Part shown: positions 1 to 64,000 of the stretch, in pieces
Numbering within the stretch: the stretch's first letter is position 1
Layout of the letters: each line of letters opens with the position of its first letter
NCBI GenBank assembly: GCA_011048995.1
Contig: DSCS01000018.1
Location: 1-64,000 of the forward strand
Reading direction: 5' to 3'
DNA length: 64,000 bases
Source: Bacillota bacterium
GTDB taxonomy: Bacteria > Macinerneyibacteriota > Macinerneyibacteria > Macinerneyibacteriales > DSCS01
Translations under genes and position numbers: made by a program
Notes under the pieces: model-generated
What the model saw: only the letters and a program-made list of their open reading frames with translations
The model's database searches: none
What the model was told of the DNA's origin: nothing

Positions 1-300
1 ATACAAAGCCTTTTTATTCATATTGAAGGAGGGCAAAATCCTCTTTTTATGGGAATGACAGCGGAGGCGAACGAGATATTTCACGAGAAGCCCTTTTTCC
101 CGTTCACCGAAAAAGAAGAACTTATTCGGAACGTCCGTATGTCAGAGAATTTTACTCTTTCTGTTTATCTTTCAATGGATTCAGACCAGTACTCTATAAA
201 GGGTGACCGGCCTTTTTTTCACCTCTTGGGCACATTGATTGCAGAAAAGCTTTTTCATTCCCTTCTTATCAGCGGGAATCTCTCCTTACCGGGGAAATAG
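1..300 (+). CDS. C-terminal end of a GGDEF-sensor paralogue (partial)
   Basis: The frame is open from base 1 to the TAG at 298-300, so this is the 3' end of a gene that begins outside the window. The visible 99 residues align by eye with the last ~100 residues of the next gene (387-5168). Shared features include the pattern SVYLSMDSDQYS against SIYLKIDSQMYS, and LLGTLIAEKLF against LLGTLLSEKLY. In that neighbour this segment follows the GGDEF domain and looks GAF-like. The simplest reading is a tandem paralogue of the same architecture, but the upstream domains cannot be seen. The internal ATG at 49 is unlikely to be a real start because the similarity extends to both sides of it. Confidence 0.75.
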   Translation: MQSLFIHIEGGQNPLFMGMTAEANEIFHEKPFFPFTEKEELIRNVRMSENFTLSVYLSMDSDQYSIKGDRPFFHLLGTLIAEKLFHSLLISGNLSLPGK

Positions 301-306
301 GAAAAA

Positions 307-333
307 TTGCGGGGCTGTTTAGAAAAATATACT
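307..333 (+). promoter_or_regulatory. Possible promoter for the 387 gene
   Basis: TTGCGG (307-312) and TATACT (328-333) are separated by 15 bases, shorter than the usual 16-18. They lie between the stop of the upstream paralogue and the next gene, leaving a leader of about 50 bases. Confidence 0.3.
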
Positions 334-386
334 CTCAAAAAGAAAGGACGACGCAAAGGGTTTGATTATGAAAAAATGAAGAGAGG

Positions 387-3300
387 ATGAATGATGACAG
401 GATGAAGCTTTTAAATAACCGTTTCGAGATCATTAAGCAAATCAACACGAATTCCAATTCTATCGTTTATGAGGTACATGACCGCCTTGAACCCGGGAAA
501 AAAAGAACACTGAAAATAGCAGCCTCCGAGGATGAATTTCAAACAGCTCTTTTGGAAAAAGAATTTACTGCTTCTCTTCTTTACCGTCATCCGCTTCTCC
601 TGCCGCTGCTTTCTTTTCATCGTCTGAAAACGATTGATTTACGTTTTGTGGATTCATTACGCCATTTTTTTATTGCGCCCCGATATACTTCACGTCTGCG
701 TTCCGAAGCAGAGGACCGGACGAAACTCTTTAACGGTCTCTATGCTTTAATCCGTTTTCTTCACGGGAATCACTTTTATCACGGGGATCTTCGTGCAGAG
801 AATTATTTTTATAATGCATCGGGATTACCTGTTTTTTTTGATATAAGCCCCCTTTATGTCAATCCCCAAATGGGACAAAAAAGCGACAGGATGATGGCAG
901 CCTCTTTGCTTTCAAAGGGGGAAAACACTTCTCATGATATTGGGGAGGCGGATTTGATGGCAGATCATGTCTTAACAGAGAGTGACGAAATCATTCAAAA
1001 TGAAATAGCCGGGAAACATTTAAAAGAGACACTTTTCCCCGGAGAAATGTTTTTACAAAAAAGAAAACTGGATAATATCCCATATGCAAAAAAGGGAAGA
1101 ATCCTTACTCTTTACGATTATCGTGATGAAGAGAACGCCTCTCTTTGGTATCATGCTTTTCTTTCCTTGTCTCAGACAAAAGGAAGTGAAGTCATTAATG
1201 TGCCCCAAACCGATGAGCCGTTAGCCTTGAGAATCCATCATCAATGCCGTTTTGTTGAAAAAGAGGTTTCGCAGCATAAAAGTATTCAGGAAAGAGTCCT
1301 TCACTGTTTGCAGGAGATCACAGCCTTCTCCCCGGTTATTTTGGGGATCGGAAACCGCCTCTTTCTCAGCTCTGAGGACAAGCGGTTTTGTGAAAAGATC
1401 AGCGCTTGTTTTTCGGAAGATTCTCTAAAACTCATTGCATATGGACGACAACCCGATGAGGAAGAATCTGTAATGATCGAGCCTCTCAATGAAGATGAGG
1501 TTGCGGAACTGTTGACATATTTTTACTATCTTGTCCCTGAGAATGAACAACCGATAAAGGAGTTTTATTCTTTTACAAAAGGAGAGCCTGTTCTCCTTCT
1601 TAAAGCCATACGCGAATCATTGGAATCAGGGGGGCATTACATCAAAGATGGCCATGGCCATTTGAGAAAATTAGGCCGCTTTTTGACAGCCGGCTCGGAT
1701 GTGAATGCGCTTCCTTCCGGTTTTAGCCGGGACATTAAAGAAGTTCTCTCCCTTATCAATGCAATGGGAGGGAAAGCTCCTTTGCATTTAAGAAATATTC
1801 TTGATCCCAAAAGAAAAAAAGCTCTCCAGTGTCTTCTTGACGAAGGTGTCGTTTATCAGGATGACAAATTTATGGCTGTTCGCATGCCATACTATATGGA
1901 AGTTGCCGGAAGGCCGGAAAATAAGAGCATTATCGATGCCGTTTACCGGTATTTAGAGGAAATGGCCTTCGACGATGTACAATATTGGTATCCCTATATT
2001 CATTATGCATTGGAGACCGGAAAAGGGCAAAAGGCCTATGATAAGATCATTGCTTTTTACAAGAAGCTGCATCATAGGGAACGCTCTTTAATGAACCGAT
2101 ATTTTTTACGGATTTTCAGCGAGTTTTATAAAAAAGCGGATCAGTTGGACGAATCTCGTCTTTTTGATCTGTACTATTTTGTGATTCAAATCGACCATAG
2201 TAATCGTTTCGATAGGGAAACCTTAGTGAAGAAGATGGAGAAGAGCGCATCGACAGAAAGGGAAAAGCTGACCGCTTTTTTGTTTAAACTGATCACGGAT
2301 GAAAAGTCGGGGCGCCGTGAATTGGATATTCTATTTCCTTATATCAGCGATTATTATACAGATGATCTCGAGTTTTGGGGGTTGATTTTAAAAAATTACA
2401 TATTAAAACTCAATATGATGGGTTGTTTTGACGAAATCGATTCAATTTATCAACAATACAAAGCATATATTTTCTCTCTTTCTCCTAATCTGCAGGCAAG
2501 GATTTATTCAGAGATGTTTTCTTATTATCTGAATAAAGTGGATAAAAGTAAAATGATTGAATTTGCATCTCTTATGAAAAATTTATCAGAAAAGCATCAC
2601 AATGAACTGAGCCTTGAAGCCGAGTTTCAAGTGCAGAATTCAAATGCGATTATCTCTTTGCAGTTAGGCCATCTCGATGAAGCCCTTGAGAATAATGAAA
2701 AAGCACTTCAAATAGCGCATGACATGGAGCATTATCATTATGTCGCTGTCATTATGATCAATATAGGCGTTATTTACTTTTATCAGGGTCATTATCAGCA
2801 ATGTTTGGAATCATGGGAAAAAAGCATGAGCTACCGAAAAGAGGCAAAATCACATTTGCATCTTCTGACTTTAGGGTATAATATTTCGCTTGTTAGTAAA
2901 ATCATTTTAGAAAATGAAAAAGCATTGCGAACGATTCAGGAGGTCATGGGGGAGGCCAAAAGAGAATCTGCGGCAAAAGAATATGCCCGGGCGGAAAATC
3001 ATCAAGCCGAATTGCTTTTAAGTTTCGGAGACTTTTCCGCTGCGGAAAGACTGCTTCATAATGCCGGCATTTTTTTCGAACATCAGACTTCCTTCTGTCT
3101 TTCAAAGGATTATTATGCTGTCAAACTCAATTATATTTTTCAAACCAAAGGCCTTGACAGTACAAGAGCGGTATTAAAAAAGATTAAAGAAAAGTATAGA
3201 ACACCTGATGACCACCTTTGTATTGAAGAAATGTATATGAACATGGCCATGATGCTTTTTTTAGGGCATAAAAAAGGGGAAGCCGTACGTTTTTTGAAAA

Positions 3301-5168
3301 GAGTGACCCCTGAAGGTGTGCAGAAAATGGATGATACAGAAAAAAATACTTATTTTCTTTTGGAATATTTGACCGGGCTGACAGATAAGCTTAAAGAGGA
3401 ATATTTAAACACATTTATATCCTACTCTTTTTCTCTTTTTGTTCTTCATAAATATTTAGAGGATATTAAAAGAAAAAACGCTCTCTATTATGAGTATTGC
3501 GGAGAGTTCCTGGCTATAATGAAAAAATGGATCAATGGCATTCCTTATTATTACCGGGATTCTTTTTTAAAATGTAACCCGGAGTGGAATTTTCACGCGT
3601 CGTTTTTGAAAGAAAGAGGATTTGATCCTGAAACATTTCTGATGTCGGATTTCAGAAAAGACTACAGAAATATTGCTTTGAGGTATATAAAAAGGCAAAA
3701 GAAAAAAAGCATTAAAGCCTATGAGATGGCTTCAATAAGAGAGGGTGATGAAATACCCCGTTCGATTATTTATGATCTTCTGGGGATGACGGGAATGACA
3801 CGCGGGGCCTATTTTGAATATGACATGCATACGGGATGGAAACAAAAGGCGGCTGTTGATTCTAAGCCCCGTTTTCACATCTCCGTTCCCATGCGAAAAG
3901 ATTTGCTGAATGAGATCCTTTTTGAAGATAATCACAAAAAGATCCTTTTTGATTTCGGTCAGTTTGAAACTGGCCGGTTTAATTTGACAGCAGCCATGAT
4001 CATCCCGGTCCTTGATATTGAAAAAACAGCACGAAGAAATGAAAGAAAAGCAGAAGAAGGCATTTCAAAAGAAAAAAGACAATCGACATTTCATTATTTT
4101 TCACTCCGAGGATGTTTTTATCTGGATACAACAGAAGTCCTGCTGTACCCGGATGAAACGATAGGGACGGATTTGGGCCCGTTCCGTGATTACATCAATG
4201 CGGCCTTTTACTATGATTATTTGAAAAAGACAGCGCTTTTAGACTCTCTGACATCTCTTTTTAAAAGAGATCATTGGCTTAATCTGACACGACAACTCAT
4301 CGAATATGCCAAAAACAACGGGCAGAAAGTTGTTGTCGGGATTTTGGATATCGATCATTTTAAAAATATTAATGACCGATACGGGCACTCCCGGGGTGAT
4401 GCTGTCTTAAAAGATGTCAGTAAAATTATCAAATCAACAGTCCGCATTTCGGATATCGTGGGACGTTACGGGGGAGAAGAGATAGGCATCAGTATGCTCA
4501 TGCCGCCGGATGTGGATATTCATCCGATTGTGGACAGGATCAGGGCCGAGATCGAGCAGTCTGCCCTTCATTCCAATTATAGATTGACATGCAGTATTGG
4601 ATATACCGTCTATCCTGATGAGGCTCAGGCATTGGATGAGCTGATTATCAATGCAGATGAGGCTCTTTATTATGCAAAAGAAACCGGGAGAAATAAGACG
4701 GTTTACGGCAAAGAGGTTCCCAAAGAGATTCAATTAAAAAAACAAAAAATCATTAAAGACCCTGTGCGTGATATTGAAAAGATCAATACTTTTTTTAATA
4801 TTGCAGGATTGCGCCTTTCAGCGGAAAGCTTTGAAGCCGCGTTAAGAGAAGTATTTAACTCATTGGTCTCTTCTTTCCAGGCGTCTGACATGGCTGTTGT
4901 TTTATCTCGGGGGCAGGAGCATGAGATCTATATGACTTCAGCATCAACGGAAAAGATCCTTTATAAAGATTCAATCGGAAGCATTCCTTCCGGATGGAGC
5001 AAAATATCATCGCTTCTCTATCAAAAAGAGAAAGCGCTTTCCATCTACCTTAAGATCGATTCTCAGATGTATTCTCTTCAGGATGAATCTCAATACTTTT
5101 CTCTTTTGGGAACCCTTTTATCAGAGAAATTATACAGGGTGTATCATGAGAGCAGAAAAGAGGAATAA
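387..5168 (+). CDS. Kinase-like / TPR / GGDEF multidomain sensor, paralogue A
   Basis: A protein of 1593 residues with no predicted membrane segment, so probably cytoplasmic. The N-terminus resembles a serine/threonine kinase: candidate ATP lysine K43 and catalytic loop HGDLRAEN at 132-139. The glycine loop is absent and DFG is replaced by DIS, so it may be a pseudokinase. Residues ~230-420 look like a STAND/AAA-type region without a usable Walker A. A long helical TPR-like stretch follows (~550-1000). The GGDEF domain (~1295-1445) has DIDHFKNIND, an I-site-like RISD and the active-site motif GGEEI at 1362-1366, with the final F replaced by I. A GAF-like tail follows. Likely role: a stimulus-controlled diguanylate cyclase or c-di-GMP-binding hub; the input is unknown. 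The ATG at 387 directly abuts GAGAGG, so the in-frame ATG at 402 may be the true start. It is paralogous to 7804-12225 and to the gene entering at base 1. Confidence 0.8.
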   Translation: MNDDRMKLLNNRFEIIKQINTNSNSIVYEVHDRLEPGKKRTLKIAASEDEFQTALLEKEFTASLLYRHPLLLPLLSFHRLKTIDLRFVDSLRHFFIAPRYTSRLRSEAEDRTKLFNGLYALIRFLHGNHFYHGDLRAENYFYNASGLPVFFDISPLYVNPQMGQKSDRMMAASLLSKGENTSHDIGEADLMADHVLTESDEIIQNEIAGKHLKETLFPGEMFLQKRKLDNIPYAKKGRILTLYDYRDEENASLWYHAFLSLSQTKGSEVINVPQTDEPLALRIHHQCRFVEKEVSQHKSIQERVLHCLQEITAFSPVILGIGNRLFLSSEDKRFCEKISACFSEDSLKLIAYGRQPDEEESVMIEPLNEDEVAELLTYFYYLVPENEQPIKEFYSFTKGEPVLLLKAIRESLESGGHYIKDGHGHLRKLGRFLTAGSDVNALPSGFSRDIKEVLSLINAMGGKAPLHLRNILDPKRKKALQCLLDEGVVYQDDKFMAVRMPYYMEVAGRPENKSIIDAVYRYLEEMAFDDVQYWYPYIHYALETGKGQKAYDKIIAFYKKLHHRERSLMNRYFLRIFSEFYKKADQLDESRLFDLYYFVIQIDHSNRFDRETLVKKMEKSASTEREKLTAFLFKLITDEKSGRRELDILFPYISDYYTDDLEFWGLILKNYILKLNMMGCFDEIDSIYQQYKAYIFSLSPNLQARIYSEMFSYYLNKVDKSKMIEFASLMKNLSEKHHNELSLEAEFQVQNSNAIISLQLGHLDEALENNEKALQIAHDMEHYHYVAVIMINIGVIYFYQGHYQQCLESWEKSMSYRKEAKSHLHLLTLGYNISLVSKIILENEKALRTIQEVMGEAKRESAAKEYARAENHQAELLLSFGDFSAAERLLHNAGIFFEHQTSFCLSKDYYAVKLNYIFQTKGLDSTRAVLKKIKEKYRTPDDHLCIEEMYMNMAMMLFLGHKKGEAVRFLKRVTPEGVQKMDDTEKNTYFLLEYLTGLTDKLKEEYLNTFISYSFSLFVLHKYLEDIKRKNALYYEYCGEFLAIMKKWINGIPYYYRDSFLKCNPEWNFHASFLKERGFDPETFLMSDFRKDYRNIALRYIKRQKKKSIKAYEMASIREGDEIPRSIIYDLLGMTGMTRGAYFEYDMHTGWKQKAAVDSKPRFHISVPMRKDLLNEILFEDNHKKILFDFGQFETGRFNLTAAMIIPVLDIEKTARRNERKAEEGISKEKRQSTFHYFSLRGCFYLDTTEVLLYPDETIGTDLGPFRDYINAAFYYDYLKKTALLDSLTSLFKRDHWLNLTRQLIEYAKNNGQKVVVGILDIDHFKNINDRYGHSRGDAVLKDVSKIIKSTVRISDIVGRYGGEEIGISMLMPPDVDIHPIVDRIRAEIEQSALHSNYRLTCSIGYTVYPDEAQALDELIINADEALYYAKETGRNKTVYGKEVPKEIQLKKQKIIKDPVRDIEKINTFFNIAGLRLSAESFEAALREVFNSLVSSFQASDMAVVLSRGQEHEIYMTSASTEKILYKDSIGSIPSGWSKISSLLYQKEKALSIYLKIDSQMYSLQDESQYFSLLGTLLSEKLYRVYHESRKEE

Positions 5169-5609
5169 GCAATCGCTATTAATGCTTTTCAAAATAAAAA
5201 ACGAAGCCGCAATTAAACACATGAATGTGAATAACATGTGAATAAGTGAGGTTTCAGGCCTCGAAAAAAAATTTTCATAAGCTTTCAGTAGAAGTCAAAA
5301 GAAAGCCGCTCTCCTTTCAGATGTAGTATCAAGGACAGCCAAGCATCGGAAAGGATGTACCCAAAAAAGCATATTCAAGCGAAAAGGGTATGAGAATGGG
5401 CCCTGTGTTGAATCTATCGTGTCTTCGGCGCCGCATAAGTCTTTCAAATGGGTCTGTATGAAAAGAAAGAGCGGGTGCTATTATATTTTCTCAGTCTTCA
5501 GACAGGAAAGTTCAAAGAGAGGGAACAATACAAGCTATCGATTGTGAATAACTTGCCGATTAAATTGAAGTTAAGAAATCACCAGGGAACATAAATAAGA
5601 AAAAACTGC
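5169..5609. other. Intergenic region, no convincing gene
   Basis: About 440 bases without a supportable gene. It contains a direct repeat of ATGTGAATAA with an 11-base period (5225-5234 and 5236-5245). A 48-codon ATG frame at 5448-5594 has no ribosome binding site. The region could be decayed sequence or a long regulatory leader. Confidence 0.5.
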
Positions 5610-5642
5610 TGTCTGCACAGCAGACAATTCAGGACGTATAAT
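5610..5642 (+). promoter_or_regulatory. Operator-like palindrome with -10 box
   Basis: A perfect inverted repeat TGTCTGC-aca-GCAGACA (5610-5626) lies about where a -35 element would be, followed by a consensus -10 TATAAT (5637-5642). No good -35 is visible. This suggests a promoter controlled by a dimeric regulator binding the palindrome, reading into the small ORF at 5701 and possibly the 5900 gene. Confidence 0.45.
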
Positions 5643-5700
5643 AAAATCATAAAAGGAACTTAACGATGTGATGATAACAATCCGGTCAAAGGAGGGGCGC

Positions 5701-5838
5701 TTGGTTGATTATTTGCTTTTGGCTTTTTTAGGACTATTGGCCGTGACCTTGAATTTTCTGGATTATAAGCGCAAAAAAGAGTCTGCCGGCTCGAAGAACG
5801 AAAAGAACAGCGAGAGTATTTCTGCGGATTTGTTTTGA
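5701..5838 (+). CDS. Small membrane protein, 45 residues, TTG start
   Basis: A near-perfect Shine-Dalgarno AAAGGAGGGG sits five bases before a TTG. The frame encodes one hydrophobic helix (roughly residues 4-18, LLLAFLGLLAVTLNF) followed by a charged tail rich in K, E, S and N, ending with TGA at 5836-5838. An in-frame ATG at 5671, with AAGGA at 5653, would give a longer 55-residue form. It is followed after 61 bases by another gene whose N-terminus is also membrane-spanning. Function unknown. The evidence is the ribosome binding site and the membrane-protein composition; I recognise no family. Confidence 0.55.
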   Translation: MVDYLLLAFLGLLAVTLNFLDYKRKKESAGSKNEKNSESISADLF

Positions 5839-5899
5839 ACAGGTTTTTCGTTAAGGATTAATCCTAAGCCGGAAAGGGAGTCCCGGGGGAAAGGAGAAT

Positions 5900-6550
5900 A
5901 TGAAGAAGATAACGGTCTTTGGGCTGTTGAGTTGTGCTGCTCTTATGGTTATGGGGCATTATTTTATTTATCAGGGAGGGCTAAAATCGTTTTTCATCGA
6001 AATGATCCTTTTGGGTATCGCTGTTTTTATTTCATTAAAACAGCATGGGGGATCTGATGTGCAAAAGAAAAAAGCCTTAATTCGGGATGATGTCGGACTG
6101 ACAGGTTTTCAATTAAGGTTTTTGTATTTTCCTGATAAAAAGAAGAGAAAAGCTTTGATTGAGGGCCGTATTTTTGCCGCAGAACCTTCGGAATGTTTTT
6201 CATGTTCAACCGCTTTTATGTTTCAACAAAACGATATTGAAATTTCAGCTTCTCAAGAGATTGTCATGCCGGGCCGAAGTCAAATGGTTTCATTTACCAT
6301 TGAAGATGAAAAAAAAGTCCAAAGCCTTTATAGGGCAGCCCAAGCGGGTGAAGGACGATACATGATGCAGTTTCGCTACCCCGCAAAAGGGGGCGGGCAC
6401 AGGACAAAAATATGTGAGTTCACCGCTGATTCTGCTTTGCAAGATCCACGTTCTGCAACAGTGCAAATTCAGTCAAAAGTGGACAATGAACCTGCAGAAA
6501 AAATTATTCCTTTATCCTGCATATCATGGATATTGGCTTCAGGACGGTAA
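5900..6550 (+). CDS. Hypothetical membrane-anchored protein
   Basis: A protein of 216 residues with two predicted transmembrane helices near the N-terminus (about 5-22 and 30-46), then a soluble domain of about 150 residues with mixed beta-type composition. The start is supported by AAAGGAG seven bases upstream. No family or catalytic motif is recognised. It lies between two giant GGDEF sensors and just after the 45-residue membrane ORF, so it may belong to the same functional unit, but this is inferred from position only. Confidence 0.6.
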   Translation: MKKITVFGLLSCAALMVMGHYFIYQGGLKSFFIEMILLGIAVFISLKQHGGSDVQKKKALIRDDVGLTGFQLRFLYFPDKKKRKALIEGRIFAAEPSECFSCSTAFMFQQNDIEISASQEIVMPGRSQMVSFTIEDEKKVQSLYRAAQAGEGRYMMQFRYPAKGGGHRTKICEFTADSALQDPRSATVQIQSKVDNEPAEKIIPLSCISWILASGR

Positions 6551-6654
6551 CCCTTTGATGAACGTCTAATGATCAGACTCTCAAAGAGTGAAAATCTATT
6601 CTTTACAGAGGTAAACATTCCGTTATCATACTCTCTGAATCAAGGGAGATGCGG

Positions 6655-7746
6655 ATGTACGATATTGTTATTGTCGGAGCCGGGCCGGCCGGTTCGGCGT
6701 TTGCACGTTTCATCAGCGGTCATTATAAAGTTCTTCTTTTAGAAAAACGCCCCATGGAAGAAGAAAATTTTACAAAAAGAAAATGCTGTGGTGGGCTTTT
6801 AGCTCCCGATGCCCAAAAGGCATTATCCCGTTTAGGCATGGGGGTTCCGCTGAAGGTTCTTGCAGAGCCTCAGCTTTTCAGTGTTCGGACCCTTGATTTT
6901 GATAATGATCTCCAAGGCTTTTATAAGCGCTTTTATCTGAATATAGACCGGGAAAAGTTTGACAGATGGCTCTACTTTTCTATTGGTTCTCATGTCGAAA
7001 AGAAAGACAATGTCTCTTTTCTTGCATTTTTGGAATTGAATGACCGGATCGTCGTTGATTACAAAGAGAACGGGGAAGCCAAAAGTGTTGAAACGCGCTT
7101 TCTTGTGGGAGCCGACGGCGCCGGATCCCGGATAAGGAGATCATTCTCCCCCCGCTTGCCGGCTGCAGATTACTTGGCGTTGCAGTATACATATAAAACA
7201 CCTGTGAATACCCCGTTTTACACTTCAATTTTTGACAAAAGTATAACGGATTTTTATTCCTGGATCATCCCCAAAAACGGATGTCTCTTGGTGGGAGGAG
7301 CTCTTCCTGTTTCCCCTGTGGTCAAAGAAACCTTTGAAAAACTGATTGTAAAACTCAAAGAGAAAGGCCTGATTCAAGGAGAGGTCTTGCACAAAGAGGC
7401 AAGCTTTATCTGTCGGCCGAGGCGCAGGCGCAGTATTCAAACCGGAACTCATCGCCTTGCTCTTATCGGCGAAGCCGCAGGCTTTATCAGCCCCAGCTCA
7501 GCCGAGGGGATCAGTTATGCATTACGGAGTGGGGAGCTTCTGGCGGAATGCATGAATAGAAGCCTGAACAGATTCCATAAGGAGTATAGGAAAAAAACAA
7601 TACCGTTAAAGATAAATATTATTATAAAAAACATCAAATCCTTTTTTATGTATCATCTTTTTTTTCGAAAAGTTATTCTTAGATCCGGACTTTTTTCGAT
7701 GAAAGTCTCATTTTTATCCTCCTTGGATAAAAATAAGCGGAACTAA
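6655..7746 (+). CDS. FAD-dependent oxidoreductase, geranylgeranyl reductase family
   Basis: A flavoprotein of 363 residues. The N-terminal dinucleotide-binding motif VGAGPAGSAFA, a KCCGGLLAPDAQ segment typical of geranylgeranyl-reductase-like enzymes, the second FAD motif GADGAGSR, and RLALIGEAAGFISPSSAEG near the C-terminus are all present. Family members reduce isoprenoid double bonds or act as related FAD monooxygenase-like enzymes; the substrate cannot be told here. The C-terminus is basic and hydrophobic, consistent with membrane association. An ATG six bases further upstream directly abuts the GGGAG ribosome binding site, so the start at MYDIVIVG is preferred. A promoter-like TTTACA and TATCAT pair lies about 20-50 bases upstream. 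It sits between two sensor paralogues with no obvious functional link. Confidence 0.85.
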   Translation: MYDIVIVGAGPAGSAFARFISGHYKVLLLEKRPMEEENFTKRKCCGGLLAPDAQKALSRLGMGVPLKVLAEPQLFSVRTLDFDNDLQGFYKRFYLNIDREKFDRWLYFSIGSHVEKKDNVSFLAFLELNDRIVVDYKENGEAKSVETRFLVGADGAGSRIRRSFSPRLPAADYLALQYTYKTPVNTPFYTSIFDKSITDFYSWIIPKNGCLLVGGALPVSPVVKETFEKLIVKLKEKGLIQGEVLHKEASFICRPRRRRSIQTGTHRLALIGEAAGFISPSSAEGISYALRSGELLAECMNRSLNRFHKEYRKKTIPLKINIIIKNIKSFFMYHLFFRKVILRSGLFSMKVSFLSSLDKNKRN

Positions 7747-7767
7747 TGTCTTAAGTTGAATTCTTCA

Positions 7768-7796
7768 TTGATAGCAGAGCGTTTCAAAGATATGAT
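7768..7796 (+). promoter_or_regulatory. Promoter predicted to give a leaderless mRNA
   Basis: TTGATA (7768-7773), a 17-base spacer and TATGAT (7791-7796). The -10 ends seven bases before the ATG at 7804 and no Shine-Dalgarno is present, so transcription should begin at or next to the start codon. Confidence 0.55.
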
Positions 7797-7803
7797 ATAG
7801 GGT

Positions 7804-10800
7804 ATGGAAAGAATCAACGGACGTTATACAATTCAAAAAGAAATGGCTAAAGGGGAGTTCGGCGTTATTTATCAGGTGCTGGACTCCGATGACCCGAAAT
7901 GTCTCCTTAAATCCATGAAGATCTATAACTCGGATAAAATGGGAGATTCCTGGCTCGGACAGTTTAAAAGAGAGTATAAATACTTAAGCGAAATCTTTTT
8001 GCCCTGTGTTGTAAAGGTCTATGACTTTGATTCGATCCATACGATTGACGGCGCGGCCTTTATGGGGAACTACTGTTTTTATACCATGGAATATTTGGAG
8101 TATCCTTCACTTTTTGAACTATGGCAAAAGAATGAGATAGAGGATCCCGATGCCGTGCTGCAATCTGTCGGACATTATCTCTCCCTTATGCATCAATACG
8201 ATTATGTTCACGGCGATTTGAATCTGAAGAATATTCTTCTCACACCGGATCACAATGTCATCTTTATCGATCTGGAACCCGGAGAAGAGGCTGAAAAAGA
8301 TATCAACGATTTTAGAGAGATCACAGAGCTTCTGAACCCTACTTATCACTCTTCGACTGTGTTGCCGGACATTGATTTTATTTTTGACCGTTTTTCCTTC
8401 ACTCTGGACATGGTTCCTGAAATCAAAGAGGAGTGTGTGAAATTGTTAAATCAGCTTTATGAAAATGAAGGAATGACAGTCAGCCAATTGACGAATATCC
8501 CCTCAGATATTATCCTTCCGCTTGAAGATTATATCCGAATGAGTCTGCAGGCTGAAGGCTATGTTTTTATAAAAATCTCCGGTTCAAAAACCCCTTACTC
8601 TGTTATGAAACATTTTATTCATTATCTATTTTCGGAACCGCGCTATCAACCCCTTATCCGAAAAGACAGAGCGCTTTTGCAGCATATTATGACTTTGCAG
8701 GAGGGCGATGACGGTGATCTGCAGATCTCTGTAGGCGATGTTGAAATAACAGGGACCTTTGTGCGGCTCTTTGAAGAGCTTTCCTATTATATCAAACCTG
8801 TTATTTTTATTGACGGGATTGATTTTACAGATGCAAAAAGTATTGAGATCTTGAAAAAAACGATACAGCTTTATAGCGGTAAAGCCTTTACCCTGATCTT
8901 TCATGGGAATTCGCATTTTATTTCCGAGGGAGATGTGCAGCTTACTCGCTATTTCACAGCGGAACGGATGAACGAAACACAGCGGAGCAAGGAGCTGGTG
9001 AATGGATTTCTTGGTCTTTTTGAAAGTATAGATATGCAGGAATTAAAGAAGTATCTTTCTTCAGCAGGATTCTGGAAAAGCATTGCTTTTATGATCAACT
9101 TAAAACAGTGGCGTCCTTATTTTGAATACAGAGATGGAGCACTGGTTTTTTCCGGAGACGCTGAAGCACTTTTTTCCGCCCCGTCTTACAGAAGAGTCAT
9201 TGATAATCTCTTAGAATTAGCATCTTCCCGAAAACTTCTATCGGCGATGGTCTATTTCAAAAAACCCGTAAGAAAGGAATTTTTGAAAAGCTTTTTTGGG
9301 CCGGGCTTTGCACAGGAGTTTGAAAAGTTGAAAACAGAACGGATTATTGCCGAGTATTATAATGCCATGGCAGAGCCTGCAGATTATGCCTTATACGAAG
9401 AGTTAAAAAAGCGGATAAGGCAACTCCCTCTCGGCGAATCGGAAAAAAACATCAAAAAAGTTCTCGCTGTTTATGAAAGGGGAGAAGGCAGCCTGAGTGA
9501 TAATGAATTGTCGCGGTATATTCAATATTTGCTGAGGCTGGAGGATTATAAAAGAGCCGCCGATGTGATCCAACGGCTGATATATTTCCCGGAAAAACTC
9601 AGCGACTCAGAAATTGCGGAACGCTATCGGGAAATCATGGAAGATTTTTATCAGTCACACGGATGTTCTTTTGAGTGCATAACACAACCCGGGAAGAGAG
9701 CCGTTATCGAGATCCTCTTTATCAGAAGCTTGTTTTCAGAAGAGGATGAAAAAGCGGTCCCATTCTATGATCGGGGGATGGAGGAATATCAAGGAGAAAG
9801 GGAAAAGGCACTATTTGCTCTTTTCAAATTTTCGAAATTGAATATTCTTAAAAAAACCGAGGAGATCAAGCCGCTCATTGATTTCATTCTTGAGAGCATT
9901 GAATCTTTAGAGCCGGGTTATCAGGCGCTTTTTTATGCGGAGGCAAGCAATTTCTATGAACAAAATTGGGAGCATGGCCTCGCTGTTCAATATGCCAGGA
10001 AAACGCTTTCTCTTTGCCGGAATAAAGAAAAATGTGCTTTGTGTTATCATGCAATGACGACCATATTCTCTTCGCTTATCTATCAGAATGATGTCAAAAG
10101 GGTGAACGCTTATGCCCGTTATTTTATTAAGATGGGAGAAAAAGATCAGAATTATAATTGGCTTTACAGCCTTCACAATAATTATGGGGTCTTTTATTAT
10201 CGGATGATAAAGCATGACAAAGCGATTGAGCAGTTTAAGCTTTCGTCTCAGTATGCCAAAAAAGGACATAATTACCGCAAGATTATGATTACATTGAACA
10301 ACATTTCGATCTTTGAACCTGATGTCGACAAAAAAATCGGATATCTTAAAGAAGCAGCTTCTTATGCGAAGATGATCAATGAAAAAATGACACTGCTCCT
10401 CATAATCACAAATATGCTTAATACCTATTATCTGACCGGGTCTTTTCAGGAAGCCTGGGAATTGGTGAAAAAAAATGAAAAAGCACTTTTTTCGCCTTTG
10501 CAGATCAGCAATAATTCCCTTCTCCGTCGGCAGCTTCATTTTTACTATGTTGTTCAATGGTTGCTGGTTTTGAGAGGAGATAAAAAATATCAGAAGCAAA
10601 TATTACATATTCTTTCCGCGACGCCTGTTAATAAAGAGAATCCCTTCTCTCACTATTATGAACTGGATATTCTTTTGGCCCGGCTTTTTGTTGAAGGCTA
10701 TCAACCCGCCCACAGAAAAACCTTTGAATCCCTTATGGAGAAAACCATAGAGGGTTTTGAGATGAGCGCTTACTTCACTTACATTGTCCCGCATCTATCA

Positions 10801-12225
10801 AAAGAGGAATTTCGAAAAGCCAAAAAAGAGATCCATAAAAAAATGCTGAAAAAGCATGGAGAAGTCTTCTCGGATTATGAGATGGTGTTCAAAATTGAAG
10901 AGGATCCGCGGCTCAGAGAGCCGGAAAAACGCATCCGTTATATTCGGCAGAATTTTAAAATTTCACTTTATGATCATTGGGCTTCTGCGGGGCAATATTT
11001 TTATTGGAAGATTCAGCTTCTTTTGGCCAAAGCTTTGTATGATACAGGTTCTGCCGACTTTAAAAAACATCTGAGCCTTTTTGTTGAGTATTATAAAAGG
11101 GCCATGGAACAGGCAAAAGGAAGTCGCTCCGCAACTCCGACCTTTTTGTTTCATCTCAAAGAATACTGCGAAGAATTTTTCCCCCTGATAAACCTTGACC
11201 TGAAAAAAGGGAAAAAATGCCCCTCCTTGAATGTTATTATCAGCAGTTATCGACAACTGACCGATCAGCTCAAGGATTCCCATCCGGCCGATCCCGCATA
11301 TTTAAGCAATGCCATGAAAGCTGTCAGCGCAAACTTTTTTTATGACCGTATTATATTCTTTCAGAAAGAAGGGACGGAGTTTGTTGAAAAAGTGCGTATT
11401 CATTCAACTCCGGTCTTATATCACCCACGTGAGGAACCGGCTGACCATGATTATGCTTTATGTGATTATGACGGACGTATTCACAGGTGTGAAAAGTGCG
11501 GCCATTCTGCTTTAACGGAATATATGATCATTCCGCTCATGGATAAGAACGCCGTTTTGCGCTTTTCAAAAGAAAAAACCAATGGGAGTTCATCCCTGAA
11601 CAGAAAATCACATCTTCCTCTGTTGGGCTATATTTATATGGACAAAAAGCATTTGGTAAAAACTGATTATGATATGTCCATGTTGGAGATGGTCCAGCTC
11701 TACTTCCTCCGTTATTTGGAGACCGTCATCTTGGAAAATGTCTATATGCGGGATGCCCTGACGTCACTCTATGTGCGGGATGTTTTTATGAATGCTGTTA
11801 AAGACTATATTTATACAGGGGCAAATCGTCATAAAAGATTTGTCCTCTGTATGCTTGATATTGATCATTTTAAAGAAGTCAATGACCTTTACGGGCATCA
11901 GAAAGGAGATGAGATTTTAAAAAAGACAGCCCTTCTTGTCAAAAAATTGCTCCGTTCTTCCGATAACATCGGCCGCTACGGCGGCGAGGAATTTGCGCTG
12001 ATGTTCCCTGATGAGGGCATGTCTTCAGGAATGAAAATCGCCGAGCGTATCAGAAAAACCATCGAAGAGTCCAAGCTTATGGGTTCGTCGAGAAGCCTTA
12101 CCGTAAGCATAGGCCTGGCGGCTTACCCTGAAGATTCCAAATGGGTGGAAGAGCTTATCGGGGTGGCTGATAAACGTCTGTACACAGCAAAACAGCAGGG
12201 ACGCAACCGCATTGTGGGAGTTTAG
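7804..12225 (+). CDS. Kinase-like / degenerate STAND / TPR / GGDEF sensor, paralogue B
   Basis: A protein of 1473 residues, paralogous to 387-5168. The N-terminal kinase domain is better preserved: glycine loop KGEFGVIY, a lysine in the KSMKIY segment, catalytic loop HGDLNLKN at 136-143, and DLE in place of DFG. Next comes a STAND/AAA-like region with a Walker B-like strand VIFIDGID but, at the Walker A position, ISGSKTPYS with no GK[ST]. TPR-like helices follow (~550-1000), then a GAF-like stretch with a small cysteine cluster (HRCEKCG). The GGDEF domain carries DIDHFKEVND, I-site RSSD and an intact GGEEF at 1393-1397, so diguanylate cyclase activity is plausible. Unlike paralogue A, it ends right after GGDEF. 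Input signal unknown. The start codon has a promoter immediately upstream and no ribosome binding site. Confidence 0.85.
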   Translation: MERINGRYTIQKEMAKGEFGVIYQVLDSDDPKCLLKSMKIYNSDKMGDSWLGQFKREYKYLSEIFLPCVVKVYDFDSIHTIDGAAFMGNYCFYTMEYLEYPSLFELWQKNEIEDPDAVLQSVGHYLSLMHQYDYVHGDLNLKNILLTPDHNVIFIDLEPGEEAEKDINDFREITELLNPTYHSSTVLPDIDFIFDRFSFTLDMVPEIKEECVKLLNQLYENEGMTVSQLTNIPSDIILPLEDYIRMSLQAEGYVFIKISGSKTPYSVMKHFIHYLFSEPRYQPLIRKDRALLQHIMTLQEGDDGDLQISVGDVEITGTFVRLFEELSYYIKPVIFIDGIDFTDAKSIEILKKTIQLYSGKAFTLIFHGNSHFISEGDVQLTRYFTAERMNETQRSKELVNGFLGLFESIDMQELKKYLSSAGFWKSIAFMINLKQWRPYFEYRDGALVFSGDAEALFSAPSYRRVIDNLLELASSRKLLSAMVYFKKPVRKEFLKSFFGPGFAQEFEKLKTERIIAEYYNAMAEPADYALYEELKKRIRQLPLGESEKNIKKVLAVYERGEGSLSDNELSRYIQYLLRLEDYKRAADVIQRLIYFPEKLSDSEIAERYREIMEDFYQSHGCSFECITQPGKRAVIEILFIRSLFSEEDEKAVPFYDRGMEEYQGEREKALFALFKFSKLNILKKTEEIKPLIDFILESIESLEPGYQALFYAEASNFYEQNWEHGLAVQYARKTLSLCRNKEKCALCYHAMTTIFSSLIYQNDVKRVNAYARYFIKMGEKDQNYNWLYSLHNNYGVFYYRMIKHDKAIEQFKLSSQYAKKGHNYRKIMITLNNISIFEPDVDKKIGYLKEAASYAKMINEKMTLLLIITNMLNTYYLTGSFQEAWELVKKNEKALFSPLQISNNSLLRRQLHFYYVVQWLLVLRGDKKYQKQILHILSATPVNKENPFSHYYELDILLARLFVEGYQPAHRKTFESLMEKTIEGFEMSAYFTYIVPHLSKEEFRKAKKEIHKKMLKKHGEVFSDYEMVFKIEEDPRLREPEKRIRYIRQNFKISLYDHWASAGQYFYWKIQLLLAKALYDTGSADFKKHLSLFVEYYKRAMEQAKGSRSATPTFLFHLKEYCEEFFPLINLDLKKGKKCPSLNVIISSYRQLTDQLKDSHPADPAYLSNAMKAVSANFFYDRIIFFQKEGTEFVEKVRIHSTPVLYHPREEPADHDYALCDYDGRIHRCEKCGHSALTEYMIIPLMDKNAVLRFSKEKTNGSSSLNRKSHLPLLGYIYMDKKHLVKTDYDMSMLEMVQLYFLRYLETVILENVYMRDALTSLYVRDVFMNAVKDYIYTGANRHKRFVLCMLDIDHFKEVNDLYGHQKGDEILKKTALLVKKLLRSSDNIGRYGGEEFALMFPDEGMSSGMKIAERIRKTIEESKLMGSSRSLTVSIGLAAYPEDSKWVEELIGVADKRLYTAKQQGRNRIVGV

Positions 12226-12256
12226 GGAAAAAAAAGGAAAAGAAAATCCTTCCGCT

Positions 12257-12577
12257 TCAGTGCTTCTTCAAATAGATATAGATTCCGGGAATAGGAATAA
12301 GGGCATAAAGCCAGGTGGCAACCAGTTTGACCCCCTGAATGGGACTCCCGCATTCTAAAGTCACTGTTTCTCCGGCTTTCAACTCGAAAGAAATCCTTTG
12401 GCTTTTGTAAATATCCTGACGGATCTGGACTTCATGTTTCCCAATGGAAAGATCGATCGTGACGGCTTCATTGTTTTTGACAGGTTCTTTGCGTTCTCCG
12501 TCCACATAGATCCAGAATTTTCTAAAACGGCTTTTCCTTTGATGAATCCTTTTGACGATCAGTAATCCGGTGTCCAC
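12257..12577 (-). CDS. Small PEGA-like membrane protein
   Basis: A 106-residue protein with GTG start; GAGGAGG lies four bases upstream. Residues ~20-75 look like a small beta-sandwich of PEGA type (WIYVDGERKEPV, then IGKHEVQIRQD). The C-terminus is a hydrophobic helix (ATWLYALIPIPGIYIYL). The in-frame assignment rests on the strong ribosome binding site and a consensus promoter. No catalytic function is suggested. It converges with the end of the sensor gene at 12225. Confidence 0.7.
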   Translation of the reverse strand: MDTGLLIVKRIHQRKSRFRKFWIYVDGERKEPVKNNEAVTIDLSIGKHEVQIRQDIYKSQRISFELKAGETVTLECGSPIQGVKLVATWLYALIPIPGIYIYLKKH

Positions 12578-12598
12578 ATGACCTCCTCAGTTAGGATT

Positions 12599-12628
12599 AT
12601 TATAACCGACAAAGAAGAATATTGTCAA
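12599..12628 (-). promoter_or_regulatory. Sigma-70-type promoter for the 12577 gene
   Basis: Reading on the minus strand: TTGACA (12628-12623), an 18-base spacer and TATAAT (12604-12599), followed by the GAGGAGG ribosome binding site and the GTG start. Both hexamers match the consensus exactly. Confidence 0.75.
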
Positions 12629-12714
12629 GGATTACACTCCCGACAAAAGAAAAGAAATAATTAAAACCTTGATTTCAAAAAAAAATACTTCACAATAAAG
12701 TCAAAGGAGGCTTC

Positions 12715-15700
12715 ATGAAAAAAATTAAGAAAGGATATTTCAGATTTCCGGCTCTTCACGGAACGTCCGTTGTTTTCACGGGGGAGGGTGATCTTTGGCG
12801 TTGTTCTGTAGAAGGGGGCGATGCTCAGAGACTTACAAGCCACCACGGATCAGAAACACATCCCCGGATCTCTCCTGACGGGAAATGGATTGCTTTTACA
12901 GGAAAATATGAAGGCTTCCCTGAAGTTTTTGTTGTGCCCCTATGCGGGGGGCGCCCCAAAAGGTTGACCTATAATATTGATGCTTCGTTCGTTGTAAACT
13001 GGACTCGGGACGGACGCATCCTTTACCGCAGCACAAAGAACACAACACTGCCCGATGTCCGTCTCTTTCTCATTGACCCGGTCAGCCTTCAAGAGGAGCC
13101 CGTGCCCCTGAATCAGGCCAGCGAGGGGGTTTATGACGATGCCGGCCGGATCCTCTATTTTACCCGCTTGCCCTTTCAGGGGAGTCATACAAAAAATTAC
13201 AAGGGAGGCTCTGTAGAGCAGATCTGGAAATTTGACGGTAAAAAGGAGGCAGAGCCCCTGACAGAAGATTATCCCGGAACAAGCAAAAATCCTATGTACT
13301 ATAATAAGCGCCTTTATTTTCTATCCGATAGAAACGGGGGATTAAATCTGTGGTCTATGAACGAGAGTGGCAAGGACCTTAAACAGCATACTTTTCATGC
13401 CGCTTTTGAGGTCAGGAGTGCTGATCATTATAAGGGACAGATCCTTTACCAATGCGCCGGGGATCTCTATCTTTATGATATTGAACAGGATAATGAAAAA
13501 AAGCTTGAGATTTCTCTGATCTCTGACTTTGACCAGACGCGTGAAAAATGGATAGAAAACCCTTCGGACTATATCGAAGACTATGACCTCTCTCCCGATG
13601 GCCGGAGCCTTCTCCTGACGGCTCGAGGAAGGATATTTTACGCTTCAGCCGGGAAAGGGCGTCTTTTTCAAGTTTCTCAAAAGGAGGGCGTGCGGTATAA
13701 ACATGCTGTCTTTGTCAAAAACAGCGGATCCTGCCTCGCGTTATCTGATGAAAAGGATGAATTTGAGTTTTCCCGTATTCTTTTCGGGAAGAGTCAAAAA
13801 GAGACTCGTATTACCGGGAAATCAAAGACGATCAATCTTAAAGGATATCCCTCTCCGGACGGGAGTGTGATGCTTTATGGTGACAAAGACCGCCGGGTGT
13901 GGCTGGCAGACCTGAAAACCGATGAACAAAAAGAGATCGTCCGCTCCGATTATGAGGAAGTCACCGTTTTTGCCTGGTCTCCGGACAGCTCTTTTGCCGC
14001 TTTTACGATGACAGCTGCTTCTAACTTGATGACACAGATATTTTTGTATGACAGAAAGAAAAACGAGATATTCCCTGTGACATCTGAACGTTATCACTCC
14101 TTTTCTCCCGCGTGGAGTCCTGACGGGAAATGGCTTTATTTTCTTTCAGATAGACATCTGAACACTGTAGTCCCTTCTCCCTGGGGACCAAGACAACCTG
14201 AGCCTTATTTTAAAAATCCCGACAAAGTCTATATGCTGGACCTGACAGGTGGGCAAAGATCTCCCTTTTTGGAAAACGATGAATTACAGCCGGCAGAAAA
14301 AAAGAAAAAGGAAAAAGACGATGCAGCGTCGCTTCATATGGTGATCAAACGAAAAGGGCTGAATGAGCGGTTGTGGGAAGTCCCCGTCAGGCCGGGGCTT
14401 TTTTCTGATCTGCAAGTGACAGACGACCGGCTTTTTATTATGGAAATGGTCATGGACGAAGAGATGAGTTTCACCCTTAACATGACAAAAATTCAAAATG
14501 AAAAACCTGCGGAGATGATAACACTTTGCGATAAATGCAACGGTTTTCTCCTTTCAGCCGATAAAAAGAAAATCCTATTGAAAAAGAACAGCCATTTTTA
14601 TGTCTTTGACAGCACTCTGGATAAGATCGATCAATGGGATGATATCAAAGTCGATCTCTCTTCCTGGAGGTTCTCCGTAAATCCTGTAAGCGAATGGGCG
14701 CAGATGCTCAAGGATGCCTGGCGCATGGAACGGGATTACTTTTATGACAAAGAACTTCATGGAGCTGATTATGAACATCTTTTGAGACTTCATCTACCTC
14801 TTGTGGAGAAGGTGACAGACAGAGAAGAATTGGACGACCTTATCGCCATGCTGGTCAGCGAACTCCGCGCTCTTCATACTTTTGTCAGAGGGGGAGATAT
14901 CCGCGAAGGACGTGAAAAGATCAATATCGGCTGTTTAGGAGCGGAATTCCGGGAAGAGGAAGGGCATTGGTTTATCGGACATATTTATAAAACGGATCCG
15001 GACCTTCCCGGAAAATGTTCTCCCTTGCTTCGTCCCGATCTGGATATAAGAGAAGGCGATGAACTCATTGCCTTCGACGGGATCGAAGTCAAGGGTGAGC
15101 AGAGCCCTCACAGACTACTGCGGGGGAAGGTCCGCTGTCAGATCATACTTGCAATGAAAAGACAGGGGAAGCTTTATCATGCTGTGGTCAAAACACTTTC
15201 TCCCGAAGACGAAGTCTCTATGCGTTATGCTGAATGGGAATATTTAAAAAGACTGGCCGTGGAAAAAGAGAGTGGGGGATCCATAGGGTATTTGCATCTC
15301 CGGGCCATGGGACGCGATGATTATAATGAGTGGGCCCGTCAGTTTTATCCTGTTTTTGACAGAAAAGGGCTGATTATCGATGTGCGTCATAACCGGGGAG
15401 GGAATATCGACAGCTGGATCGTTGAAAAACTTCTTCGGAAGGCTTGGTTTTACTGGAAGGCTCGTGACAGCGCTCCCCATTGGAATATGCAATATGCGTT
15501 CACCGGACATCTTGTTGTGCTCTGTAATGAAAGGACGGCGTCTGACGGGGAAGCCTTTTGTGAAGCAATCAAAAGACTTAAATTGGGAACTGTTATCGGC
15601 CGAAGGACCTGGGGAGGAGAGATCTGGCTTTCCTTTAATAATCTTCTTGTGGATAAGGGGATTGCATCGGCGGCGCAAATGGGTGTTTACGGTCCGGAAA

Positions 15701-15891
15701 GTGAATGGCTGATTGAAGGCCATGGTGTCGAACCGGATATCGATGTGGACAATCTGCCCTTTGAGACATATCAGGGAAAGGACAGACAGCTGGAGTATGC
15801 GTTAGGCTATTTAAAGAATAAAATAAGAGAGCATCCGGTAGAAATACCTGAAGCGCCGCAGTTCCCCAATAAGACAAAAAACCGCAAATAA
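12715..15891 (+). CDS. Tricorn protease homologue, cytosolic type
   Basis: A 1058-residue protein with the Tricorn layout: N-terminal beta-propeller repeats with TolB-like SPDGKWIAF motifs, a second propeller, a PDZ-like region (~770-830) and a C-terminal serine peptidase domain of family S41 type. The likely nucleophile is S943 in TASDGE, and H721 in ALHTF matches the Tricorn histidine. The Ser that normally precedes this His is Leu here. A C-terminal IEGHGVEPDI segment fits the conserved Glu region. There is no signal peptide, so the protein should be cytosolic and could degrade oligopeptides downstream of ATP-dependent proteases. AAAGGAGG precedes the ATG. A second, exported homologue lies at 19895-23119. 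Confidence 0.9.
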   Translation: MKKIKKGYFRFPALHGTSVVFTGEGDLWRCSVEGGDAQRLTSHHGSETHPRISPDGKWIAFTGKYEGFPEVFVVPLCGGRPKRLTYNIDASFVVNWTRDGRILYRSTKNTTLPDVRLFLIDPVSLQEEPVPLNQASEGVYDDAGRILYFTRLPFQGSHTKNYKGGSVEQIWKFDGKKEAEPLTEDYPGTSKNPMYYNKRLYFLSDRNGGLNLWSMNESGKDLKQHTFHAAFEVRSADHYKGQILYQCAGDLYLYDIEQDNEKKLEISLISDFDQTREKWIENPSDYIEDYDLSPDGRSLLLTARGRIFYASAGKGRLFQVSQKEGVRYKHAVFVKNSGSCLALSDEKDEFEFSRILFGKSQKETRITGKSKTINLKGYPSPDGSVMLYGDKDRRVWLADLKTDEQKEIVRSDYEEVTVFAWSPDSSFAAFTMTAASNLMTQIFLYDRKKNEIFPVTSERYHSFSPAWSPDGKWLYFLSDRHLNTVVPSPWGPRQPEPYFKNPDKVYMLDLTGGQRSPFLENDELQPAEKKKKEKDDAASLHMVIKRKGLNERLWEVPVRPGLFSDLQVTDDRLFIMEMVMDEEMSFTLNMTKIQNEKPAEMITLCDKCNGFLLSADKKKILLKKNSHFYVFDSTLDKIDQWDDIKVDLSSWRFSVNPVSEWAQMLKDAWRMERDYFYDKELHGADYEHLLRLHLPLVEKVTDREELDDLIAMLVSELRALHTFVRGGDIREGREKINIGCLGAEFREEEGHWFIGHIYKTDPDLPGKCSPLLRPDLDIREGDELIAFDGIEVKGEQSPHRLLRGKVRCQIILAMKRQGKLYHAVVKTLSPEDEVSMRYAEWEYLKRLAVEKESGGSIGYLHLRAMGRDDYNEWARQFYPVFDRKGLIIDVRHNRGGNIDSWIVEKLLRKAWFYWKARDSAPHWNMQYAFTGHLVVLCNERTASDGEAFCEAIKRLKLGTVIGRRTWGGEIWLSFNNLLVDKGIASAAQMGVYGPESEWLIEGHGVEPDIDVDNLPFETYQGKDRQLEYALGYLKNKIREHPVEIPEAPQFPNKTKNRK

Positions 15892-16066
15892 AGAAAGAGG
15901 CATGAATATCAACGCTTTTTTGGGCGGAGTTTAAACGTTCCGCTCTACGGAGATGATGTCGCTGAACCGAGAACTTTTTAAAGGCCTGGAAAAAGAAGGG
16001 GAGTGTCGTTTTTATCTGTTCCTGAACTAGGGAGATCGGATAAAAGCGGTTTAGGAAGGAAAAAAA

Positions 16067-16521
16067 ATGATTCGATTATTCAAGTTTCTCGCTATATGCG
16101 GATTTCTTTTTATCCTCTGTGCGGGAGCTTTTTTTTATCTTTTTTCAAACCAGGAGGTCTTTTCAGCAAAACGACAGCCGCTCATGCCCTGAGTTATCTT
16201 TTTAATATGAACAGGGTGCAGGTGATCGTCTCTGAAGGGCTTGAGCGGAGTCAGGTCAGAGTCACTTGGGATGAGAGCGTGGTTATTGACAGGGGCCGCA
16301 GCGTCAGAAAAGGGATGAGCCGGGAGCGTTACGGTTATGGAAACAATACTTTTCGAGTTTTCTACGGAACAAAGGAGATCGGAGGATTTGCTCAGTATAA
16401 GTTTAACAATTGGCATTATCATGCCTATGTTTTTCACTTAAGCCGGCAGGGTGAACAAATCGCTGTTGCGTTAACGATTTCAGGCCCTGATAAGAATCAT
16501 CGGCAGCTGTCTGTAGAGTAG
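16067..16521 (+). CDS. Membrane-anchored protein with a probable frameshift
   Basis: An AGGAAGG ribosome binding site precedes ATG 16067, which opens a clear signal-anchor (MIRLFKFLAICGFLFILCAG) but stops at TGA 16190 after about 41 codons. A second frame, one base back, continues as a plausible soluble domain (LSYLFNMNRVQVIVSEGLE onward) to TAG 16521. Adding one C to the CCC run at about 16187-16189 joins the two frames into one protein of about 151 residues. The longer frame read from 16003 has an unnatural N-terminus. No family is recognised. The break may be a sequencing or assembly error, or a real mutation. Confidence 0.55.
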
Positions 16522-16533
16522 GAGGAGATCAAT

Positions 16534-16847
16534 ATGAAAAGGGAGATTCCTTTTGTCAATAAAGCGCGTGAATCTATGAAAGACAAAAACATCGCATTTT
16601 TGGGGATCACAAAAGTTTCCGGTGATTCCGCGCAATATGAAGAGATGATCAAGAGGTGTATGCAAGAGCATAACATCACCTTTCCTGGGATTATAAGTGA
16701 CCGGAAAAATGACATTTCCGCAAAGTATTCTGTCTGGGGTATCCCTATCCTGTCTTTATCGGCCCCGACGGGAAAGTCCTGGCTATGGGAGTAGAGATGA
16801 GAATGAACAGGCTTCTTTGGACATTAAAGAAATTTGTCCGGGAATAA
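16534..16847 (+). pseudogene. Truncated, frameshifted thioredoxin-like (TlpA/redoxin) remnant
   Basis: The residues from ATG 16534 (MKREIPFVNKARESMKDKNI) match the part of TlpA/AhpC-TSA-type thioredoxin folds that follows the active site, but the WCxxC motif is absent. An in-frame TAG lies just upstream, so the N-terminal half is missing. The frame continues to SVWGIP near 16745 and then goes out of phase. One extra C at the CCC run near 16743 restores GIPYPVFIGPDGKVLAMG, the usual cis-proline and GPDGK ending of the family, through to TAA 16845-16847. GGAGGAG precedes the ATG, so a short product could still be made. Without CxxC it is not expected to be a disulfide oxidoreductase. Confidence 0.65.
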
Positions 16848-16922
16848 GTCTGCCGATGAGAAGAAAGGCAATTTGATGAAGGAACGAATCTGCATCATTG
16901 TTGCAGCTGATGAGGAGGTCCT

Positions 16923-17654
16923 GTGAATCTGGTCATACGAACGCTTTTTGAGCGGAAATCTGTGCGGGTTTTTGAAGAGAAGCCGATTTTGAAAAAGGAA
17001 AAAGAGCTTATTTTGGAGGCGGCTTTTCAAGCACCCACAGCCGGAAATCAGATGCTCTATACGATCTTGGATATACAGGATCAAAGCATAAAAGAAGCAT
17101 TGGCCGAAAGTTGCGATCATCAGCCCTTTATTGCCAAAGCTCCGCTGGTCCTGGTCTTCTTAGCCGATTGCCGCCGCTGGCTGGATACCTATGTCTATGC
17201 CGGAGCGTCTCCGCGCAAGCCGCGCGCCGGAGATCTTTTTTTGGCTTGTGCTGATGCCCTCATTGCGGCCCAAAACAGTGTCATAGCGGCTCAATCCATG
17301 GGAATAGGCTCCTGTTACATCGGAGATATTTTGGAAAATAAAGAAGAGATTGTTTCCCTTCTCAAATTGGATAAGTATGTTTTGCCTATAGCCATGGTTG
17401 TTTACGGGTATCCGACAAAGCAGCAGCAAACGCGGCCCAAACCGCTGCGGTTTAAAAAGCCTTACCTTGTTATGAAGGATTATTACCGCCCTTTGACAGA
17501 AGAAGAGATCCGCAGAATGTTTTATGAGCGTGACGGAAGGAAAGATTTCAATTTTGAAGACTATATAATAACTTTTTGCAACAGGAAATATATGTCTGAG
17601 TTTTCTATTGAAATGAGCTGTTCTGCAGAAGAATATTTGAAAGAATACGAATAA
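16923..17654 (+). CDS. Nitroreductase family protein
   Basis: A 243-residue FMN-dependent nitroreductase-like protein. The N-terminal ERKSVRVFEEKPI segment is the classic R-S-x-R FMN phosphate motif, followed by FQAPTAGNQMLY. The middle segment IAAQSMGIGSCYIGDIL and the VYGYPTKQQQTRPK segment are also typical of NfsA/FRP-like members. Such enzymes use NAD(P)H to reduce nitro compounds, quinones or flavins; the physiological substrate is not predictable. GTG start with GAGGAGGT just upstream. The C-terminal ~50 residues extend beyond the usual fold. Confidence 0.85.
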   Translation: MNLVIRTLFERKSVRVFEEKPILKKEKELILEAAFQAPTAGNQMLYTILDIQDQSIKEALAESCDHQPFIAKAPLVLVFLADCRRWLDTYVYAGASPRKPRAGDLFLACADALIAAQNSVIAAQSMGIGSCYIGDILENKEEIVSLLKLDKYVLPIAMVVYGYPTKQQQTRPKPLRFKKPYLVMKDYYRPLTEEEIRRMFYERDGRKDFNFEDYIITFCNRKYMSEFSIEMSCSAEEYLKEYE

Positions 17655-17776
17655 AGAATGGCCTCAGGAGAAGAGTTGTTTGTTATGGTATATTGAAAAT
17701 GAGGCAAAACACTCAAAAAATTACTATAATTTCATGAGAGAATTCACAAAAGGGAGTTGATAATGCAAATAATTTC

Positions 17777-17804
17777 TTGACATTCTCCAAAATTCTTTTA
17801 TTTT
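17777..17804 (+). promoter_or_regulatory. Promoter for the 17906 lipoprotein
   Basis: A consensus -35 TTGACA (17777-17782), 16-base spacer, then TATTTT (17799-17804), leaving an untranslated leader of roughly 90 bases. Further upstream, an isolated TATAAT at 17725-17730 has no matching -35. Confidence 0.5.
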
Positions 17805-17905
17805 AAGGTCAGTTTTTCGTTTTATTGAACGTGTGGCTCTTTTGTGTAACAATCTGGTTTTACCGGGTATGTTAAAAAAGGGTCTGTAAAATGAGGAGGT
17901 GAAAC

Positions 17906-18340
17906 ATGAAAAAGGTATTCATGATCGGTTTTGTCGTCCTTTTTGTCGTGTTAGGTTGTGCGGCTCCGGGCGGGAGTGGAGAACAGCAAAAAGAACCGCA
18001 GACCATTGAAGAATTTTTAACGGTTTTAGATGATTTCGGTATTGCGCTTTATGAGGGATCCGAGGCTAAATCCATCAAGACCGGAGCGAACAGCGAGCTG
18101 ATCGTCATCGTCCCGGGAGAAGAACTGGATTCCAAGGAAGTGATGTCTCATTACAGAAAAGAACTGGAAAAAACATTTGAAGATAATGATGAATGGACAT
18201 CGCTCATAAAATCCGGTGTTTCTGTAGGATATCGCAAAGGGTTTAGCGGATGGACCTTCAGTGTTTCAGTGGCGCCTTCGGAATCGGAAGACGGAATCGC
18301 TGTGATGATCAGTTACGGAGACGGTGCTGTTTCCTACTGA
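17906..18340 (+). CDS. Hypothetical lipoprotein
   Basis: A 144-residue protein with a lipoprotein signal: charged start, hydrophobic core and lipobox VVLGC, acylated cysteine expected at C18. The mature part is small and acidic with alternating strand and helix character (YRKGFSGWTFSVSVAPSE), and the linker after the cysteine is rich in G, S and Q. No family is recognised. GAGGAGGTG-like ribosome binding site before the ATG. It would be processed by the signal peptidase II encoded at 62008-62514. Confidence 0.75.
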   Translation: MKKVFMIGFVVLFVVLGCAAPGGSGEQQKEPQTIEEFLTVLDDFGIALYEGSEAKSIKTGANSELIVIVPGEELDSKEVMSHYRKELEKTFEDNDEWTSLIKSGVSVGYRKGFSGWTFSVSVAPSESEDGIAVMISYGDGAVSY

Positions 18341-18360
18341 GTATTGAAAAAAGAGCAAAG

Positions 18361-18401
18361 GGCTGAAAAATAAAAAGGAATCATCTTTTCCTTGTTCAGC
18401 C
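18361..18401. terminator. Nested inverted repeat, possible terminator
   Basis: GGCTGAA (18361-18367) pairs with TTCAGCC at about 18395-18401, and AAGGAA pairs with TTCCTT inside it. It lies between two convergent genes. There is no clean T-run after the stem. A second GC-rich hairpin (CGCCCCGT / ACGGGGCG, about 18409-18437) overlaps the stop codon of the minus-strand gene. Confidence 0.35.
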
Positions 18402-18423
18402 TGACAGCCGCCCCGTTTGATTC

Positions 18424-19626
18424 TCACAGACGGGGCGCGTTTTCCACGGACTCTTCTTTATTGCTTTTTAACATTGTGAAGAGAAATAATATCAGATAAA
18501 AGAACCCTAAACCGTATTGAATCAAATAGACTCTTTGAGAGCCCTCTGTGTAAAGAGTATATCCCGTTATGAAAGACATGATGCCGTTCATTATAAAAGT
18601 CGGAATATTGATATTGAAATTTAAAGTGTTCCATTTGAACAGAATAAACAGATTGATAAGGAGGACAAGAGCGATGATAAACCTGAAAAGGGGATACGAC
18701 ACCTCTATCAGGGCTCCCATGAAGACAAGAATATTGATAAAAAAGATCTTGCGCGGGATTTTTTTTGGAGAGCGCTTTTTTCTTTCGGGAGGGAGTGGAA
18801 TGGAAAAGTTCTCTTCTGTGAGATTTGTTTCACCGTAAGGGTTAAAATAGTTTTGGAGCTGATAATGTTCTGTTATCAATTTGACAGCCCAAAATCCGAT
18901 AATTAAGGCCATCCAAAGCCCTCCGTAAAAAGAGGCGTTTGAAGAAAACGAGGTCATCAGCCTTTCAGGGGGCTGCGCATAGAGCACAAAAGTGTCATGA
19001 AGATAATGGAAAATGATCCCCGGAATCAGGGAACGGGTCTTTACAGCTGTATAAGTGAAAAGAAGGCCGATAAAAAAGACAGAAATGATATCAACAAGGG
19101 ACAGAAGGCTGAATCCGGAAAGATGGGCTAACGCAAAAAGCGCAGCTTGAATAAGGCTTGCTTTTTTTAATGAGCGTGTCATCTGCAAGAGAAGGATCAG
19201 CATCACTCCGCGGAACATAATCTCTTCCCAGATACCGGGTGTCAGGCTGAAAAGGGCATGGGAAAGGCTGATTTTTGAAGTGTCCGGGACATAAAGCCCT
19301 GATAAGGCCGAACCGGCCATCATGCCTGCCGTGGTGAGTCCGGCCAGAAGAATCCCAAGAAGGATATAAGGCTTCAGCTGATACGATCCTGAACAACCCA
19401 GACGGAAGAGAAACGCCTTCAGGGAGACAGCCCCGAAAGGGGCTTTTACAAATTTGCGATAAACCCAGAGAACGGCAAAAGAAGTCACGGCAAAAGCAAT
19501 AAGAGAATAAAGGGCTTTAGACAGCTGCAGATCAAAAGCCATTTTCAGGACAAGGATAAGACTGAACCCGATAGCCGGGAAAAAAAGAGCTAAAGCGATG
19601 GGCCGGATTTTACTTTTTTTGTCCAT
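18424..19626 (-). CDS. CPBP-family intramembrane metalloprotease
   Basis: A 400-residue multi-pass membrane protein. The CPBP (CAAX/Abi) signature is present: EEIMFRG with E134, E135 and R139, then the second motif ALFALAHLSG, and a third helix LIPGIIFHYLHDTFVL carrying His and Asp. The N-terminal core (~1-230) is the protease domain; the C-terminal ~120 residues add a charged linker (PPERKKRSPKKIP) and further helices not usual for the family. Bacterial members are linked to maturation or stress roles; the substrate here is unknown. AAAGGAG lies seven bases before the ATG, with a consensus promoter upstream. Confidence 0.85.
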   Translation of the reverse strand: MDKKSKIRPIALALFFPAIGFSLILVLKMAFDLQLSKALYSLIAFAVTSFAVLWVYRKFVKAPFGAVSLKAFLFRLGCSGSYQLKPYILLGILLAGLTTAGMMAGSALSGLYVPDTSKISLSHALFSLTPGIWEEIMFRGVMLILLLQMTRSLKKASLIQAALFALAHLSGFSLLSLVDIISVFFIGLLFTYTAVKTRSLIPGIIFHYLHDTFVLYAQPPERLMTSFSSNASFYGGLWMALIIGFWAVKLITEHYQLQNYFNPYGETNLTEENFSIPLPPERKKRSPKKIPRKIFFINILVFMGALIEVSYPLFRFIIALVLLINLFILFKWNTLNFNINIPTFIMNGIMSFITGYTLYTEGSQRVYLIQYGLGFFYLILFLFTMLKSNKEESVENAPRL

Positions 19627-19658
19627 AAATACTCCTTTGGAAATAAAAATATTGTGAG

Positions 19659-19686
19659 ATTATATCATCCATTCGTTGACTGTCAA
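19659..19686 (-). promoter_or_regulatory. Consensus promoter with palindrome over the -35
   Basis: On the minus strand: TTGACA (19686-19681), 16-base spacer, TATAAT (19664-19659). The 11-base palindrome TTGACTGTCAA (19676-19686) covers the -35 element and could be an operator for the CPBP gene. Confidence 0.75.
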
Positions 19687-19894
19687 GAAGCGAATATGAC
19701 CATAAGAAGGCAGAAGAGAAGATCCTTTTTCCCGGGCTGATATCCTGCCTGTGAGGAGCCACTTCCTGAAATCTGGTAGATGAGTCTGTGAATATCGGGG
19801 AAAAATTAAGGAAAACGAAAAAATTCCTTTTCAAAGGACAACAAATAAGTATCATATCCGTATAAAGAATAAAAAGAAGCAGAGGAGCCTGATT

Positions 19895-22800
19895 ATGAAA
19901 AATGTTGTTTTATGTCTGTTGATGGTTTTTGTTTTTTCATCTGTCCGGGGAGAGGATTATCAATGGAAACGCTATCCGTCCCTGTCACCCGACGGCCGTT
20001 CTATCGCCTTTTCCTATCAGGACGATATTTATATCGTTTCCTCACAAGGCGGAAAAGCCCGTCAGCTGACGGCTCATGCGGCCTATGACTTTAGGCCGGT
20101 CTGGTCGCCGGACGGGAAAACAATTGCCTTCGCTTCTTTTCGCTATGGCCACTTTGACATTTTTATTGTACCGGCTGAAGGGGGTGTGCCGCAACGAGTG
20201 ACCAACGCCCCCGGCTCTGAGATCCCCTATACCTTTACTCCTGACGGAAAGGGGATCCTTTTTAGCGCTTCTATTCAGGATGATCCTCAAAACAGGCTTT
20301 TCCCTGCCTATTTTTTAGATGAACTCTATCGGGTCGATGTTAAAACGCAAGAGATAACCCAAATACTCACAACCCCTGCTGAAGAAGTCTTTCTTTCCCG
20401 AACAGGAGACTTTTTTCTTTATCAGGATCTCAAAGGCGGAGAAAATGCCTGGAGAAAACATCATACATCTTCTGTCGCCAGAAACATCAGGCTTTATGAC
20501 TGTAATGCTCAGACACATCGTATCCTGACATCTTTCAAAGGAGAAGACCGAAATCCAGTCTTAAACGCATCAGAGCAAACCGTTTATTACCTGACAGAAC
20601 AATTCGGTGATTTCAATATTGCCTCTTTTCCTTTGAACGACCCGAAAAAAGTTAAGCAGATTACCTTTCATGAGACTCACCCCGTTCGCTTTCTTTCCAT
20701 TTCCCGTAATGACATTTTATGTTACGGGTATCATGGGGAGATCTATCTTTACCGGGACGGAGAAAGCCGAAAAATCGATATTAAAATCATCAATGAGCCG
20801 AAAAATTATAATATTGACAGAAAAGTCCACACCGGGGGAGTGAGTGAGCTGGCTGCTTCCCCTGACGGGTCTGAGGTCGCCTTTGTGGTCAGAGGGGATG
20901 TGTTCGTGACATCCGCTCAATTCAAAAAAACGATACGCATTACGGATACGCCGGAGCAGGAGCGTTCTGTAGACTTCAGCCCGGACGGGCGCTCTGTCGT
21001 CTATGCCTCTGAGCGCAACGGAAGCTGGGATATTTACATGACGCGCCTGATCGAAAAAGAAGAAAATTCATTTGCCTACGCAACGGAAATGGAGGAAATC
21101 GCTTTGGTCGAAGGCCCTGAAGAGGCCTTTCAGCCGCTTTTTTCTCCAGACGGCGAAAAGATCGCCTATCTGGAAGAAAGGCAGATTTTAAAAGTCATTG
21201 ATATTAAGTCGGGGAAGACAAAAACAATCTTGACCGGGGAAGAAAATTACTCCTATCGGGACGGAGATATCTTTTTCAGCTGGTCGCCCGACAGCCGATG
21301 GCTGATATTTGAGATGATGAATGAAGGCAAAAACACAAATGATATCGGTTTGAGGGATGCAGAAGGGAAAGGCCCCATATTCAATCTCACCAACAGCGGG
21401 TATTACAACTGGGGCGCAAGCTGGGAAATGAAGGGGGAAGCCCTGATTTATAATACCGGGAAATACGGATCCCGCCGGTTCGGAGGATGGTTTAATGAGT
21501 ATCATGTCTATGCCCTTTATATGAGCCATGAAGCTTTTCAAAAGGCCCTTTTAAATAATGAAGAGTATCAGGAGTATATCCGCATTCATAAAAAGGATGG
21601 AAAAAGTGAGGAAGATAAAGATAAGAAGAGTGAAAAGAAGGAAAAAGCGAAGAGAATAGATATTGACTGGAATCATCTGGAAAAACGGCATGTCAAGCTG
21701 ACCCGTTTTCCTGCAAGCCTCTCGGGAACTTTTCTCTCTGAAGAAGGGGATGTTCTTTACTATCTGTCCGGGCATAAAGATAAAACAGAACTTTGGAAAG
21801 TGGACATTCGGAAAAATGATTATACACGCCTGACCTCTTTTTCGGAAAACGCTCTGCTTTATGATGTCAATGATAAAAGAGATACGCTCTGGCTGCTTTC
21901 CAACGGATCGATCATCTCTTTCAATGTGACGACTCAAAGCAGACAGACGATTTCTTTTGAAGCAGTGCAGAATTTGAAAACAAAAGAGGAAAGAAGTTAC
22001 TTTTTTGAGCATATCTGGCGGCAGGTCAAAAAGAAATTCTATGACCCCGGCCTTCATGGCGTTGACTGGGAGATGTATAAAAAGGAGTATGAGCCTTTTC
22101 TGGCTTCAATTAACAATGATTACGATTTTGCCGAATTGGTCAGTGAATTATTGGGAGAATTGAATGCGTCACATACAGGGGCTTACGGACGGCTTTCTTC
22201 TCAGGAAAATGACAGAGTCGCTAGTTTGGGTGTGTTTTTCGGCTATGACAATGAAAATGAAAAAGGGATCACCATTAAAGAAGTCATCAAAGGCGGGGCG
22301 TTGTTCGAAAGCGGGGAAGATGTGCCTGCAGGCAGTGTGATAACCCATATTGACGGACAGGAGGTAAAAACCCTCAACGATTACTTTTCCGCCCTGAATC
22401 ATAAAGCCGGGACCTTTGTGAAAGTGACATTGAAAAAACCCGGGCTTTTCGGAGGGACAAAAGAGATCTTTGTTAAACCCCATGTGACTGATTATTGGCA
22501 TCTCTATGATCGTTGGATTGAAAGAAACAGGGAAACGGTGGAGACTCTCTCTAACGGACGCCTGGGCTATATTCATGTGCCTTCGATGAATTCCAACAGT
22601 TTCAACCAAGTCTATCATGATCTCTTCGGGCGGTACGGACATACAGAAGGGGTGATTGTGGATACACGTTTTAACGGAGGGGGTAATCTGACTCAGGAGC
22701 TTGTCATGCTGTTAAACGGCAAAAAGTATATCGACTGGACCCCCCGAGGACAGGAATACGGCTCCGATACCTCACGGTATTGGTTTAAGAAGAGTATTGT

Positions 22801-23119
22801 GATTATGAGTGAAGGGAATTATTCAGATGCTCATGGTTTCCCCTATGCTTTCCGAACCTTTGGATTGGGTAAATTAGTCGGCATGCCTGTTCCGGGCACC
22901 ATGACGTCAGTCTGGTGGGAAAGATTGCAGAACCCGGCCATCAATTTCGGCATTCCTGAGATTGGCGGACGTGACTTAAAAGGCAGATACCTGGAGAATC
23001 AGCAATTGGAGCCGGATATCAAAGTTGACACTGATTATGAGATCATATCTGTCGGGCGTGATCAACAATTGGAAGCAGCTGTCAGAGAGCTTTTAAAAGA
23101 GATCGATGATGAAGGGTAA
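19895..23119 (+). CDS. Tricorn protease homologue, exported
   Basis: A 1074-residue Tricorn-type serine peptidase with an N-terminal signal peptide (about 1-19, VVLCLLMVFVFSSVRG), so probably periplasmic. The first ~330 residues form a TolB-like beta-propeller (SPDGRSIAFSY, WSPDGKTIAFAS repeats), followed by a second propeller, a lysine-rich charged linker (~565-590), a PDZ domain (~785-870) and the C-terminal catalytic core. Candidate catalytic residues are S759-H760 in NASHTG and S977-D978 in YSDAHG, with LEPDI near the end. Unlike the cytosolic homologue, it keeps the Ser before His. Expected role: peptide degradation or scavenging in the periplasm. GAGGAG precedes the ATG. Confidence 0.92.
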   Translation: MKNVVLCLLMVFVFSSVRGEDYQWKRYPSLSPDGRSIAFSYQDDIYIVSSQGGKARQLTAHAAYDFRPVWSPDGKTIAFASFRYGHFDIFIVPAEGGVPQRVTNAPGSEIPYTFTPDGKGILFSASIQDDPQNRLFPAYFLDELYRVDVKTQEITQILTTPAEEVFLSRTGDFFLYQDLKGGENAWRKHHTSSVARNIRLYDCNAQTHRILTSFKGEDRNPVLNASEQTVYYLTEQFGDFNIASFPLNDPKKVKQITFHETHPVRFLSISRNDILCYGYHGEIYLYRDGESRKIDIKIINEPKNYNIDRKVHTGGVSELAASPDGSEVAFVVRGDVFVTSAQFKKTIRITDTPEQERSVDFSPDGRSVVYASERNGSWDIYMTRLIEKEENSFAYATEMEEIALVEGPEEAFQPLFSPDGEKIAYLEERQILKVIDIKSGKTKTILTGEENYSYRDGDIFFSWSPDSRWLIFEMMNEGKNTNDIGLRDAEGKGPIFNLTNSGYYNWGASWEMKGEALIYNTGKYGSRRFGGWFNEYHVYALYMSHEAFQKALLNNEEYQEYIRIHKKDGKSEEDKDKKSEKKEKAKRIDIDWNHLEKRHVKLTRFPASLSGTFLSEEGDVLYYLSGHKDKTELWKVDIRKNDYTRLTSFSENALLYDVNDKRDTLWLLSNGSIISFNVTTQSRQTISFEAVQNLKTKEERSYFFEHIWRQVKKKFYDPGLHGVDWEMYKKEYEPFLASINNDYDFAELVSELLGELNASHTGAYGRLSSQENDRVASLGVFFGYDNENEKGITIKEVIKGGALFESGEDVPAGSVITHIDGQEVKTLNDYFSALNHKAGTFVKVTLKKPGLFGGTKEIFVKPHVTDYWHLYDRWIERNRETVETLSNGRLGYIHVPSMNSNSFNQVYHDLFGRYGHTEGVIVDTRFNGGGNLTQELVMLLNGKKYIDWTPRGQEYGSDTSRYWFKKSIVIMSEGNYSDAHGFPYAFRTFGLGKLVGMPVPGTMTSVWWERLQNPAINFGIPEIGGRDLKGRYLENQQLEPDIKVDTDYEIISVGRDQQLEAAVRELLKEIDDEG

Positions 23120-23124
23120 AGAAA

Positions 23125-23147
23125 GGCCCCGGTCTATAACCGGGGCC
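23125..23147 (-). terminator. Terminator between convergent genes
   Basis: A perfect 8-bp GC stem GGCCCCGG / CCGGGGCC with a 7-base loop. On the minus strand it is followed by TTTCTTT, so it best serves the MscS gene; on the plus strand the T-richness is weaker. Confidence 0.7.
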
Positions 23148-23154
23148 GAAGATA

Positions 23155-23982
23155 TTATTGCTGATGGAGATGAACATCCACCTGAGGAAAGGGGATGTGT
23201 AATTGATAATCGGGAAAGCGTTTGTATACCTTTTCATTCATTTCAAAAAAGATATCCCAATAGTCACTGATTTTCGCCCAGACACGAACGGCAAAATTGA
23301 CGGAACTGTCTCCCAGTTCAATGAGCCCGATAAAAGGTTTGGGGTCTTTGAAAATACGGCTGTCTTCATTAATAAAATCATTGATCGCTTTTTTAAAATT
23401 ATCCATATCATCCCCGTAGGCCATACCGAATTTCCAATCGACCCGGCGGGTATCTTCCTTGGTGTAATTGGTCAGATCATTGGTGGCTAAGGGGCCATTA
23501 GGCAAAACAATGATTTTGTTATCCACAGTTGTCAATATTGTGGTGAAAATGGTGATTTCTCTGACAATACCGGAATGGCCCTGAGCCTGAATAAAATCCC
23601 CCACATTAAAGGGGCGGAAGATTAAAAGAATGACACCTCCGGCAAAATTCTGCAAGGTGCCGGAAAGAGCCATGCCTATGGCCAATCCTGCAGCACCCAG
23701 AAGGGCGATAAAAGATGTCATCTGTATGCCGATCATGCCCATCACACTGATGATCACTAAAACCCGGAAGATGGTTCCTAAGAAACTGATGAGAAATGAA
23801 GTCAAAGAAGGGTCCAATTTCCGTTTTGACAGCATTTTCCTGAGCCCCTTCATTAACAATTTCACGATCCACAGGCCGATGATCAGAACAAACAAAGCTC
23901 CTGCCACTTTCGGAGCCCAGCCCACGGCCAATTGGGCCAATTTGTCGCCGTTTGTCAGCAGTGCCGCTATTTGATCTTTCAT
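23155..23982 (-). CDS. mscS: Small-conductance mechanosensitive channel, MscS family
   Basis: A 275-residue channel of standard MscS length. Three N-terminal transmembrane helices end in the pore helix with the hallmark Gly/Ala pattern LGAAGLAIGMALSGTLQNFAGG, followed by IFRPFNVGDFIQ that leads into the cytoplasmic beta domain. The rest (VLPNGPLATNDLTNYTKEDTR and the alpha/beta domain) matches the family vestibule. Family members open under membrane tension to release solutes on hypo-osmotic shock. An AGGAGG-type ribosome binding site precedes the ATG. It is single-gene and convergent with the Tricorn homologue. Confidence 0.93.
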   Translation of the reverse strand: MKDQIAALLTNGDKLAQLAVGWAPKVAGALFVLIIGLWIVKLLMKGLRKMLSKRKLDPSLTSFLISFLGTIFRVLVIISVMGMIGIQMTSFIALLGAAGLAIGMALSGTLQNFAGGVILLIFRPFNVGDFIQAQGHSGIVREITIFTTILTTVDNKIIVLPNGPLATNDLTNYTKEDTRRVDWKFGMAYGDDMDNFKKAINDFINEDSRIFKDPKPFIGLIELGDSSVNFAVRVWAKISDYWDIFFEMNEKVYKRFPDYQLHIPFPQVDVHLHQQ

Positions 23983-24124
23983 AGAACCTCCTTGTTTTCA
24001 ATGAGTTTAATTTTAACAGGGAAAAGCATAAAAGCCAGTTGTTTTGATGAAGTCGTGCCAGAATTGAAGTCTTCATCAAAAGGGTTTAAGAGAGTGTTGT
24101 TTGCTTTAGGAATAAAAGAAAATA

Positions 24125-24133
24125 TGATATAAT
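24125..24133 (+). promoter_or_regulatory. Extended -10 promoter
   Basis: TGATATAAT combines an extended -10 TG with a consensus TATAAT (24128-24133). No good -35 is seen; TTTAGG at 24105-24110 would be 17 bases upstream. It drives the secreted protein gene at 24162. Confidence 0.5.
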
Positions 24134-24161
24134 TGATTTCAATAAAAAGAAGGAGGAAAGC

Positions 24162-25166
24162 GTGAACAAAGTCCTGGCATGGGTTTTTTGTTTTACAACG
24201 GCTGTTTTGACGGTTGACGCACAGCAGAAGGAGCCTTCTTTTCGGGAAGTCTTTTGTGAAGACCGCTACGGACATTTTTTTAATGTCACTTCCGTCTTAA
24301 ACGAAGAAGGGCAAAATTATAGCGGGGAGAACCTTTTTGACGGCTATGCCGGATCGTCCTGGGTCGAAGGAGCAAAAGGAGACGGAATCGGAGAATCGCT
24401 GACAATGGCTGTCTCCGAAAGGACAGATGCTTTAGCCCTCATCAACGGTTATGCGGCCTCAAAAGCTCTTTTCCGAAAAAACAACAGATTAAAATCGATT
24501 CAGATAACCATAGAGCGGGGTTATTCTCCTGAAGGCTATGTCACTGAAAAAGGAAGGGCGTTTTTTTTATTCCCCATGACATCTTCTGTTCGGTTGGAAA
24601 TCGCAGATCACCCTCGTCTTCAAAGCCTTGCTTTGCCTTTGGATTGGGAATCGATCCGAAATGAAGAGCAAAAGACAGATGAATTGTGGGCTGCATTTGC
24701 TGAAAAGACCGGACATCCGCAAAAGGCCCAAACCTTTTATTTTTTAACTATGACCATAAAAGAAGTATATCCGGGAAGCGTATGGACGGATACTTGCCTG
24801 AGCGAATTGCGGGCTTACGCTTCGGGACGTGAAGAAATCCTCTCTGTAGGTGCTGACGGGGGCATGCTTTTCTATCAGGAGAAAGGTTTTCAAAAAAAAA
24901 TCTTATACCGTGACCCCGGCCTGATTATGGATATTCTTGCAGTTTCTCCCGACAATCAATGGTGTATCACCCTGGCTCAATATGTCAATCCCGAAAGAAT
25001 GCGGGAGACGGGCTATTTTGTTTTTCATGTCCCGCTTCCGGCTCCGGTCACGGAGAGGAATATCTCTGAAAAAATGAAACACGGGTGCATTCCGATCGGG
25101 TTTATTGTGAACAGTGAAGGGCTTTTCCTGGAATGGGACAATGAAGAGACAACGTTCATAGAATAA
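24162..25166 (+). CDS. Secreted protein with discoidin / NADase-type glycan-binding domain
   Basis: A 334-residue protein with signal peptide (cleavage probably after VDA, ~residue 20) and GTG start behind AGGAGGAAAG. Residues ~40-225 carry the pattern NLFDGYAGSSWVEGAKGDGIGE and end with WTDTCLSELRAY. This resembles the galactose-binding-like (discoidin) fold called the NADase-type glycan-binding domain, where bound calcium and carbohydrate are expected. The C-terminal ~110 residues are unassigned (repeated beta strands, SVGADGGMLFYQE onward). Probably a periplasmic or cell-surface ligand-binding protein. The family link is by pattern recognition only. Confidence 0.65.
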   Translation: MNKVLAWVFCFTTAVLTVDAQQKEPSFREVFCEDRYGHFFNVTSVLNEEGQNYSGENLFDGYAGSSWVEGAKGDGIGESLTMAVSERTDALALINGYAASKALFRKNNRLKSIQITIERGYSPEGYVTEKGRAFFLFPMTSSVRLEIADHPRLQSLALPLDWESIRNEEQKTDELWAAFAEKTGHPQKAQTFYFLTMTIKEVYPGSVWTDTCLSELRAYASGREEILSVGADGGMLFYQEKGFQKKILYRDPGLIMDILAVSPDNQWCITLAQYVNPERMRETGYFVFHVPLPAPVTERNISEKMKHGCIPIGFIVNSEGLFLEWDNEETTFIE

Positions 25167-25258
25167 TCACTTTTCTTGATCCATTGTTAAAAAATAAAAG
25201 CTAACTGCTTTTTTTTTGTCAAAGTGGTATATAAATAATGATCAAGAAAGGAGATCAC

Positions 25259-26209
25259 ATGAAAAAAATGTGTTTTTTCATTATTGCTTTAAGTGTTTGT
25301 TTTTCTGCAGCAGGGGCTGATGGCCTTAAAGTGAAGACCAACGGCACAACCTTTTTCCCACAAAGCCGTCTTGGAGTATCGGTGAGCCAGAAGGATGTCT
25401 CGGAAAGCCTGACAGCTCTTTTTTATGACGGCAGCAAGGTTTTGGAACAGCATGAGGTCGTGGTCAACGGGGGAGAGGTTAATTTTACCACTTCTGAGAA
25501 ACAGGGGGCTTATCGGTTGGAGGTCATACGGCCCGGCAGCTCGGGAAAACCGATTGCCGTAAAAGACCTTTTTGTCAGTTATATCCTTGCAAGCAAACTC
25601 TCCTTTAAACCCAATGAGCCGATGAAAGTCTCTTATTCTACAATGAACCCGGAATTTAAAGAGGGCTCATGGGTCGGTCTTTTCCCTTCAGATCTTCCGA
25701 AAATGAACGGCGAAGATATCCGGTAGCATTTCATTTTCGAAGGGCATATGGATCTGAAAAGAGAGGATCATTTAGAATTCGATGCTCCCTCAGAACCCGG
25801 CACTTATCATTTGAGAGTCTATAACGCTATGGATCCCAGCGGTTATGAGATCTCACGGATCACATTTAAAGTAGAAGAGCTGCAGCCTGTAAGCTCTCTT
25901 TCTGTTTCAAAGCGGGTTTTTAAAACAAATGAGAGGATCCAGGTCAGGTATAAGACCAATGTCTTTCTTCGAAACGGATCATGGATCGGCTTTGTCAGGC
26001 CGGATGTCCCTCATAATGATCAGTTCGCCAGTTCTGAGAACAACAGTGATTATGGCTATCCTTTCGATTATGTGGGATTTGAAGATAAAGAAGGTGTTGT
26101 GGAGATGGAAGCTCCTGCAAAGCCGGGAACATATGATCTGCGGTTTTTCGATTCCAATGAAGATGACACATTGGAACTCTCTTCAATCGCGATTGAAGTC
26201 ATCTGGTAA
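25259..26209 (+). pseudogene. Secreted repeat protein interrupted by an in-frame TAG
   Basis: ATG 25259 follows AAAGGAG and encodes a signal peptide (KKMCFFIIALSVCFSAAGA). The frame stops at TAG 25724-25726 (codon 156) and then stays open, in the same frame, to TAA 26209. The two halves together form at least two Ig-like repeats. One has PNEPMKVSYSTM, EGSWVGLFPSD and EPGTYHLRVYN. The next has TNERIQVRYKTN, NGSWIGFVRPD and KPGTYDLRFFD. The TAG falls inside the first of these repeats, between NGEDIR and HFIFEGHMD, so one substitution (for example TAG to TAT) restores an intact 316-residue protein. As given, the product is truncated, unless the stop is read through or is a sequence error. Without the stop the protein would be secreted, possibly a carbohydrate- or protein-binding module. 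Confidence 0.65.
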
Positions 26210-26232
26210 ATCAGTCGATTATTCTGTCAATA

Positions 26233-26265
26233 AAAAGGGGCCGCTCACAAAGAACGGCCCCTTTT
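26233..26265 (+). terminator. Rho-independent terminator
   Basis: AAAAGGGGCCG / CGGCCCCTTTT with an 11-base loop. The stem is strong and flanked by A and T runs on both sides, so it could end transcription from either direction. Confidence 0.85.
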
Positions 26266-26376
26266 ACGATTCGCGGATTTCTATGCGTGAAAAAAGGCCG
26301 CGGGCCGAAGCTCTTTCCATTTCTTGTTTTCTGTTATGAAAAAACAAATAAAAAAATAGTCTCAGTCAAAAATTAA

Positions 26377-26814
26377 TTACTGAAGGCAGCAGTCTCCGCA
26401 TGGGGGGGAAATGCAGGCATCTCCCTGACAGTCAAGCATGGCTAAGTAGTTGACATCCATATAACTGATTTCTCCGTCCGGAAAATCTGTTGAAAGGACA
26501 GTCAGCGAAAAACCATTGGTTTCGCTTTTGATTTTTTCTGTTTTGATGGGAATGAGAAAAATTTTCCCCGCCGGAGTTTTTCCCTTTCCGATGACAGTTA
26601 CGGATACTTGCGGAGGTTTTTCAAAGGAGACGTTTTCACCGTCCTTTTGGAAAGGGATCCAAAGATGAGTGCGCATCCCTTCTCCGAACTTGGAAGAGAC
26701 AATACGTCGGGAAGCGGCCAGCCGCTGATCGATCTTTTGGGAAGCGGGTGAATACGGGAGCCTGAAACAGGAAAAAACCAGGCAGGCGAGAAAGAAAAGG
26801 GCCGTATACTTCAT
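26377..26814 (-). CDS. Lipoprotein with cysteine-rich C-terminus
   Basis: A 145-residue protein. The start chosen (ATG at 26814) gives a clean lipoprotein signal with lipobox LVFSC (C16); a frame extended upstream to 26958 would run through the promoter and the divergent gene. The middle is a beta-rich domain (VSVTVIGKGKTPAGKIFLIP). The last 18 residues hold five cysteines (C-x4-C-x4-C-x2-CC), suggesting disulfides or a metal site. No family is recognised. The -10 box lies six bases before the ATG and no ribosome binding site is obvious, so a leaderless mRNA is likely. Confidence 0.65.
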   Translation of the reverse strand: MKYTALFFLACLVFSCFRLPYSPASQKIDQRLAASRRIVSSKFGEGMRTHLWIPFQKDGENVSFEKPPQVSVTVIGKGKTPAGKIFLIPIKTEKIKSETNGFSLTVLSTDFPDGEISYMDVNYLAMLDCQGDACISPPCGDCCLQ

Positions 26815-26820
26815 ACCTGT

Positions 26821-26848
26821 ATTATAACCCGAGGAGTGAAAAGAACAA
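26821..26848 (-). promoter_or_regulatory. Promoter predicted to give a leaderless mRNA
   Basis: On the minus strand: TTGTTC (26848-26843), 16-base spacer, consensus TATAAT (26826-26821), then six bases to the ATG at 26814. Confidence 0.6.
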
Positions 26849-26869
26849 GACAAAAGAGCTTGCCTCCTC

Positions 26870-26897
26870 TTGTCTTTTTTTGAAAATGGAGTAAGAT
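26870..26897 (+). promoter_or_regulatory. Divergent promoter predicted to give a leaderless mRNA
   Basis: TTGTCT (26870-26875), 16-base spacer, TAAGAT (26892-26897), then six bases to the ATG at 26904. It is back to back with the lipoprotein promoter; the two -35 elements are 21 bases apart. Confidence 0.5.
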
Positions 26898-26903
26898 AAG
26901 GGA

Positions 26904-27839
26904 ATGAGTATCGCCGGCCGCTTGGATCAAGTCTATCAAAAGGCTCCTTCGATTTCAATCAACAACAAATCGAAATTCATTCTCTTTTCGGATCTTCATC
27001 GAGGAAGTGACAACAAAAATGATGATTTTTCGCAAAACAGGCATCTTTTTGAATACGCTTTGAAGTATTATTTGAAACGAAAATTTCATTATATTGAATT
27101 GGGAGACGGGGATGAATTATGGGAGAATAAACGGTTTTGGAGCATTCGGAAAGGGCATGAGAGGATTTTTGAACTCATGAAGAAAATGTACGATCACGGC
27201 CGATTCACTATGATTTTTGGAAATCATGACATGGAGCGCAAAGATGCCCGCATCAGAAGGCGTTTTCTCCACCGGTTTTATGATTCTTACCGTGAGGTCT
27301 ACGTGCCTCTTTTTGAAAATATGACTGTTTTTGAAGGGCTTCGTTTGAATTATAACAGCGGAGAGGCTGAACTTTTTTGTGTTCACGGCCATCAGGGGGA
27401 TTGGCTGAATGACCGTTTGTGGAAAATCGGGCGTTTTTTCGTCCGTTATGTCTGGGTCCATCTACAAAACATGGGATTTCATAATCCTTCAAGCCCTGCT
27501 CAGGAGTATAAAAAAAGGCGTATCATCGAAAAGAAGATCATTAAGTGGTCGGCGTCCAGACGTCAGGCCATTGTTATGGGACATACGCATCGGACACGGT
27601 TTTCTGACCCGAATCATGATGCAGCGCCTTATTTTAATACAGGGAACGGAGTTCACCGGGCCGGAATTACCGGCATTGAGATCGAAAGAGGGGCGGTTTC
27701 GCTGGTCTTATGGCGTGTCTCCACACGTGATGACGGGGCCGTTTATGTGGAGCGCCGCCTTGTCCGGGGGCCGCTTCCTTTGTCACGGTTCAAGGAATTC
27801 TTTACCGGGCCACTTCATCCGTTGCCCCTTTTGATATAA
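26904..27839 (+). CDS. Metallophosphoesterase
   Basis: A 311-residue calcineurin-like phosphoesterase. All metal-binding blocks are visible in order: SDLHRG (Asp and His), GDGDE, GNHDMER, CVHGHQGDW and MGHTHR. The DNRLW-type segment and size suggest a relative of UDP-2,3-diacylglucosamine hydrolase (LpxH), but the family is broad and the substrate is not defined. No signal peptide, so cytoplasmic. The start is supported by the leaderless promoter; AAGGGA directly before the ATG is too close to act as a ribosome binding site. Confidence 0.85.
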   Translation: MSIAGRLDQVYQKAPSISINNKSKFILFSDLHRGSDNKNDDFSQNRHLFEYALKYYLKRKFHYIELGDGDELWENKRFWSIRKGHERIFELMKKMYDHGRFTMIFGNHDMERKDARIRRRFLHRFYDSYREVYVPLFENMTVFEGLRLNYNSGEAELFCVHGHQGDWLNDRLWKIGRFFVRYVWVHLQNMGFHNPSSPAQEYKKRRIIEKKIIKWSASRRQAIVMGHTHRTRFSDPNHDAAPYFNTGNGVHRAGITGIEIERGAVSLVLWRVSTRDDGAVYVERRLVRGPLPLSRFKEFFTGPLHPLPLLI

Positions 27840-27893
27840 ATGAGAAAAAGGTCTTCTGTTTCCAAAGGACTCGCATAAATATTCTTCCTTGCC

Positions 27894-27922
27894 TTGCGGT
27901 AAAGAGACCTTCATGCTAAAAT
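27894..27922 (+). promoter_or_regulatory. Promoter for the binding-protein/histidine-kinase operon
   Basis: TTGCGG (27894-27899), 17-base spacer, TAAAAT (27917-27922), followed by the AGTGGAGG ribosome binding site of the 27938 gene. Confidence 0.5.
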
Positions 27923-27937
27923 TAAAGTGGAGGTTCT

Positions 27938-29077
27938 ATGGGGAAAAAAGAGACATGGATATTTCTTTTAGGCCTGACCCTGTTTGTGGCAGGATGTCAA
28001 AAAGCGCCGGTAAAGATCGGGTTTATCGGATGTATTACAGGGAAAGGTTCGGATCTGGGAATATCGGCGAAAAACGGGGCCTTTCTGGCCCGGGATTATT
28101 TGAATGAACGTGGAGGGATCAGAGGGCGGAATATTGAAATCCTTGTAAAAGATGACCGCATGGATCCTGAACAGTCCCGAAGAGCCGTAGAAGAATTAGA
28201 GCAAGAACATGCCTATGCTATTATCGGGCCTTTGACGAGTAACACTGCTGTTGCTTCGACTGAGGAGGCGGATAAACGCGAGATCCTGCTCATGAGCCCT
28301 TCAGCCACGACAGACGAGTTGACAGGCCTGGATGACTGGTTTTTCAGGATTCAGCCCCCAAACAGCTATGAAACGAGAAATATTGCTCAGTTTATTATAG
28401 ATACGGTCAGACCCAAAAAAGTAGCTGTTTTTATCGACCTCTCTAACAGCAATTACACTCTTGACTGGTATCATGTCTTTAAAGAAGACATGAGTCTCCA
28501 TGGCCATATCCGTCTCATCCCGATGGAATATGACAGCAGGGAAGAAATCTCTTATTACAGTATGGTGAGAGGCTTGCTGATCGAAAAGCCCGATTGCGTT
28601 CTGCTCATTGTCAACGGATTAGATGCCGCTTTGATCTGTCAGCAAATGGATAAGATGAAGATCGCAATTCCCGTCTTTTCATCTATTTGGGCAAAAACAA
28701 CAGAATTTATCAATCATGCCGGAAAAGCCGGAGAAGGGGTTTTCTTTTTTCAGCACTATGAGGAAGAAAGCCGAGACCCCTTTTATTTGGAATTCAAAGA
28801 TCTCTATCTTTCACGTTACGGTGTTTTGCCTGATTACGCAGCAAAAAGCGCTTTTGAGGCTCTTCTGGTACTGAAAGAGGCTTTATCAGAAGATTTAAAC
28901 CGAAAAAGAGTCAAAGCCGTTATCCGTGAGAAGAAAAGGTTCCGGGCGTTGCAGGGAGATATCCTTTTCTCTCCCCAGGGAGACCCTCTTTATGATGAGC
29001 CTTCTCCAAAAAAACTGGTCGTTGTCCATGAGGGCCGTTTTGTTGCGGTCGGAGCTTTAGAGAGTGAAGACAAATAG
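27938..29077 (+). CDS. ABC-type (LivK-like) ligand-binding lipoprotein
   Basis: A 379-residue periplasmic binding protein of fold type I. Lipoprotein signal with lipobox FVAGC (C20). The mature part begins IGFIGCITGKGSDLGISAKN, then has GGIRGRNIEILVKDDRMDPE and AIIGPLTSNTAVAS, all typical of branched-chain amino-acid/amide-binding (LivJ/K-like) receptors. No permease or ATPase gene is adjacent. Instead, the gene overlaps by 14 bases the following hybrid histidine kinase, so it more likely acts as the periplasmic ligand receptor for signalling. GGAGG ribosome binding site six bases before the ATG. Confidence 0.88.
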   Translation: MGKKETWIFLLGLTLFVAGCQKAPVKIGFIGCITGKGSDLGISAKNGAFLARDYLNERGGIRGRNIEILVKDDRMDPEQSRRAVEELEQEHAYAIIGPLTSNTAVASTEEADKREILLMSPSATTDELTGLDDWFFRIQPPNSYETRNIAQFIIDTVRPKKVAVFIDLSNSNYTLDWYHVFKEDMSLHGHIRLIPMEYDSREEISYYSMVRGLLIEKPDCVLLIVNGLDAALICQQMDKMKIAIPVFSSIWAKTTEFINHAGKAGEGVFFFQHYEEESRDPFYLEFKDLYLSRYGVLPDYAAKSAFEALLVLKEALSEDLNRKRVKAVIREKKRFRALQGDILFSPQGDPLYDEPSPKKLVVVHEGRFVAVGALESEDK

Positions 29078-31709
29078 TTTTCAAAAGGTATTGCTCCGCT
29101 ATTTTTTAATGGCAGGAGTCATTTCTATTCTGTTCATTCTGAGTGTCGTTTATTTCAGCGTCATCAAAAATATCCGTCAGGATGTCTTTGAAAAGAATAC
29201 TTTGATCGCAGATATGGCTCAAAGAGAACTGCTTCGATACTTTGAAGAGGTCTCACTGCCGCTATTTTTGTTGAAAGAGTTTATTATTTCCGAAGACCCG
29301 GCGATGCATGACAAAAAAACTGTTGAACAGGTGATGGATATCATCTTATCACAAGAGCGTCTTCTTCAGCGTGTTGTCATTATAAATTCAAAAAAAAGGA
29401 TCATCCACATCGCCCCCTTTGACGCTGATTTGATCGGAACTGATATGTCCGGACATGCTTATGTGCGTTTTCTTTCAGAAGAATGGGAAGAGCCCCGCCT
29501 GTCGGACACCTTTATTTTCGGCAAAACGGGAAATCCGGCAGCAGCCTTGATTTTGACGGCCGGAGACAAGGATATTATCGCCTATATTGATTTAGGTTAT
29601 TTGAACGAAATCGTTCAAACAATCGTCATCGGAGAGACGGGCATGGCCTTTGTTACAGATCGCCATGGGGCCGTCATCGCTCATCCCGACACAAAAATTG
29701 TTCAGCAAAAGACCAATATCAGAGACCTCAATGTTCTGAAGACGACTCCGGGAGTTGCAGAAAAGACAGCATTGATAAAAACAGAAGAAGGAAGGAAGAT
29801 CGTTTCAGCTTCTTTCCTTGAACCGGGAGGCTGGACCTTCTATTTTGTTCAAAGTTCGAAAGAAGCTTTTGCCGATTTATACCGGGCTGTCTATTCATTT
29901 CTTATCGGCTTGATTATTTTTGTCTTGTTGGCCATTGTCTTTGGGCGTTATTTTGCAAAAAAATCCATACAGCCGTTGATTCAGTTGAACCGCACGGCCC
30001 AGACAGTTGCCGAAGGAGAGTATTCTCAGCCGCATCTTCCGGATTCATATAAGGAGATCAATGAACTGGGAGACAGTATTTCCCGTATGGTCGAAGCCGT
30101 GCTCAGCAGGGAAACGGCCTTGGTCGAGAATGAACGGATTCTATCTACCCTTCTTTCAAACCTGCCCGGAGCGGCCTATCGTTGTGTCAACGACGGGAAT
30201 TGGACCATGGTCTTTCTCAGCGACGGAGTAAAAGACCTTACCGGGTATGCGCCTGATCAGATTCTTCAAAACAAAGAGATACCATACAGTGAATTGATTC
30301 ATGAAGAAGACCGGCGGAAAGTCTATTCTGCGATTCAGAAAGCCATCAGTGAAAAAGACTTTTTTGAAATCGTCTACCGTATTTACCATAAGGACGGCTC
30401 TCTGCGATGGCTCTGGGAAAAGGGGCAGCCGATTTTTGATCATGAGGACGCGCGTTTTATTGAAGGCTTTATAACAGATATCAGCGAATTAAAACAAAAA
30501 GAACGTCAGATCCAGGATATTCAAAAATTAGAGATTTTGGGCGAATTAGCCGGCGGTTTGGCTCATGACTTCAACAATGTATTGAGCGGTATCTCCGGGA
30601 CTCTTTCTTTGATGAAATTGAAAAAAGAAAAGTCGCTTCCGCTGACAGAAGAGGAAATAGGGAAGTATATTAAAACCATTGACCACTCCATTGAACGAGC
30701 CTCTTCCATCGTACAGGAGCTTTTAACGCTCTCGATGCAAAAAGAGCCGGTAAAAGAAAAGATTGATTTCAAAAACGTTATGGAAAACATACTTCATATC
30801 TGTGAGAATACTTTGGACAAAAGTATTGAGATGGAAGCGAAGATCTATCCGGGCCCTGTGATCATTGAAGGCGATAAAGCTCAATTGGAGCAGGTGCTGC
30901 TTAATCTTTGTATTAATGCTTCCCATGCCATGACGCTGATGAGAGAGCACCCTGACGAATTCGGCGGTCAGATGACCCTTTCCCTGGAACCGGTACATCT
31001 GGATGCCGATACGGCATCCCGGTCCGGTTTCAGCCCGGGGGAGCCTATGGCCTGTGCAACAGTGGCCGATACCGGTGTGGGAATCGATGATGAGGACCTG
31101 ACGCATATTTTCGAACCCTTTTTTACCTTGAAAAAAAAATACCGGGGTACGGGATTGGGATTGGCCATGGCAGAGAGTATTATCAAGCGTCATAACGGCT
31201 TTTTGACTGTTGACTCCAAAAAGGGGAAAGGCTCCTGTTTCTCACTTTATTTGCCTCTTTTAGTGGATCATCCCGATGTCCGTACAGCAAAGTCACAGGA
31301 ATACTATCAGAAGAACGGGGGGCATGGAGAAGTCATTCTTCTCGTGGATGATGAGACGATTATCAGAGAGACATTGAAAGAGATCATTGAGATTCACGGT
31401 TATGTCGTCCTCACCGCTTCAGACGGAGAGGAAGCTGTGGAAGTGTATAAAAAGGAGAGGAGCAGAATACGGTTGGTTATTATGGATATGTTGATGCCCC
31501 GCCTTTCGGGGGAAGAGGCCTTTTTAAAAATGAAAGCGGTCAACCCAACTGTCAAGGTCCTTTTGGCTTCCGGCTTTAAGCGGGATGAGCGGATTCTCAG
31601 GACATTGGAACAGGGTGCGGCAGGTTTCCTTCAAAAGCCCATCGATCTGAACATTTTATTTGAAATGATCCGAAAAATACTACCTTCATCAAAGAAGCAG
31701 TCATTTTAG
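29064..31709 (+). CDS. Hybrid histidine kinase with Cache, HAMP, PAS and receiver domains
   Basis: An 881-residue sensor. A transmembrane helix (~9-32), extracytoplasmic double-Cache-like region (~35-270, with GETGMAFVTDRHGAVIAHPD), second helix (~272-295), HAMP (~296-345), PAS (~365-480), HisKA with phospho-acceptor H501 in LAHDFNN, HATPase (~600-715; DTGVGID, GTGLGLAM) and a C-terminal receiver with DDET and phospho-acceptor D808 in MDMLMP. GTG start within the end of the ligand-binding lipoprotein gene implies translational coupling. The likely chain is periplasmic ligand, lipoprotein, kinase, then a partner regulator not found in the window. Confidence 0.93.
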   Translation: MKTNSFQKVLLRYFLMAGVISILFILSVVYFSVIKNIRQDVFEKNTLIADMAQRELLRYFEEVSLPLFLLKEFIISEDPAMHDKKTVEQVMDIILSQERLLQRVVIINSKKRIIHIAPFDADLIGTDMSGHAYVRFLSEEWEEPRLSDTFIFGKTGNPAAALILTAGDKDIIAYIDLGYLNEIVQTIVIGETGMAFVTDRHGAVIAHPDTKIVQQKTNIRDLNVLKTTPGVAEKTALIKTEEGRKIVSASFLEPGGWTFYFVQSSKEAFADLYRAVYSFLIGLIIFVLLAIVFGRYFAKKSIQPLIQLNRTAQTVAEGEYSQPHLPDSYKEINELGDSISRMVEAVLSRETALVENERILSTLLSNLPGAAYRCVNDGNWTMVFLSDGVKDLTGYAPDQILQNKEIPYSELIHEEDRRKVYSAIQKAISEKDFFEIVYRIYHKDGSLRWLWEKGQPIFDHEDARFIEGFITDISELKQKERQIQDIQKLEILGELAGGLAHDFNNVLSGISGTLSLMKLKKEKSLPLTEEEIGKYIKTIDHSIERASSIVQELLTLSMQKEPVKEKIDFKNVMENILHICENTLDKSIEMEAKIYPGPVIIEGDKAQLEQVLLNLCINASHAMTLMREHPDEFGGQMTLSLEPVHLDADTASRSGFSPGEPMACATVADTGVGIDDEDLTHIFEPFFTLKKKYRGTGLGLAMAESIIKRHNGFLTVDSKKGKGSCFSLYLPLLVDHPDVRTAKSQEYYQKNGGHGEVILLVDDETIIRETLKEIIEIHGYVVLTASDGEEAVEVYKKERSRIRLVIMDMLMPRLSGEEAFLKMKAVNPTVKVLLASGFKRDERILRTLEQGAAGFLQKPIDLNILFEMIRKILPSSKKQSF

Positions 31710-31795
31710 AAATTTTTTACTTGAAATTCCAAGAAAACTATATATTGTATATAAAAGGGTTGTTTATATACAAAATGCAGTTAAAGGGGGCGTTT

Positions 31796-34186
31796 ATGAA
31801 AATTCGTGTTATCAAAAGAAGCGGTGAAGAGGCGGCTTTTCAGCCTGAGAAGATTGAAAATGCCATTTATCTGGCCTCTGCAAAATCTCTGAATGGAGCC
31901 TGTCGGGAATTGGCCCGAAACATCGTTGAAAAGGTGACAGCGTATATTCAAAAAAACTTTGAAGCAACAGTTACTGTCGAGCAGATTCAGGATATCGTTG
32001 AAAACTTCCTCATGGACAGTGACCGCAAAGATGTCGCTAAGGAATACATTCTTTACCGCGGCGCCCGGGCCATGAAAAGAAATCTGGCTCCTAAAAAAGA
32101 AAAGACATACGGCCTTTTAGATGATGAATTTCTAAGCCGTTTCAAACACACCCCCACACCTATGGCTCCCTTGGGAAATTTTGTCTATTACAGGACATAC
32201 AGCCGCTTCTTGGACCAGGTCGGCCGTCGTGAAGAGTGGTGGGAGACAGTTGCACGGGCTGTGGAGTATAATTGTAATCTGGTTAAGGAGACACACGCTA
32301 AAGAAGCAAAAGAACTGTTTGAGAATATATTTTACCTGCGCCAGTTTCTGTCAGGACGGACATTTTGGGTGGGGGGAACGGATGTGGCGAAAAAATTTCC
32401 CACGGCAAATTATAATTGCGCTTTTACCGTCATTGATAACATGGATGCTTTTTCAGAGGCCTTCTATCTTCTTATGGTCGGGTCGGGAGTCGGTTTTCGT
32501 GTATTGAAAAGTGATGTCGACCAGCTTCCCCGCGTCCGTACAAACCTGGAGATCATTCATGAGCAGTTTATCCCCGAAGATCCTCAAAAGCGCCATGAGA
32601 CCACATCTCTCTCTTTTGTGGAAAGCGGTGAGATCGCCCGGATAAAAGTCGGTGACTCAAAAGAGGGGTGGGTGTCCGCTTTGCAGTTCCTCCTGGAGTT
32701 GATGTACGCTCATAGATACCGACGCTGTAAAACAGTCTTGATCGATTATAATTCTGTCCGCTCCCGGGGAGAACGGCTGAAGACCTTCGGCGGTACAGCC
32801 AGCGGGTATAAGGCCCTGCAGGAGATGTTCCGGAAAATTGATTCTGTTGTGAAAAAGGCCGGTGCCCGGGCCTTGGCGAATGTGATCCGCCTGCAGCCGA
32901 TCGATTGTGTCGATATTATGAATATCATGGGTTCTTGTGTCGTGGTAGGCGGGGTACGCAGGACAGCTGAACTCGGTCTTATTGATGCCAATGACAATAA
33001 ATGTATCACAGCCAAAAATGATCTTTACTATCAGGACGAATCGGGGCAATGGATCGCCAATGAAGAGATTCTTCATCGCCAAATGAGCAATAATTCTATT
33101 TTTTATGAAGAAAAACCGTCTCGGAGTAAATTGCATTGGCATTTGGAGCAGATCCGCTTTTCGGGAGAGCCGGGATTTGTCAATGCCCAGGCCGCGAGGA
33201 AACGCAGGCCTGATTTTCAGGGTGTGAATCCCTGCGCCGAAATATTATTGGCGGATAAGGGGCTCTGCAATCTGACCACGAATAATATCATGGCATTTGT
33301 GGAAGAACAGAAAACAGGAGAAAACGGCGTTATAAAAAAATCTCTCAATAAAACCCGTTGGCTGAGAGCTCTGGAGCTCAGCGTCCGTGCAGGCTATCGT
33401 ATGAGTGCTGTTTATCTGGAATTGCCTGAGTGGGATAATAATCAGCAAAGAGACCGCCTTCTCGGTGTGAGCATTACCGGGTGGCAGGATATGGTCAATG
33501 CTACGGGGACGACTGTAGAAGAGCAGGCGAGGCTCCTGAAAGAATCCCGCAAGGCAGCCCACAAAGCCGCTGAAAAATATGCAGCTGAATTAGGGGGGAG
33601 AGTGCCGCTGCTGGTCACCACAGTGAAGCCTGAAGGCACATTAAGCCAACTGCCTACAGTCAGCAGCGGGTTACATTATTCCCATTCTCCTTATTATTTG
33701 AGAAGGGTGAGGATCAGTAAAACCGACGTTTTGGCTAAAGTATGCCGGGAGCTGAGGTATCCCATGGAAGATGACATTAATAACCCCAATAATTACGTGA
33801 TCGCTTTTCCCGTAAAATCTCCCGAAGGGCGCACGAAGTACGATGTTTCCGCGATTGAACAGTTGGAGCTGTATAAGATGTTTATGCAAAATTATGTGGA
33901 TCATAACGCCTCTATTACTGTCCATGTCCGTGATGAAGAGTGGGATGCCGTCGAAGAATGGATCTGGGAGAATTGGGATGAAGTCGTTGCCATATCCTTT
34001 ATTTCTCTGGATGATCATTTTTATCAGCAGGCGCCTTATGAGAAAATTACAAAAGCGGAATATGAAAAGCGGAGCGCGGCCATGAAACCCCTGGTTCCTT
34101 CCCTTATTGCCAAGTATGAGCTCAGTGAAACGGAAATCGACTTGGGAGATGAGACCTGCGAAGCAGGAGTTTGTCCTATTCGGTAA
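31796..34186 (+). CDS. nrdJ: Adenosylcobalamin-dependent ribonucleoside-triphosphate reductase
   Basis: A 796-residue class II reductase that makes deoxynucleotides without oxygen, using coenzyme B12. The ATG at 31796 is preceded by AAAGGGGG; the longer upstream frame is not favoured. An N-terminal ATP-cone (IRVIKRSGEEAAFQPEKI, ~1-90) suggests allosteric control. The core fits the monomeric Lactobacillus-type RTPR. NYNCAF and GLCNLTTNN carry the redox cysteine pair, NPCAEI has the radical cysteine C480, and TVKPEGTLSQLPTVSSGLH is also present. The C-terminus CEAGVCPIR supplies the CX4C pair that re-reduces the active site. Substrate is expected to be NTPs. Confidence 0.95.
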   Translation: MKIRVIKRSGEEAAFQPEKIENAIYLASAKSLNGACRELARNIVEKVTAYIQKNFEATVTVEQIQDIVENFLMDSDRKDVAKEYILYRGARAMKRNLAPKKEKTYGLLDDEFLSRFKHTPTPMAPLGNFVYYRTYSRFLDQVGRREEWWETVARAVEYNCNLVKETHAKEAKELFENIFYLRQFLSGRTFWVGGTDVAKKFPTANYNCAFTVIDNMDAFSEAFYLLMVGSGVGFRVLKSDVDQLPRVRTNLEIIHEQFIPEDPQKRHETTSLSFVESGEIARIKVGDSKEGWVSALQFLLELMYAHRYRRCKTVLIDYNSVRSRGERLKTFGGTASGYKALQEMFRKIDSVVKKAGARALANVIRLQPIDCVDIMNIMGSCVVVGGVRRTAELGLIDANDNKCITAKNDLYYQDESGQWIANEEILHRQMSNNSIFYEEKPSRSKLHWHLEQIRFSGEPGFVNAQAARKRRPDFQGVNPCAEILLADKGLCNLTTNNIMAFVEEQKTGENGVIKKSLNKTRWLRALELSVRAGYRMSAVYLELPEWDNNQQRDRLLGVSITGWQDMVNATGTTVEEQARLLKESRKAAHKAAEKYAAELGGRVPLLVTTVKPEGTLSQLPTVSSGLHYSHSPYYLRRVRISKTDVLAKVCRELRYPMEDDINNPNNYVIAFPVKSPEGRTKYDVSAIEQLELYKMFMQNYVDHNASITVHVRDEEWDAVEEWIWENWDEVVAISFISLDDHFYQQAPYEKITKAEYEKRSAAMKPLVPSLIAKYELSETEIDLGDETCEAGVCPIR

Positions 34187-34210
34187 TAATCAGAACTCTG
34201 CAACCGGGTT

Positions 34211-35275
34211 TTAAAGCTCCTTCAGATCCTTGGGATACTTATTGAGTATTTCAACACCTGTTTCGGTGACAATGACCAGGTCTTCAATGCGGACGCCGCA
34301 TTGCCCGGGGATGTAAATTCCCGGTTCAACCGAAAAGGCCATCCCGGCCTCGACCGGCATTGCATTTGTCCGGCTCACATCGGGATATTCATGGACATCG
34401 ATACCGATGTTATGCCCGGTGCGGTGGGTAAAATATTCTCCGTACCCGTATTTTTCAATGATATTCCGGGCTGTTAAATCAATATCCCGAAAAAGGACTC
34501 CGGGACGGATCATTTCCTCTGCAACTGTATTGGCTTCCAAAGTGATAGCATGAATCTCTTTAAGTAACGGTGCAGGAGCTCCAAACGAGAACGTTCGTGT
34601 CATATCGGAACAATAGCCCCGTGTCCGTCCGCCGATATCAAAGAGAACACTGCCTGCGGTTTCAGGCAGGGTGTTTCCTGTTTCATGATGCGGAAACGCT
34701 GCATGGGAACCGAATGCGATAAGTGGCGTAAACGAAAAAACGGAATCATGACGGTTATAAAAAAGCTCCAGGGCCCGCATCAACTCTTTTTCCGTTATAT
34801 CGGGGCGGAACTGTTCTGTCAGGAAATGAAGGGCTTTATCATTGATACCGGAGGCTTCCCGCAGCAGCCGGATCTCATGGGTATCTTTAATCATCCTTGC
34901 TCTATCGATGACAGAGGACGCATCAGACAAATGAAAGGACTGTTTCAAGAGTGAGAAAAGAAAACGAGCAGGACAATCTTTATCCACGGCAAGGGGATAT
35001 TGCGGGTTTAACTTTTCGATGACGGATACGAGGGGATCTGAACCGTCTTCATGCCATACAACGTCAAAGGGGCTTTTTTCTCCCTGAGGAAAGAGGCTGT
35101 TACAGAAAAACAGAGGAGCTTGTTCGCGGCTTAACAAAAGGGCGGTGAATCGTTCTCCGGAGTCAAAGGAGACTCCCGTCAAATAAAAAAGATTTGATGA
35201 GGAGGTAAGCAACATTTGAAAGATGTTTTCATTTTCCATAAGGGCCGTGATTTTTTGAAGGCGTTTTTGATACAT
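34211..35275 (-). CDS. M24-family Xaa-Pro aminopeptidase
   Basis: A 354-residue peptidase with a creatinase-type N-terminal domain (~1-120) and a pita-bread metallopeptidase domain. All five metal ligands are visible: Asp in VLFDIGG, Asp in SDMTRTF, His in RTGHNIGIDVHE, Glu in SVEPGIYI and Glu in VRIEDLV. Family members remove the N-terminal residue before proline or cleave X-Pro dipeptides; which of the two cannot be decided. AGGGGAA lies before the ATG. The upstream -10 candidates are TATTGT or TATAAA. Convergent with nrdJ. Confidence 0.9.
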   Translation of the reverse strand: MYQKRLQKITALMENENIFQMLLTSSSNLFYLTGVSFDSGERFTALLLSREQAPLFFCNSLFPQGEKSPFDVVWHEDGSDPLVSVIEKLNPQYPLAVDKDCPARFLFSLLKQSFHLSDASSVIDRARMIKDTHEIRLLREASGINDKALHFLTEQFRPDITEKELMRALELFYNRHDSVFSFTPLIAFGSHAAFPHHETGNTLPETAGSVLFDIGGRTRGYCSDMTRTFSFGAPAPLLKEIHAITLEANTVAEEMIRPGVLFRDIDLTARNIIEKYGYGEYFTHRTGHNIGIDVHEYPDVSRTNAMPVEAGMAFSVEPGIYIPGQCGVRIEDLVIVTETGVEILNKYPKDLKEL

Positions 35276-35340
35276 AAGGAATTCCCCTTTTTTTTATACA
35301 ATAGAAGCCTTCGATAAAAAAATCAAGCTGCTTTTAGCCG

Positions 35341-35369
35341 TTGCCTCTCAAAAATTATTTTGATAGACT
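35341..35369 (+). promoter_or_regulatory. Promoter predicted to give a near-leaderless mRNA
   Basis: TTGCCT (35341-35346), 17-base spacer, TAGACT (35364-35369), then eight bases to the ATG at 35378. Confidence 0.45.
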
Positions 35370-35377
35370 TAAAGCCT

Positions 35378-35956
35378 ATGGATTCGCAATTAATTATTTT
35401 TTTTGATTTTGAGACCAATGGATTTGCCGGGAGCAGCGTTTTGGAAGCCGCCCTCATTAAATGCAGAGTCAGTACCGACGGGGAAGCCATGCCTCTTCAT
35501 GTTTTTCATCGCTATTATCATGCTGCCGAGCCTTTTAATCTCAGGGCTTTTCAGGTGCATGGGCTTTCTCCGGACCGTATTGAATGTTATCGTCGGGATC
35601 AGGCGGCCGAGTATGCCTGTTTTTTCAAAAATGATGATGACCTGTCTCAATTTGCGTACGGGTGCAATCGTTGGGTCGCTCACAATATTCAATTTGATGC
35701 CGGTTTTTTACCGTTCCCTGCGACGCATCAATTTTGTACGATGAAAGAAAACACTTCCATTTTAAAATTACCCCGGCGGAACAATCAGGGCTATAAGTAT
35801 CCCACACTGAAGGAAACCGCTTTATTTTACGGACTTTCTTATGATGAATCTCTTGCCCACAGCGGAATCTATGACGCTGCGCTGGCCAGGGACATCTTTC
35901 TCGCGATGCTCAGACAGAACCATGAAGGAGCACTCCACTATCTGTCAGGCTCCTGA
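35378..35956 (+). CDS. DEDD-family 3'-5' exonuclease (DnaQ-like)
   Basis: A 192-residue protein with the three exonuclease motifs: FDFET near the N-terminus, HNIQFDAGF in the middle and HSGIYDAAL near the end (DEDDh type). It is the size of a stand-alone epsilon-like exonuclease; it may proofread, trim RNA or DNA, or act in repair. A TTG start at 35360 would add six residues; the ATG is preferred because it fits the leaderless promoter. No ribosome binding site is seen. A terminator follows the gene. Confidence 0.85.
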   Translation: MDSQLIIFFDFETNGFAGSSVLEAALIKCRVSTDGEAMPLHVFHRYYHAAEPFNLRAFQVHGLSPDRIECYRRDQAAEYACFFKNDDDLSQFAYGCNRWVAHNIQFDAGFLPFPATHQFCTMKENTSILKLPRRNNQGYKYPTLKETALFYGLSYDESLAHSGIYDAALARDIFLAMLRQNHEGALHYLSGS

Positions 35957-35975
35957 TGATCATCCGTTGCCTTCT

Positions 35976-36003
35976 TGTCCCGAAGCTTTGGGACATGTTT
36001 TTT
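35976..36003 (+). terminator. Rho-independent terminator
   Basis: TGTCCC (35976-35981) and GGGACA (35990-35995) form a 6-bp stem with further pairing inside (GAAGCTTT), followed after two bases by six Ts. Confidence 0.8.
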
Positions 36004-36067
36004 AAGGAGAGGTGCACTCGTTAATATTGCCGCCTTTATGTTGATGTTGAGCAGAGGGTAAAAAGGG

Positions 36068-36748
36068 CTAAAAAAGAGAAGCAATAGCGGCAATGAGCAG
36101 GGCCGGTATATAATTCAAGACTTTGATCTGTTTGATGTTTAAAATATGAATTCCCAGAGCGAGGATAATCAGCCCGCCGGTCGCGGTCAGATTACCGATC
36201 ATGGGGGGAGAAAAGAGCTCATGAGAGAAAGAGGCTGTCAGTGTAAGGCCTCCCTGAAACACAAAAAGGGGAATAAAGGAAAAGAGGACTCCGGTACCGA
36301 AAGTGGAAGCCAATGCGATGGACGTGAACGCATCCAAAATCGATTTTGTAAAAAGGAGGGTGCGGTCGCCGTGTATCCCTTCATCAATAGCGCCCACAAT
36401 GGTCATGGATCCCATACAGAAGATAAGAAAAGCCGTGAGTAATCCTTGTGAAAATTGACCAGCATTTTGGGTATGTTTTCCCATACGCTGTGTCAGCCGT
36501 TCAATGCGATCCTGCAGTGAAAGAAGCTCTCCGATGATTCCCCCGATGAGAAGGCTGAAAATGACGACCAGAGTATTGTGGGATTTTAATGCCATGGAAA
36601 GGCCGAGAAAGAGACTGGCCAACCCGACACCGTCCATGACGATCTTTCGGATATTTTCGGGATATTTTTTACCGATAAACAAGCCGAAAAGGCTACCGGC
36701 AAACACAGCCGCGGCATTGACAACCGAACCCCAGGGGAAGACACTCAT
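36068..36748 (-). CDS. DUF554 membrane protein
   Basis: A 226-residue hydrophobic protein with about seven membrane helices, matching the DUF554 (YdfK-like) family: start VNAAAVFAGSLFGLFIGKK, then IGGIIGELL, and CMGSMTIVGAIDEGIHGD. The family is conserved but of unknown function. Its start overlaps the stop of the upstream diguanylate cyclase gene by four bases, so they are co-transcribed and probably coupled in translation. Confidence 0.85.
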   Translation of the reverse strand: MSVFPWGSVVNAAAVFAGSLFGLFIGKKYPENIRKIVMDGVGLASLFLGLSMALKSHNTLVVIFSLLIGGIIGELLSLQDRIERLTQRMGKHTQNAGQFSQGLLTAFLIFCMGSMTIVGAIDEGIHGDRTLLFTKSILDAFTSIALASTFGTGVLFSFIPLFVFQGGLTLTASFSHELFSPPMIGNLTATGGLIILALGIHILNIKQIKVLNYIPALLIAAIASLF

Positions 36749-37653
36749 CCGAATGTGATCCTGTTTTTGCCGTTTCGTTTGCTTTGATAAAGCAGGCCAT
36801 CAGCCCGTTTAAGGAGGGTTTCCGCTGTGTCTCCCCGGCGAGCCAAAGTGGCTCCGCCTGAAATCGTAACACGGACAGGTTCCCCCTGATCAGGATGATA
36901 GACGGAATGTTCTGCCAGCATGCGCAGCTTTTCCGCTTTTTCCCGGAAACTTGTCTCATCGACATATTTGATCAGCACGACAAACTCTTCTCCGCCCCAG
37001 CGCCCGGCAAAATCCGAAGAACGGATATTTTTCATCAGGGTCGCTGATAATGTCTTTAGGACACGGTCGCCGAAGAGATGGTCATAACTGTCGTTGATCT
37101 GTTTGAAATCATCAATATCAAAGAGGACAAAACCGAAAGACATGCCATAATGATGTGTTTCATTGAGCAGATTATCTACAGCCGTATCCAGAAAACGCCT
37201 ATTGGGTAATGAGGTCAATGTGTCATAGAGAACCTGGCTTTTGAGAAAGGCGATCTCTTCTTCAAGATCATGTTTTTGCGATTTGTCAGTAAAGAACTCA
37301 ACAGCCCCTTCGACAGCTCCGGAAGCATCAAAGAGGGGAATAATGGAAACAGTGACCGGAACGCGATGTCCTTCTTTGTGATGAAGATAGACGGTGTTGT
37401 TTTTTTCCCGTCCCTCATTCATGGCGGCATGAAGCGGACAGCCCCTGAGACAAAGTTGATTTCCCTGGCTGTCCACATGGATCAGAATATTGTCATAACA
37501 ATGAGAATTCAAGACTTCTTCGGCCTTGTATCCGGTGATGAATTCAGCCTGACGGTTCCAGAATCGGATCGTGCGCTCTTTATCGACGATGTAAAGGCCA
37601 TCTGTGATGATGTTTAAGAGTTTTAATAATGACTTGTCTTCCAGAATTTTCAT
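36745..37653 (-). CDS. PAS-GGDEF diguanylate cyclase
   Basis: A 302-residue soluble protein. An N-terminal PAS domain (~10-125, GLYIVDKERTIRFWNRQAE) contains a small cysteine group (CYD, LCLRGCPLH) that could bind a cofactor or metal. The GGDEF domain (~140-300) has DTLTSLPNRR, FDIDDFKQIND, I-site RSSD and an intact active site GGEEF, so synthesis of c-di-GMP with product inhibition is expected. First gene of an operon with the DUF554 gene. AAGGAG precedes the ATG. Confidence 0.93.
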   Translation of the reverse strand: MKILEDKSLLKLLNIITDGLYIVDKERTIRFWNRQAEFITGYKAEEVLNSHCYDNILIHVDSQGNQLCLRGCPLHAAMNEGREKNNTVYLHHKEGHRVPVTVSIIPLFDASGAVEGAVEFFTDKSQKHDLEEEIAFLKSQVLYDTLTSLPNRRFLDTAVDNLLNETHHYGMSFGFVLFDIDDFKQINDSYDHLFGDRVLKTLSATLMKNIRSSDFAGRWGGEEFVVLIKYVDETSFREKAEKLRMLAEHSVYHPDQGEPVRVTISGGATLARRGDTAETLLKRADGLLYQSKRNGKNRITFG

Positions 37654-37672
37654 GATACACTCCTTGATGAGG

Positions 37673-37701
37673 ATTATAACAAAATTCTCGTTTGGCGTAA
37701 A
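37673..37701 (-). promoter_or_regulatory. Promoter for the diguanylate cyclase operon
   Basis: On the minus strand: TTTACG (37701-37696), 17-base spacer, consensus TATAAT (37678-37673). Confidence 0.6.
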
Positions 37702-37721
37702 GACAAAGTAATGGGAGGGTT

Positions 37722-38483
37722 ATGGACGAAGCCCTTATCAGACAATGGGAAAAACTAGAACCTGCGGTGACAGGATTTTCACCGAAACGAAAAAAGTCCC
37801 TTGAGGAAAATCTCATGGCTCGAGATAAGGAACCTGCCGACAGTCTCCTTATTCCCGCCATGATCGATCATACATTGCTGAATCCTCTTTCCGCAGCGGC
37901 TGATGTCATATCATTATGTGAAGAGGCTCAAGCCCGTCGTTTCGGCGCTGTTTGCCTCTATCCCTGTTGGATACCCAAAGCCCTGGAGATCAGACAAAGA
38001 GGCGAACATCGTTTTGCAGTGGCTGTGGTCATTGATTTCCCTGCCGGGGGAGAATCAACGAAAGTTCGTATTCAGTCCGTCTGTGAAGCCTTCAGAGACG
38101 GGGCGGATGAAGTGGATATCGTCCTTCCCCTTTCACGGTTTTTTTCAGGTTATGACCAAGATGTTTTGGAGGACCTTATAAGCATTAAAGAAAATGCTTC
38201 AGGAATTGTCAAAGTGATTTTAGAGCTTTCGGCCCTGAATCCGGAGCAAAAAAGAAAAGCGGCTTTGCTGGCTTTTCTTTCCGGCGCTGATTTTCTCAAG
38301 ACCTCAACCGGAGTCAACGGAAAGGCCGCTGCAGAAGATGTGCGTCTCTTAAAAACCGTTGCAGGCATTGAGTGCGGGATTAAAGCCGCCGGGGGGATCA
38401 GAACACGTGCCGACGCAGAAAAAATGATCCGGGCCGGAGCAACGCGGATAGGAACCAGTTCAGGCCCTCATTTGCTGGAATGA
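37722..38483 (+). CDS. deoC: Deoxyribose-phosphate aldolase
   Basis: A 253-residue class I aldolase that splits 2-deoxyribose-5-phosphate into glyceraldehyde-3-phosphate and acetaldehyde in deoxynucleoside breakdown. The core motifs are present: IDHTLLNP, GADEVDIVLP, FLKTSTG with Schiff-base lysine K193, and GIKAAGGIRT with the second lysine. About 40 extra residues precede the TIM barrel. GGGAGG lies before the ATG. Together with the purine nucleoside phosphorylase at 56650-57474 it fits use of nucleosides as carbon source. Confidence 0.95.
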   Translation: MDEALIRQWEKLEPAVTGFSPKRKKSLEENLMARDKEPADSLLIPAMIDHTLLNPLSAAADVISLCEEAQARRFGAVCLYPCWIPKALEIRQRGEHRFAVAVVIDFPAGGESTKVRIQSVCEAFRDGADEVDIVLPLSRFFSGYDQDVLEDLISIKENASGIVKVILELSALNPEQKRKAALLAFLSGADFLKTSTGVNGKAAAEDVRLLKTVAGIECGIKAAGGIRTRADAEKMIRAGATRIGTSSGPHLLE

Positions 38484-38546
38484 AGTAAAGGGAAACTTTT
38501 TTTTACAGACAGGACTCTTATGAAGCAACCGGGAGAAAGGAGTACA

Positions 38547-41500
38547 ATGCTGAAGAAAAAATGGTTTTGGGTTTTATTCACGCTTTTGTTTGTTGCCGCG
38601 ACTTGGTACAGCTATGCTCATTTTGATAAAATCGGTGATATCATTGATATCGATATCCGGATGAGCCGCGAAGAAGCTGTTGAAAAGGCTCTTCAATTGG
38701 CTGCCGCAAACGGATGGGGGCCGGAAGATCCCGGCGAAGCTGTTCAGTTTTACAGGGACGGTTATGTCCAGACTTATGTGGAATTGGAAGGCGGGGGAAA
38801 AGAGCGATTTAAAGAGTTGATTAAAGAAAATATTTACGAGCCCTATCAATGGCGTGTCCGTCTGTTTAAAGAAAACACACCTCATGAAGTGATGGTCGCG
38901 TTTACCCCGGAAGGGGCCTTTTATCAATTTAAAGAAAAGATTCCGGAGGACGAGAAAGGGCCCGTATTATTGAAGGCTCAGGCTTTAGCCCTTGTTCAGA
39001 AAACAATTGCAGACTGGAATATCAACCTTCAGGATTATCTCCTTGTCGAGCACTCTGTCGAGATCAAGCCTTCCGGACGGGGAGATCACACTTTGGAATA
39101 TGAGCATGCCGACAAGCAGATCAATGACGCTTTTTATCGCTACTCTTTCAGAGTCTCGGGAGACAGAGTGACAGCGATAACCAATTACATCAAAGTTCCT
39201 GAAGGATTTGCGCGGACTTATGCAGAGATGCGGTCCAAAAACAGCACTTTAGGAACCATGGCCACTGTTCTGGCTGCGACTCTTTATTTTCTTTTGGGCA
39301 CCTGCGCTGTTCTGATCCTCTTTTCAAAAAAGAACAAACTCTCCTGGAAAAAAGAGCTGATTATCGGATTTTCTATTTCATTCTTTACGAATTTCCTTTC
39401 GCATTTGAATGAGATTCCTTTTTTGTGGAACTATTATGATACGGCTCTCTCTCCGGGTTCTTTTCTGATCCGGCAGCTTACCGCGGGCCTGACGCAATTT
39501 CTCATCATGGGGGGGCTCATCTCTTTGACATTGGTGGCTGCTAATGCTTTGACACGGGAGGCTTTCCCTAAAAAAATTCAGTTTTTGAAATCCTGGTCAT
39601 CCCGGACAGGAGCTTCGGCACCGGTTTTGCATTTTACGGTTTTGGGATTATTTCTTGTTTCTTTTTTTGTGGGATATCAGATTCTCTTTCAATCCTTGGC
39701 TCATCATTGGCCCGGCTGGTGGAGTCCTTCTTTCTCATGGATGGACCCCAATATTTTAGCATCCTATTTCCCCTGGTTTAATCCGATTATGAGAGCTCTC
39801 CAGGCGGGCTTTTGGGAAGAATGCATGTTCCGGGCTATTCCCCTGGGGGGAGCTGTTCTGCTGGGGCGGCGTTACGGCCGGGGGAAAGTGTGGGTTATCG
39901 GCGCTCTTATTCTACAGGCCCTTATTTTCGGAGCGGCCCATGCCGGTTACGCCCAGCAGCCGTATTTTGCCAGAGTCGTTGAACTCTTTATCCCTGCGGT
40001 CATTTTCGGGTTGCTTTATCTGGCCTACGGGCTTCTTCCCGGCATCGTCATGCATTTCGCGTATGATGCCGTGCTGATGGCGACACCGCTTTTTGTCTCC
40101 TCCTCAAAAAGCCTGTTGATAGGAAAAGTGATTGCGGTTCTTCTTATTCTTTTTCCCTTATTGATTCTTTTGTATCGGAGAATACACAATAAAGGGGTCT
40201 ATTCTCTTCAAAAAGAAGACCTTAATGAAGGTTGGTCACCGGAATTGGCAAAGGAAGAAAAAGAGCCTGTTATCCGTAAAAAAAACTTTACTCCGGCTTT
40301 TTTTCGGGGGATCTTGGTTTCAGGCCTTCTCGGTTTGTTCTTATGGATCTTCCTTGCTCCGAAAAGTGCTGATGTCCCTTTTTTAGAGATAAAGCGCAGG
40401 GAAGCTGTCAGGCGGGCGCATCAGGTCCTGGCCGAAGAGAATATTGAACTCTCTTCTGAGTGGAAAGCGTTGACCCGAATGAATGCGGAAAAAGACATTC
40501 GGGATAAATTTGTATGGGAAACCGGGGGAAAAGAGCTTTATCACAGACTGATCGGGGATTATCTTTCCGGACCCGAATGGATCGTGCGTTTTGCCCGTTT
40601 CACGGGGGATGTCAAAGAGAGAAAAGAAGAGTATCGGGTCCGTGTCAGCGGACAGGGCGATGCCCGGCTTCTTTATCACGCCATCCCCGAGCATTGGGAA
40701 GGAGCCGTGCTTGATGAAGATGAAGCAAAAAGAAAAGCCGATGAAATATTGACATCGGCATTGGGCCGGAATCCGGAAGAGATGGTTCTGATAAGGTCGG
40801 AGCCTAAAAAAATGCCCGACAGAACAGACTGGGTCATAGAATATAAAGAACCTTTCTCTGATCTGCCGCAAGGAGAATTACGCAATTACATTGCTCTTTC
40901 CGGGGATAAACTAAGCCATGCGGCCTCCTACGTTTTTCTTCCCGAGAGTTGGCTGCGTGAAAACCGGAATAAAGAAAACAGCAAAGGGCTGGTTCAGACA
41001 GCAGGGATGCTGTCCCTCTTCTTTTTCATCGGGGTCGCTGTCGTCATGGCATTGAAAAAATGGAAAAAGGGAAAGATCCATATCGGGCTGTTCCGGGGTA
41101 CGGCGCTTTTCTTTTCCCTTCTTATCATAGGAAAAATGATTCTGACAACACCGAAAACATTTTTCAGTTTCAGCACTTCAGCCCCGTTCGAAAGCCAACT
41201 TTTCATCGCTTATGCCATGGAAGTGATCTTGCTGATGTTGGGCGCTTTTCTCCTGGGGCTTATTGCCGCTGCTTTCGGCAAAGGGCTTCAGAATGAAGGC
41301 AAAAGGGCCTTGGCCAAGGATTTCTTCACAGGTAACGCTTTGGCTTTGACAGGTTGGGGGTTGGCGACCGCCGTTTCTCTTATCGCCGGGCGAACCTCAG
41401 CCCTGTGGCCTGATTTGAAAGATCTGAATACGCTTTCCCCTTTTATCTCTACAGCGGTCAATACCCTTATCATGTGGACAGTATGTTATGTCTTCCTCTC

Positions 41501-41867
41501 TTTTCTTGTTCGTTGGGTAGAAACCATCACACGAAACGGTGAGCGAAGGAAAGGGGTCGCTTTGTTGATATTCCTTTTGGCAGGATTTGCTTTATCGGCC
41601 GTGACAGGACGGACGGCACCGCTGGAAGCTGTCGGCACTACTCTTATTGCCGGCCTATTTCTCTATCTTCTTTTTATGCTTGTCTTTGTCCGTAGGACGG
41701 CGATGATTCCGTTTTTGACTGCGGGTCTTATTGTCCTCCCGTTGATCGGGCAGATGTTTTATCACAGTTATCCCGGAGCGATAGGGGATCACGTGATGGC
41801 TGCTCTCATTGTTTTTGCCGTTTCAGGTTTCGTGCATAAAAAATATGTGAACTCTTTGACGGTATAG
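38547..41867 (+). CDS. Large internally duplicated CPBP membrane protein
   Basis: A protein of about 1106 residues (ATG 38547 chosen because GAAAGGAG precedes it). It consists of two similar halves. Each starts with a membrane helix and a long extracytoplasmic region of PepSY-like character: residues ~38-220, RMSREEAVEKAL; and ~613-830, IKRREAVRRAH. Each region is followed by a bundle of membrane helices. The first bundle carries the CPBP protease signature WEECMFRA (E424, E425), FGAAHAGYA and LPGIVMHFAYD. The second bundle lacks the EExxxR motif and is probably not catalytic. The substrate is unknown; PepSY-like domains are often linked to inhibition or control of proteases, so the domains may regulate the CPBP core. 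Ends at a strong terminator. Confidence 0.8.
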   Translation: MLKKKWFWVLFTLLFVAATWYSYAHFDKIGDIIDIDIRMSREEAVEKALQLAAANGWGPEDPGEAVQFYRDGYVQTYVELEGGGKERFKELIKENIYEPYQWRVRLFKENTPHEVMVAFTPEGAFYQFKEKIPEDEKGPVLLKAQALALVQKTIADWNINLQDYLLVEHSVEIKPSGRGDHTLEYEHADKQINDAFYRYSFRVSGDRVTAITNYIKVPEGFARTYAEMRSKNSTLGTMATVLAATLYFLLGTCAVLILFSKKNKLSWKKELIIGFSISFFTNFLSHLNEIPFLWNYYDTALSPGSFLIRQLTAGLTQFLIMGGLISLTLVAANALTREAFPKKIQFLKSWSSRTGASAPVLHFTVLGLFLVSFFVGYQILFQSLAHHWPGWWSPSFSWMDPNILASYFPWFNPIMRALQAGFWEECMFRAIPLGGAVLLGRRYGRGKVWVIGALILQALIFGAAHAGYAQQPYFARVVELFIPAVIFGLLYLAYGLLPGIVMHFAYDAVLMATPLFVSSSKSLLIGKVIAVLLILFPLLILLYRRIHNKGVYSLQKEDLNEGWSPELAKEEKEPVIRKKNFTPAFFRGILVSGLLGLFLWIFLAPKSADVPFLEIKRREAVRRAHQVLAEENIELSSEWKALTRMNAEKDIRDKFVWETGGKELYHRLIGDYLSGPEWIVRFARFTGDVKERKEEYRVRVSGQGDARLLYHAIPEHWEGAVLDEDEAKRKADEILTSALGRNPEEMVLIRSEPKKMPDRTDWVIEYKEPFSDLPQGELRNYIALSGDKLSHAASYVFLPESWLRENRNKENSKGLVQTAGMLSLFFFIGVAVVMALKKWKKGKIHIGLFRGTALFFSLLIIGKMILTTPKTFFSFSTSAPFESQLFIAYAMEVILLMLGAFLLGLIAAAFGKGLQNEGKRALAKDFFTGNALALTGWGLATAVSLIAGRTSALWPDLKDLNTLSPFISTAVNTLIMWTVCYVFLSFLVRWVETITRNGERRKGVALLIFLLAGFALSAVTGRTAPLEAVGTTLIAGLFLYLLFMLVFVRRTAMIPFLTAGLIVLPLIGQMFYHSYPGAIGDHVMAALIVFAVSGFVHKKYVNSLTV

Positions 41868-41873
41868 CAGAAA

Positions 41874-41903
41874 GGACCCGGCATTCTTACCGGGCCCTTT
41901 TTT
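41874..41903 (+). terminator. Rho-independent terminator
   Basis: GGACCCGG / CCGGGCCC (one mismatch) with an 8-base loop, followed by six Ts. It ends the large CPBP gene; its T-run touches the 3' end of the convergent luxR-type gene. Confidence 0.85.
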
Positions 41904-42834
41904 AAACGGAATGGATAATATTGATAAGTTCGACTCGGCTTTTAATGCCGAATTTTTGATAAATATTATAGATATGATGTTTGACGGTCTGTTCGGAGAG
42001 AGAAAGATCCCAGGCAATCTGCTTATTGCTCATTCCCTCACATACATAACGGATGATCTCTTCCTCCCGTTTTGATATTTTCTTTTCCTCGTAAAGACGG
42101 GATATCCGCTCTTCTTTTGCTTCATCCCGAATAATGATACCAAAATAATTATCCGTGAGTCTTTTGATCAAAAAAAGCGGCGGGCCTGTCAGAAGAAGAT
42201 AGAAAAGGGCGCCGGCAGGGCCGGATTGGCGGAAAAGGACAAAACGGTAGGTCACAAAATGGAAAAGAAAGAGAAGGGTGTAATATCCGGCCAGAAGAAG
42301 CACCAGAAAAGTGCGCTGCCTGGATTTGATTTTCCCGAAGGAGAAAAAGAGGCGGATATTGGAAAGGACCATGAAAACAAGAAGGGATCTGATGACAACA
42401 ACCGTAAAAGAAGTCAGCATAAGAGAACTTTTTGTTATGAAATAAAAGCGGGAAAGATAAAGGAAGAAAAGCCCCGTAAAAGACAAGAGGATGATAAAAA
42501 TAATCCGAACTGTTTTTTCGTACTCTTCATGAAGAAAGCGCAGAGTCATCAAAATGTAGTTGTGAGCGGCCCCTGCAGTAAAGGCTAATAAGGAAGCCAT
42601 AAAGATCAGGTTGAAAACGAGAAAGGAATCAAAGGACCCTTCCATCAAGAGATTTGTGGCTGTGTATTTGATCAGGAGTTGAGCGAGAAGCGAGAAAAGA
42701 CAGAAAAGATAAAAGGAGTAGAAATAATCTAAAAAAGTGTGTTTGTGCCGCATGCGCAATTGATTAATAAAGACTAAAAGTCCGAAACAAAAAAGAATAC
42801 TGATAAATTTGACCAGAATAATTACATGTTCCAT
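41902..42834 (-). CDS. Membrane-bound LuxR-type transcription regulator
   Basis: A 310-residue protein: about seven N-terminal membrane helices (1-230), a short linker (RDEAKEERISRLYEEKK), and a C-terminal LuxR/GerE helix-turn-helix (KISKREEEIIRYVCEGMSNKQ, then LSEQTVKHHIYNIYQKFGIKSR). It probably senses a signal in or across the membrane and acts on DNA directly. It is transcribed away from a secreted TPR gene at 43008, with a consensus promoter for each in the intergenic region, so it may control that gene or itself. The -10 lies six bases before the ATG, with no ribosome binding site. Confidence 0.85.
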   Translation of the reverse strand: MEHVIILVKFISILFCFGLLVFINQLRMRHKHTFLDYFYSFYLFCLFSLLAQLLIKYTATNLLMEGSFDSFLVFNLIFMASLLAFTAGAAHNYILMTLRFLHEEYEKTVRIIFIILLSFTGLFFLYLSRFYFITKSSLMLTSFTVVVIRSLLVFMVLSNIRLFFSFGKIKSRQRTFLVLLLAGYYTLLFLFHFVTYRFVLFRQSGPAGALFYLLLTGPPLFLIKRLTDNYFGIIIRDEAKEERISRLYEEKKISKREEEIIRYVCEGMSNKQIAWDLSLSEQTVKHHIYNIYQKFGIKSRVELINIIHSV

Positions 42835-42840
42835 TAAAAA

Positions 42841-42869
42841 ATAATACCCTGAGCGGTATAGAATGTCAA
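42841..42869 (-). promoter_or_regulatory. Consensus promoter predicted to give a leaderless mRNA
   Basis: On the minus strand: TTGACA (42869-42864), 17-base spacer, TATTAT (42846-42841), then six bases to the ATG. Confidence 0.7.
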
Positions 42870-42925
42870 GACAGCTTGCCTGATACCTTCGTTCTATTCC
42901 TGAGCTGAAACGAAAGTGTTAGGGA

Positions 42926-42955
42926 TTGACAGGAAAAAGCAAACTAAGGTTTTAT
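42926..42955 (+). promoter_or_regulatory. Promoter for the secreted TPR gene
   Basis: Consensus TTGACA (42926-42931) with an 18-base spacer to TTTTAT (42950-42955), upstream of the GCAGGAGG ribosome binding site at 43008. Confidence 0.45.
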
Positions 42956-43007
42956 TGAACTCTGCATGAGAGGAACGGATAATAAGAGTAACCGCAGGAG
43001 GTGATTT

Positions 43008-43943
43008 ATGAAAAAAGGGATTATCTTACTTTTTGTTGTAGTTGCTGTTGTTTTTTCTCTTTCCGCGCAGTCGATCCAACAGCAGTACAGTAAAGCGGAA
43101 GAATTGTTTTACAATGGGAATTATATGGAAGCTGCCGCTGCTTTAGAAACGATCAAAGACGAAAAAGCCCTGGGGTCGAAAGCCTACATTCTTTTGGGGC
43201 GTATTTCCATGGCTTTGGAAAATTACGACAGGGCTGTGACCTATTACGAGAGAGGAATACAGCTGGCTGACCAGAAAAGTGATACAATGAACATCGCATG
43301 GGCCTATAATAATATCGGGGTCATTCACAAGTTAAAGGGAAATTATAAAAAAGCCCTGGATTATTATCAGAAAGCGCTGATCATTGATGAGGCCTTCAAC
43401 CTCAAGTACGGAATGGCAAGGGAATATAATAATATCGCCAATATTTATTATATTCTCGGAAATAAGAAATATGCCCAGCTTTTTTACAGAAAAGCCTTGT
43501 GGGCGAATCAGGAATTGAATGATATTGAAGGTTTGGGTATTTCATACAACAATCTGGCCTCTTACCATTACAATGATGATGATTATAAAAAGGCCATCGA
43601 GTATTTGAACTACGCCATCAAGTATGATGCCCAGCTTCCGTACAAGGGAAATCTGGCAGACGATTATCAAAACCTTGGGATCATCTATGAAACCATGGGG
43701 AAAAGAGATGAAGCTGAAAAGTATTACATGAAGTCGCTGGAGATCAACTTGAAAATCGGAGTATACAGCAAGATTCTGGATAATTATGAAAATCTTTCTT
43801 TTTTGTATGAAAAAGAGAAGGATTATCAGAAGGCCATCGATTACAGAGAAAAAATGGTGGAGATGGACAGAAAAGCCGGCTTGATGAGGATTTACAGAGA
43901 TCAGGAGCATATCAGGCGTCTCCGCATGAAACTGAACCAGTAA
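43008..43943 (+). CDS. Secreted TPR protein
   Basis: A 311-residue protein with signal peptide (cleavage near SLSAQS, ~21) and about six tetratricopeptide repeats. Examples of the 34-residue pattern are WAYNNIGVIHKLKGNYKKAL, REYNNIANIYYILGNKKYAQ and DDYQNLGIIYETMGKRDEAE. TPRs mediate protein-protein contact; location is periplasm or outer-membrane side. GCAGGAGGTG precedes the ATG. It is divergent from the membrane LuxR regulator. Confidence 0.88.
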   Translation: MKKGIILLFVVVAVVFSLSAQSIQQQYSKAEELFYNGNYMEAAAALETIKDEKALGSKAYILLGRISMALENYDRAVTYYERGIQLADQKSDTMNIAWAYNNIGVIHKLKGNYKKALDYYQKALIIDEAFNLKYGMAREYNNIANIYYILGNKKYAQLFYRKALWANQELNDIEGLGISYNNLASYHYNDDDYKKAIEYLNYAIKYDAQLPYKGNLADDYQNLGIIYETMGKRDEAEKYYMKSLEINLKIGVYSKILDNYENLSFLYEKEKDYQKAIDYREKMVEMDRKAGLMRIYRDQEHIRRLRMKLNQ

Positions 43944-43949
43944 CAGACC

Positions 43950-44555
43950 TTAAAGGCGGGGGCCGGGTTCAGCCGGCCCCTCTAACCACGTTCTCATTTT
44001 TTTATAGATGAAAAAAAGGGCTAACGTCAATATGATCCCCTTGAGTAAATTGAAAGGAACGATGCTCCATAAAATAAGGGATTTTTTATCGATTACATAA
44101 CGGTTCACGGAAGCCGCCATTTTGATAACAGTTGACACGGGGATACCCAAGGCCTTTTCATAGAGGGGAAGGAAGACAAAATAGTTCAAAAAACCGGCAG
44201 AAAAGGACATGACACAGGCGGCTGCCGTTCCTGCAGCAAGTGTTTTCAGAGGAGAATATCTTTTCCCGTAAAAAAAAGAAAAGGGAAGAATAAAAGAGAT
44301 GCCCACAAGGAAGTTGGCCGTTTCCCCGATGAAAGCCGTGTGGCCGGCCAAAAAAGCATGAAGGATGTTTTTGATCAGCTCCACAGCTATACCGCTCAAA
44401 GGCCCCATAGAAAGTGCAGCGAAGAGCGCCGGGAGATCGGAGAAATCCATCTTTAAAAATAAAGGAAAAATCGGGACAGGAAATGCAATAAGCATCAACA
44501 GGAAAGAGAGAGCGGAAAACAATGTGATACGAAGCCATCGGATTCGTTTTGTCAT
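43950..44555 (-). CDS. RibU-like ECF transporter S component
   Basis: A 201-residue membrane protein with about six helices. The segment FLKMDFSDLPALFAALSMGP followed by AVELIKNILHAFL is the hallmark of riboflavin-type (RibU) substrate-binding subunits of ECF transporters. The start at ATG 44555 follows AAAAGGAG; the frame could extend to 44585 but that lacks a site. No energising EcfA/EcfT genes or FMN riboswitch are seen nearby, so the module would be shared and encoded elsewhere. Vitamin specificity is inferred from the motif only. Confidence 0.8.
   Translation of the reverse strand: MTKRIRWLRITLFSALSFLLMLIAFPVPIFPLFLKMDFSDLPALFAALSMGPLSGIAVELIKNILHAFLAGHTAFIGETANFLVGISFILPFSFFYGKRYSPLKTLAAGTAAACVMSFSAGFLNYFVFLPLYEKALGIPVSTVIKMAASVNRYVIDKKSLILWSIVPFNLLKGIILTLALFFIYKKMRTWLEGPAEPGPRL
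43959..43980. terminator. GC-rich hairpin between convergent genes
   Basis: GGGGCCGG / CCGGCCCC with a 6-base loop, just past the TPR gene's stop and inside the last codons of the opposite gene. No T-run on either side, so termination is uncertain. Confidence 0.4.
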
Positions 44556-44574
44556 GGGGGCTCCTTTTTTGTCC

Positions 44575-44603
44575 ATTATAATCACTCGCCAAAGATTTGA
44601 AAA
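44575..44603 (-). promoter_or_regulatory. Promoter for the ECF S component
   Basis: On the minus strand: TTTTCA (44603-44598), 17-base spacer, consensus TATAAT (44580-44575). A -10-like TATACT for the divergent gene lies at 44652-44657. Confidence 0.6.
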
Positions 44604-44678
44604 GAACGTTTTTTCGACTCAAAATGTGATGCCGTATTCAGAAAAATAGGGTATACTTTTTGAAAAAAGGAGGTACTT

Positions 44679-45659
44679 GTGTACAAGACAGCGACATTTC
44701 TCTGTTTAATATTTTTGATTTCGGTTCCTTTTGCCGTGGCGCAATATATTGAGCCGGGACATACGCACGGTGATGAAGATGTCCTTTTAGACCTTTCCAT
44801 TATCGATGCTATGGAGATGGACGCTTTATCCGATAATCCGGAAATGGAAGATGTTCCGGATATGCCCGCGGCTGATATATCCGGAGAGATGAAGATCAGT
44901 AAATATCAAAGGAATTTCAACATTCCTTTTAGTTACGGGCGTCCGGTGGCCTTCTTCGGGAAAGCTCCTCAATACCTGACGGCTAAGGTGTTTTTCCCCG
45001 TTACAAGCCGTTCAGTTAAACTTCTTGACGGGACAAAATTTAAAAAGACAGGTTTAGGTGATCTCACAGTGGGCGCCGATTATATGAGACAGTTCGGGTC
45101 GGTTCTGACCGTGACGGGCCTCTATTTCAAACTCCCTACAGGGAAAATGGAGGTAAAAGACGATGAGATCCCCCTGGGAAGCGGCAGTTTTGATGTCGGC
45201 CTTCATCTCTGGGCTCGCAAGAAATTGTCTTTCATGACCCTGTCGGGTGATTTGGGCTATACGGTCAGGGGATCCTATGACAGTGAATCCCTGAACAATA
45301 CGTATGAATACGGGAATGTGTTTCTTTTGAAAGTCAAAGGCTCTAAAAGGCTGGGGGAAAGCCTTTACGGCCATGCGGCCTTGCGCTATGTCTCTTTCGG
45401 AGAAACGAAAGTTCAGGATAATGACGGCGGGCTTCCCTATTATTTCGCCGGAGTCAAAGCCTTGGATCTGATTCCCTATGTGACATGGCATTGGAAATAT
45501 AATATCTCTCTGACCGGCAAGTTGGAGATCCCCCTTTATAGCGGGTGGTCGCTGGATAAAGCTCAAGAGCCCCTTTCCGGAGATTGGCCGTTGGAGCCTG
45601 TCGATCCGGAGCGTTACGTGAAGTTTTCCTTTAAAGTGACCTATCCCTTCAGTGTCTGA
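44679..45659 (+). CDS. Probable outer-membrane beta-barrel protein
   Basis: A 326-residue protein with signal peptide (cleavage after AVA, ~21) and GTG start behind AAAGGAGG. The mature N-terminus has an acidic, histidine-containing stretch (PGHTHGDED, then EMEDVPDMP). The rest shows alternating amphipathic strands and turns typical of a barrel (LTVTGLYFKLPTGKME, LSFMTLSGDLGYTVRGSY) and ends in an aromatic/hydrophobic C-terminal strand (VKFSFKVTYPFSV). It resembles small transporter-type or phenol-degradation MetA-like barrels, but I cannot assign a substrate. Confidence 0.7.
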   Translation: MYKTATFLCLIFLISVPFAVAQYIEPGHTHGDEDVLLDLSIIDAMEMDALSDNPEMEDVPDMPAADISGEMKISKYQRNFNIPFSYGRPVAFFGKAPQYLTAKVFFPVTSRSVKLLDGTKFKKTGLGDLTVGADYMRQFGSVLTVTGLYFKLPTGKMEVKDDEIPLGSGSFDVGLHLWARKKLSFMTLSGDLGYTVRGSYDSESLNNTYEYGNVFLLKVKGSKRLGESLYGHAALRYVSFGETKVQDNDGGLPYYFAGVKALDLIPYVTWHWKYNISLTGKLEIPLYSGWSLDKAQEPLSGDWPLEPVDPERYVKFSFKVTYPFSV

Positions 45660-45671
45660 GTTGTCTTTGCC

Positions 45672-45698
45672 GGCCGGCCTTTCAGAGGCCGGCCTTTT
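45672..45698 (+). terminator. Rho-independent terminator
   Basis: GGCCGGCCT / AGGCCGGCC, a perfect 9-bp stem with a 5-base loop, followed by TTTT and further T-rich sequence. Confidence 0.9.
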
Positions 45699-45893
45699 CT
45701 CCCTTTTGATCGTTTCAAAAAAGACGTCAACATCAGGTTCTCTTGCCGTGCTTCCGGGCTGCGAAGGCGTTTTTATTTGTAATTAAAAGTGCATTCATCG
45801 GTATGATTGTCTCTTGATTTTTTTCTTCTTTATGTAACAATCTTCTCAAGCAACAATTACTTTTTTTTAACCTTTTCAAAGGAGGCCGATATC

Positions 45894-47537
45894 ATGGACT
45901 GGAAAGCCATGTTAGGTGAAGCGGTTAAAGGGTATCAAGATATTCTGATGAACCCCGAAAGAAAAGAAATTATTGAAAAAGCGGTAGAAAAGGGCGAAGC
46001 TGTTGCGGCAGCTTCCGGATGTCTGGCAACCTGGACTCCGACGGAATCCACAGGGCGAAGCCCAAAGGATACTGTCATTGTCCGGCGCCCCTCAGTGGAA
46101 TCCCATATTGACTGGAGTTCCCCCAATAATCTGCCTCTCGATCCCGATGTTTTTGAAATGGTTTTTGACGATGCCTGTGGGATGATGAAAAAAAAGAAGC
46201 AGCTGTATGTGACCGATCGGGCCGTCGGCGCCGACAGCCGGTATGCCCTTCCTGTCAGGACAATAACAGATCATGCACTCACAGCCCTTTTTACGGACAA
46301 TATGTTCCGCCCTGTTCCGGAGGATATTCAAAAAAGTGTTTTTTATGAAAAAGAGTTTACATTGATATCTTTGCCCTATGAAAAGCTTGACGCTCAAAAG
46401 TACAAAGGCAAGTTAAGGGAATTGCAGGACGGGTCGACATCGAGGATGATCGTCGCCATGGATTTTGAACTGCGTCTGGGCATCATCATCGGATCGGCTT
46501 ACATGGGCAGTGTTAAAAAGATGATCTTTACGGTGATGAATTATTATCTTCCTTTGGAAGGGATTTTGCCTCTTCACTGCTCTGCCAATGAAGGGAAGAA
46601 CCGGGAGACAGCTCTTCTTCTTGGCCTTTCGGGAACAGGAAAGACAACGTTGTCAGCCGATCCTGCGCGGGCTCTTTTAGGAGACGATGAGCATGGGTGG
46701 AGCGAACACGGAATCGCAAATTTTGAATACGGCTGTTATGCGAAAATGATCAATATCAGTGCAGATAAGGAGCCGGAGATATACAAGGCTGTCAATCACG
46801 AAGATGATTATATAAACCACGGAGTCATTGTAGAGAATGCTATGATCTACCCCGACGGCCGGTTTGATTATGATGATGAGCGCCTGACTCCCAATTCCAG
46901 GGCTTCTTATCCTCTAAGATATTTATCCAATATCAAAGAAACTTCTGTGGGAGGCCATCCGTCGACCATCCTTTTTTTGACCGCAGATGCTTACGGTGTC
47001 CTGCCTCCCGTTTCACGCCTGAATAAGCAGCAGTCCATGCTTTGGTTTCTCATGGGGTACACCAGTAAATTGGCAGGGACAGAAACGGGAGTCGTGGAGC
47101 CGGAAGCGACCTTTTCACGTTTTTTCGGGCAGCCTTTTATGCCGGGGCTTCCCGGGGTGTATGCGGGTATGCTGGGAGAAAAAATGGATAAATATCAGAC
47201 CTCGGTTTATCTTGTGAATACGGGATGGACAGGAGGAGCTTTCGGCACAGGCAAACGGATCGATTTGAAATGGACCCGGGCCATGGTTGATGCGGCTTTG
47301 AGCGGAGCTTTGGAAACAGGTGAATATGAGGAGAATGAACTCTTCCATTTAAGTGTTCCCCTTTCCTGTCCCGGAGTTCCGGAAGAACTTTTAAACCCTC
47401 GTAACACCTGGAATGATAAAAAGGCTTATGATGAGACGGCCTCTCTTCTGGCGGGGAAATTCAGCGCTTATTTTGATAAAGCTTACGGTTCTCAGCATAT
47501 TGACAAGGCCGTTGTCAGCCAATGTCCGGGCAAATAG
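45894..47537 (+). CDS. pckA: Phosphoenolpyruvate carboxykinase (ATP)
   Basis: A 547-residue enzyme that interconverts oxaloacetate + ATP and PEP + CO2 + ADP. It is used for gluconeogenesis, or in reverse for PEP carboxylation in fermenters. ATP-type signature: P-loop GLSGTGKTTL at 244-253, LLGDDEHGWSEHGIANFEYG with the metal- and kinase-2-type residues, plus the substrate-site RxxxG region SPKDTVIVRRPS. The ATG at 45894 is preceded by CAAAGGAGG; a longer frame from 45807 is not favoured. About 195 bases of leader follow the preceding terminator. Confidence 0.96.
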   Translation: MDWKAMLGEAVKGYQDILMNPERKEIIEKAVEKGEAVAAASGCLATWTPTESTGRSPKDTVIVRRPSVESHIDWSSPNNLPLDPDVFEMVFDDACGMMKKKKQLYVTDRAVGADSRYALPVRTITDHALTALFTDNMFRPVPEDIQKSVFYEKEFTLISLPYEKLDAQKYKGKLRELQDGSTSRMIVAMDFELRLGIIIGSAYMGSVKKMIFTVMNYYLPLEGILPLHCSANEGKNRETALLLGLSGTGKTTLSADPARALLGDDEHGWSEHGIANFEYGCYAKMINISADKEPEIYKAVNHEDDYINHGVIVENAMIYPDGRFDYDDERLTPNSRASYPLRYLSNIKETSVGGHPSTILFLTADAYGVLPPVSRLNKQQSMLWFLMGYTSKLAGTETGVVEPEATFSRFFGQPFMPGLPGVYAGMLGEKMDKYQTSVYLVNTGWTGGAFGTGKRIDLKWTRAMVDAALSGALETGEYEENELFHLSVPLSCPGVPEELLNPRNTWNDKKAYDETASLLAGKFSAYFDKAYGSQHIDKAVVSQCPGK

Positions 47538-48772
47538 AGGAGGGTATTATCAAAAGAGTCTTTACAACAGAGAGAATGTCAATAGAGGCGCCGCATGAAA
47601 GTGACGCCTCTTTTTTCTGTTCTTTATGGCAAAACCCTGAAGTGATGAAATATGTCGGCTTTCCTGAGGGCCTGTTTTGTGATGAAAAGAGACTGTCCCG
47701 GCAGATCGCCCGGGACAATGAGGAGGGAAAAGTCTTCGGCCGGCCGCTTATTGTCCGTTTAAGCTCTGACGCCACCCTCATAGGGGAATGTTTCATGGGT
47801 TTTCCCGATGACGAGGGCCTGAGTGAAACAGATGTCAAGATATTACCTCAATATCGGGGAGTGGGATACGGAACAGAAATCAAAAAAGGCTTAGTGGATT
47901 ATCTTTTTGCCCAGTCATCGGCCCGGGGCATTAAAGCGACACCCCATAAAGATAACCGGGCATCCATACGCATGCAGGAAGCAAACGGGGGGATCCGTTT
48001 GGGAGAAGCGATCTGGAAACCGTCCGGGGAGCAAAGAGAAAAAAGCGGAGCTTGTGACGTCCCTTACTGCAGTTATGTCATTTACAGGGACCCGCCTGAG
48101 AGAAAAACTCCTTGTTTTGTCTTTGATCTGGACGGGACATTGCTTGATACCCTGGGAGATATCACGGATGCCGTCAACCGTGTCATCGCCCGTTTTGGCG
48201 CAGCTCCTTACACAGAAGAAGATGTGCGTCATATGGTCGGACGGGGTATCGAAGTCCTTCTTCAAAAGGCGGCCGGGAAAAAATTGACTCCCGATGAAAC
48301 AGATGACTTAGTGGATGCGTTTAACAAAGCGTACGGGGAAAACTGGCATTCCCGCTCGCGGCCTTATGAAGGGATAAAAGAGCTTCTGGACGCTCTTCAG
48401 AAGCAGGGTGTCTTGTTAGCGGTTTTGTCGAATAAACCGCATGAGTTTACCGTTCAATGTGTGCGGTTCTATTTCCCGGAGATCCGATTTGAAGTCATCC
48501 GCGGTGTTCAGGGAGAGGGGTTGGTCAAGCCTGACCCGGCGCTGATCGGCCATGTCCTGCGTCTTTTGGGAACGGACCCGGCAAAAACCCCTTTTGTGGG
48601 AGATACGGAGATCGATATCAGGACAGCAAAGGCCGCCGGGCTTCCCTCATGGGCTGTTTTGTGGGGGTTTCGGAATGTGGCGGAGCTGTCAAATGAAAAT
48701 CCGGACTTTTTGTTTAAGACCCCGAAAGATCTGCAGCTTGCGGCCTCCCCATATCTGAACGGTTTCTCCTGA
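47522..48772 (+). CDS. GNAT acetyltransferase fused to a HAD phosphatase
   Basis: A 416-residue two-domain protein. Residues ~10-190 are a RimJ-type GNAT domain with acetyl-CoA motif QYRGVGYGTE. Residues ~195-410 are a HAD hydrolase of phosphoglycolate-phosphatase type: nucleophile motif FDLDGTLLDT, the SNKP threonine/serine-like motif, the lysine in LVKPDP and the acidic VGDTEIDI. The natural pairing of these activities is unclear; HAD members of this type clear toxic phosphoglycolate or other small phosphates. The ATG overlaps pckA by 16 bases. The best ribosome binding site (GAGGAGGG) lies 15 bases inside this frame, so the real start may be downstream, possibly a rare ATT/ATC codon at 47546-47551 or ATG 47576. 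Confidence 0.8.
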   Translation: MSGQIEEGIIKRVFTTERMSIEAPHESDASFFCSLWQNPEVMKYVGFPEGLFCDEKRLSRQIARDNEEGKVFGRPLIVRLSSDATLIGECFMGFPDDEGLSETDVKILPQYRGVGYGTEIKKGLVDYLFAQSSARGIKATPHKDNRASIRMQEANGGIRLGEAIWKPSGEQREKSGACDVPYCSYVIYRDPPERKTPCFVFDLDGTLLDTLGDITDAVNRVIARFGAAPYTEEDVRHMVGRGIEVLLQKAAGKKLTPDETDDLVDAFNKAYGENWHSRSRPYEGIKELLDALQKQGVLLAVLSNKPHEFTVQCVRFYFPEIRFEVIRGVQGEGLVKPDPALIGHVLRLLGTDPAKTPFVGDTEIDIRTAKAAGLPSWAVLWGFRNVAELSNENPDFLFKTPKDLQLAASPYLNGFS

Positions 48773-48821
48773 TAGTGGCTTTTTTTTTCTTTTGTGCTAC
48801 ATTAGAGGCTAAGGAGGGGTT

Positions 48822-49784
48822 ATGGAGAAAGGGTTTTTAAAATTGGAAAAAGGGAAACGGGTTACTGTGGAAGCTTTGGTGACACAGCTGTCCGAAAGGG
48901 TCGACCGAAACGGGAACTCTTATATCGATCTGACGCTGACCCGCGGAGAAGAAGGATTGTCGGGAAAAATATGGAACAGCTCTTTATGGGCCGGGCGTTT
49001 TCCCGCCACATATAAACTTATCATGGAAAAAAAAGGAGTCGTTGTCTCTGCCGATGGGATCGTCGACGAGTTTAACGGGATCGTCCAGCTGCGCATTGGA
49101 CGAATGGACCCTTTAGAGGACGCCGATTACAGAGATTATCTCCCCCGGTCACCTTACAGCCGGGAGTCCATGGTCAAGGAATTCGATGAGTTTTTGCTCC
49201 ATATTAAAGATGACGATATTGCCCGTCTGCTTCGGGCCGTTTTTTCAGAAGACATCCGGGAGTGCTTTTTTGATGCCCCTGCGGCAAAGACCTATCATCA
49301 TAATTATATTTCGGGACTCCTGGAACATTCTCTTTTTATCGCACGGTTAGGGAAAAAAACGTTGGAAGTCTACCCGGAAGGATTGATCAATCCGGACATC
49401 CTCATCGGGGGTATTCTTGTCCATGACCTGGGGAAAATATGGGAATATGAGAATGATATGGGTTCTATCGAGATCACCGATGAAGGAAAGCTGAAGGGCC
49501 ATATCATTATGGGTTCGGAGTATTTGGGACAGATTGCCGAAATGGAGGCAATCCCTTCAGAAAAAGTTTTGCCTTTGCAGCATATCATCCTTTCCCATCA
49601 CGGGGCCCGGGAATTCGGAGCGGCTGTGCTTCCCATGACAATGGAGGCTTATCTGGTTCATCTGCTGGATAATGTGGACGCCAAGATGAAACGCTACTCT
49701 GATCTGGTCAAAGAGTTCCCTGAGTCCCGCTGGACAGCCCGTCAGCGTATGTTCAATGACGTGGAGATCTTTCTGGACCAGTAA
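48822..49784 (+). CDS. YhaM-like 3'-5' exoribonuclease (OB-fold plus HD domain)
   Basis: A 320-residue protein. The N-terminal ~105 residues form an OB-fold (SYIDLTLTRGEEGLSGKIW), and the C-terminal part is an HD phosphohydrolase domain with LLEHSLFIARLG, VHDLGKIWEY and SHHGAREFG. This order matches YhaM of Bacillus and relatives, a 3'-5' exonuclease acting on RNA and sometimes DNA. AAGGAGGGG before the ATG. Followed after two bases by tilS, so both are probably one operon with the DMT exporter. Confidence 0.88.
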   Translation: MEKGFLKLEKGKRVTVEALVTQLSERVDRNGNSYIDLTLTRGEEGLSGKIWNSSLWAGRFPATYKLIMEKKGVVVSADGIVDEFNGIVQLRIGRMDPLEDADYRDYLPRSPYSRESMVKEFDEFLLHIKDDDIARLLRAVFSEDIRECFFDAPAAKTYHHNYISGLLEHSLFIARLGKKTLEVYPEGLINPDILIGGILVHDLGKIWEYENDMGSIEITDEGKLKGHIIMGSEYLGQIAEMEAIPSEKVLPLQHIILSHHGAREFGAAVLPMTMEAYLVHLLDNVDAKMKRYSDLVKEFPESRWTARQRMFNDVEIFLDQ

Positions 49785-49786
49785 AT

Positions 49787-51139
49787 ATGGATATTCAGAA
49801 GATTTATGAAGATTCACATTTGATCAGCCCCGGCGATTCCCTCCTTGTCGCTCTTTCGGGAGGCAAAGATTCTGTTTTTCTGCTGCATTCGCTTATCGAA
49901 TGCCGCGCCGAACTCGGAATAAAAAAAATAGGGGTGGCTCATATCAATCATCGCCTGCGCGGAGAAGAAAGTGACGGCGATGAAGCTTTCTGCCGGGAGC
50001 TCTGTTCTTTTCTGAAGATCCCCTTTTACGCAGAGCGTGTCAATGTAAAGCAATTAGCGCTCCTTGAAAAATCGTCTTTGGAAGAGACCGGGCGCCGTGT
50101 GAGATATTCCGTGCTCAGTCGGTTTGCTTCGCTTTACGGTTACAATAAGATCGCAACAGCCCATACATTAGACGATCAGGCCGAAACCATTATTTTCAGG
50201 CTGGCCAAAGGATGCGGCTGGGACGGCATAAAGGGGATACGGGATGTGAGGGGGAATATTATCCGCCCTTTGCTTAGGGTCGATGCGCCCTCTCTTTTAG
50301 AATGGCTGAAAAGCCGTGGTATTGATTTCCGCATGGATCAGACCAATAATGTCACGACTTTTGACAGAAACCTGATACGTCATAAGGTCCTTCCTGCGTT
50401 GGAACGGATCAACCCCCGGTATCGGGAAGCTTTTTTACGTTTTCGCACTTTGACAGAAGAGTCCAGCGCATTGCTTTCTTCCTTTGTTGAGGATATGGTC
50501 AGAGAGCGTTTCAAAGCTGATGATTCAGGGTATGTCCTGAATATCCGGGGCCTTTCTCTTATGCAGGCGAAAGCTGCGGTCAGGGCCGTTATTCGGGATG
50601 TTTTTCATTTTACCCTCTCTTTTCACGACATGGGACTTTTAGAGGAGATGCTCCTGCGGGGAAAGTCGGGGAAGCGTCTTACTCTTTCAAAAGATCTTAC
50701 GGTGCATTTGAATTATCAGTCCCTCTATTTTAATCCTCCGGAAGGGTTTTTTTCAATGGATACCTTTCCTTTGTCCCGGGGGATGAATGACATTCCCGCT
50801 TACGGGATCTCTGTGTATGTTGAGGGGGTTGAAGCCTATCCTTTTCAGATCGGGGATAATGAGTATTTGATCCCTGAAAAAGAGTGCGACAAAGCGACCT
50901 TATGTGCCCGGACACGGCGAAGAGGTGATCTCTTTGTGCCTTCAGGCGGCAAGAGAAAAAAAATCAAAAAGTATTTGAATGATCTCAAAATCCCCCGTGT
51001 TGCCCGGGACAATGTCATTATGATTGCAGATAAAAACCGCATTTGGGCTATTGTCGATGTCCGCGAAGGAGAAGGAGTCAATGAACCGGGTCAGGAGCCC
51101 TATATCCGCATTCGCGTTAAGGGCCGCGACGCCACATGA
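49787..51139 (+). CDS. tilS: tRNA(Ile)-lysidine synthase
   Basis: A 450-residue enzyme that adds lysine to C34 of the CAU-anticodon tRNA(Ile) so that it reads AUA. The PP-loop SGGKDS is at 24-29, and HINHRLRGEESDGDE plus TAHTLDDQAETI are the family's other motifs. The C-terminal TilS domain (TRRRGDLFVPSGGKRKKIKK) is present, giving the full-length E. coli-like form. Tightly coupled to the upstream YhaM-like gene (two-base gap) and to the downstream exporter (ATGA overlap). The tRNA deaminase tadA is nearby on the other strand. Confidence 0.95.
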   Translation: MDIQKIYEDSHLISPGDSLLVALSGGKDSVFLLHSLIECRAELGIKKIGVAHINHRLRGEESDGDEAFCRELCSFLKIPFYAERVNVKQLALLEKSSLEETGRRVRYSVLSRFASLYGYNKIATAHTLDDQAETIIFRLAKGCGWDGIKGIRDVRGNIIRPLLRVDAPSLLEWLKSRGIDFRMDQTNNVTTFDRNLIRHKVLPALERINPRYREAFLRFRTLTEESSALLSSFVEDMVRERFKADDSGYVLNIRGLSLMQAKAAVRAVIRDVFHFTLSFHDMGLLEEMLLRGKSGKRLTLSKDLTVHLNYQSLYFNPPEGFFSMDTFPLSRGMNDIPAYGISVYVEGVEAYPFQIGDNEYLIPEKECDKATLCARTRRRGDLFVPSGGKRKKIKKYLNDLKIPRVARDNVIMIADKNRIWAIVDVREGEGVNEPGQEPYIRIRVKGRDAT

Positions 51140-51981
51140 AACAGATGACCGGGCTGCTGTTTGTCATTACCTTTCTCTGGGGAAGCACATTTATCTTTTC
51201 CAAGATCCTTTTGCCTCATTTTTCGCCGGCGTTTATTCTTTTTGCCCGTTTTTCTCTTTCGGCACTTCTCTTTTATTTCTTTTACCGCCGTAAATTGGTG
51301 TGGAATAAAAAGGCCGTCAAAGCCGGGCTCTTTATCGGCCTGGCTAACGGGTCAGCCATGTTTCTCCAATTGATCGGGCTTCAATACACCACCGCCACTA
51401 ATTCAGGGTTTATGACCTCCGTCTATATTCTCTTTGTTCCTCTGCTGGAATACCTGGGCTGGAAAAAGAAAATCAACCGCACATTGCCGGTCAGCCTTGT
51501 CTTGAGCCTGGCGGGGATCTACCTTCTTTCTACAGGGGGCGTTTTGATTCATCTCAATAAAGGGGATATCATCACCGTGTTTTGCGGGATGATCTTTGCC
51601 CTGCAGATATTTTTGATCAGCCATTACGGCCGTTTCCACGATACTTTTACATTGGTCTTCCTTCAGTTTGCCGTGACCTCTGTCATGGGGTTGGGGGCCT
51701 TGTTGTTCAGCGGGGGGATTGTCCGGGGAGAGGACTTTCTGCGTTGGGATGTGTTGGGAGCATTGCTTTTTCTCACACTGTTCGGGACATTCATCCCCTT
51801 TGCTATGCAGTTTTTTATTCAAAAAAGGATTTCTCCCACTGTTGCAGGGATGATCTATCTTTCTGAGCCGCTTTTCGCGACTTTACTGGCCTTTCTGATT
51901 CTGGGCGAGTCTCTTCTTCCCTTTCAATGGGCCGGTATCTTCCTCCTTCTCGGGGGGATCTTTATTTCAGTCAAAAGGTAA
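51136..51981 (+). CDS. EamA/DMT-superfamily exporter
   Basis: A 281-residue membrane protein with about ten helices in two EamA repeats. Characteristic segments are FLWGSTFIFSKILLPHFSP, ANGSAMFLQLIGLQYTTATN near the first repeat's end and PLFATLLAFLILGESL plus GIFLLLGGIFIS at the C-terminus. DMT members export amino acids, drugs or metabolites; the substrate is unknown. The ATG overlaps the stop of tilS. Confidence 0.9.
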   Translation: MKQMTGLLFVITFLWGSTFIFSKILLPHFSPAFILFARFSLSALLFYFFYRRKLVWNKKAVKAGLFIGLANGSAMFLQLIGLQYTTATNSGFMTSVYILFVPLLEYLGWKKKINRTLPVSLVLSLAGIYLLSTGGVLIHLNKGDIITVFCGMIFALQIFLISHYGRFHDTFTLVFLQFAVTSVMGLGALLFSGGIVRGEDFLRWDVLGALLFLTLFGTFIPFAMQFFIQKRISPTVAGMIYLSEPLFATLLAFLILGESLLPFQWAGIFLLLGGIFISVKR

Positions 51982-51994
51982 ACGTTTGACGCGT

Positions 51995-52465
51995 TTATTC
52001 CTGACGGCTCTTTTTTGTTTTCCGGAGTTTTTCAAAAAAGCGGCTCAACAGGGCGGAACAGAACTGCTCCGAGATCCCGGCTTCAAAACCGGGGCGATGA
52101 TTCAGCCAGGGAAGGTCAAAGGCTCTCATGCACGAAGACAAAGCTCCGGCCTTCGGGTCAGGGGCCCCGAAAAAGACTTTTCTGATCCGTGACAGGGAGA
52201 TCGCTCCGGCGCACATCAGGCAGGGCTCCAGAGTGACAAAAAGGTCACAAGACTCCAGCCGCCATGTCCCCAGGGTTTGGGCGGCGTCGCGAAGAGCGAT
52301 GATTTCAGCATGAGTCGTCGGATCCTGGCTTGATTCCCGGAGATTATGACCCCGTCCGATAATATGCCCTTCACAGACAACCACGGCCCCTACGGGGACT
52401 TCATCTTTTGAATAGGCTTTGAGGGCTTCTATCAACGCCTCACGCATAAAGGGGTGATGTCTCAT
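51995..52465 (-). CDS. tadA: tRNA-specific adenosine deaminase
   Basis: A 156-residue enzyme that converts A34 to inosine in tRNA(Arg) ACG. The zinc deaminase motifs are H52-A-E54 and P-C82-LM-C85, with the proton-shuttling Glu at 54. The first ~7 residues are short of the usual N-terminus; ATG 52447 is an alternative start. A consensus-like promoter ends six bases before the ATG 52465 and no ribosome binding site is seen, supporting a leaderless transcript and this start. Confidence 0.95.
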   Translation of the reverse strand: MRHHPFMREALIEALKAYSKDEVPVGAVVVCEGHIIGRGHNLRESSQDPTTHAEIIALRDAAQTLGTWRLESCDLFVTLEPCLMCAGAISLSRIRKVFFGAPDPKAGALSSCMRAFDLPWLNHRPGFEAGISEQFCSALLSRFFEKLRKTKKSRQE

Positions 52466-52471
52466 ACCGGG

Positions 52472-52499
52472 AGTATAAAAGAAGTGCAGTTTTAAGCAA
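52472..52499 (-). promoter_or_regulatory. Promoter of tadA, leaderless type
   Basis: On the minus strand: TTGCTT (52499-52494), 16-base spacer, TATACT (52477-52472), then six bases to the ATG. On the plus strand, TAGGAT (52539-52544) stands six bases before the divergent ATG 52551. Confidence 0.6.
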
Positions 52500-52550
52500 G
52501 GAAAAGAGAAAAAAAGTGGCGCTCTTTTTGTTCTGTGATAGGATAGGGCT

Positions 52551-53426
52551 ATGCAGCGTCCGTATCAGACTTTTACCTGTTATATCAGAGACACTTTCCA
52601 TACAAAAGCCTTCCGGATCTCTGTGGACGGTTTTTTCGGTTGTGCCGGGAAATGCATTTATTGTGAAAACAGCTATTATAAGCCTCCCGAAGAGAGTATG
52701 GAAGAACAGATCATCAGGCTGAGAAATTTTTATGAAAAGCGTCATAAAGCCAGAGATTTTTATCTCTATTTTCAGAAAGGCACCAATACCGGCGCATCGG
52801 CCCGGCATCTCAAAGAAGTCTACGACAGAGGGCTTTCCCTTCTGTCCTTTATCGGATTGATTATCGGAACACGGCCCGATGCCGTAAACTCCGAGATCAT
52901 CGGGCTGATTCAAAGCTACACGGAGAAATATGATGTCTGGCTGGAATACGGATTGCAATCCACTTTCAATGCGACATTAGATACCATTCAAAGAGGCCAT
53001 ACCTATGAAGATTTTCTCCGGGCCTTAGAGCTCTTAAAGGAGACAGACATCAAATGCACGGTGCATATGATTCTGGGGCTTCCGGGGGAAAGCCTTGAGA
53101 TGATGGTTGAAAATGTGCGGCGTCTCTCCCGTCTTCCCATACAGGGGATCAAGTTTCATCATCTTTATGTTTTGGAAGGGACATTTCTCCACAAACTCTA
53201 CCTTTCAGGGGATTATCAGCCGCTCTCCTATTCAGAGTACAAAGAAGCATTAATGGCTTCTTTGGAGCATTTGCGTCCGGATATTGTTGTTCACAGAGTC
53301 TTAGGCGAAGACCATAGCGGGCATTTAGTGGCTCCTCGCTGGAAGATGACAAAAGACCGCATATTGGATGATATCCGCAAGTCAATGGTTCGTGAAGGGC
53401 GTTTTCAGGGACGGCTTTTCTCGTAA
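52551..53426 (+). CDS. Radical SAM protein, TIGR01212/YhcC type
   Basis: A 291-residue protein with the radical-SAM cluster C31-x3-C35-x2-C38 (GCAGKCIYC), YFQKGTNTGAS and WLEYGLQSTFNATLDTIQRGH, and a C-terminal LGEDHSGHLVAPRW. These match the family called YhcC/TIGR01212, whose members are linked to tRNA or small-molecule modification but are not fully characterised. The cluster region is shorter than usual for YhcC, with no CPNRDGT stretch. Overlaps the end of the opposite DUF368 gene by 22 bases. The start codon has TAGGAT six bases upstream. Confidence 0.85.
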   Translation: MQRPYQTFTCYIRDTFHTKAFRISVDGFFGCAGKCIYCENSYYKPPEESMEEQIIRLRNFYEKRHKARDFYLYFQKGTNTGASARHLKEVYDRGLSLLSFIGLIIGTRPDAVNSEIIGLIQSYTEKYDVWLEYGLQSTFNATLDTIQRGHTYEDFLRALELLKETDIKCTVHMILGLPGESLEMMVENVRRLSRLPIQGIKFHHLYVLEGTFLHKLYLSGDYQPLSYSEYKEALMASLEHLRPDIVVHRVLGEDHSGHLVAPRWKMTKDRILDDIRKSMVREGRFQGRLFS

Positions 53427-54307
53427 TCTCTCTTTTTTTCCCTATCGTTTAAGATCAGGGCGATGGCACCGCCGATTATCAAAAAAATAATAAGAACAAG
53501 AAGTTCTTTTCTGTCCCCCGAAAAATTTTCACGGATAAGGGAAAAAGGCTTGCGCAGGGCTCCCAGGATAAAACCTGTCAAAAAGGCCATGGTAAGACCC
53601 GGCACACGGTGAAGCAGCGTCTTGATCCCTTTGGAGACTGTCAAAAGCCCGAGCGCAATTCCGGAGAAGAGGGCGAGAAGAGAGAAAAAGGGAAGAAGGG
53701 GAAAAGTTGTCGTACCGCTCAAAAAGGAAAAGAGTGAGGAAAGCACCTGATCGCTGTACCGGATCACTGGCCCGTAGAGCCCCAGAAGAAGTAAAATGAA
53801 AGAGCCGCTGATGCCCGGAAGCATCATGGCCGTAACCGCTAAAAGGCCGGCCGGGAAAAAAAGCAGAGGAGAGGCGGATGCGGATTCCTGAACCGGAAGC
53901 CCTGACAGGAAAAAAGCTGCGGCCATCCCGGAGATCAACGTGCCTATACGAAGGAATGAAAAAGGCCTGGATTCTCTTAAAGGCCTGTGAAGGGAGAAAA
54001 GGATCAATCCTGTAAAAAGGGAATAGGTCGGCCCGGGATATGCCGTCAAAGCATAATGCATGCCCTTGATCCCGGTCAACAGGGCGACGATGATACCGGC
54101 TCCCAGGGTCAGAAGAAAGGGCCTGTGCGGGGAAAAGGATGCCCGGCCGTGAAAGAGGGATGTCAATGCGCTGAGTCCGTCAATAAACGGCGTATAGATC
54201 CCGGTAAGAAGGGCCATGGTCCCCCCCGAAATCCCGGGGATAAGATCGGCCAGTCCCATAAGGAAACCCTTGAAGAAGAGCGGGAAAGAGAACTTTGTTC
54301 CGGACAT
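53405..54307 (-). CDS. DUF368 membrane protein, likely polyprenyl-phosphate transporter
   Basis: A 300-residue protein with about eight membrane helices. It carries the repeated DUF368 motif twice: GLADLIPGISGGTMALLTGIY near the N-terminus and MMLPGISGSFILLLLGLYGP in the middle, which gives an internal pseudo-symmetry. Recent work on DUF368 (PopT) and DedA families assigns recycling of undecaprenyl phosphate across the membrane, used in cell-wall and surface glycan synthesis. The promoter is leaderless-type (TTGACT, 16 bases, TATACT, six bases to the ATG). Confidence 0.9.
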   Translation of the reverse strand: MSGTKFSFPLFFKGFLMGLADLIPGISGGTMALLTGIYTPFIDGLSALTSLFHGRASFSPHRPFLLTLGAGIIVALLTGIKGMHYALTAYPGPTYSLFTGLILFSLHRPLRESRPFSFLRIGTLISGMAAAFFLSGLPVQESASASPLLFFPAGLLAVTAMMLPGISGSFILLLLGLYGPVIRYSDQVLSSLFSFLSGTTTFPLLPFFSLLALFSGIALGLLTVSKGIKTLLHRVPGLTMAFLTGFILGALRKPFSLIRENFSGDRKELLVLIIFLIIGGAIALILNDREKKRDYEKSRP

Positions 54308-54313
54308 GCTCAG

Positions 54314-54341
54314 AGTATAGGAAAAGAAGATAGAAAGTCAA
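54314..54341 (-). promoter_or_regulatory. Promoter of the DUF368 gene, leaderless type
   Basis: On the minus strand: TTGACT (54341-54336), 16-base spacer, TATACT (54319-54314), then CTGAGC and the ATG. Confidence 0.65.
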
Positions 54342-54417
54342 CAAGGGAGTCTGTTCTGAAAAGATTAAGGATTGAAAAAGAAGAGCCGTTCGGTTAAGTT
54401 AAACAGAAAGGGGTTTT

Positions 54418-55002
54418 ATGTCCTGTCCGGAAAAGAGAACGGTTATTGAATGTGTTTTAGGCGATATTACGGATCAGCCCGACATGGAGGCCGTTGTCAA
54501 TGCGGCCAATGCTGATTTGCTTCCGGGAGGCGGGGTGTGCGGGGCGATTCATCGGGCGGCAGGGCCGGAACTGGCTCTTGAATGTCGCAGCTTGAAACGG
54601 CTCAAAACGGGAGATGCTGTCATCACACAAGGGTACAGGTTGCCCAATCGCTATGTTATTCATTGTCTGGGCCCGGTATACGGGATCGATGAGCCTTCGC
54701 ATATTCTGCTGGCCCGATGCCATGAAAAGGCGTTGATGATTGCGGAGAAGCATCGGATCCCTTCCCTCGCTTTTCCTGCCATTTCAACAGGCGTCTTCTC
54801 CTATCCCCTGGAGAAAGCGGCTCCCGTTGCCGTGGGAAGTGTTACGGCTCTTATATCCAAGCTGGCCTATGTCAGGCAAATACGTTTTGTCCTCTTCACA
54901 GAAGAAGCTTTTAAATGGTATAGAAAGGCTTTGTCTGCATCAGAAGGGCTTTCTTTTAAGAAAAGCGGTGAAAACAGCGGAAATGAGGAGGAGAACTGTT
55001 AA
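54418..55002 (+). CDS. Macro-domain protein
   Basis: A 194-residue protein of the macro (ADP-ribose-binding) family. Core motifs: GDITDQPDMEAVVNAAN, LLPGGGVCGAIHRAAG and AFPAISTGVFSYPLEKAA. Members of this size (YmdB-like) remove acetyl or ADP-ribose groups from ADP-ribose derivatives. AAAGGGG precedes the ATG. Stand-alone; no ADP-ribosyltransferase is seen near it. Confidence 0.92.
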   Translation: MSCPEKRTVIECVLGDITDQPDMEAVVNAANADLLPGGGVCGAIHRAAGPELALECRSLKRLKTGDAVITQGYRLPNRYVIHCLGPVYGIDEPSHILLARCHEKALMIAEKHRIPSLAFPAISTGVFSYPLEKAAPVAVGSVTALISKLAYVRQIRFVLFTEEAFKWYRKALSASEGLSFKKSGENSGNEEENC

Positions 55003-55009
55003 AATTGAC

Positions 55010-55037
55010 TTGAATTTTCTCTATGTTGACTTAGAAT
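55010..55037 (+). promoter_or_regulatory. Promoter for yggS-yggT
   Basis: TTGAAT (55010-55015), 16-base spacer, TAGAAT (55032-55037). It is upstream of AAAAGGTTGG at about 55060-55072, which precedes the ATG at 55076. Confidence 0.5.
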
Positions 55038-55075
55038 AAAGTTAGGGAATGCGAATTAAAAGAAAAGGTTGGATT

Positions 55076-55762
55076 ATGAGTATCAGAGATAATATTTTAA
55101 GGGTTCGTGAAGATGTGGAACGCATCAAGGCTCAGAAGGGATTGAGCCGTTCTGTGGCTTTATGTGCTGCAACGAAGACACGCTCTCTTGAGGAGATAAA
55201 AGAAGTTTTGGCCGGCGGGGTGGATATGGTCGGAGAGAACCGGATCCAGGAAGCCAGGGAAAAATATCCGCATATTCCTGAGGCGGAACGTCATTTTATC
55301 GGCCATCTGCAAAAAAATAAGATAAAATACATCTTCGGCCTTTTTTCCTGTATTCAGTCTGTTGACAGCATCGATTTGCTTCGGGCTATTGATTTGGCAG
55401 CGGTTAAACGTGGCAGGGAAATGGATCTTTTCTTTGAAATCAATGTTTCGGGAGAAGAGTCGAAGTACGGGTATGACCCTGATAAAGCGGAAGAGCTTTT
55501 TGAAGCGGCCCATGAATGTGAAATCGCCCGTGTTACCGGCCTGATGGTGATGCTGCCTTTGACGGAGGACAAGGGGCTCGTACGTAAAAAAGCCGCCCAA
55601 GCTTATCGGTTATATGAACGCTTCCGCTCATGGAATGACGGGAAAAATATTTCGATAGAGTGGCTTTCCATGGGAATGAGCCAGGATTATCCCATTGCCG
55701 TGGAAGAAGGAAGCAATTTGATCCGTGTCGGCACTGCGCTGTTCGGAGAGAGGGGGGCTTAA
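55076..55762 (+). CDS. yggS: YggS family PLP-binding protein
   Basis: A 228-residue protein of the PLP homeostasis family (PLPBP). The PLP lysine is K34 in CAATKTR. The motifs GENRIQEAREKY, RHFIGHLQKNK, GLMVMLP and SMGMSQDYPIAVEEGSNLIRVGTALFG are diagnostic. It binds pyridoxal phosphate without a known catalytic activity and affects amino-acid and B6 balance. ATG 55076 is chosen because it follows AAAAGG; the upstream frame to 55049 lacks support. Its stop overlaps the next gene by one base, the classic yggS-yggT pair. Confidence 0.95.
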   Translation: MSIRDNILRVREDVERIKAQKGLSRSVALCAATKTRSLEEIKEVLAGGVDMVGENRIQEAREKYPHIPEAERHFIGHLQKNKIKYIFGLFSCIQSVDSIDLLRAIDLAAVKRGREMDLFFEINVSGEESKYGYDPDKAEELFEAAHECEIARVTGLMVMLPLTEDKGLVRKKAAQAYRLYERFRSWNDGKNISIEWLSMGMSQDYPIAVEEGSNLIRVGTALFGERGA

Positions 55763-56619
55763 TGCATATTGTGCGGTTTACCTATTCTCTTAATCTTATT
55801 GTGATCCTTCTGAACACCTATATCATGTTCTTTGTGATCAGGCTGTTTGTCCCTTTCCGCAAACAGATTATTTTCAACCGTCTGTATAAAGTGATCTATT
55901 ACGCCACAGAGCCCGTCTTGCGCCTTTTCGGGCATAAAAAGGTCACTCAGTATAAGCATGACCTCAGGGCGCTGTATGTTACCGTCATATTTTTCAGCCT
56001 CTATTCTTTTTTCTGGATCTTTGATAATCCCGAAAAGTCTCTTTTCGGCGGACTGGTCTACATGGCCGCCTCCTTTGTGACTTACTTTTTCTATCTCTTT
56101 ACCTTTATCTTTATTGCGGATTTTTTTATTCTTATGCGCGGCCCCTACGCTTACGGAGAATTCGCAAGAGTCATTCATTTTGTGAGTGATACTATTATCG
56201 CTCCGTGGAGGAAACTCTTTCCCCGGCTATCCGGGAAAAAAAGGGATTATACACCTTTTATAGGCCTTCTTGGAGTGGTCTTGCTGAGCGCTTTTATTAT
56301 GACACTGCTGAGCGGGCTTCTGGGAGACGCCGTCTCTTTTATGGAAAATCTGGGCCGGGGGCTGGAAGCGCTGGTCAATATGTTTATGCATATCTGGGTG
56401 GCTATGATCATTCTCAGAGCTTTATTTTCCTGGTTCGCTGTACCCCGGAACAATTTTTTTATGGAGAACCTGATTTTCCTCACAGAGCCGGTTTTGATTC
56501 CCTTACGGCGCCTTTTCCCTCCCTATAAGATCGGGCTGGATTTCACGCCACTTGTGGCTGTTGCATTAATGGTGTTTACCCGGTGGGTCCTGATATTGGT
56601 CATTAATTTCATTTTTTGA
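55762..56619 (+). CDS. YggT family membrane protein with two YggT repeats
   Basis: A 285-residue integral membrane protein. Two copies of the YggT unit are seen, the first with RLFVPFRKQ and the pattern DTIIAPWRKLFPRLS, the second with RALFSWFAVPRNNFFMENLI, TEPVLIPLRRLFPP and LDFTPLVAV. YggT proteins are small membrane proteins associated with septum or osmotic functions, not fully defined. The start ATG overlaps the yggS stop (TAATG), so translation is coupled. Confidence 0.88.
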   Translation: MHIVRFTYSLNLIVILLNTYIMFFVIRLFVPFRKQIIFNRLYKVIYYATEPVLRLFGHKKVTQYKHDLRALYVTVIFFSLYSFFWIFDNPEKSLFGGLVYMAASFVTYFFYLFTFIFIADFFILMRGPYAYGEFARVIHFVSDTIIAPWRKLFPRLSGKKRDYTPFIGLLGVVLLSAFIMTLLSGLLGDAVSFMENLGRGLEALVNMFMHIWVAMIILRALFSWFAVPRNNFFMENLIFLTEPVLIPLRRLFPPYKIGLDFTPLVAVALMVFTRWVLILVINFIF

Positions 56620-56649
56620 GCTGTCGGACAGGATTGAAGAAAGGCCATC

Positions 56650-57474
56650 ATGAAAGATTACAACGAAACAGCGCTTTTTTTGAAACACAAAGGTTTTGAC
56701 AAAGCCGATATCTGTGTAATTCTGGGAACGGGGTTAAGTCATTTGGCTGAGCAGGGGAATACTTTAGCGGAGATCAGCTATCATGATATTCCCGGGTTTC
56801 CTGTTTCTACAGTAGGGTCCCATAAGGGTATGCTTTCGCTCAGCCGTATCGGTTCGCAGAATGTGTTGTTCATGCAGGGGCGATTTCATCTCTACGAGGG
56901 GTATTCGCCTCAGGAGATCGCTTTTCCCGTTCGGGTGTTCCGTTTATTAGGCTGCTCCCGGTTTATCGTATCCAATGCGGCCGGCGGAGTCGGCAGTCGG
57001 CTTGAAGCGGGAGATATCATGCTTATTACCGATCATATCAATTTTACGGGTTTCAACCCTTTACGCGGGCCCAACGATGACACACTGGGAGTACGCTTCC
57101 CCGAAATGGGAGAGGCCTACACGAAGGCATTGCAGGACAAGGCCCGTGTCGTCGCTCAAAAATTACAGATCCCCCTTCGTGAGGGTGTCTATCTGGGCCT
57201 TCAGGGCCCTTCCATGGAAACCGATGCCGAATACCGCATGATCAAGATTCTGGGCGCTCAGGCTGTGGGAATGTCTACTGTCACGGAAGTCATCGCTGCC
57301 GTCCATTGCGGGATGGAGGTCTTAGGGTTTTCTGTCATTGCCAATAAATTCGGAGGTAAAGAGAAGAATAAAGGGGCTTTCGCAGATGTCGTCCGGACAA
57401 CAGAAAAAAGCGGCGGATCTTTAGCCCGTATCATTGAAGGCGTGATTAAAGAACTTGACACAGGTGTGAAATAA
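56650..57474 (+). CDS. punA: Purine-nucleoside phosphorylase
   Basis: A 274-residue trimeric-type PNP that cleaves (deoxy)inosine or guanosine with phosphate. Motifs: ILGTGLSHLAEQ, GSHKG and MQGRFHLYEGYS, SNAAGGVGSRLEAGDIML, GPSMETDAEYRMI and SVIANKFGG. The Glu in METDAEY and the Asn in VIANKF correspond to the residues that select 6-oxopurines in mammalian-type PNP. AAAGG ribosome binding site before the ATG. With deoC (37722) it allows growth on nucleosides. Confidence 0.94.
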   Translation: MKDYNETALFLKHKGFDKADICVILGTGLSHLAEQGNTLAEISYHDIPGFPVSTVGSHKGMLSLSRIGSQNVLFMQGRFHLYEGYSPQEIAFPVRVFRLLGCSRFIVSNAAGGVGSRLEAGDIMLITDHINFTGFNPLRGPNDDTLGVRFPEMGEAYTKALQDKARVVAQKLQIPLREGVYLGLQGPSMETDAEYRMIKILGAQAVGMSTVTEVIAAVHCGMEVLGFSVIANKFGGKEKNKGAFADVVRTTEKSGGSLARIIEGVIKELDTGVK

Positions 57475-57505
57475 ACGTACTATCTGAAACCAAAGGAGGT
57501 TGATT

Positions 57506-57892
57506 TTGAAACTCTTTTCAAAATTTCTGGCTCTTTTCATTGCAATAATCATGATGACCGGGCTGCTGTATGCCGTTGATCCGCTTCCGCATCCCAATCC
57601 CTGGCGTTGCGGGGAGAACAATTCAGCCAATGGCGGTATCGACTTCAATGTGAGGACTGATGCCGTAAAGGCCGACTTGAGGATTTATAATTTAAACGGG
57701 GATCAGGTCCGGTATATCGAAGTCACAGATGCCGGCCTTCTTGCAACAGGGACAGTGACCTGGAACGGGCATAATGACAACGGATGGATGGTCGCCGGCG
57801 GAGTTTATTTTTATGCGCTGGAAGTGGAGTTTCCTTCGGGAACCGGGACAGAGGATAAGACCTATAAGGGCCGCATCATCATAATCAATTAG
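57506..57892 (+). CDS. Stand-alone FlgD-like / T9SS-type C-terminal domain protein
   Basis: A 128-residue protein with TTG start six bases after AAAGGAGGT and a signal peptide (cleavage after LLYA). The mature part is essentially one Ig-like FlgD / type IX-sorting-type C-terminal domain: HPNPWRCGENN, ADLRIYNLNGDQVR, VTWNGHNDNGWMVAGGVYFY and ending KGRIIIIN. In other bacteria this domain is usually the C-terminal tail of large secreted proteins. Here it stands alone and is followed after eight bases by a PorV/PorQ-like barrel gene. Confidence 0.75.
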   Translation: MKLFSKFLALFIAIIMMTGLLYAVDPLPHPNPWRCGENNSANGGIDFNVRTDAVKADLRIYNLNGDQVRYIEVTDAGLLATGTVTWNGHNDNGWMVAGGVYFYALEVEFPSGTGTEDKTYKGRIIIIN

Positions 57893-57900
57893 GAGCTTCT

Positions 57901-58845
57901 ATGAAAAAGTATCTTGCTATTATCCTTGTCACAGCTCTGATCGGTGTCTCGGCCCATGCCTTTGAGACGACAGGGACGGGCCGTACAGGTGCTCAGCTTC
58001 TTCGGTTGAATATGTCTGCCCGAAGCCTGGCCTTAGGCGGCGGGGGCATCTCCCTTCTTTCGGGGTTGGAGTCTTTTTCCATGAACCCGGCTGGTATGGC
58101 TGATGTGGATCATTATGAGCTTTTCTTTTCACATAATGAACTCTACGGCGATGTGCGCGCAGAATACATCGCCTTTGCCAAAAGGCATTTCGGTATGGTC
58201 TTTGCCGTGTCCCTCAAGGGGTTTTATCTTTCTGTGGATGAAATCGATAATACCGGTCTTGCTACAGGAGAGACGATTCATTACTATAATGCTGCAGGGA
58301 GTTTTGGAATCGGAGTGCCCGTCAGTGAAAATATGATGATCGGGGCCGGTATCACAGGCATTTATCAGGACGGCGGTTATGACGGGTACACGGCTTTCAA
58401 TTACGGGTTTAACGGCGGGATCAAAATTTCTCTTATGGATAAACGCATCAAAGTCGCCGCTTCTGTACGGAATGCTTCCACAGACCGCATATCCATGAAG
58501 GAGGACAGCGCAGATTTCCCCATGCCCCTGGTCGGAAATGCCGGAATCTCCTATACATTCAGAAATCACGAGCTCCGGGATAAACTGATTCTCACGGCGG
58601 ATGCCGAGGGGTACTGGGAACAGTCTGTAACTCTTTCAGGGGGCGTGGAATATCTCTGGACGGATTGGCTTTCTCTGAGGGCCGGTTATCGGCATAAAGA
58701 AAATTATGAGATCGTGGATTGTATCAGTTTCGGGTTTGGGGTCAGAGAGACAATAAAAAAATTAACAGGGCATCTTGACTATGCCTATACACCTTATGGC
58801 GATATGGGGGCCGCTCACCGGATCTCATACGGCCTGAACTGGTAA
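57901..58845 (+). CDS. PorV/PorQ-like outer-membrane protein
   Basis: A 314-residue protein with signal peptide (cleavage at HAF, ~21). The opening GTGRTGAQLLRLNMSARSLALG and GLESFSMNPAGMADV match the PorV/PorQ and UPF0164 group of FadL-like outer-membrane barrels, followed by repeated amphipathic strands. PorV acts in the type IX secretion apparatus in Bacteroidetes, but homologues occur in many lineages without a full system. Linked to the FlgD-like domain gene, spacing eight bases. AGGAG ribosome binding site. Confidence 0.8.
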   Translation: MKKYLAIILVTALIGVSAHAFETTGTGRTGAQLLRLNMSARSLALGGGGISLLSGLESFSMNPAGMADVDHYELFFSHNELYGDVRAEYIAFAKRHFGMVFAVSLKGFYLSVDEIDNTGLATGETIHYYNAAGSFGIGVPVSENMMIGAGITGIYQDGGYDGYTAFNYGFNGGIKISLMDKRIKVAASVRNASTDRISMKEDSADFPMPLVGNAGISYTFRNHELRDKLILTADAEGYWEQSVTLSGGVEYLWTDWLSLRAGYRHKENYEIVDCISFGFGVRETIKKLTGHLDYAYTPYGDMGAAHRISYGLNW

Positions 58846-58854
58846 AAAAACATC

Positions 58855-58873
58855 GCCCGGAAAGCGGGCTTTT
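58855..58873 (+). terminator. Short terminator before ileS
   Basis: GCCCG (58855-58859), loop GAAAG, CGGGC (58865-58869), then TTTT. The stem is only five bases, so it may be weak or allow read-through into ileS. Confidence 0.6.
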
Positions 58874-58888
58874 GAGGAGGACGAGAAT

Positions 58889-61645
58889 TTGGACTATAAA
58901 GAGACATTGAATCTGCCGAAAACCGGCTTTCCCATGCGTGCGAATTTACCTGTACGGGAAAAGGAGATCCTTTCCCAATGGAGCAGGGATAACGGCCTTT
59001 ACAGCAGGATGATGAAGCAAAGGGAGAAAAATGCGAAATACATTCTCCATGACGGCCCCCCCTATGCCAACGGCGTCATCCATATGGGGCATGCTTTAAA
59101 CAAGACTTTAAAAGATTTTATCCTGAAGTATAAAGGGCTGAAAGGGTATCAGACACCGTATATTCCGGGATGGGATTGCCACGGCCTTCCTATTGAGCTG
59201 GAAGTCGCGAAGCAGCCGGGAAGCGAAGCCTTGTCTGTTCCCGAATTCAGAAGAAAATGCCGTAATTATGCCTTGAAGTTTGTTGAAAAACAGCGCAAAG
59301 ATTTTGAGCGCCTGGGGATATTCGGCGAATGGGACCGCCCTTATCTGACATTGAACCGGAGCTACGAAACAGGGATTATCGAGGTCTTTACCCGTATGGT
59401 TCTGGACGGATACATATTCAGGCAGAAGAAACCGGTCTATTGGTGCTCTCATTGCAACACGGCTTTGGCTGAAGCGGAGATCGAGTACCGTGATCATGTC
59501 TCTCCCTCCATTTATGTGAAATTTGAAGATGAACAAAACGAAGGCCTTTTTTATATTATCTGGACGACGACACCCTGGACATTGCCGGCCAATGTGGCCA
59601 TTGCGCTTCACCCCGATTTCACTTATGTGGAAGTAGAAGTCAAAGGGGAACGCTGGATACTGGGAGAGCCTCTTTTGGAAAGTATGATGAACGACGTCGG
59701 TATTTCTGAATACTCGGTTCAGAAACGGTATTCCGGAAAAGACCTGGAAGGGCGCCGGGCTCGTCATCCCTTTATTGAAGAACGCCTAAGCCGCATCGTT
59801 TTAGCCGATTATGTAACAGATGATACCGGGACAGGCTGTGTCCATACGGCTCCCGGCCATGGCCAGGAAGACTATATCACCGGGTTGAAAAATGACCTTC
59901 CCATTTTAAACCCCGTCGATGATGACGGACGGTTCACCGATGAGTTTGCGTTGATGAAGGGGATGAGTGTCTTTCAGGCGAATCAGCCTCTTATTGAACT
60001 TTTGAAAGAGAAAAAGGCTCTTGTCGCCTCCAAAGAGATCTCCCATTCTTATCCTCATTGCTGGCGGTGTAAAAAGCCGGTCATCTTCCGGGCGACAGAA
60101 CAATGGTTTGTAAAAATCGACCATAAAGAGCTGCGAAAGAGAATATTAGATGAGATCGGGAAGACGCAATGGGTCCCCGAATGGGGCGAAAACCGTATCA
60201 GGGGGATGGTTCAGGACCGTCCCGATTGGTGCATTTCACGTCAACGGATATGGGGCGTCCCGATTACCATGTTTTACTGCCCTCAATGTTCTCAATATGC
60301 CACCGATGAGACGATGATGAAAAAAGCTGTTGAGTTTATCTCCCGGGAAGGGTCGGACGGATGGTTTACCCACACTGAGGAGGAGATTCTGGGCGCTTCC
60401 AATAGTTGTCCCTCCTGCGGCCATAAGGGGCTGGAAAAAGATATGAATATTCTGGACGTCTGGTTTGAATCCGGTTCCAGTTATAAAAGCGTCGTGGAAA
60501 AAGAAGAGTCGCTGAGCTTGCCGGCCGACCTCTATCTTGAAGGATCTGACCAGCATCGCGGCTGGTTCAACAGTGCTATTACTCTGAGCACAGCAGAGCA
60601 GGGCAAAGCCCCTTTTAAAACTGTGCTGACTCACGGCTTTATTGTCGACGGCGAAGGGCGGAAAATGTCCAAATCCCAGGGCAACGGAGTAGACCCCCAG
60701 GATGTCATCAAAGAGTACGGAGCCGATGTCTTGCGCCTATGGATCGCATCGGAAAATTATAAGAATGATGTTCCCCTTTCCTCCGAGATCATGAAAAGAA
60801 TGGCGGAGGCCTATCGTCGGATCCGAAACACCATGCGTTTTATGTTAGGTGTCCTTGACGGCTTTGATACGGAAAAAATGCGCATTTCTTATGAAGAGAT
60901 GCCCGAAATCGACCGTTTTATGATGCAGGAATTAAAGGCATTAGTGAAGACAGTCGATAAAGCCTATGAAGAGTTTGAATTTCACAAAGTCTTTCACACG
61001 GTTCATCACTATTGCACTGTCAAACTTTCTTCCTCGTATTTAGACGGAAGCAAATCCAATCTTTATGCCGACGGAAAAGAATGGCTGAGCCGCAGGGCGA
61101 CCTTAACGGTTATCTGGGATACGTTGCTGGCTCTGTCCAAAATCCTGGCTCCTGTCATTCCTTTTACGGCAGAAGAGATATGGGGTTATCTGAAAGAGAC
61201 GGCCCCCCTGGAAGAGAGCGTGCATCTCTCCCAATGGCCTGAAATCCGTTGCCCCGAAGAACCCGGCCTCTCTGAAAAATGGGGCAGGCTTACGGCTCTG
61301 CGGGATGATATACGCAAAGTGTTGGAAAACAAGAGAAATTCAGGTGAGATCGGCCATTCCTTAGACGCTTATGTCTACCTCCATACAGAGAACGAAGAGG
61401 ACAACTCTTTCTTGGGCAGCCATCTTGACGATCTGCGCAGAATGAATATTGTCTCTTCGGTTCTCATGGAAAAGAGAGACGGGATGATTCCCGGTGAAGA
61501 ATGGCCCGGCCTCTATATAGCGGCTGAAAAATCACCTCATGAGAAGTGTTCCCGTTGTTGGGAATATTCCTCTACAGTTGGGAAAAGCGATAAATATCCG
61601 GAGCTCTGTGCCCGATGTGTCCGTGTCATGGAAGAAGGCAGGTGA
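58889..61645 (+). CDS. ileS: Isoleucyl-tRNA synthetase
   Basis: A 918-residue class I synthetase. Signature motifs HMGH (residues 65-68) and KMSKS (592-596), with the editing domain between them (WTTTPWTLPANVAIAL). The C-terminus has a zinc finger of type CSRC ... CARC. TTG start behind GAGGAGGA. No T-box leader is present in the 43-base upstream gap. It heads an operon that continues with a DksA-like gene and lspA, a common bacterial order. Confidence 0.96.
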   Translation: MDYKETLNLPKTGFPMRANLPVREKEILSQWSRDNGLYSRMMKQREKNAKYILHDGPPYANGVIHMGHALNKTLKDFILKYKGLKGYQTPYIPGWDCHGLPIELEVAKQPGSEALSVPEFRRKCRNYALKFVEKQRKDFERLGIFGEWDRPYLTLNRSYETGIIEVFTRMVLDGYIFRQKKPVYWCSHCNTALAEAEIEYRDHVSPSIYVKFEDEQNEGLFYIIWTTTPWTLPANVAIALHPDFTYVEVEVKGERWILGEPLLESMMNDVGISEYSVQKRYSGKDLEGRRARHPFIEERLSRIVLADYVTDDTGTGCVHTAPGHGQEDYITGLKNDLPILNPVDDDGRFTDEFALMKGMSVFQANQPLIELLKEKKALVASKEISHSYPHCWRCKKPVIFRATEQWFVKIDHKELRKRILDEIGKTQWVPEWGENRIRGMVQDRPDWCISRQRIWGVPITMFYCPQCSQYATDETMMKKAVEFISREGSDGWFTHTEEEILGASNSCPSCGHKGLEKDMNILDVWFESGSSYKSVVEKEESLSLPADLYLEGSDQHRGWFNSAITLSTAEQGKAPFKTVLTHGFIVDGEGRKMSKSQGNGVDPQDVIKEYGADVLRLWIASENYKNDVPLSSEIMKRMAEAYRRIRNTMRFMLGVLDGFDTEKMRISYEEMPEIDRFMMQELKALVKTVDKAYEEFEFHKVFHTVHHYCTVKLSSSYLDGSKSNLYADGKEWLSRRATLTVIWDTLLALSKILAPVIPFTAEEIWGYLKETAPLEESVHLSQWPEIRCPEEPGLSEKWGRLTALRDDIRKVLENKRNSGEIGHSLDAYVYLHTENEEDNSFLGSHLDDLRRMNIVSSVLMEKRDGMIPGEEWPGLYIAAEKSPHEKCSRCWEYSSTVGKSDKYPELCARCVRVMEEGR

Positions 61646-61652
61646 AAACGAT

Positions 61653-62030
61653 ATGAAGAAAGATCGTCTTGAACATTATAAAAACGTATTAAGTGATTTG
61701 AAAAAGAGTATCTTAAATGATCTGGATTCCATAGAAGATCAGCATATTCATCATTCCAGTGCGAAGGAATACGGGGATTCGGCTTATCCGATTCATCTGG
61801 CTGATATTGCAGATTCTCTCACAGAAGCGGAGTTGGGTTTTAAATTAAAAAATTCAGAAGAGATCATTTTGGCCGCTATTGATGCTGCTTTGAAGCGGAT
61901 AGAGGAGGGGACTTACGGCATCTGTCAGGATTGCGGAGCCCGGATTACCGATGAACGGCTGGATGTCATGCCCTACGCCGTAAGATGTGTGTCCTGTAAA
62001 AGTGAATATGAAAAAAATAAGGCAAAATAA
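61653..62030 (+). CDS. DksA/TraR-family C4 zinc-finger protein
   Basis: A 125-residue protein with a helical N-terminal part (coiled-coil type, tip around the acidic HLADIADSLTEAEL) and a C-terminal zinc finger, C-x2-C then C-x2-C (ICQDCGAR, RCVSCK). DksA-type proteins enter the RNA polymerase secondary channel and act with ppGpp. ATG 61653 is chosen, with AGGTG upstream. The overlap with ileS in the longer frame from 61539 is not supported. The end overlaps the next gene, lspA, by 23 bases. Confidence 0.85.
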   Translation: MKKDRLEHYKNVLSDLKKSILNDLDSIEDQHIHHSSAKEYGDSAYPIHLADIADSLTEAELGFKLKNSEEIILAAIDAALKRIEEGTYGICQDCGARITDERLDVMPYAVRCVSCKSEYEKNKAK

Positions 62031-62514
62031 TTATGTGATCATCGCCGCGGCTTTTTTTGCCGCTCTGGTGATCGATATTGTGAGTAAAGAATGGATTTCA
62101 GCCCGCATGGGCCTTCATCAGTCGTTTTCTGTTCTGGGAGAATTTTTCCGCCTGACCTATTTGAAGAATTCAGGGATCGCTTTCGGGATCTTTCAGGGTT
62201 TCTCTTCATTGCTGCTTTTTGTTTCTCTCATTGTGGTGGTGACGTTGATCTTTGCATTCAGGGGAATCACCCGGCAAAAACCTGTGGTCTTGGCAGCCTA
62301 CGGGTTGATTTTAGGCGGGGCCATCGGCAATATTCTGGACAGGATCCGCTTTAACAGTGTCCGGGACTTTTTGGATTTCGGAATCAATGCCAAAACCCGT
62401 TGGCCTGTTTTCAACGCCGCGGACTCTTTCATCTTCATCGGGATTTTACTCATTATTCTCTTTTATAAAGAATATAAGGATAAACCGCAGAAAGGGGTAA
62501 CCTATGGGGATTGA
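62008..62514 (+). CDS. lspA: Lipoprotein signal peptidase (signal peptidase II)
   Basis: A 168-residue membrane aspartic peptidase with four helices. Catalytic-site motifs GAIGNILDRI and NAADSFIFIG hold the two Asp residues, and LKNSGIAFGIF is the conserved N-terminal loop. It removes the signal peptide from prolipoproteins such as those at 17906, 26377 and 27938. Start at ATG 62008 inside the end of the DksA-like gene implies coupling; its own 3' end overlaps pyrB by 11 bases. Confidence 0.93.
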   Translation: MKKIRQNNYVIIAAAFFAALVIDIVSKEWISARMGLHQSFSVLGEFFRLTYLKNSGIAFGIFQGFSSLLLFVSLIVVVTLIFAFRGITRQKPVVLAAYGLILGGAIGNILDRIRFNSVRDFLDFGINAKTRWPVFNAADSFIFIGILLIILFYKEYKDKPQKGVTYGD

Positions 62515-63427
62515 TTTTAAAGGAAGATCCTTTATTTCTCTGAGTGACATGAATAAAGAGGAGATTCTTTATCTCATGGAAAAGTCCGGTGAAGTCAAAG
62601 CAGGAAAACACAAAGGCCTGTTAAGCGGGAAAACCGTTGCTACCCTTTTCTTCGAACCTTCAACACGGACACGACTCTCTTTTGAATCGGCTGTTCTTCA
62701 GCAGGGGGGGCAGATCTTCGGTTTTTCTTCCTCAGCCTCTTCATCCACACAAAAAGGGGAATCATTGACCGACACCATAAAAACCGTAACGGGGTATTGT
62801 GACGCCATCGTCATGCGCCATAAGATCGAAGGGGCCGCGCGCAGAGCCTCCCAAGTGGCCGATGTCCCGATTATCAATGCCGGAGACGGAGCGAATCAGC
62901 ATCCCACACAGACATTTTTAGATATTTTCACGATGATGGAGAAAAAAGGCTCCATAGACGGTAAAACGATCGGCCTGATGGGGGATTTAAAATACGGGCG
63001 GACGACACATTCTCTGCTGGTGGCGCTTTCGTTTTTTGATGTACGCCTCGCCTTTATTTCCCCCCAGGAATTGAAAATGCCTGAGCATTATACTGACTTT
63101 TTGAAAACGAAAGGAATTGAATTTATGGAATGGGATGTCCTGGATGAGAAAGCCGGGGATCTTGATTTTCTCTATTGTACACGGATTCAGAAAGAGCGTT
63201 TTTTTGACCCTATGGAGTATGAGCGGGTGAAGGGTTCCTATATTTTGGATAAGGAGAGTATTCAGCTCTTGGGGGATTCGACTTATATTATGCATCCTCT
63301 GCCTCGTGTGGATGAGATCGCAGAAGAAATCGATGAAGATGAGCGGGCCATCTATTTTGAACAGGCCCATAACGGTGTTCCTGTACGCCAGGCTCTTTTG
63401 GGGTTGGCTTTAGGGACGATCCGGTAA
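62504..63427 (+). CDS. pyrB: Aspartate carbamoyltransferase catalytic subunit
   Basis: A 307-residue enzyme for the first committed step of pyrimidine synthesis (carbamoyl phosphate + aspartate). Carbamoyl-phosphate site FEPSTRTR at 50-57, KGESLTDT, HPTQTFLDI and HPLPRVDEI are present. It is followed 11 bases later by pyrI, so the allosteric two-subunit form is expected. AAAGGGG ribosome binding site lies inside lspA. Confidence 0.95.
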   Translation: MGIDFKGRSFISLSDMNKEEILYLMEKSGEVKAGKHKGLLSGKTVATLFFEPSTRTRLSFESAVLQQGGQIFGFSSSASSSTQKGESLTDTIKTVTGYCDAIVMRHKIEGAARRASQVADVPIINAGDGANQHPTQTFLDIFTMMEKKGSIDGKTIGLMGDLKYGRTTHSLLVALSFFDVRLAFISPQELKMPEHYTDFLKTKGIEFMEWDVLDEKAGDLDFLYCTRIQKERFFDPMEYERVKGSYILDKESIQLLGDSTYIMHPLPRVDEIAEEIDEDERAIYFEQAHNGVPVRQALLGLALGTIR

Positions 63428-63438
63428 AGGAGGGGGAC

Positions 63439-63909
63439 ATGAGCGGAGATAGAAGTTACCGTGTCTTTAAGATTGAAGAGGGAACTGTTATTGATCATAT
63501 TCCGTCTCCTTTAGGACTTTTAGTTTTGGACATTTTAGGACAGGTGAGTGAAGGGATCATTTCCATCGGATTGAATTTCGACTCACGCCGGACAGGGAAA
63601 AAGGATTTGATCAAATATGAGCATAAAGTCATAAAAAAGGAAGAGACCGACAAGATCGCTTTAGTCGCTCCCCAAGCGACAATCAATATTATCAAAGGGG
63701 GAACAGTCGTCGAAAAACGTTCCATCGATGTTCCCGACACCATTGAGGGTTTTTTGACATGTATGAACCCTAATTGCATTACAAACCTGGAAAAAGTCAA
63801 AACATCTTTTGATGTTGTGGAAAAGGAAAAAGTCAAAGTCAAATGCCGCTATTGTGAACGCGTATGGGAAGTCAAACCCAATATGATTGAAAAGGACGGC
63901 CGCTCATGA
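63439..63909 (+). CDS. pyrI: Aspartate carbamoyltransferase regulatory subunit
   Basis: A 156-residue regulatory subunit. The N-terminal nucleotide-binding domain (GTVIDHIPSPLGLLVLDIL) should bind CTP or ATP. The C-terminal zinc domain has the four cysteines as C-x4-C (CMNPNC) and C-x2-C (CRYC). AAGGAGG before the ATG. Its stop overlaps the start of the following gene (ATGA). Confidence 0.95.
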   Translation: MSGDRSYRVFKIEEGTVIDHIPSPLGLLVLDILGQVSEGIISIGLNFDSRRTGKKDLIKYEHKVIKKEETDKIALVAPQATINIIKGGTVVEKRSIDVPDTIEGFLTCMNPNCITNLEKVKTSFDVVEKEKVKVKCRYCERVWEVKPNMIEKDGRS

Positions 63910-64000
63910 GTGAAGAAACCATTTATTCCCAATTGGAGTTGGCGTTCCGTCGTTTTTATATCAAGCTTTTCCGTTACGGACGCGGAGAGCTGGCCAAATT
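63906..64000 (+). CDS. Unidentified gene, 5' end only
   Basis: ATG 63906 overlaps the pyrI stop and the frame stays open to the window edge (31 codons, MSEETIYSQLELAFRRFYIK onward). The visible residues are basic and helical. No function can be assigned; the tight coupling places it in the pyrBI operon. Confidence 0.55.
   Translation, partial: MSEETIYSQLELAFRRFYIKLFRYGRGELAK

Follow-up and report, generated by a model that had tools for sequence, protein, structure and literature searches.

A cluster of giant genes opens the window

The window, the whole 64,000-nucleotide stretch that we analyzed, covers the opening 64 kb of contig C1 in a 1.88-Mb genome of 75 contigs that belongs to Candidatus Mcinerneyibacteriota. 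It opens with the tail of one giant gene, followed by two complete ones whose products we call A and B. The features of this region are as follows, in window positions.

1-300 (+): end of a third A-type giant (C-terminal tail), the rest of which is encoded on contig C34 (L038:10965-15563)
387-5168 (+): giant protein A, type A, 1593 aa; complete ORF
402-884 (+): A, truncated kinase-like head, residues 6-166; K43, E59, H132, D134, N139 and D152 kept
885-2066 (+): A, linker and STAND-like region without Walker A
2067-3671 (+): A, TPR solenoid, with TPR matches in Pfam
3672-4220 (+): A, segment between TPR and GGDEF; final residues GCFYLD
4221-4703 (+): A, GGDEF domain, GGEEI, I-site RISD; Pfam 2.5e-38
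4704-5165 (+): A, C-terminal extension of about 150 aa, common to types A, E, K and D and absent in B
5900-6550: gene between A and B, unrelated to the giants; no Pfam or NCBIfam family
6649-7746: FAD-binding protein between A and B, unrelated to the giants; NCBIfam PRK11445
7804-12225 (+): giant protein B, type B, 1473 aa; complete ORF
7804-8298 (+): B, truncated kinase-like head, residues 1-165; K39, E57, H136, D138, N143 and D156 kept
8299-9483 (+): B, linker and STAND-like region without Walker A; Walker-B-like IFIDGIDFTD
9484-11193 (+): B, TPR-like solenoid
11194-11730 (+): B, segment between TPR-like solenoid and GGDEF
11731-12216 (+): B, GGDEF domain, GGEEF, I-site RSSD; Pfam 5.4e-39

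Contig C34 and the window, which starts where contig C1 starts, share an exact overlap of 123 bases, at the end of the former and the start of the latter. The tail at 1-300 therefore completes the second giant on C34, and four giants lie consecutively over about 23.3 kb: two of type A on C34, then A and B. The sequence-only reading had described an array on one strand within 12 kb; the array is present, but its extent was understated. Searching the genome with A and B recovered eight giants of this family, about 2% of the genome. Besides the four in the cluster, there is a second B-type copy on C15, and three other types have one copy each: on C29, on C3, and divided over C49 and C17. The same reading gave A and B a shared layout of four parts (kinase-like head, STAND-like region, TPR-like section, and GGDEF domain). 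All four are found in both proteins, but that listing missed a segment of about 180 aa between TPR and GGDEF. Comparison with one reference GAF domain did not confirm a GAF identity for this segment or for the C-terminal extension, and the extension of types A, E, K and D matched no family.

Elsewhere in the window, two closely spaced plus-strand genes (12715-15891 and 19895-23119) encode tricorn-like proteases with a PD40 propeller, Tricorn_C1, and peptidase S41. At 27938-31709, a periplasmic-binding protein gene overlaps a gene for a PAS-histidine kinase-receiver hybrid, likely as a sensor pair. An ORF of 1115 aa at 38520-41867 has no Pfam match at 1e-5.

A and B belong to one family found in two phyla

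Direct BLASTP comparison of A with B aligned the GGDEF domains (2e-37), the heads (E 3e-4), and part of the TPR region (E 0.002). In profile comparisons, the A group matched intact kinase-AAA-TPR reference proteins over 905 columns (E 6e-24) and the B group matched the same references over 849 columns (E 2e-32); a whole-chain profile match to such intact proteins spanned 948 columns (E 5e-51). The BLASTP matches in head and TPR region, together with the ties to common references, bear out the proposal that A and B are homologous outside the GGDEF domain. We considered and rejected the idea that they are recent duplicates: A is 36 to 38% identical to other A types and only 17% identical to B overall, the two fall into different subfamilies, and the extension of about 150 aa is present in A only. 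Across the family, types are mostly less than 25% identical to one another and paralogues are 17 to 38% identical, and a tree splits the members into types K/D, B, E, and A.

Each of the three genomes examined from the order contains full-length relatives, and in a second phylum all four genomes examined carry a single B-type copy. The same-genus genome, a Candidatus Mcinerneyibacteriota MAG (JAFGWL010000056.1), carries two A copies on one contig, and orthologues between the two genomes are 56 to 66% identical. Gene order is kept there as A-type, peptidase M19, A-type, small gene, FAD gene; the window's A and B have no positional counterpart in that genome. A survey of 386 sampled genomes at E 1e-30 added no further genome with a full-length match. 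Four others matched with the head only, in proteins with an intact kinase domain, and one other matched with the ATPase/TPR part. A scan of genome contigs gave no match for B alone and, for the A alignment, only the same-genus MAG. All full-length copies are long open frames without internal stops. Residue and motif counts below refer to 19 members from seven genomes and two phyla.

The kinase-like head ends after the DFG position but keeps its catalytic residues

The heads of all types gave significant profile matches to four intact kinase-AAA-TPR proteins, and these matches end right after the DFG position. E-values were 4e-13 for A, 4e-29 for B, 3e-22 for E, 6e-38 for K, and 4e-8 for D; scores ranged from 57.7 to 244.8, compared with at most 19.3 for shuffled controls. 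In addition, a profile of eight A/E heads matched StkP, a Ser/Thr kinase with a solved structure in the PDB, at 9e-12. In the Pfam search, A alone had no Pkinase match, and B matched Pkinase at 1e-8 over residues 8-158, ending at profile position 143 of 263. The Pfam match in B and the profile matches in all five groups confirm the kinase-like N terminus that had been proposed. All five Pkinase matches in the genome of the window lie in this truncated-head family. PADLOC matches of B (PD-T4-6, mad6) are kinase-domain matches and give no evidence for a defense protein, a candidate role that we rejected.

Heads across the family stop at Pkinase position ~134 to 158 of 263, so that the activation loop, the APE motif, and the C-lobe are missing. 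Types A and E have lost the Gly-rich loop (G52 in PKA numbering; the site reads NTNSNS in A), which is partly kept in B (AKGEFG); the head of A thus lacks the Gly-rich loop, the activation segment, and the C-lobe. In contrast to these losses, the Lys, the αC Glu, the HP Pro, the HxD His and Asp, the catalytic-loop Asn, and the Asp at the DFG position are each kept in 17 or 18 of the 19 members. These positions and the LH His all fall among the 18 best-conserved of the 185 head columns (p 4e-6 in a rank test that treats related sequences as independent). Among eight A/E heads, K38, E54, P64, H127, D129, N134, D147, and D162 are invariant, and eight of the 18 invariant columns of that alignment are such key positions, including the Asp expected to start helix F.

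A published comparison of the kinase-like superfamily lists ten key residues, including K72, E91, D166, N171, and D184 in PKA numbering, and describes the extended activation loop as ePK specific and the post-DFG region as highly divergent between families (PMC1821047). A and B carry the equivalents of K72, E91, D166, N171, and D184, and sequence homology to kinase domains places their heads in this superfamily; by alignment the heads carry nearly all ten residues. The sequence-only reading had noted an altered DFG in both proteins, and this is correct: the position reads DIS and DLE in A and B. Its conclusion that the heads are pseudokinases does not follow, however, because nearly all key residues of the superfamily are retained. 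Only the FG has changed, and the metal-binding Asp, the Lys, the Glu, the HxD, and the Asn are near-invariant; neither A nor B has suffered the loss of Lys, HxD Asp, or DFG Asp that defines a pseudokinase. Nor do the heads fit the Hanks-type (ePK/PknB) kinases, which have an activation loop, APE, and a C-lobe after DFG. With the C-lobe missing, the heads of A and B are therefore unlikely, on sequence grounds, to act as general protein kinases.

Deviation from the catalytic residues is seen only in the C3 member (L041:6241-11283) and, partially, in two members from other genomes. The C3 protein has lost the kinase catalytic-loop residues and has a degraded GGDEF domain (MGEEF, and I-site KSND with the Arg lost). 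It is the sole copy in its genome that looks inactive at both head and GGDEF, and it may be an inactive regulator.

The STAND region has lost its P-loop throughout the family

No P-loop was found at the aligned Walker A site in any of the 19 members. Pfam and PDB profile searches did not detect the STAND part, which is recognized by comparison with intact relatives and by a structure model. The STAND region alone matched the intact AAA region at E 8e-12 with a score of 90, against 14.8 for the best of 20 shuffles. A model of A residues 6-560, built from a shallow alignment of only the window proteins and one related locus, had pLDDT values of 70 to 84 across most of the STAND core and low values in the head; a single-sequence model of the head of B reached pLDDT 39. 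Foldseek returned the STAND-TPR protein 6mfv as the first match to the A model, followed by Dark, NLRs, MalT, and other AAA proteins, with low TM-scores because the kinase part is poorly modeled. As in 6mfv and MalT, the modeled A has an NTPase-fold core, a winged helix, and a TPR arm, the combination of core, helix, and repeat sensor that marks STAND proteins. Known STAND ATPases bind ATP through Walker A, whereas the giants have none. A STAND-like region without Walker A, as first proposed, is thus supported by motif, profile, and model, and the suggestion that it acts as a binding scaffold remains reasonable. The TPR-like section is likewise supported, by Pfam TPR matches in A and by the profile match that runs through the TPR of the intact references.

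Conservation is uneven along the chain. The head is better conserved than the STAND region in 13 of 13 pairs, and GGDEF is the best or near-best conserved segment, which argues for function at both ends with a freer middle.

The GGDEF output and its c-di-GMP context

Both proteins have the GGDEF domain expected from their motifs. Metal-site, GG[DE]E signature, and I-site residues are retained in 18 of the 19 members, C3 being the exception. The last signature position is changed in A, and RxxD is present in A and B. From these motifs, both GGDEF domains are intact-looking and the proteins are putative diguanylate cyclases. Many other GGDEF domains occur in the genome, along with six HD_5 (HD-GYP-type) proteins that are candidate c-di-GMP hydrolases; EAL and PilZ had no match in this genome. 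Hydropathy profiles of six of its family members contained no hydrophobic stretch of transmembrane strength. Separately, a PAS-GGDEF protein (36745-37653) adjoins a DUF554 protein (36068-36748) on the minus strand of the window.

Comparison with known systems

Kinase-STAND-TPR proteins occur in various bacteria and are little understood. The closest intact counterparts that we compared are Pkinase-AAA_16-TPR proteins (L101, L102, L103, and L105), which are colinear with the head, STAND, and TPR of the giants and share the start INxRYxI. They have the full kinase C-lobe and the P-loop, both lost in the giants, and they carry either no output or a GAF plus sigma-54 activator where the giants carry GGDEF. 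One of them, L103:224-5440 from another phylum, is an intact kinase-AAA_16-TPR-GAF-sigma54-activator fusion and would make a suitable outgroup.

Fusion of a eukaryote-type kinase with a c-di-GMP output had been called uncommon. That is fair, but the combination of kinase, TPR, and GGDEF is not new: an 1826-aa Clostridium thermocellum protein (gi|23020879) has a kinase, six TPRs, and GGDEF (PMC1262709). As far as its described domains go, this protein resembles A and B in its size, its TPRs, its N-terminal Ser/Thr kinase-like domain, and its C-terminal GGDEF; it was reported singly. Kinase heads on other outputs are also known. Cyanobacterial dual kinases of the HstK / cbSTKIII type join a regular STK head to a histidine kinase output with GAF, are expanded in some genomes, and include one adjacent duplicate pair (PMC2176072). 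They are like the giants in placing a Ser/Thr kinase head on a C-terminal signaling output, which is GGDEF in the giants. Finally, the TOMM system kinase/cyclase fusion proteins (NCBIfam TIGR03903) are, judging solely by their family name, kinases joined to a nucleotide cyclase. The TIGR03903 profile hits L103 in its ATPase/TPR part, and among the matches listed there is none to A or B.

Our literature search, limited to open-licence papers, found no paper on a kinase-STAND-TPR-GGDEF family and no description of a family that has expanded and kept the catalytic residues while losing both Walker A and the kinase C-lobe. This absence is weak evidence because only open-licence papers were covered.

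A model for the giants and its alternatives

As far as sequence can carry the case, it establishes the domain order, the homology to intact kinase-STAND-TPR proteins, the loss of Walker A and C-lobe, the retention of catalytic residues, the relative conservation of the segments, and the expansion of the family. Based on these observations, we propose, with a probability of roughly 55%, that A and B represent diguanylate cyclases that are soluble, respond to several inputs, and use the known kinase-STAND-TPR chassis, with an ATP-binding head as gate. The TPR arm, probably with the neighboring segment before GGDEF, would bind a protein or a small ligand. The STAND remnant would be a joint that couples this arm to the output and is probably no longer an ATPase switch, since its P-loop is lost. 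The shortened head, in which the ATP/Mg residues remain, most likely binds ATP, serving as an energy gate or phosphorylating its own chain; having lost the activation loop, APE, and the substrate-binding lobe, it would be expected to act on few outside substrates. The combined inputs would set the dimerization of the C-terminal GGDEF domains, and the dimers would produce c-di-GMP under feedback control through the I-site. Against a cyclase stand the lack of PilZ and EAL matches and the GGEEI of A, and loss of the Gly-rich loop may weaken ATP binding in types A and E.

A rather unlikely but serious alternative is that a pseudokinase head and a dead STAND ATPase serve as mere binding scaffolds for a working cyclase. 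The universal loss of Walker A fits this idea, as do a head without activation segment and C-lobe, the missing Gly-rich loop of types A and E, and the lost catalytic-loop residues of C3. A pure scaffold, however, has no need of K, E, HxD, N, and D together, and these positions are near-invariant in A, B, and most members while the remaining head drifts. It is less probable still that the head is a special-purpose or small-molecule kinase in the style of Kdo, RIO, or APH, acting on a metabolite or on its own chain while c-di-GMP forms a second, parallel output. The HGDL..N loop, the short post-DFG region, and the absent ePK activation loop would agree with such an enzyme, weak Pfam matches to Kdo, RIO1, APH, and ABC1 appear beside Pkinase, and the main differences between kinase-like families come after DFG (PMC1821047). 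Yet Hanks-type kinases are the best matches, and proteins of other genomes that are homologous over the whole chain carry a full Hanks kinase. That the copies are decaying duplicates on their way to pseudogenes, their missing motifs lost by simple decay, is very improbable: paralogue divergence (17 to 38% identity) and the degraded C3 would suit it, but the frames are long and open, orthologues remain 56 to 66% identical and the head is one of their best-conserved segments, and identical losses recur in 19 members from seven genomes and two phyla.

Implications

Within the model of a multi-input diguanylate cyclase gated by its head, a more specific and tentative idea, which we hold at clearly lower confidence, is that a minimal head, under strong constraint and lacking an activation loop, has replaced the STAND P-loop as the ATP-dependent switch: ATP binding or self-phosphorylation by the head would control c-di-GMP synthesis at the far end of the chain, an arrangement that would be previously undescribed. 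The occurrence of both losses in one chain, with the kinase residues kept, suggests that the switch has moved from the nucleotide site of the STAND region to that of the head. A small 1.9-Mb genome invests about 2% of its length in this family. If the proposal is true, c-di-GMP would provide a simple biochemical read-out of how signals pass along multi-domain chains.
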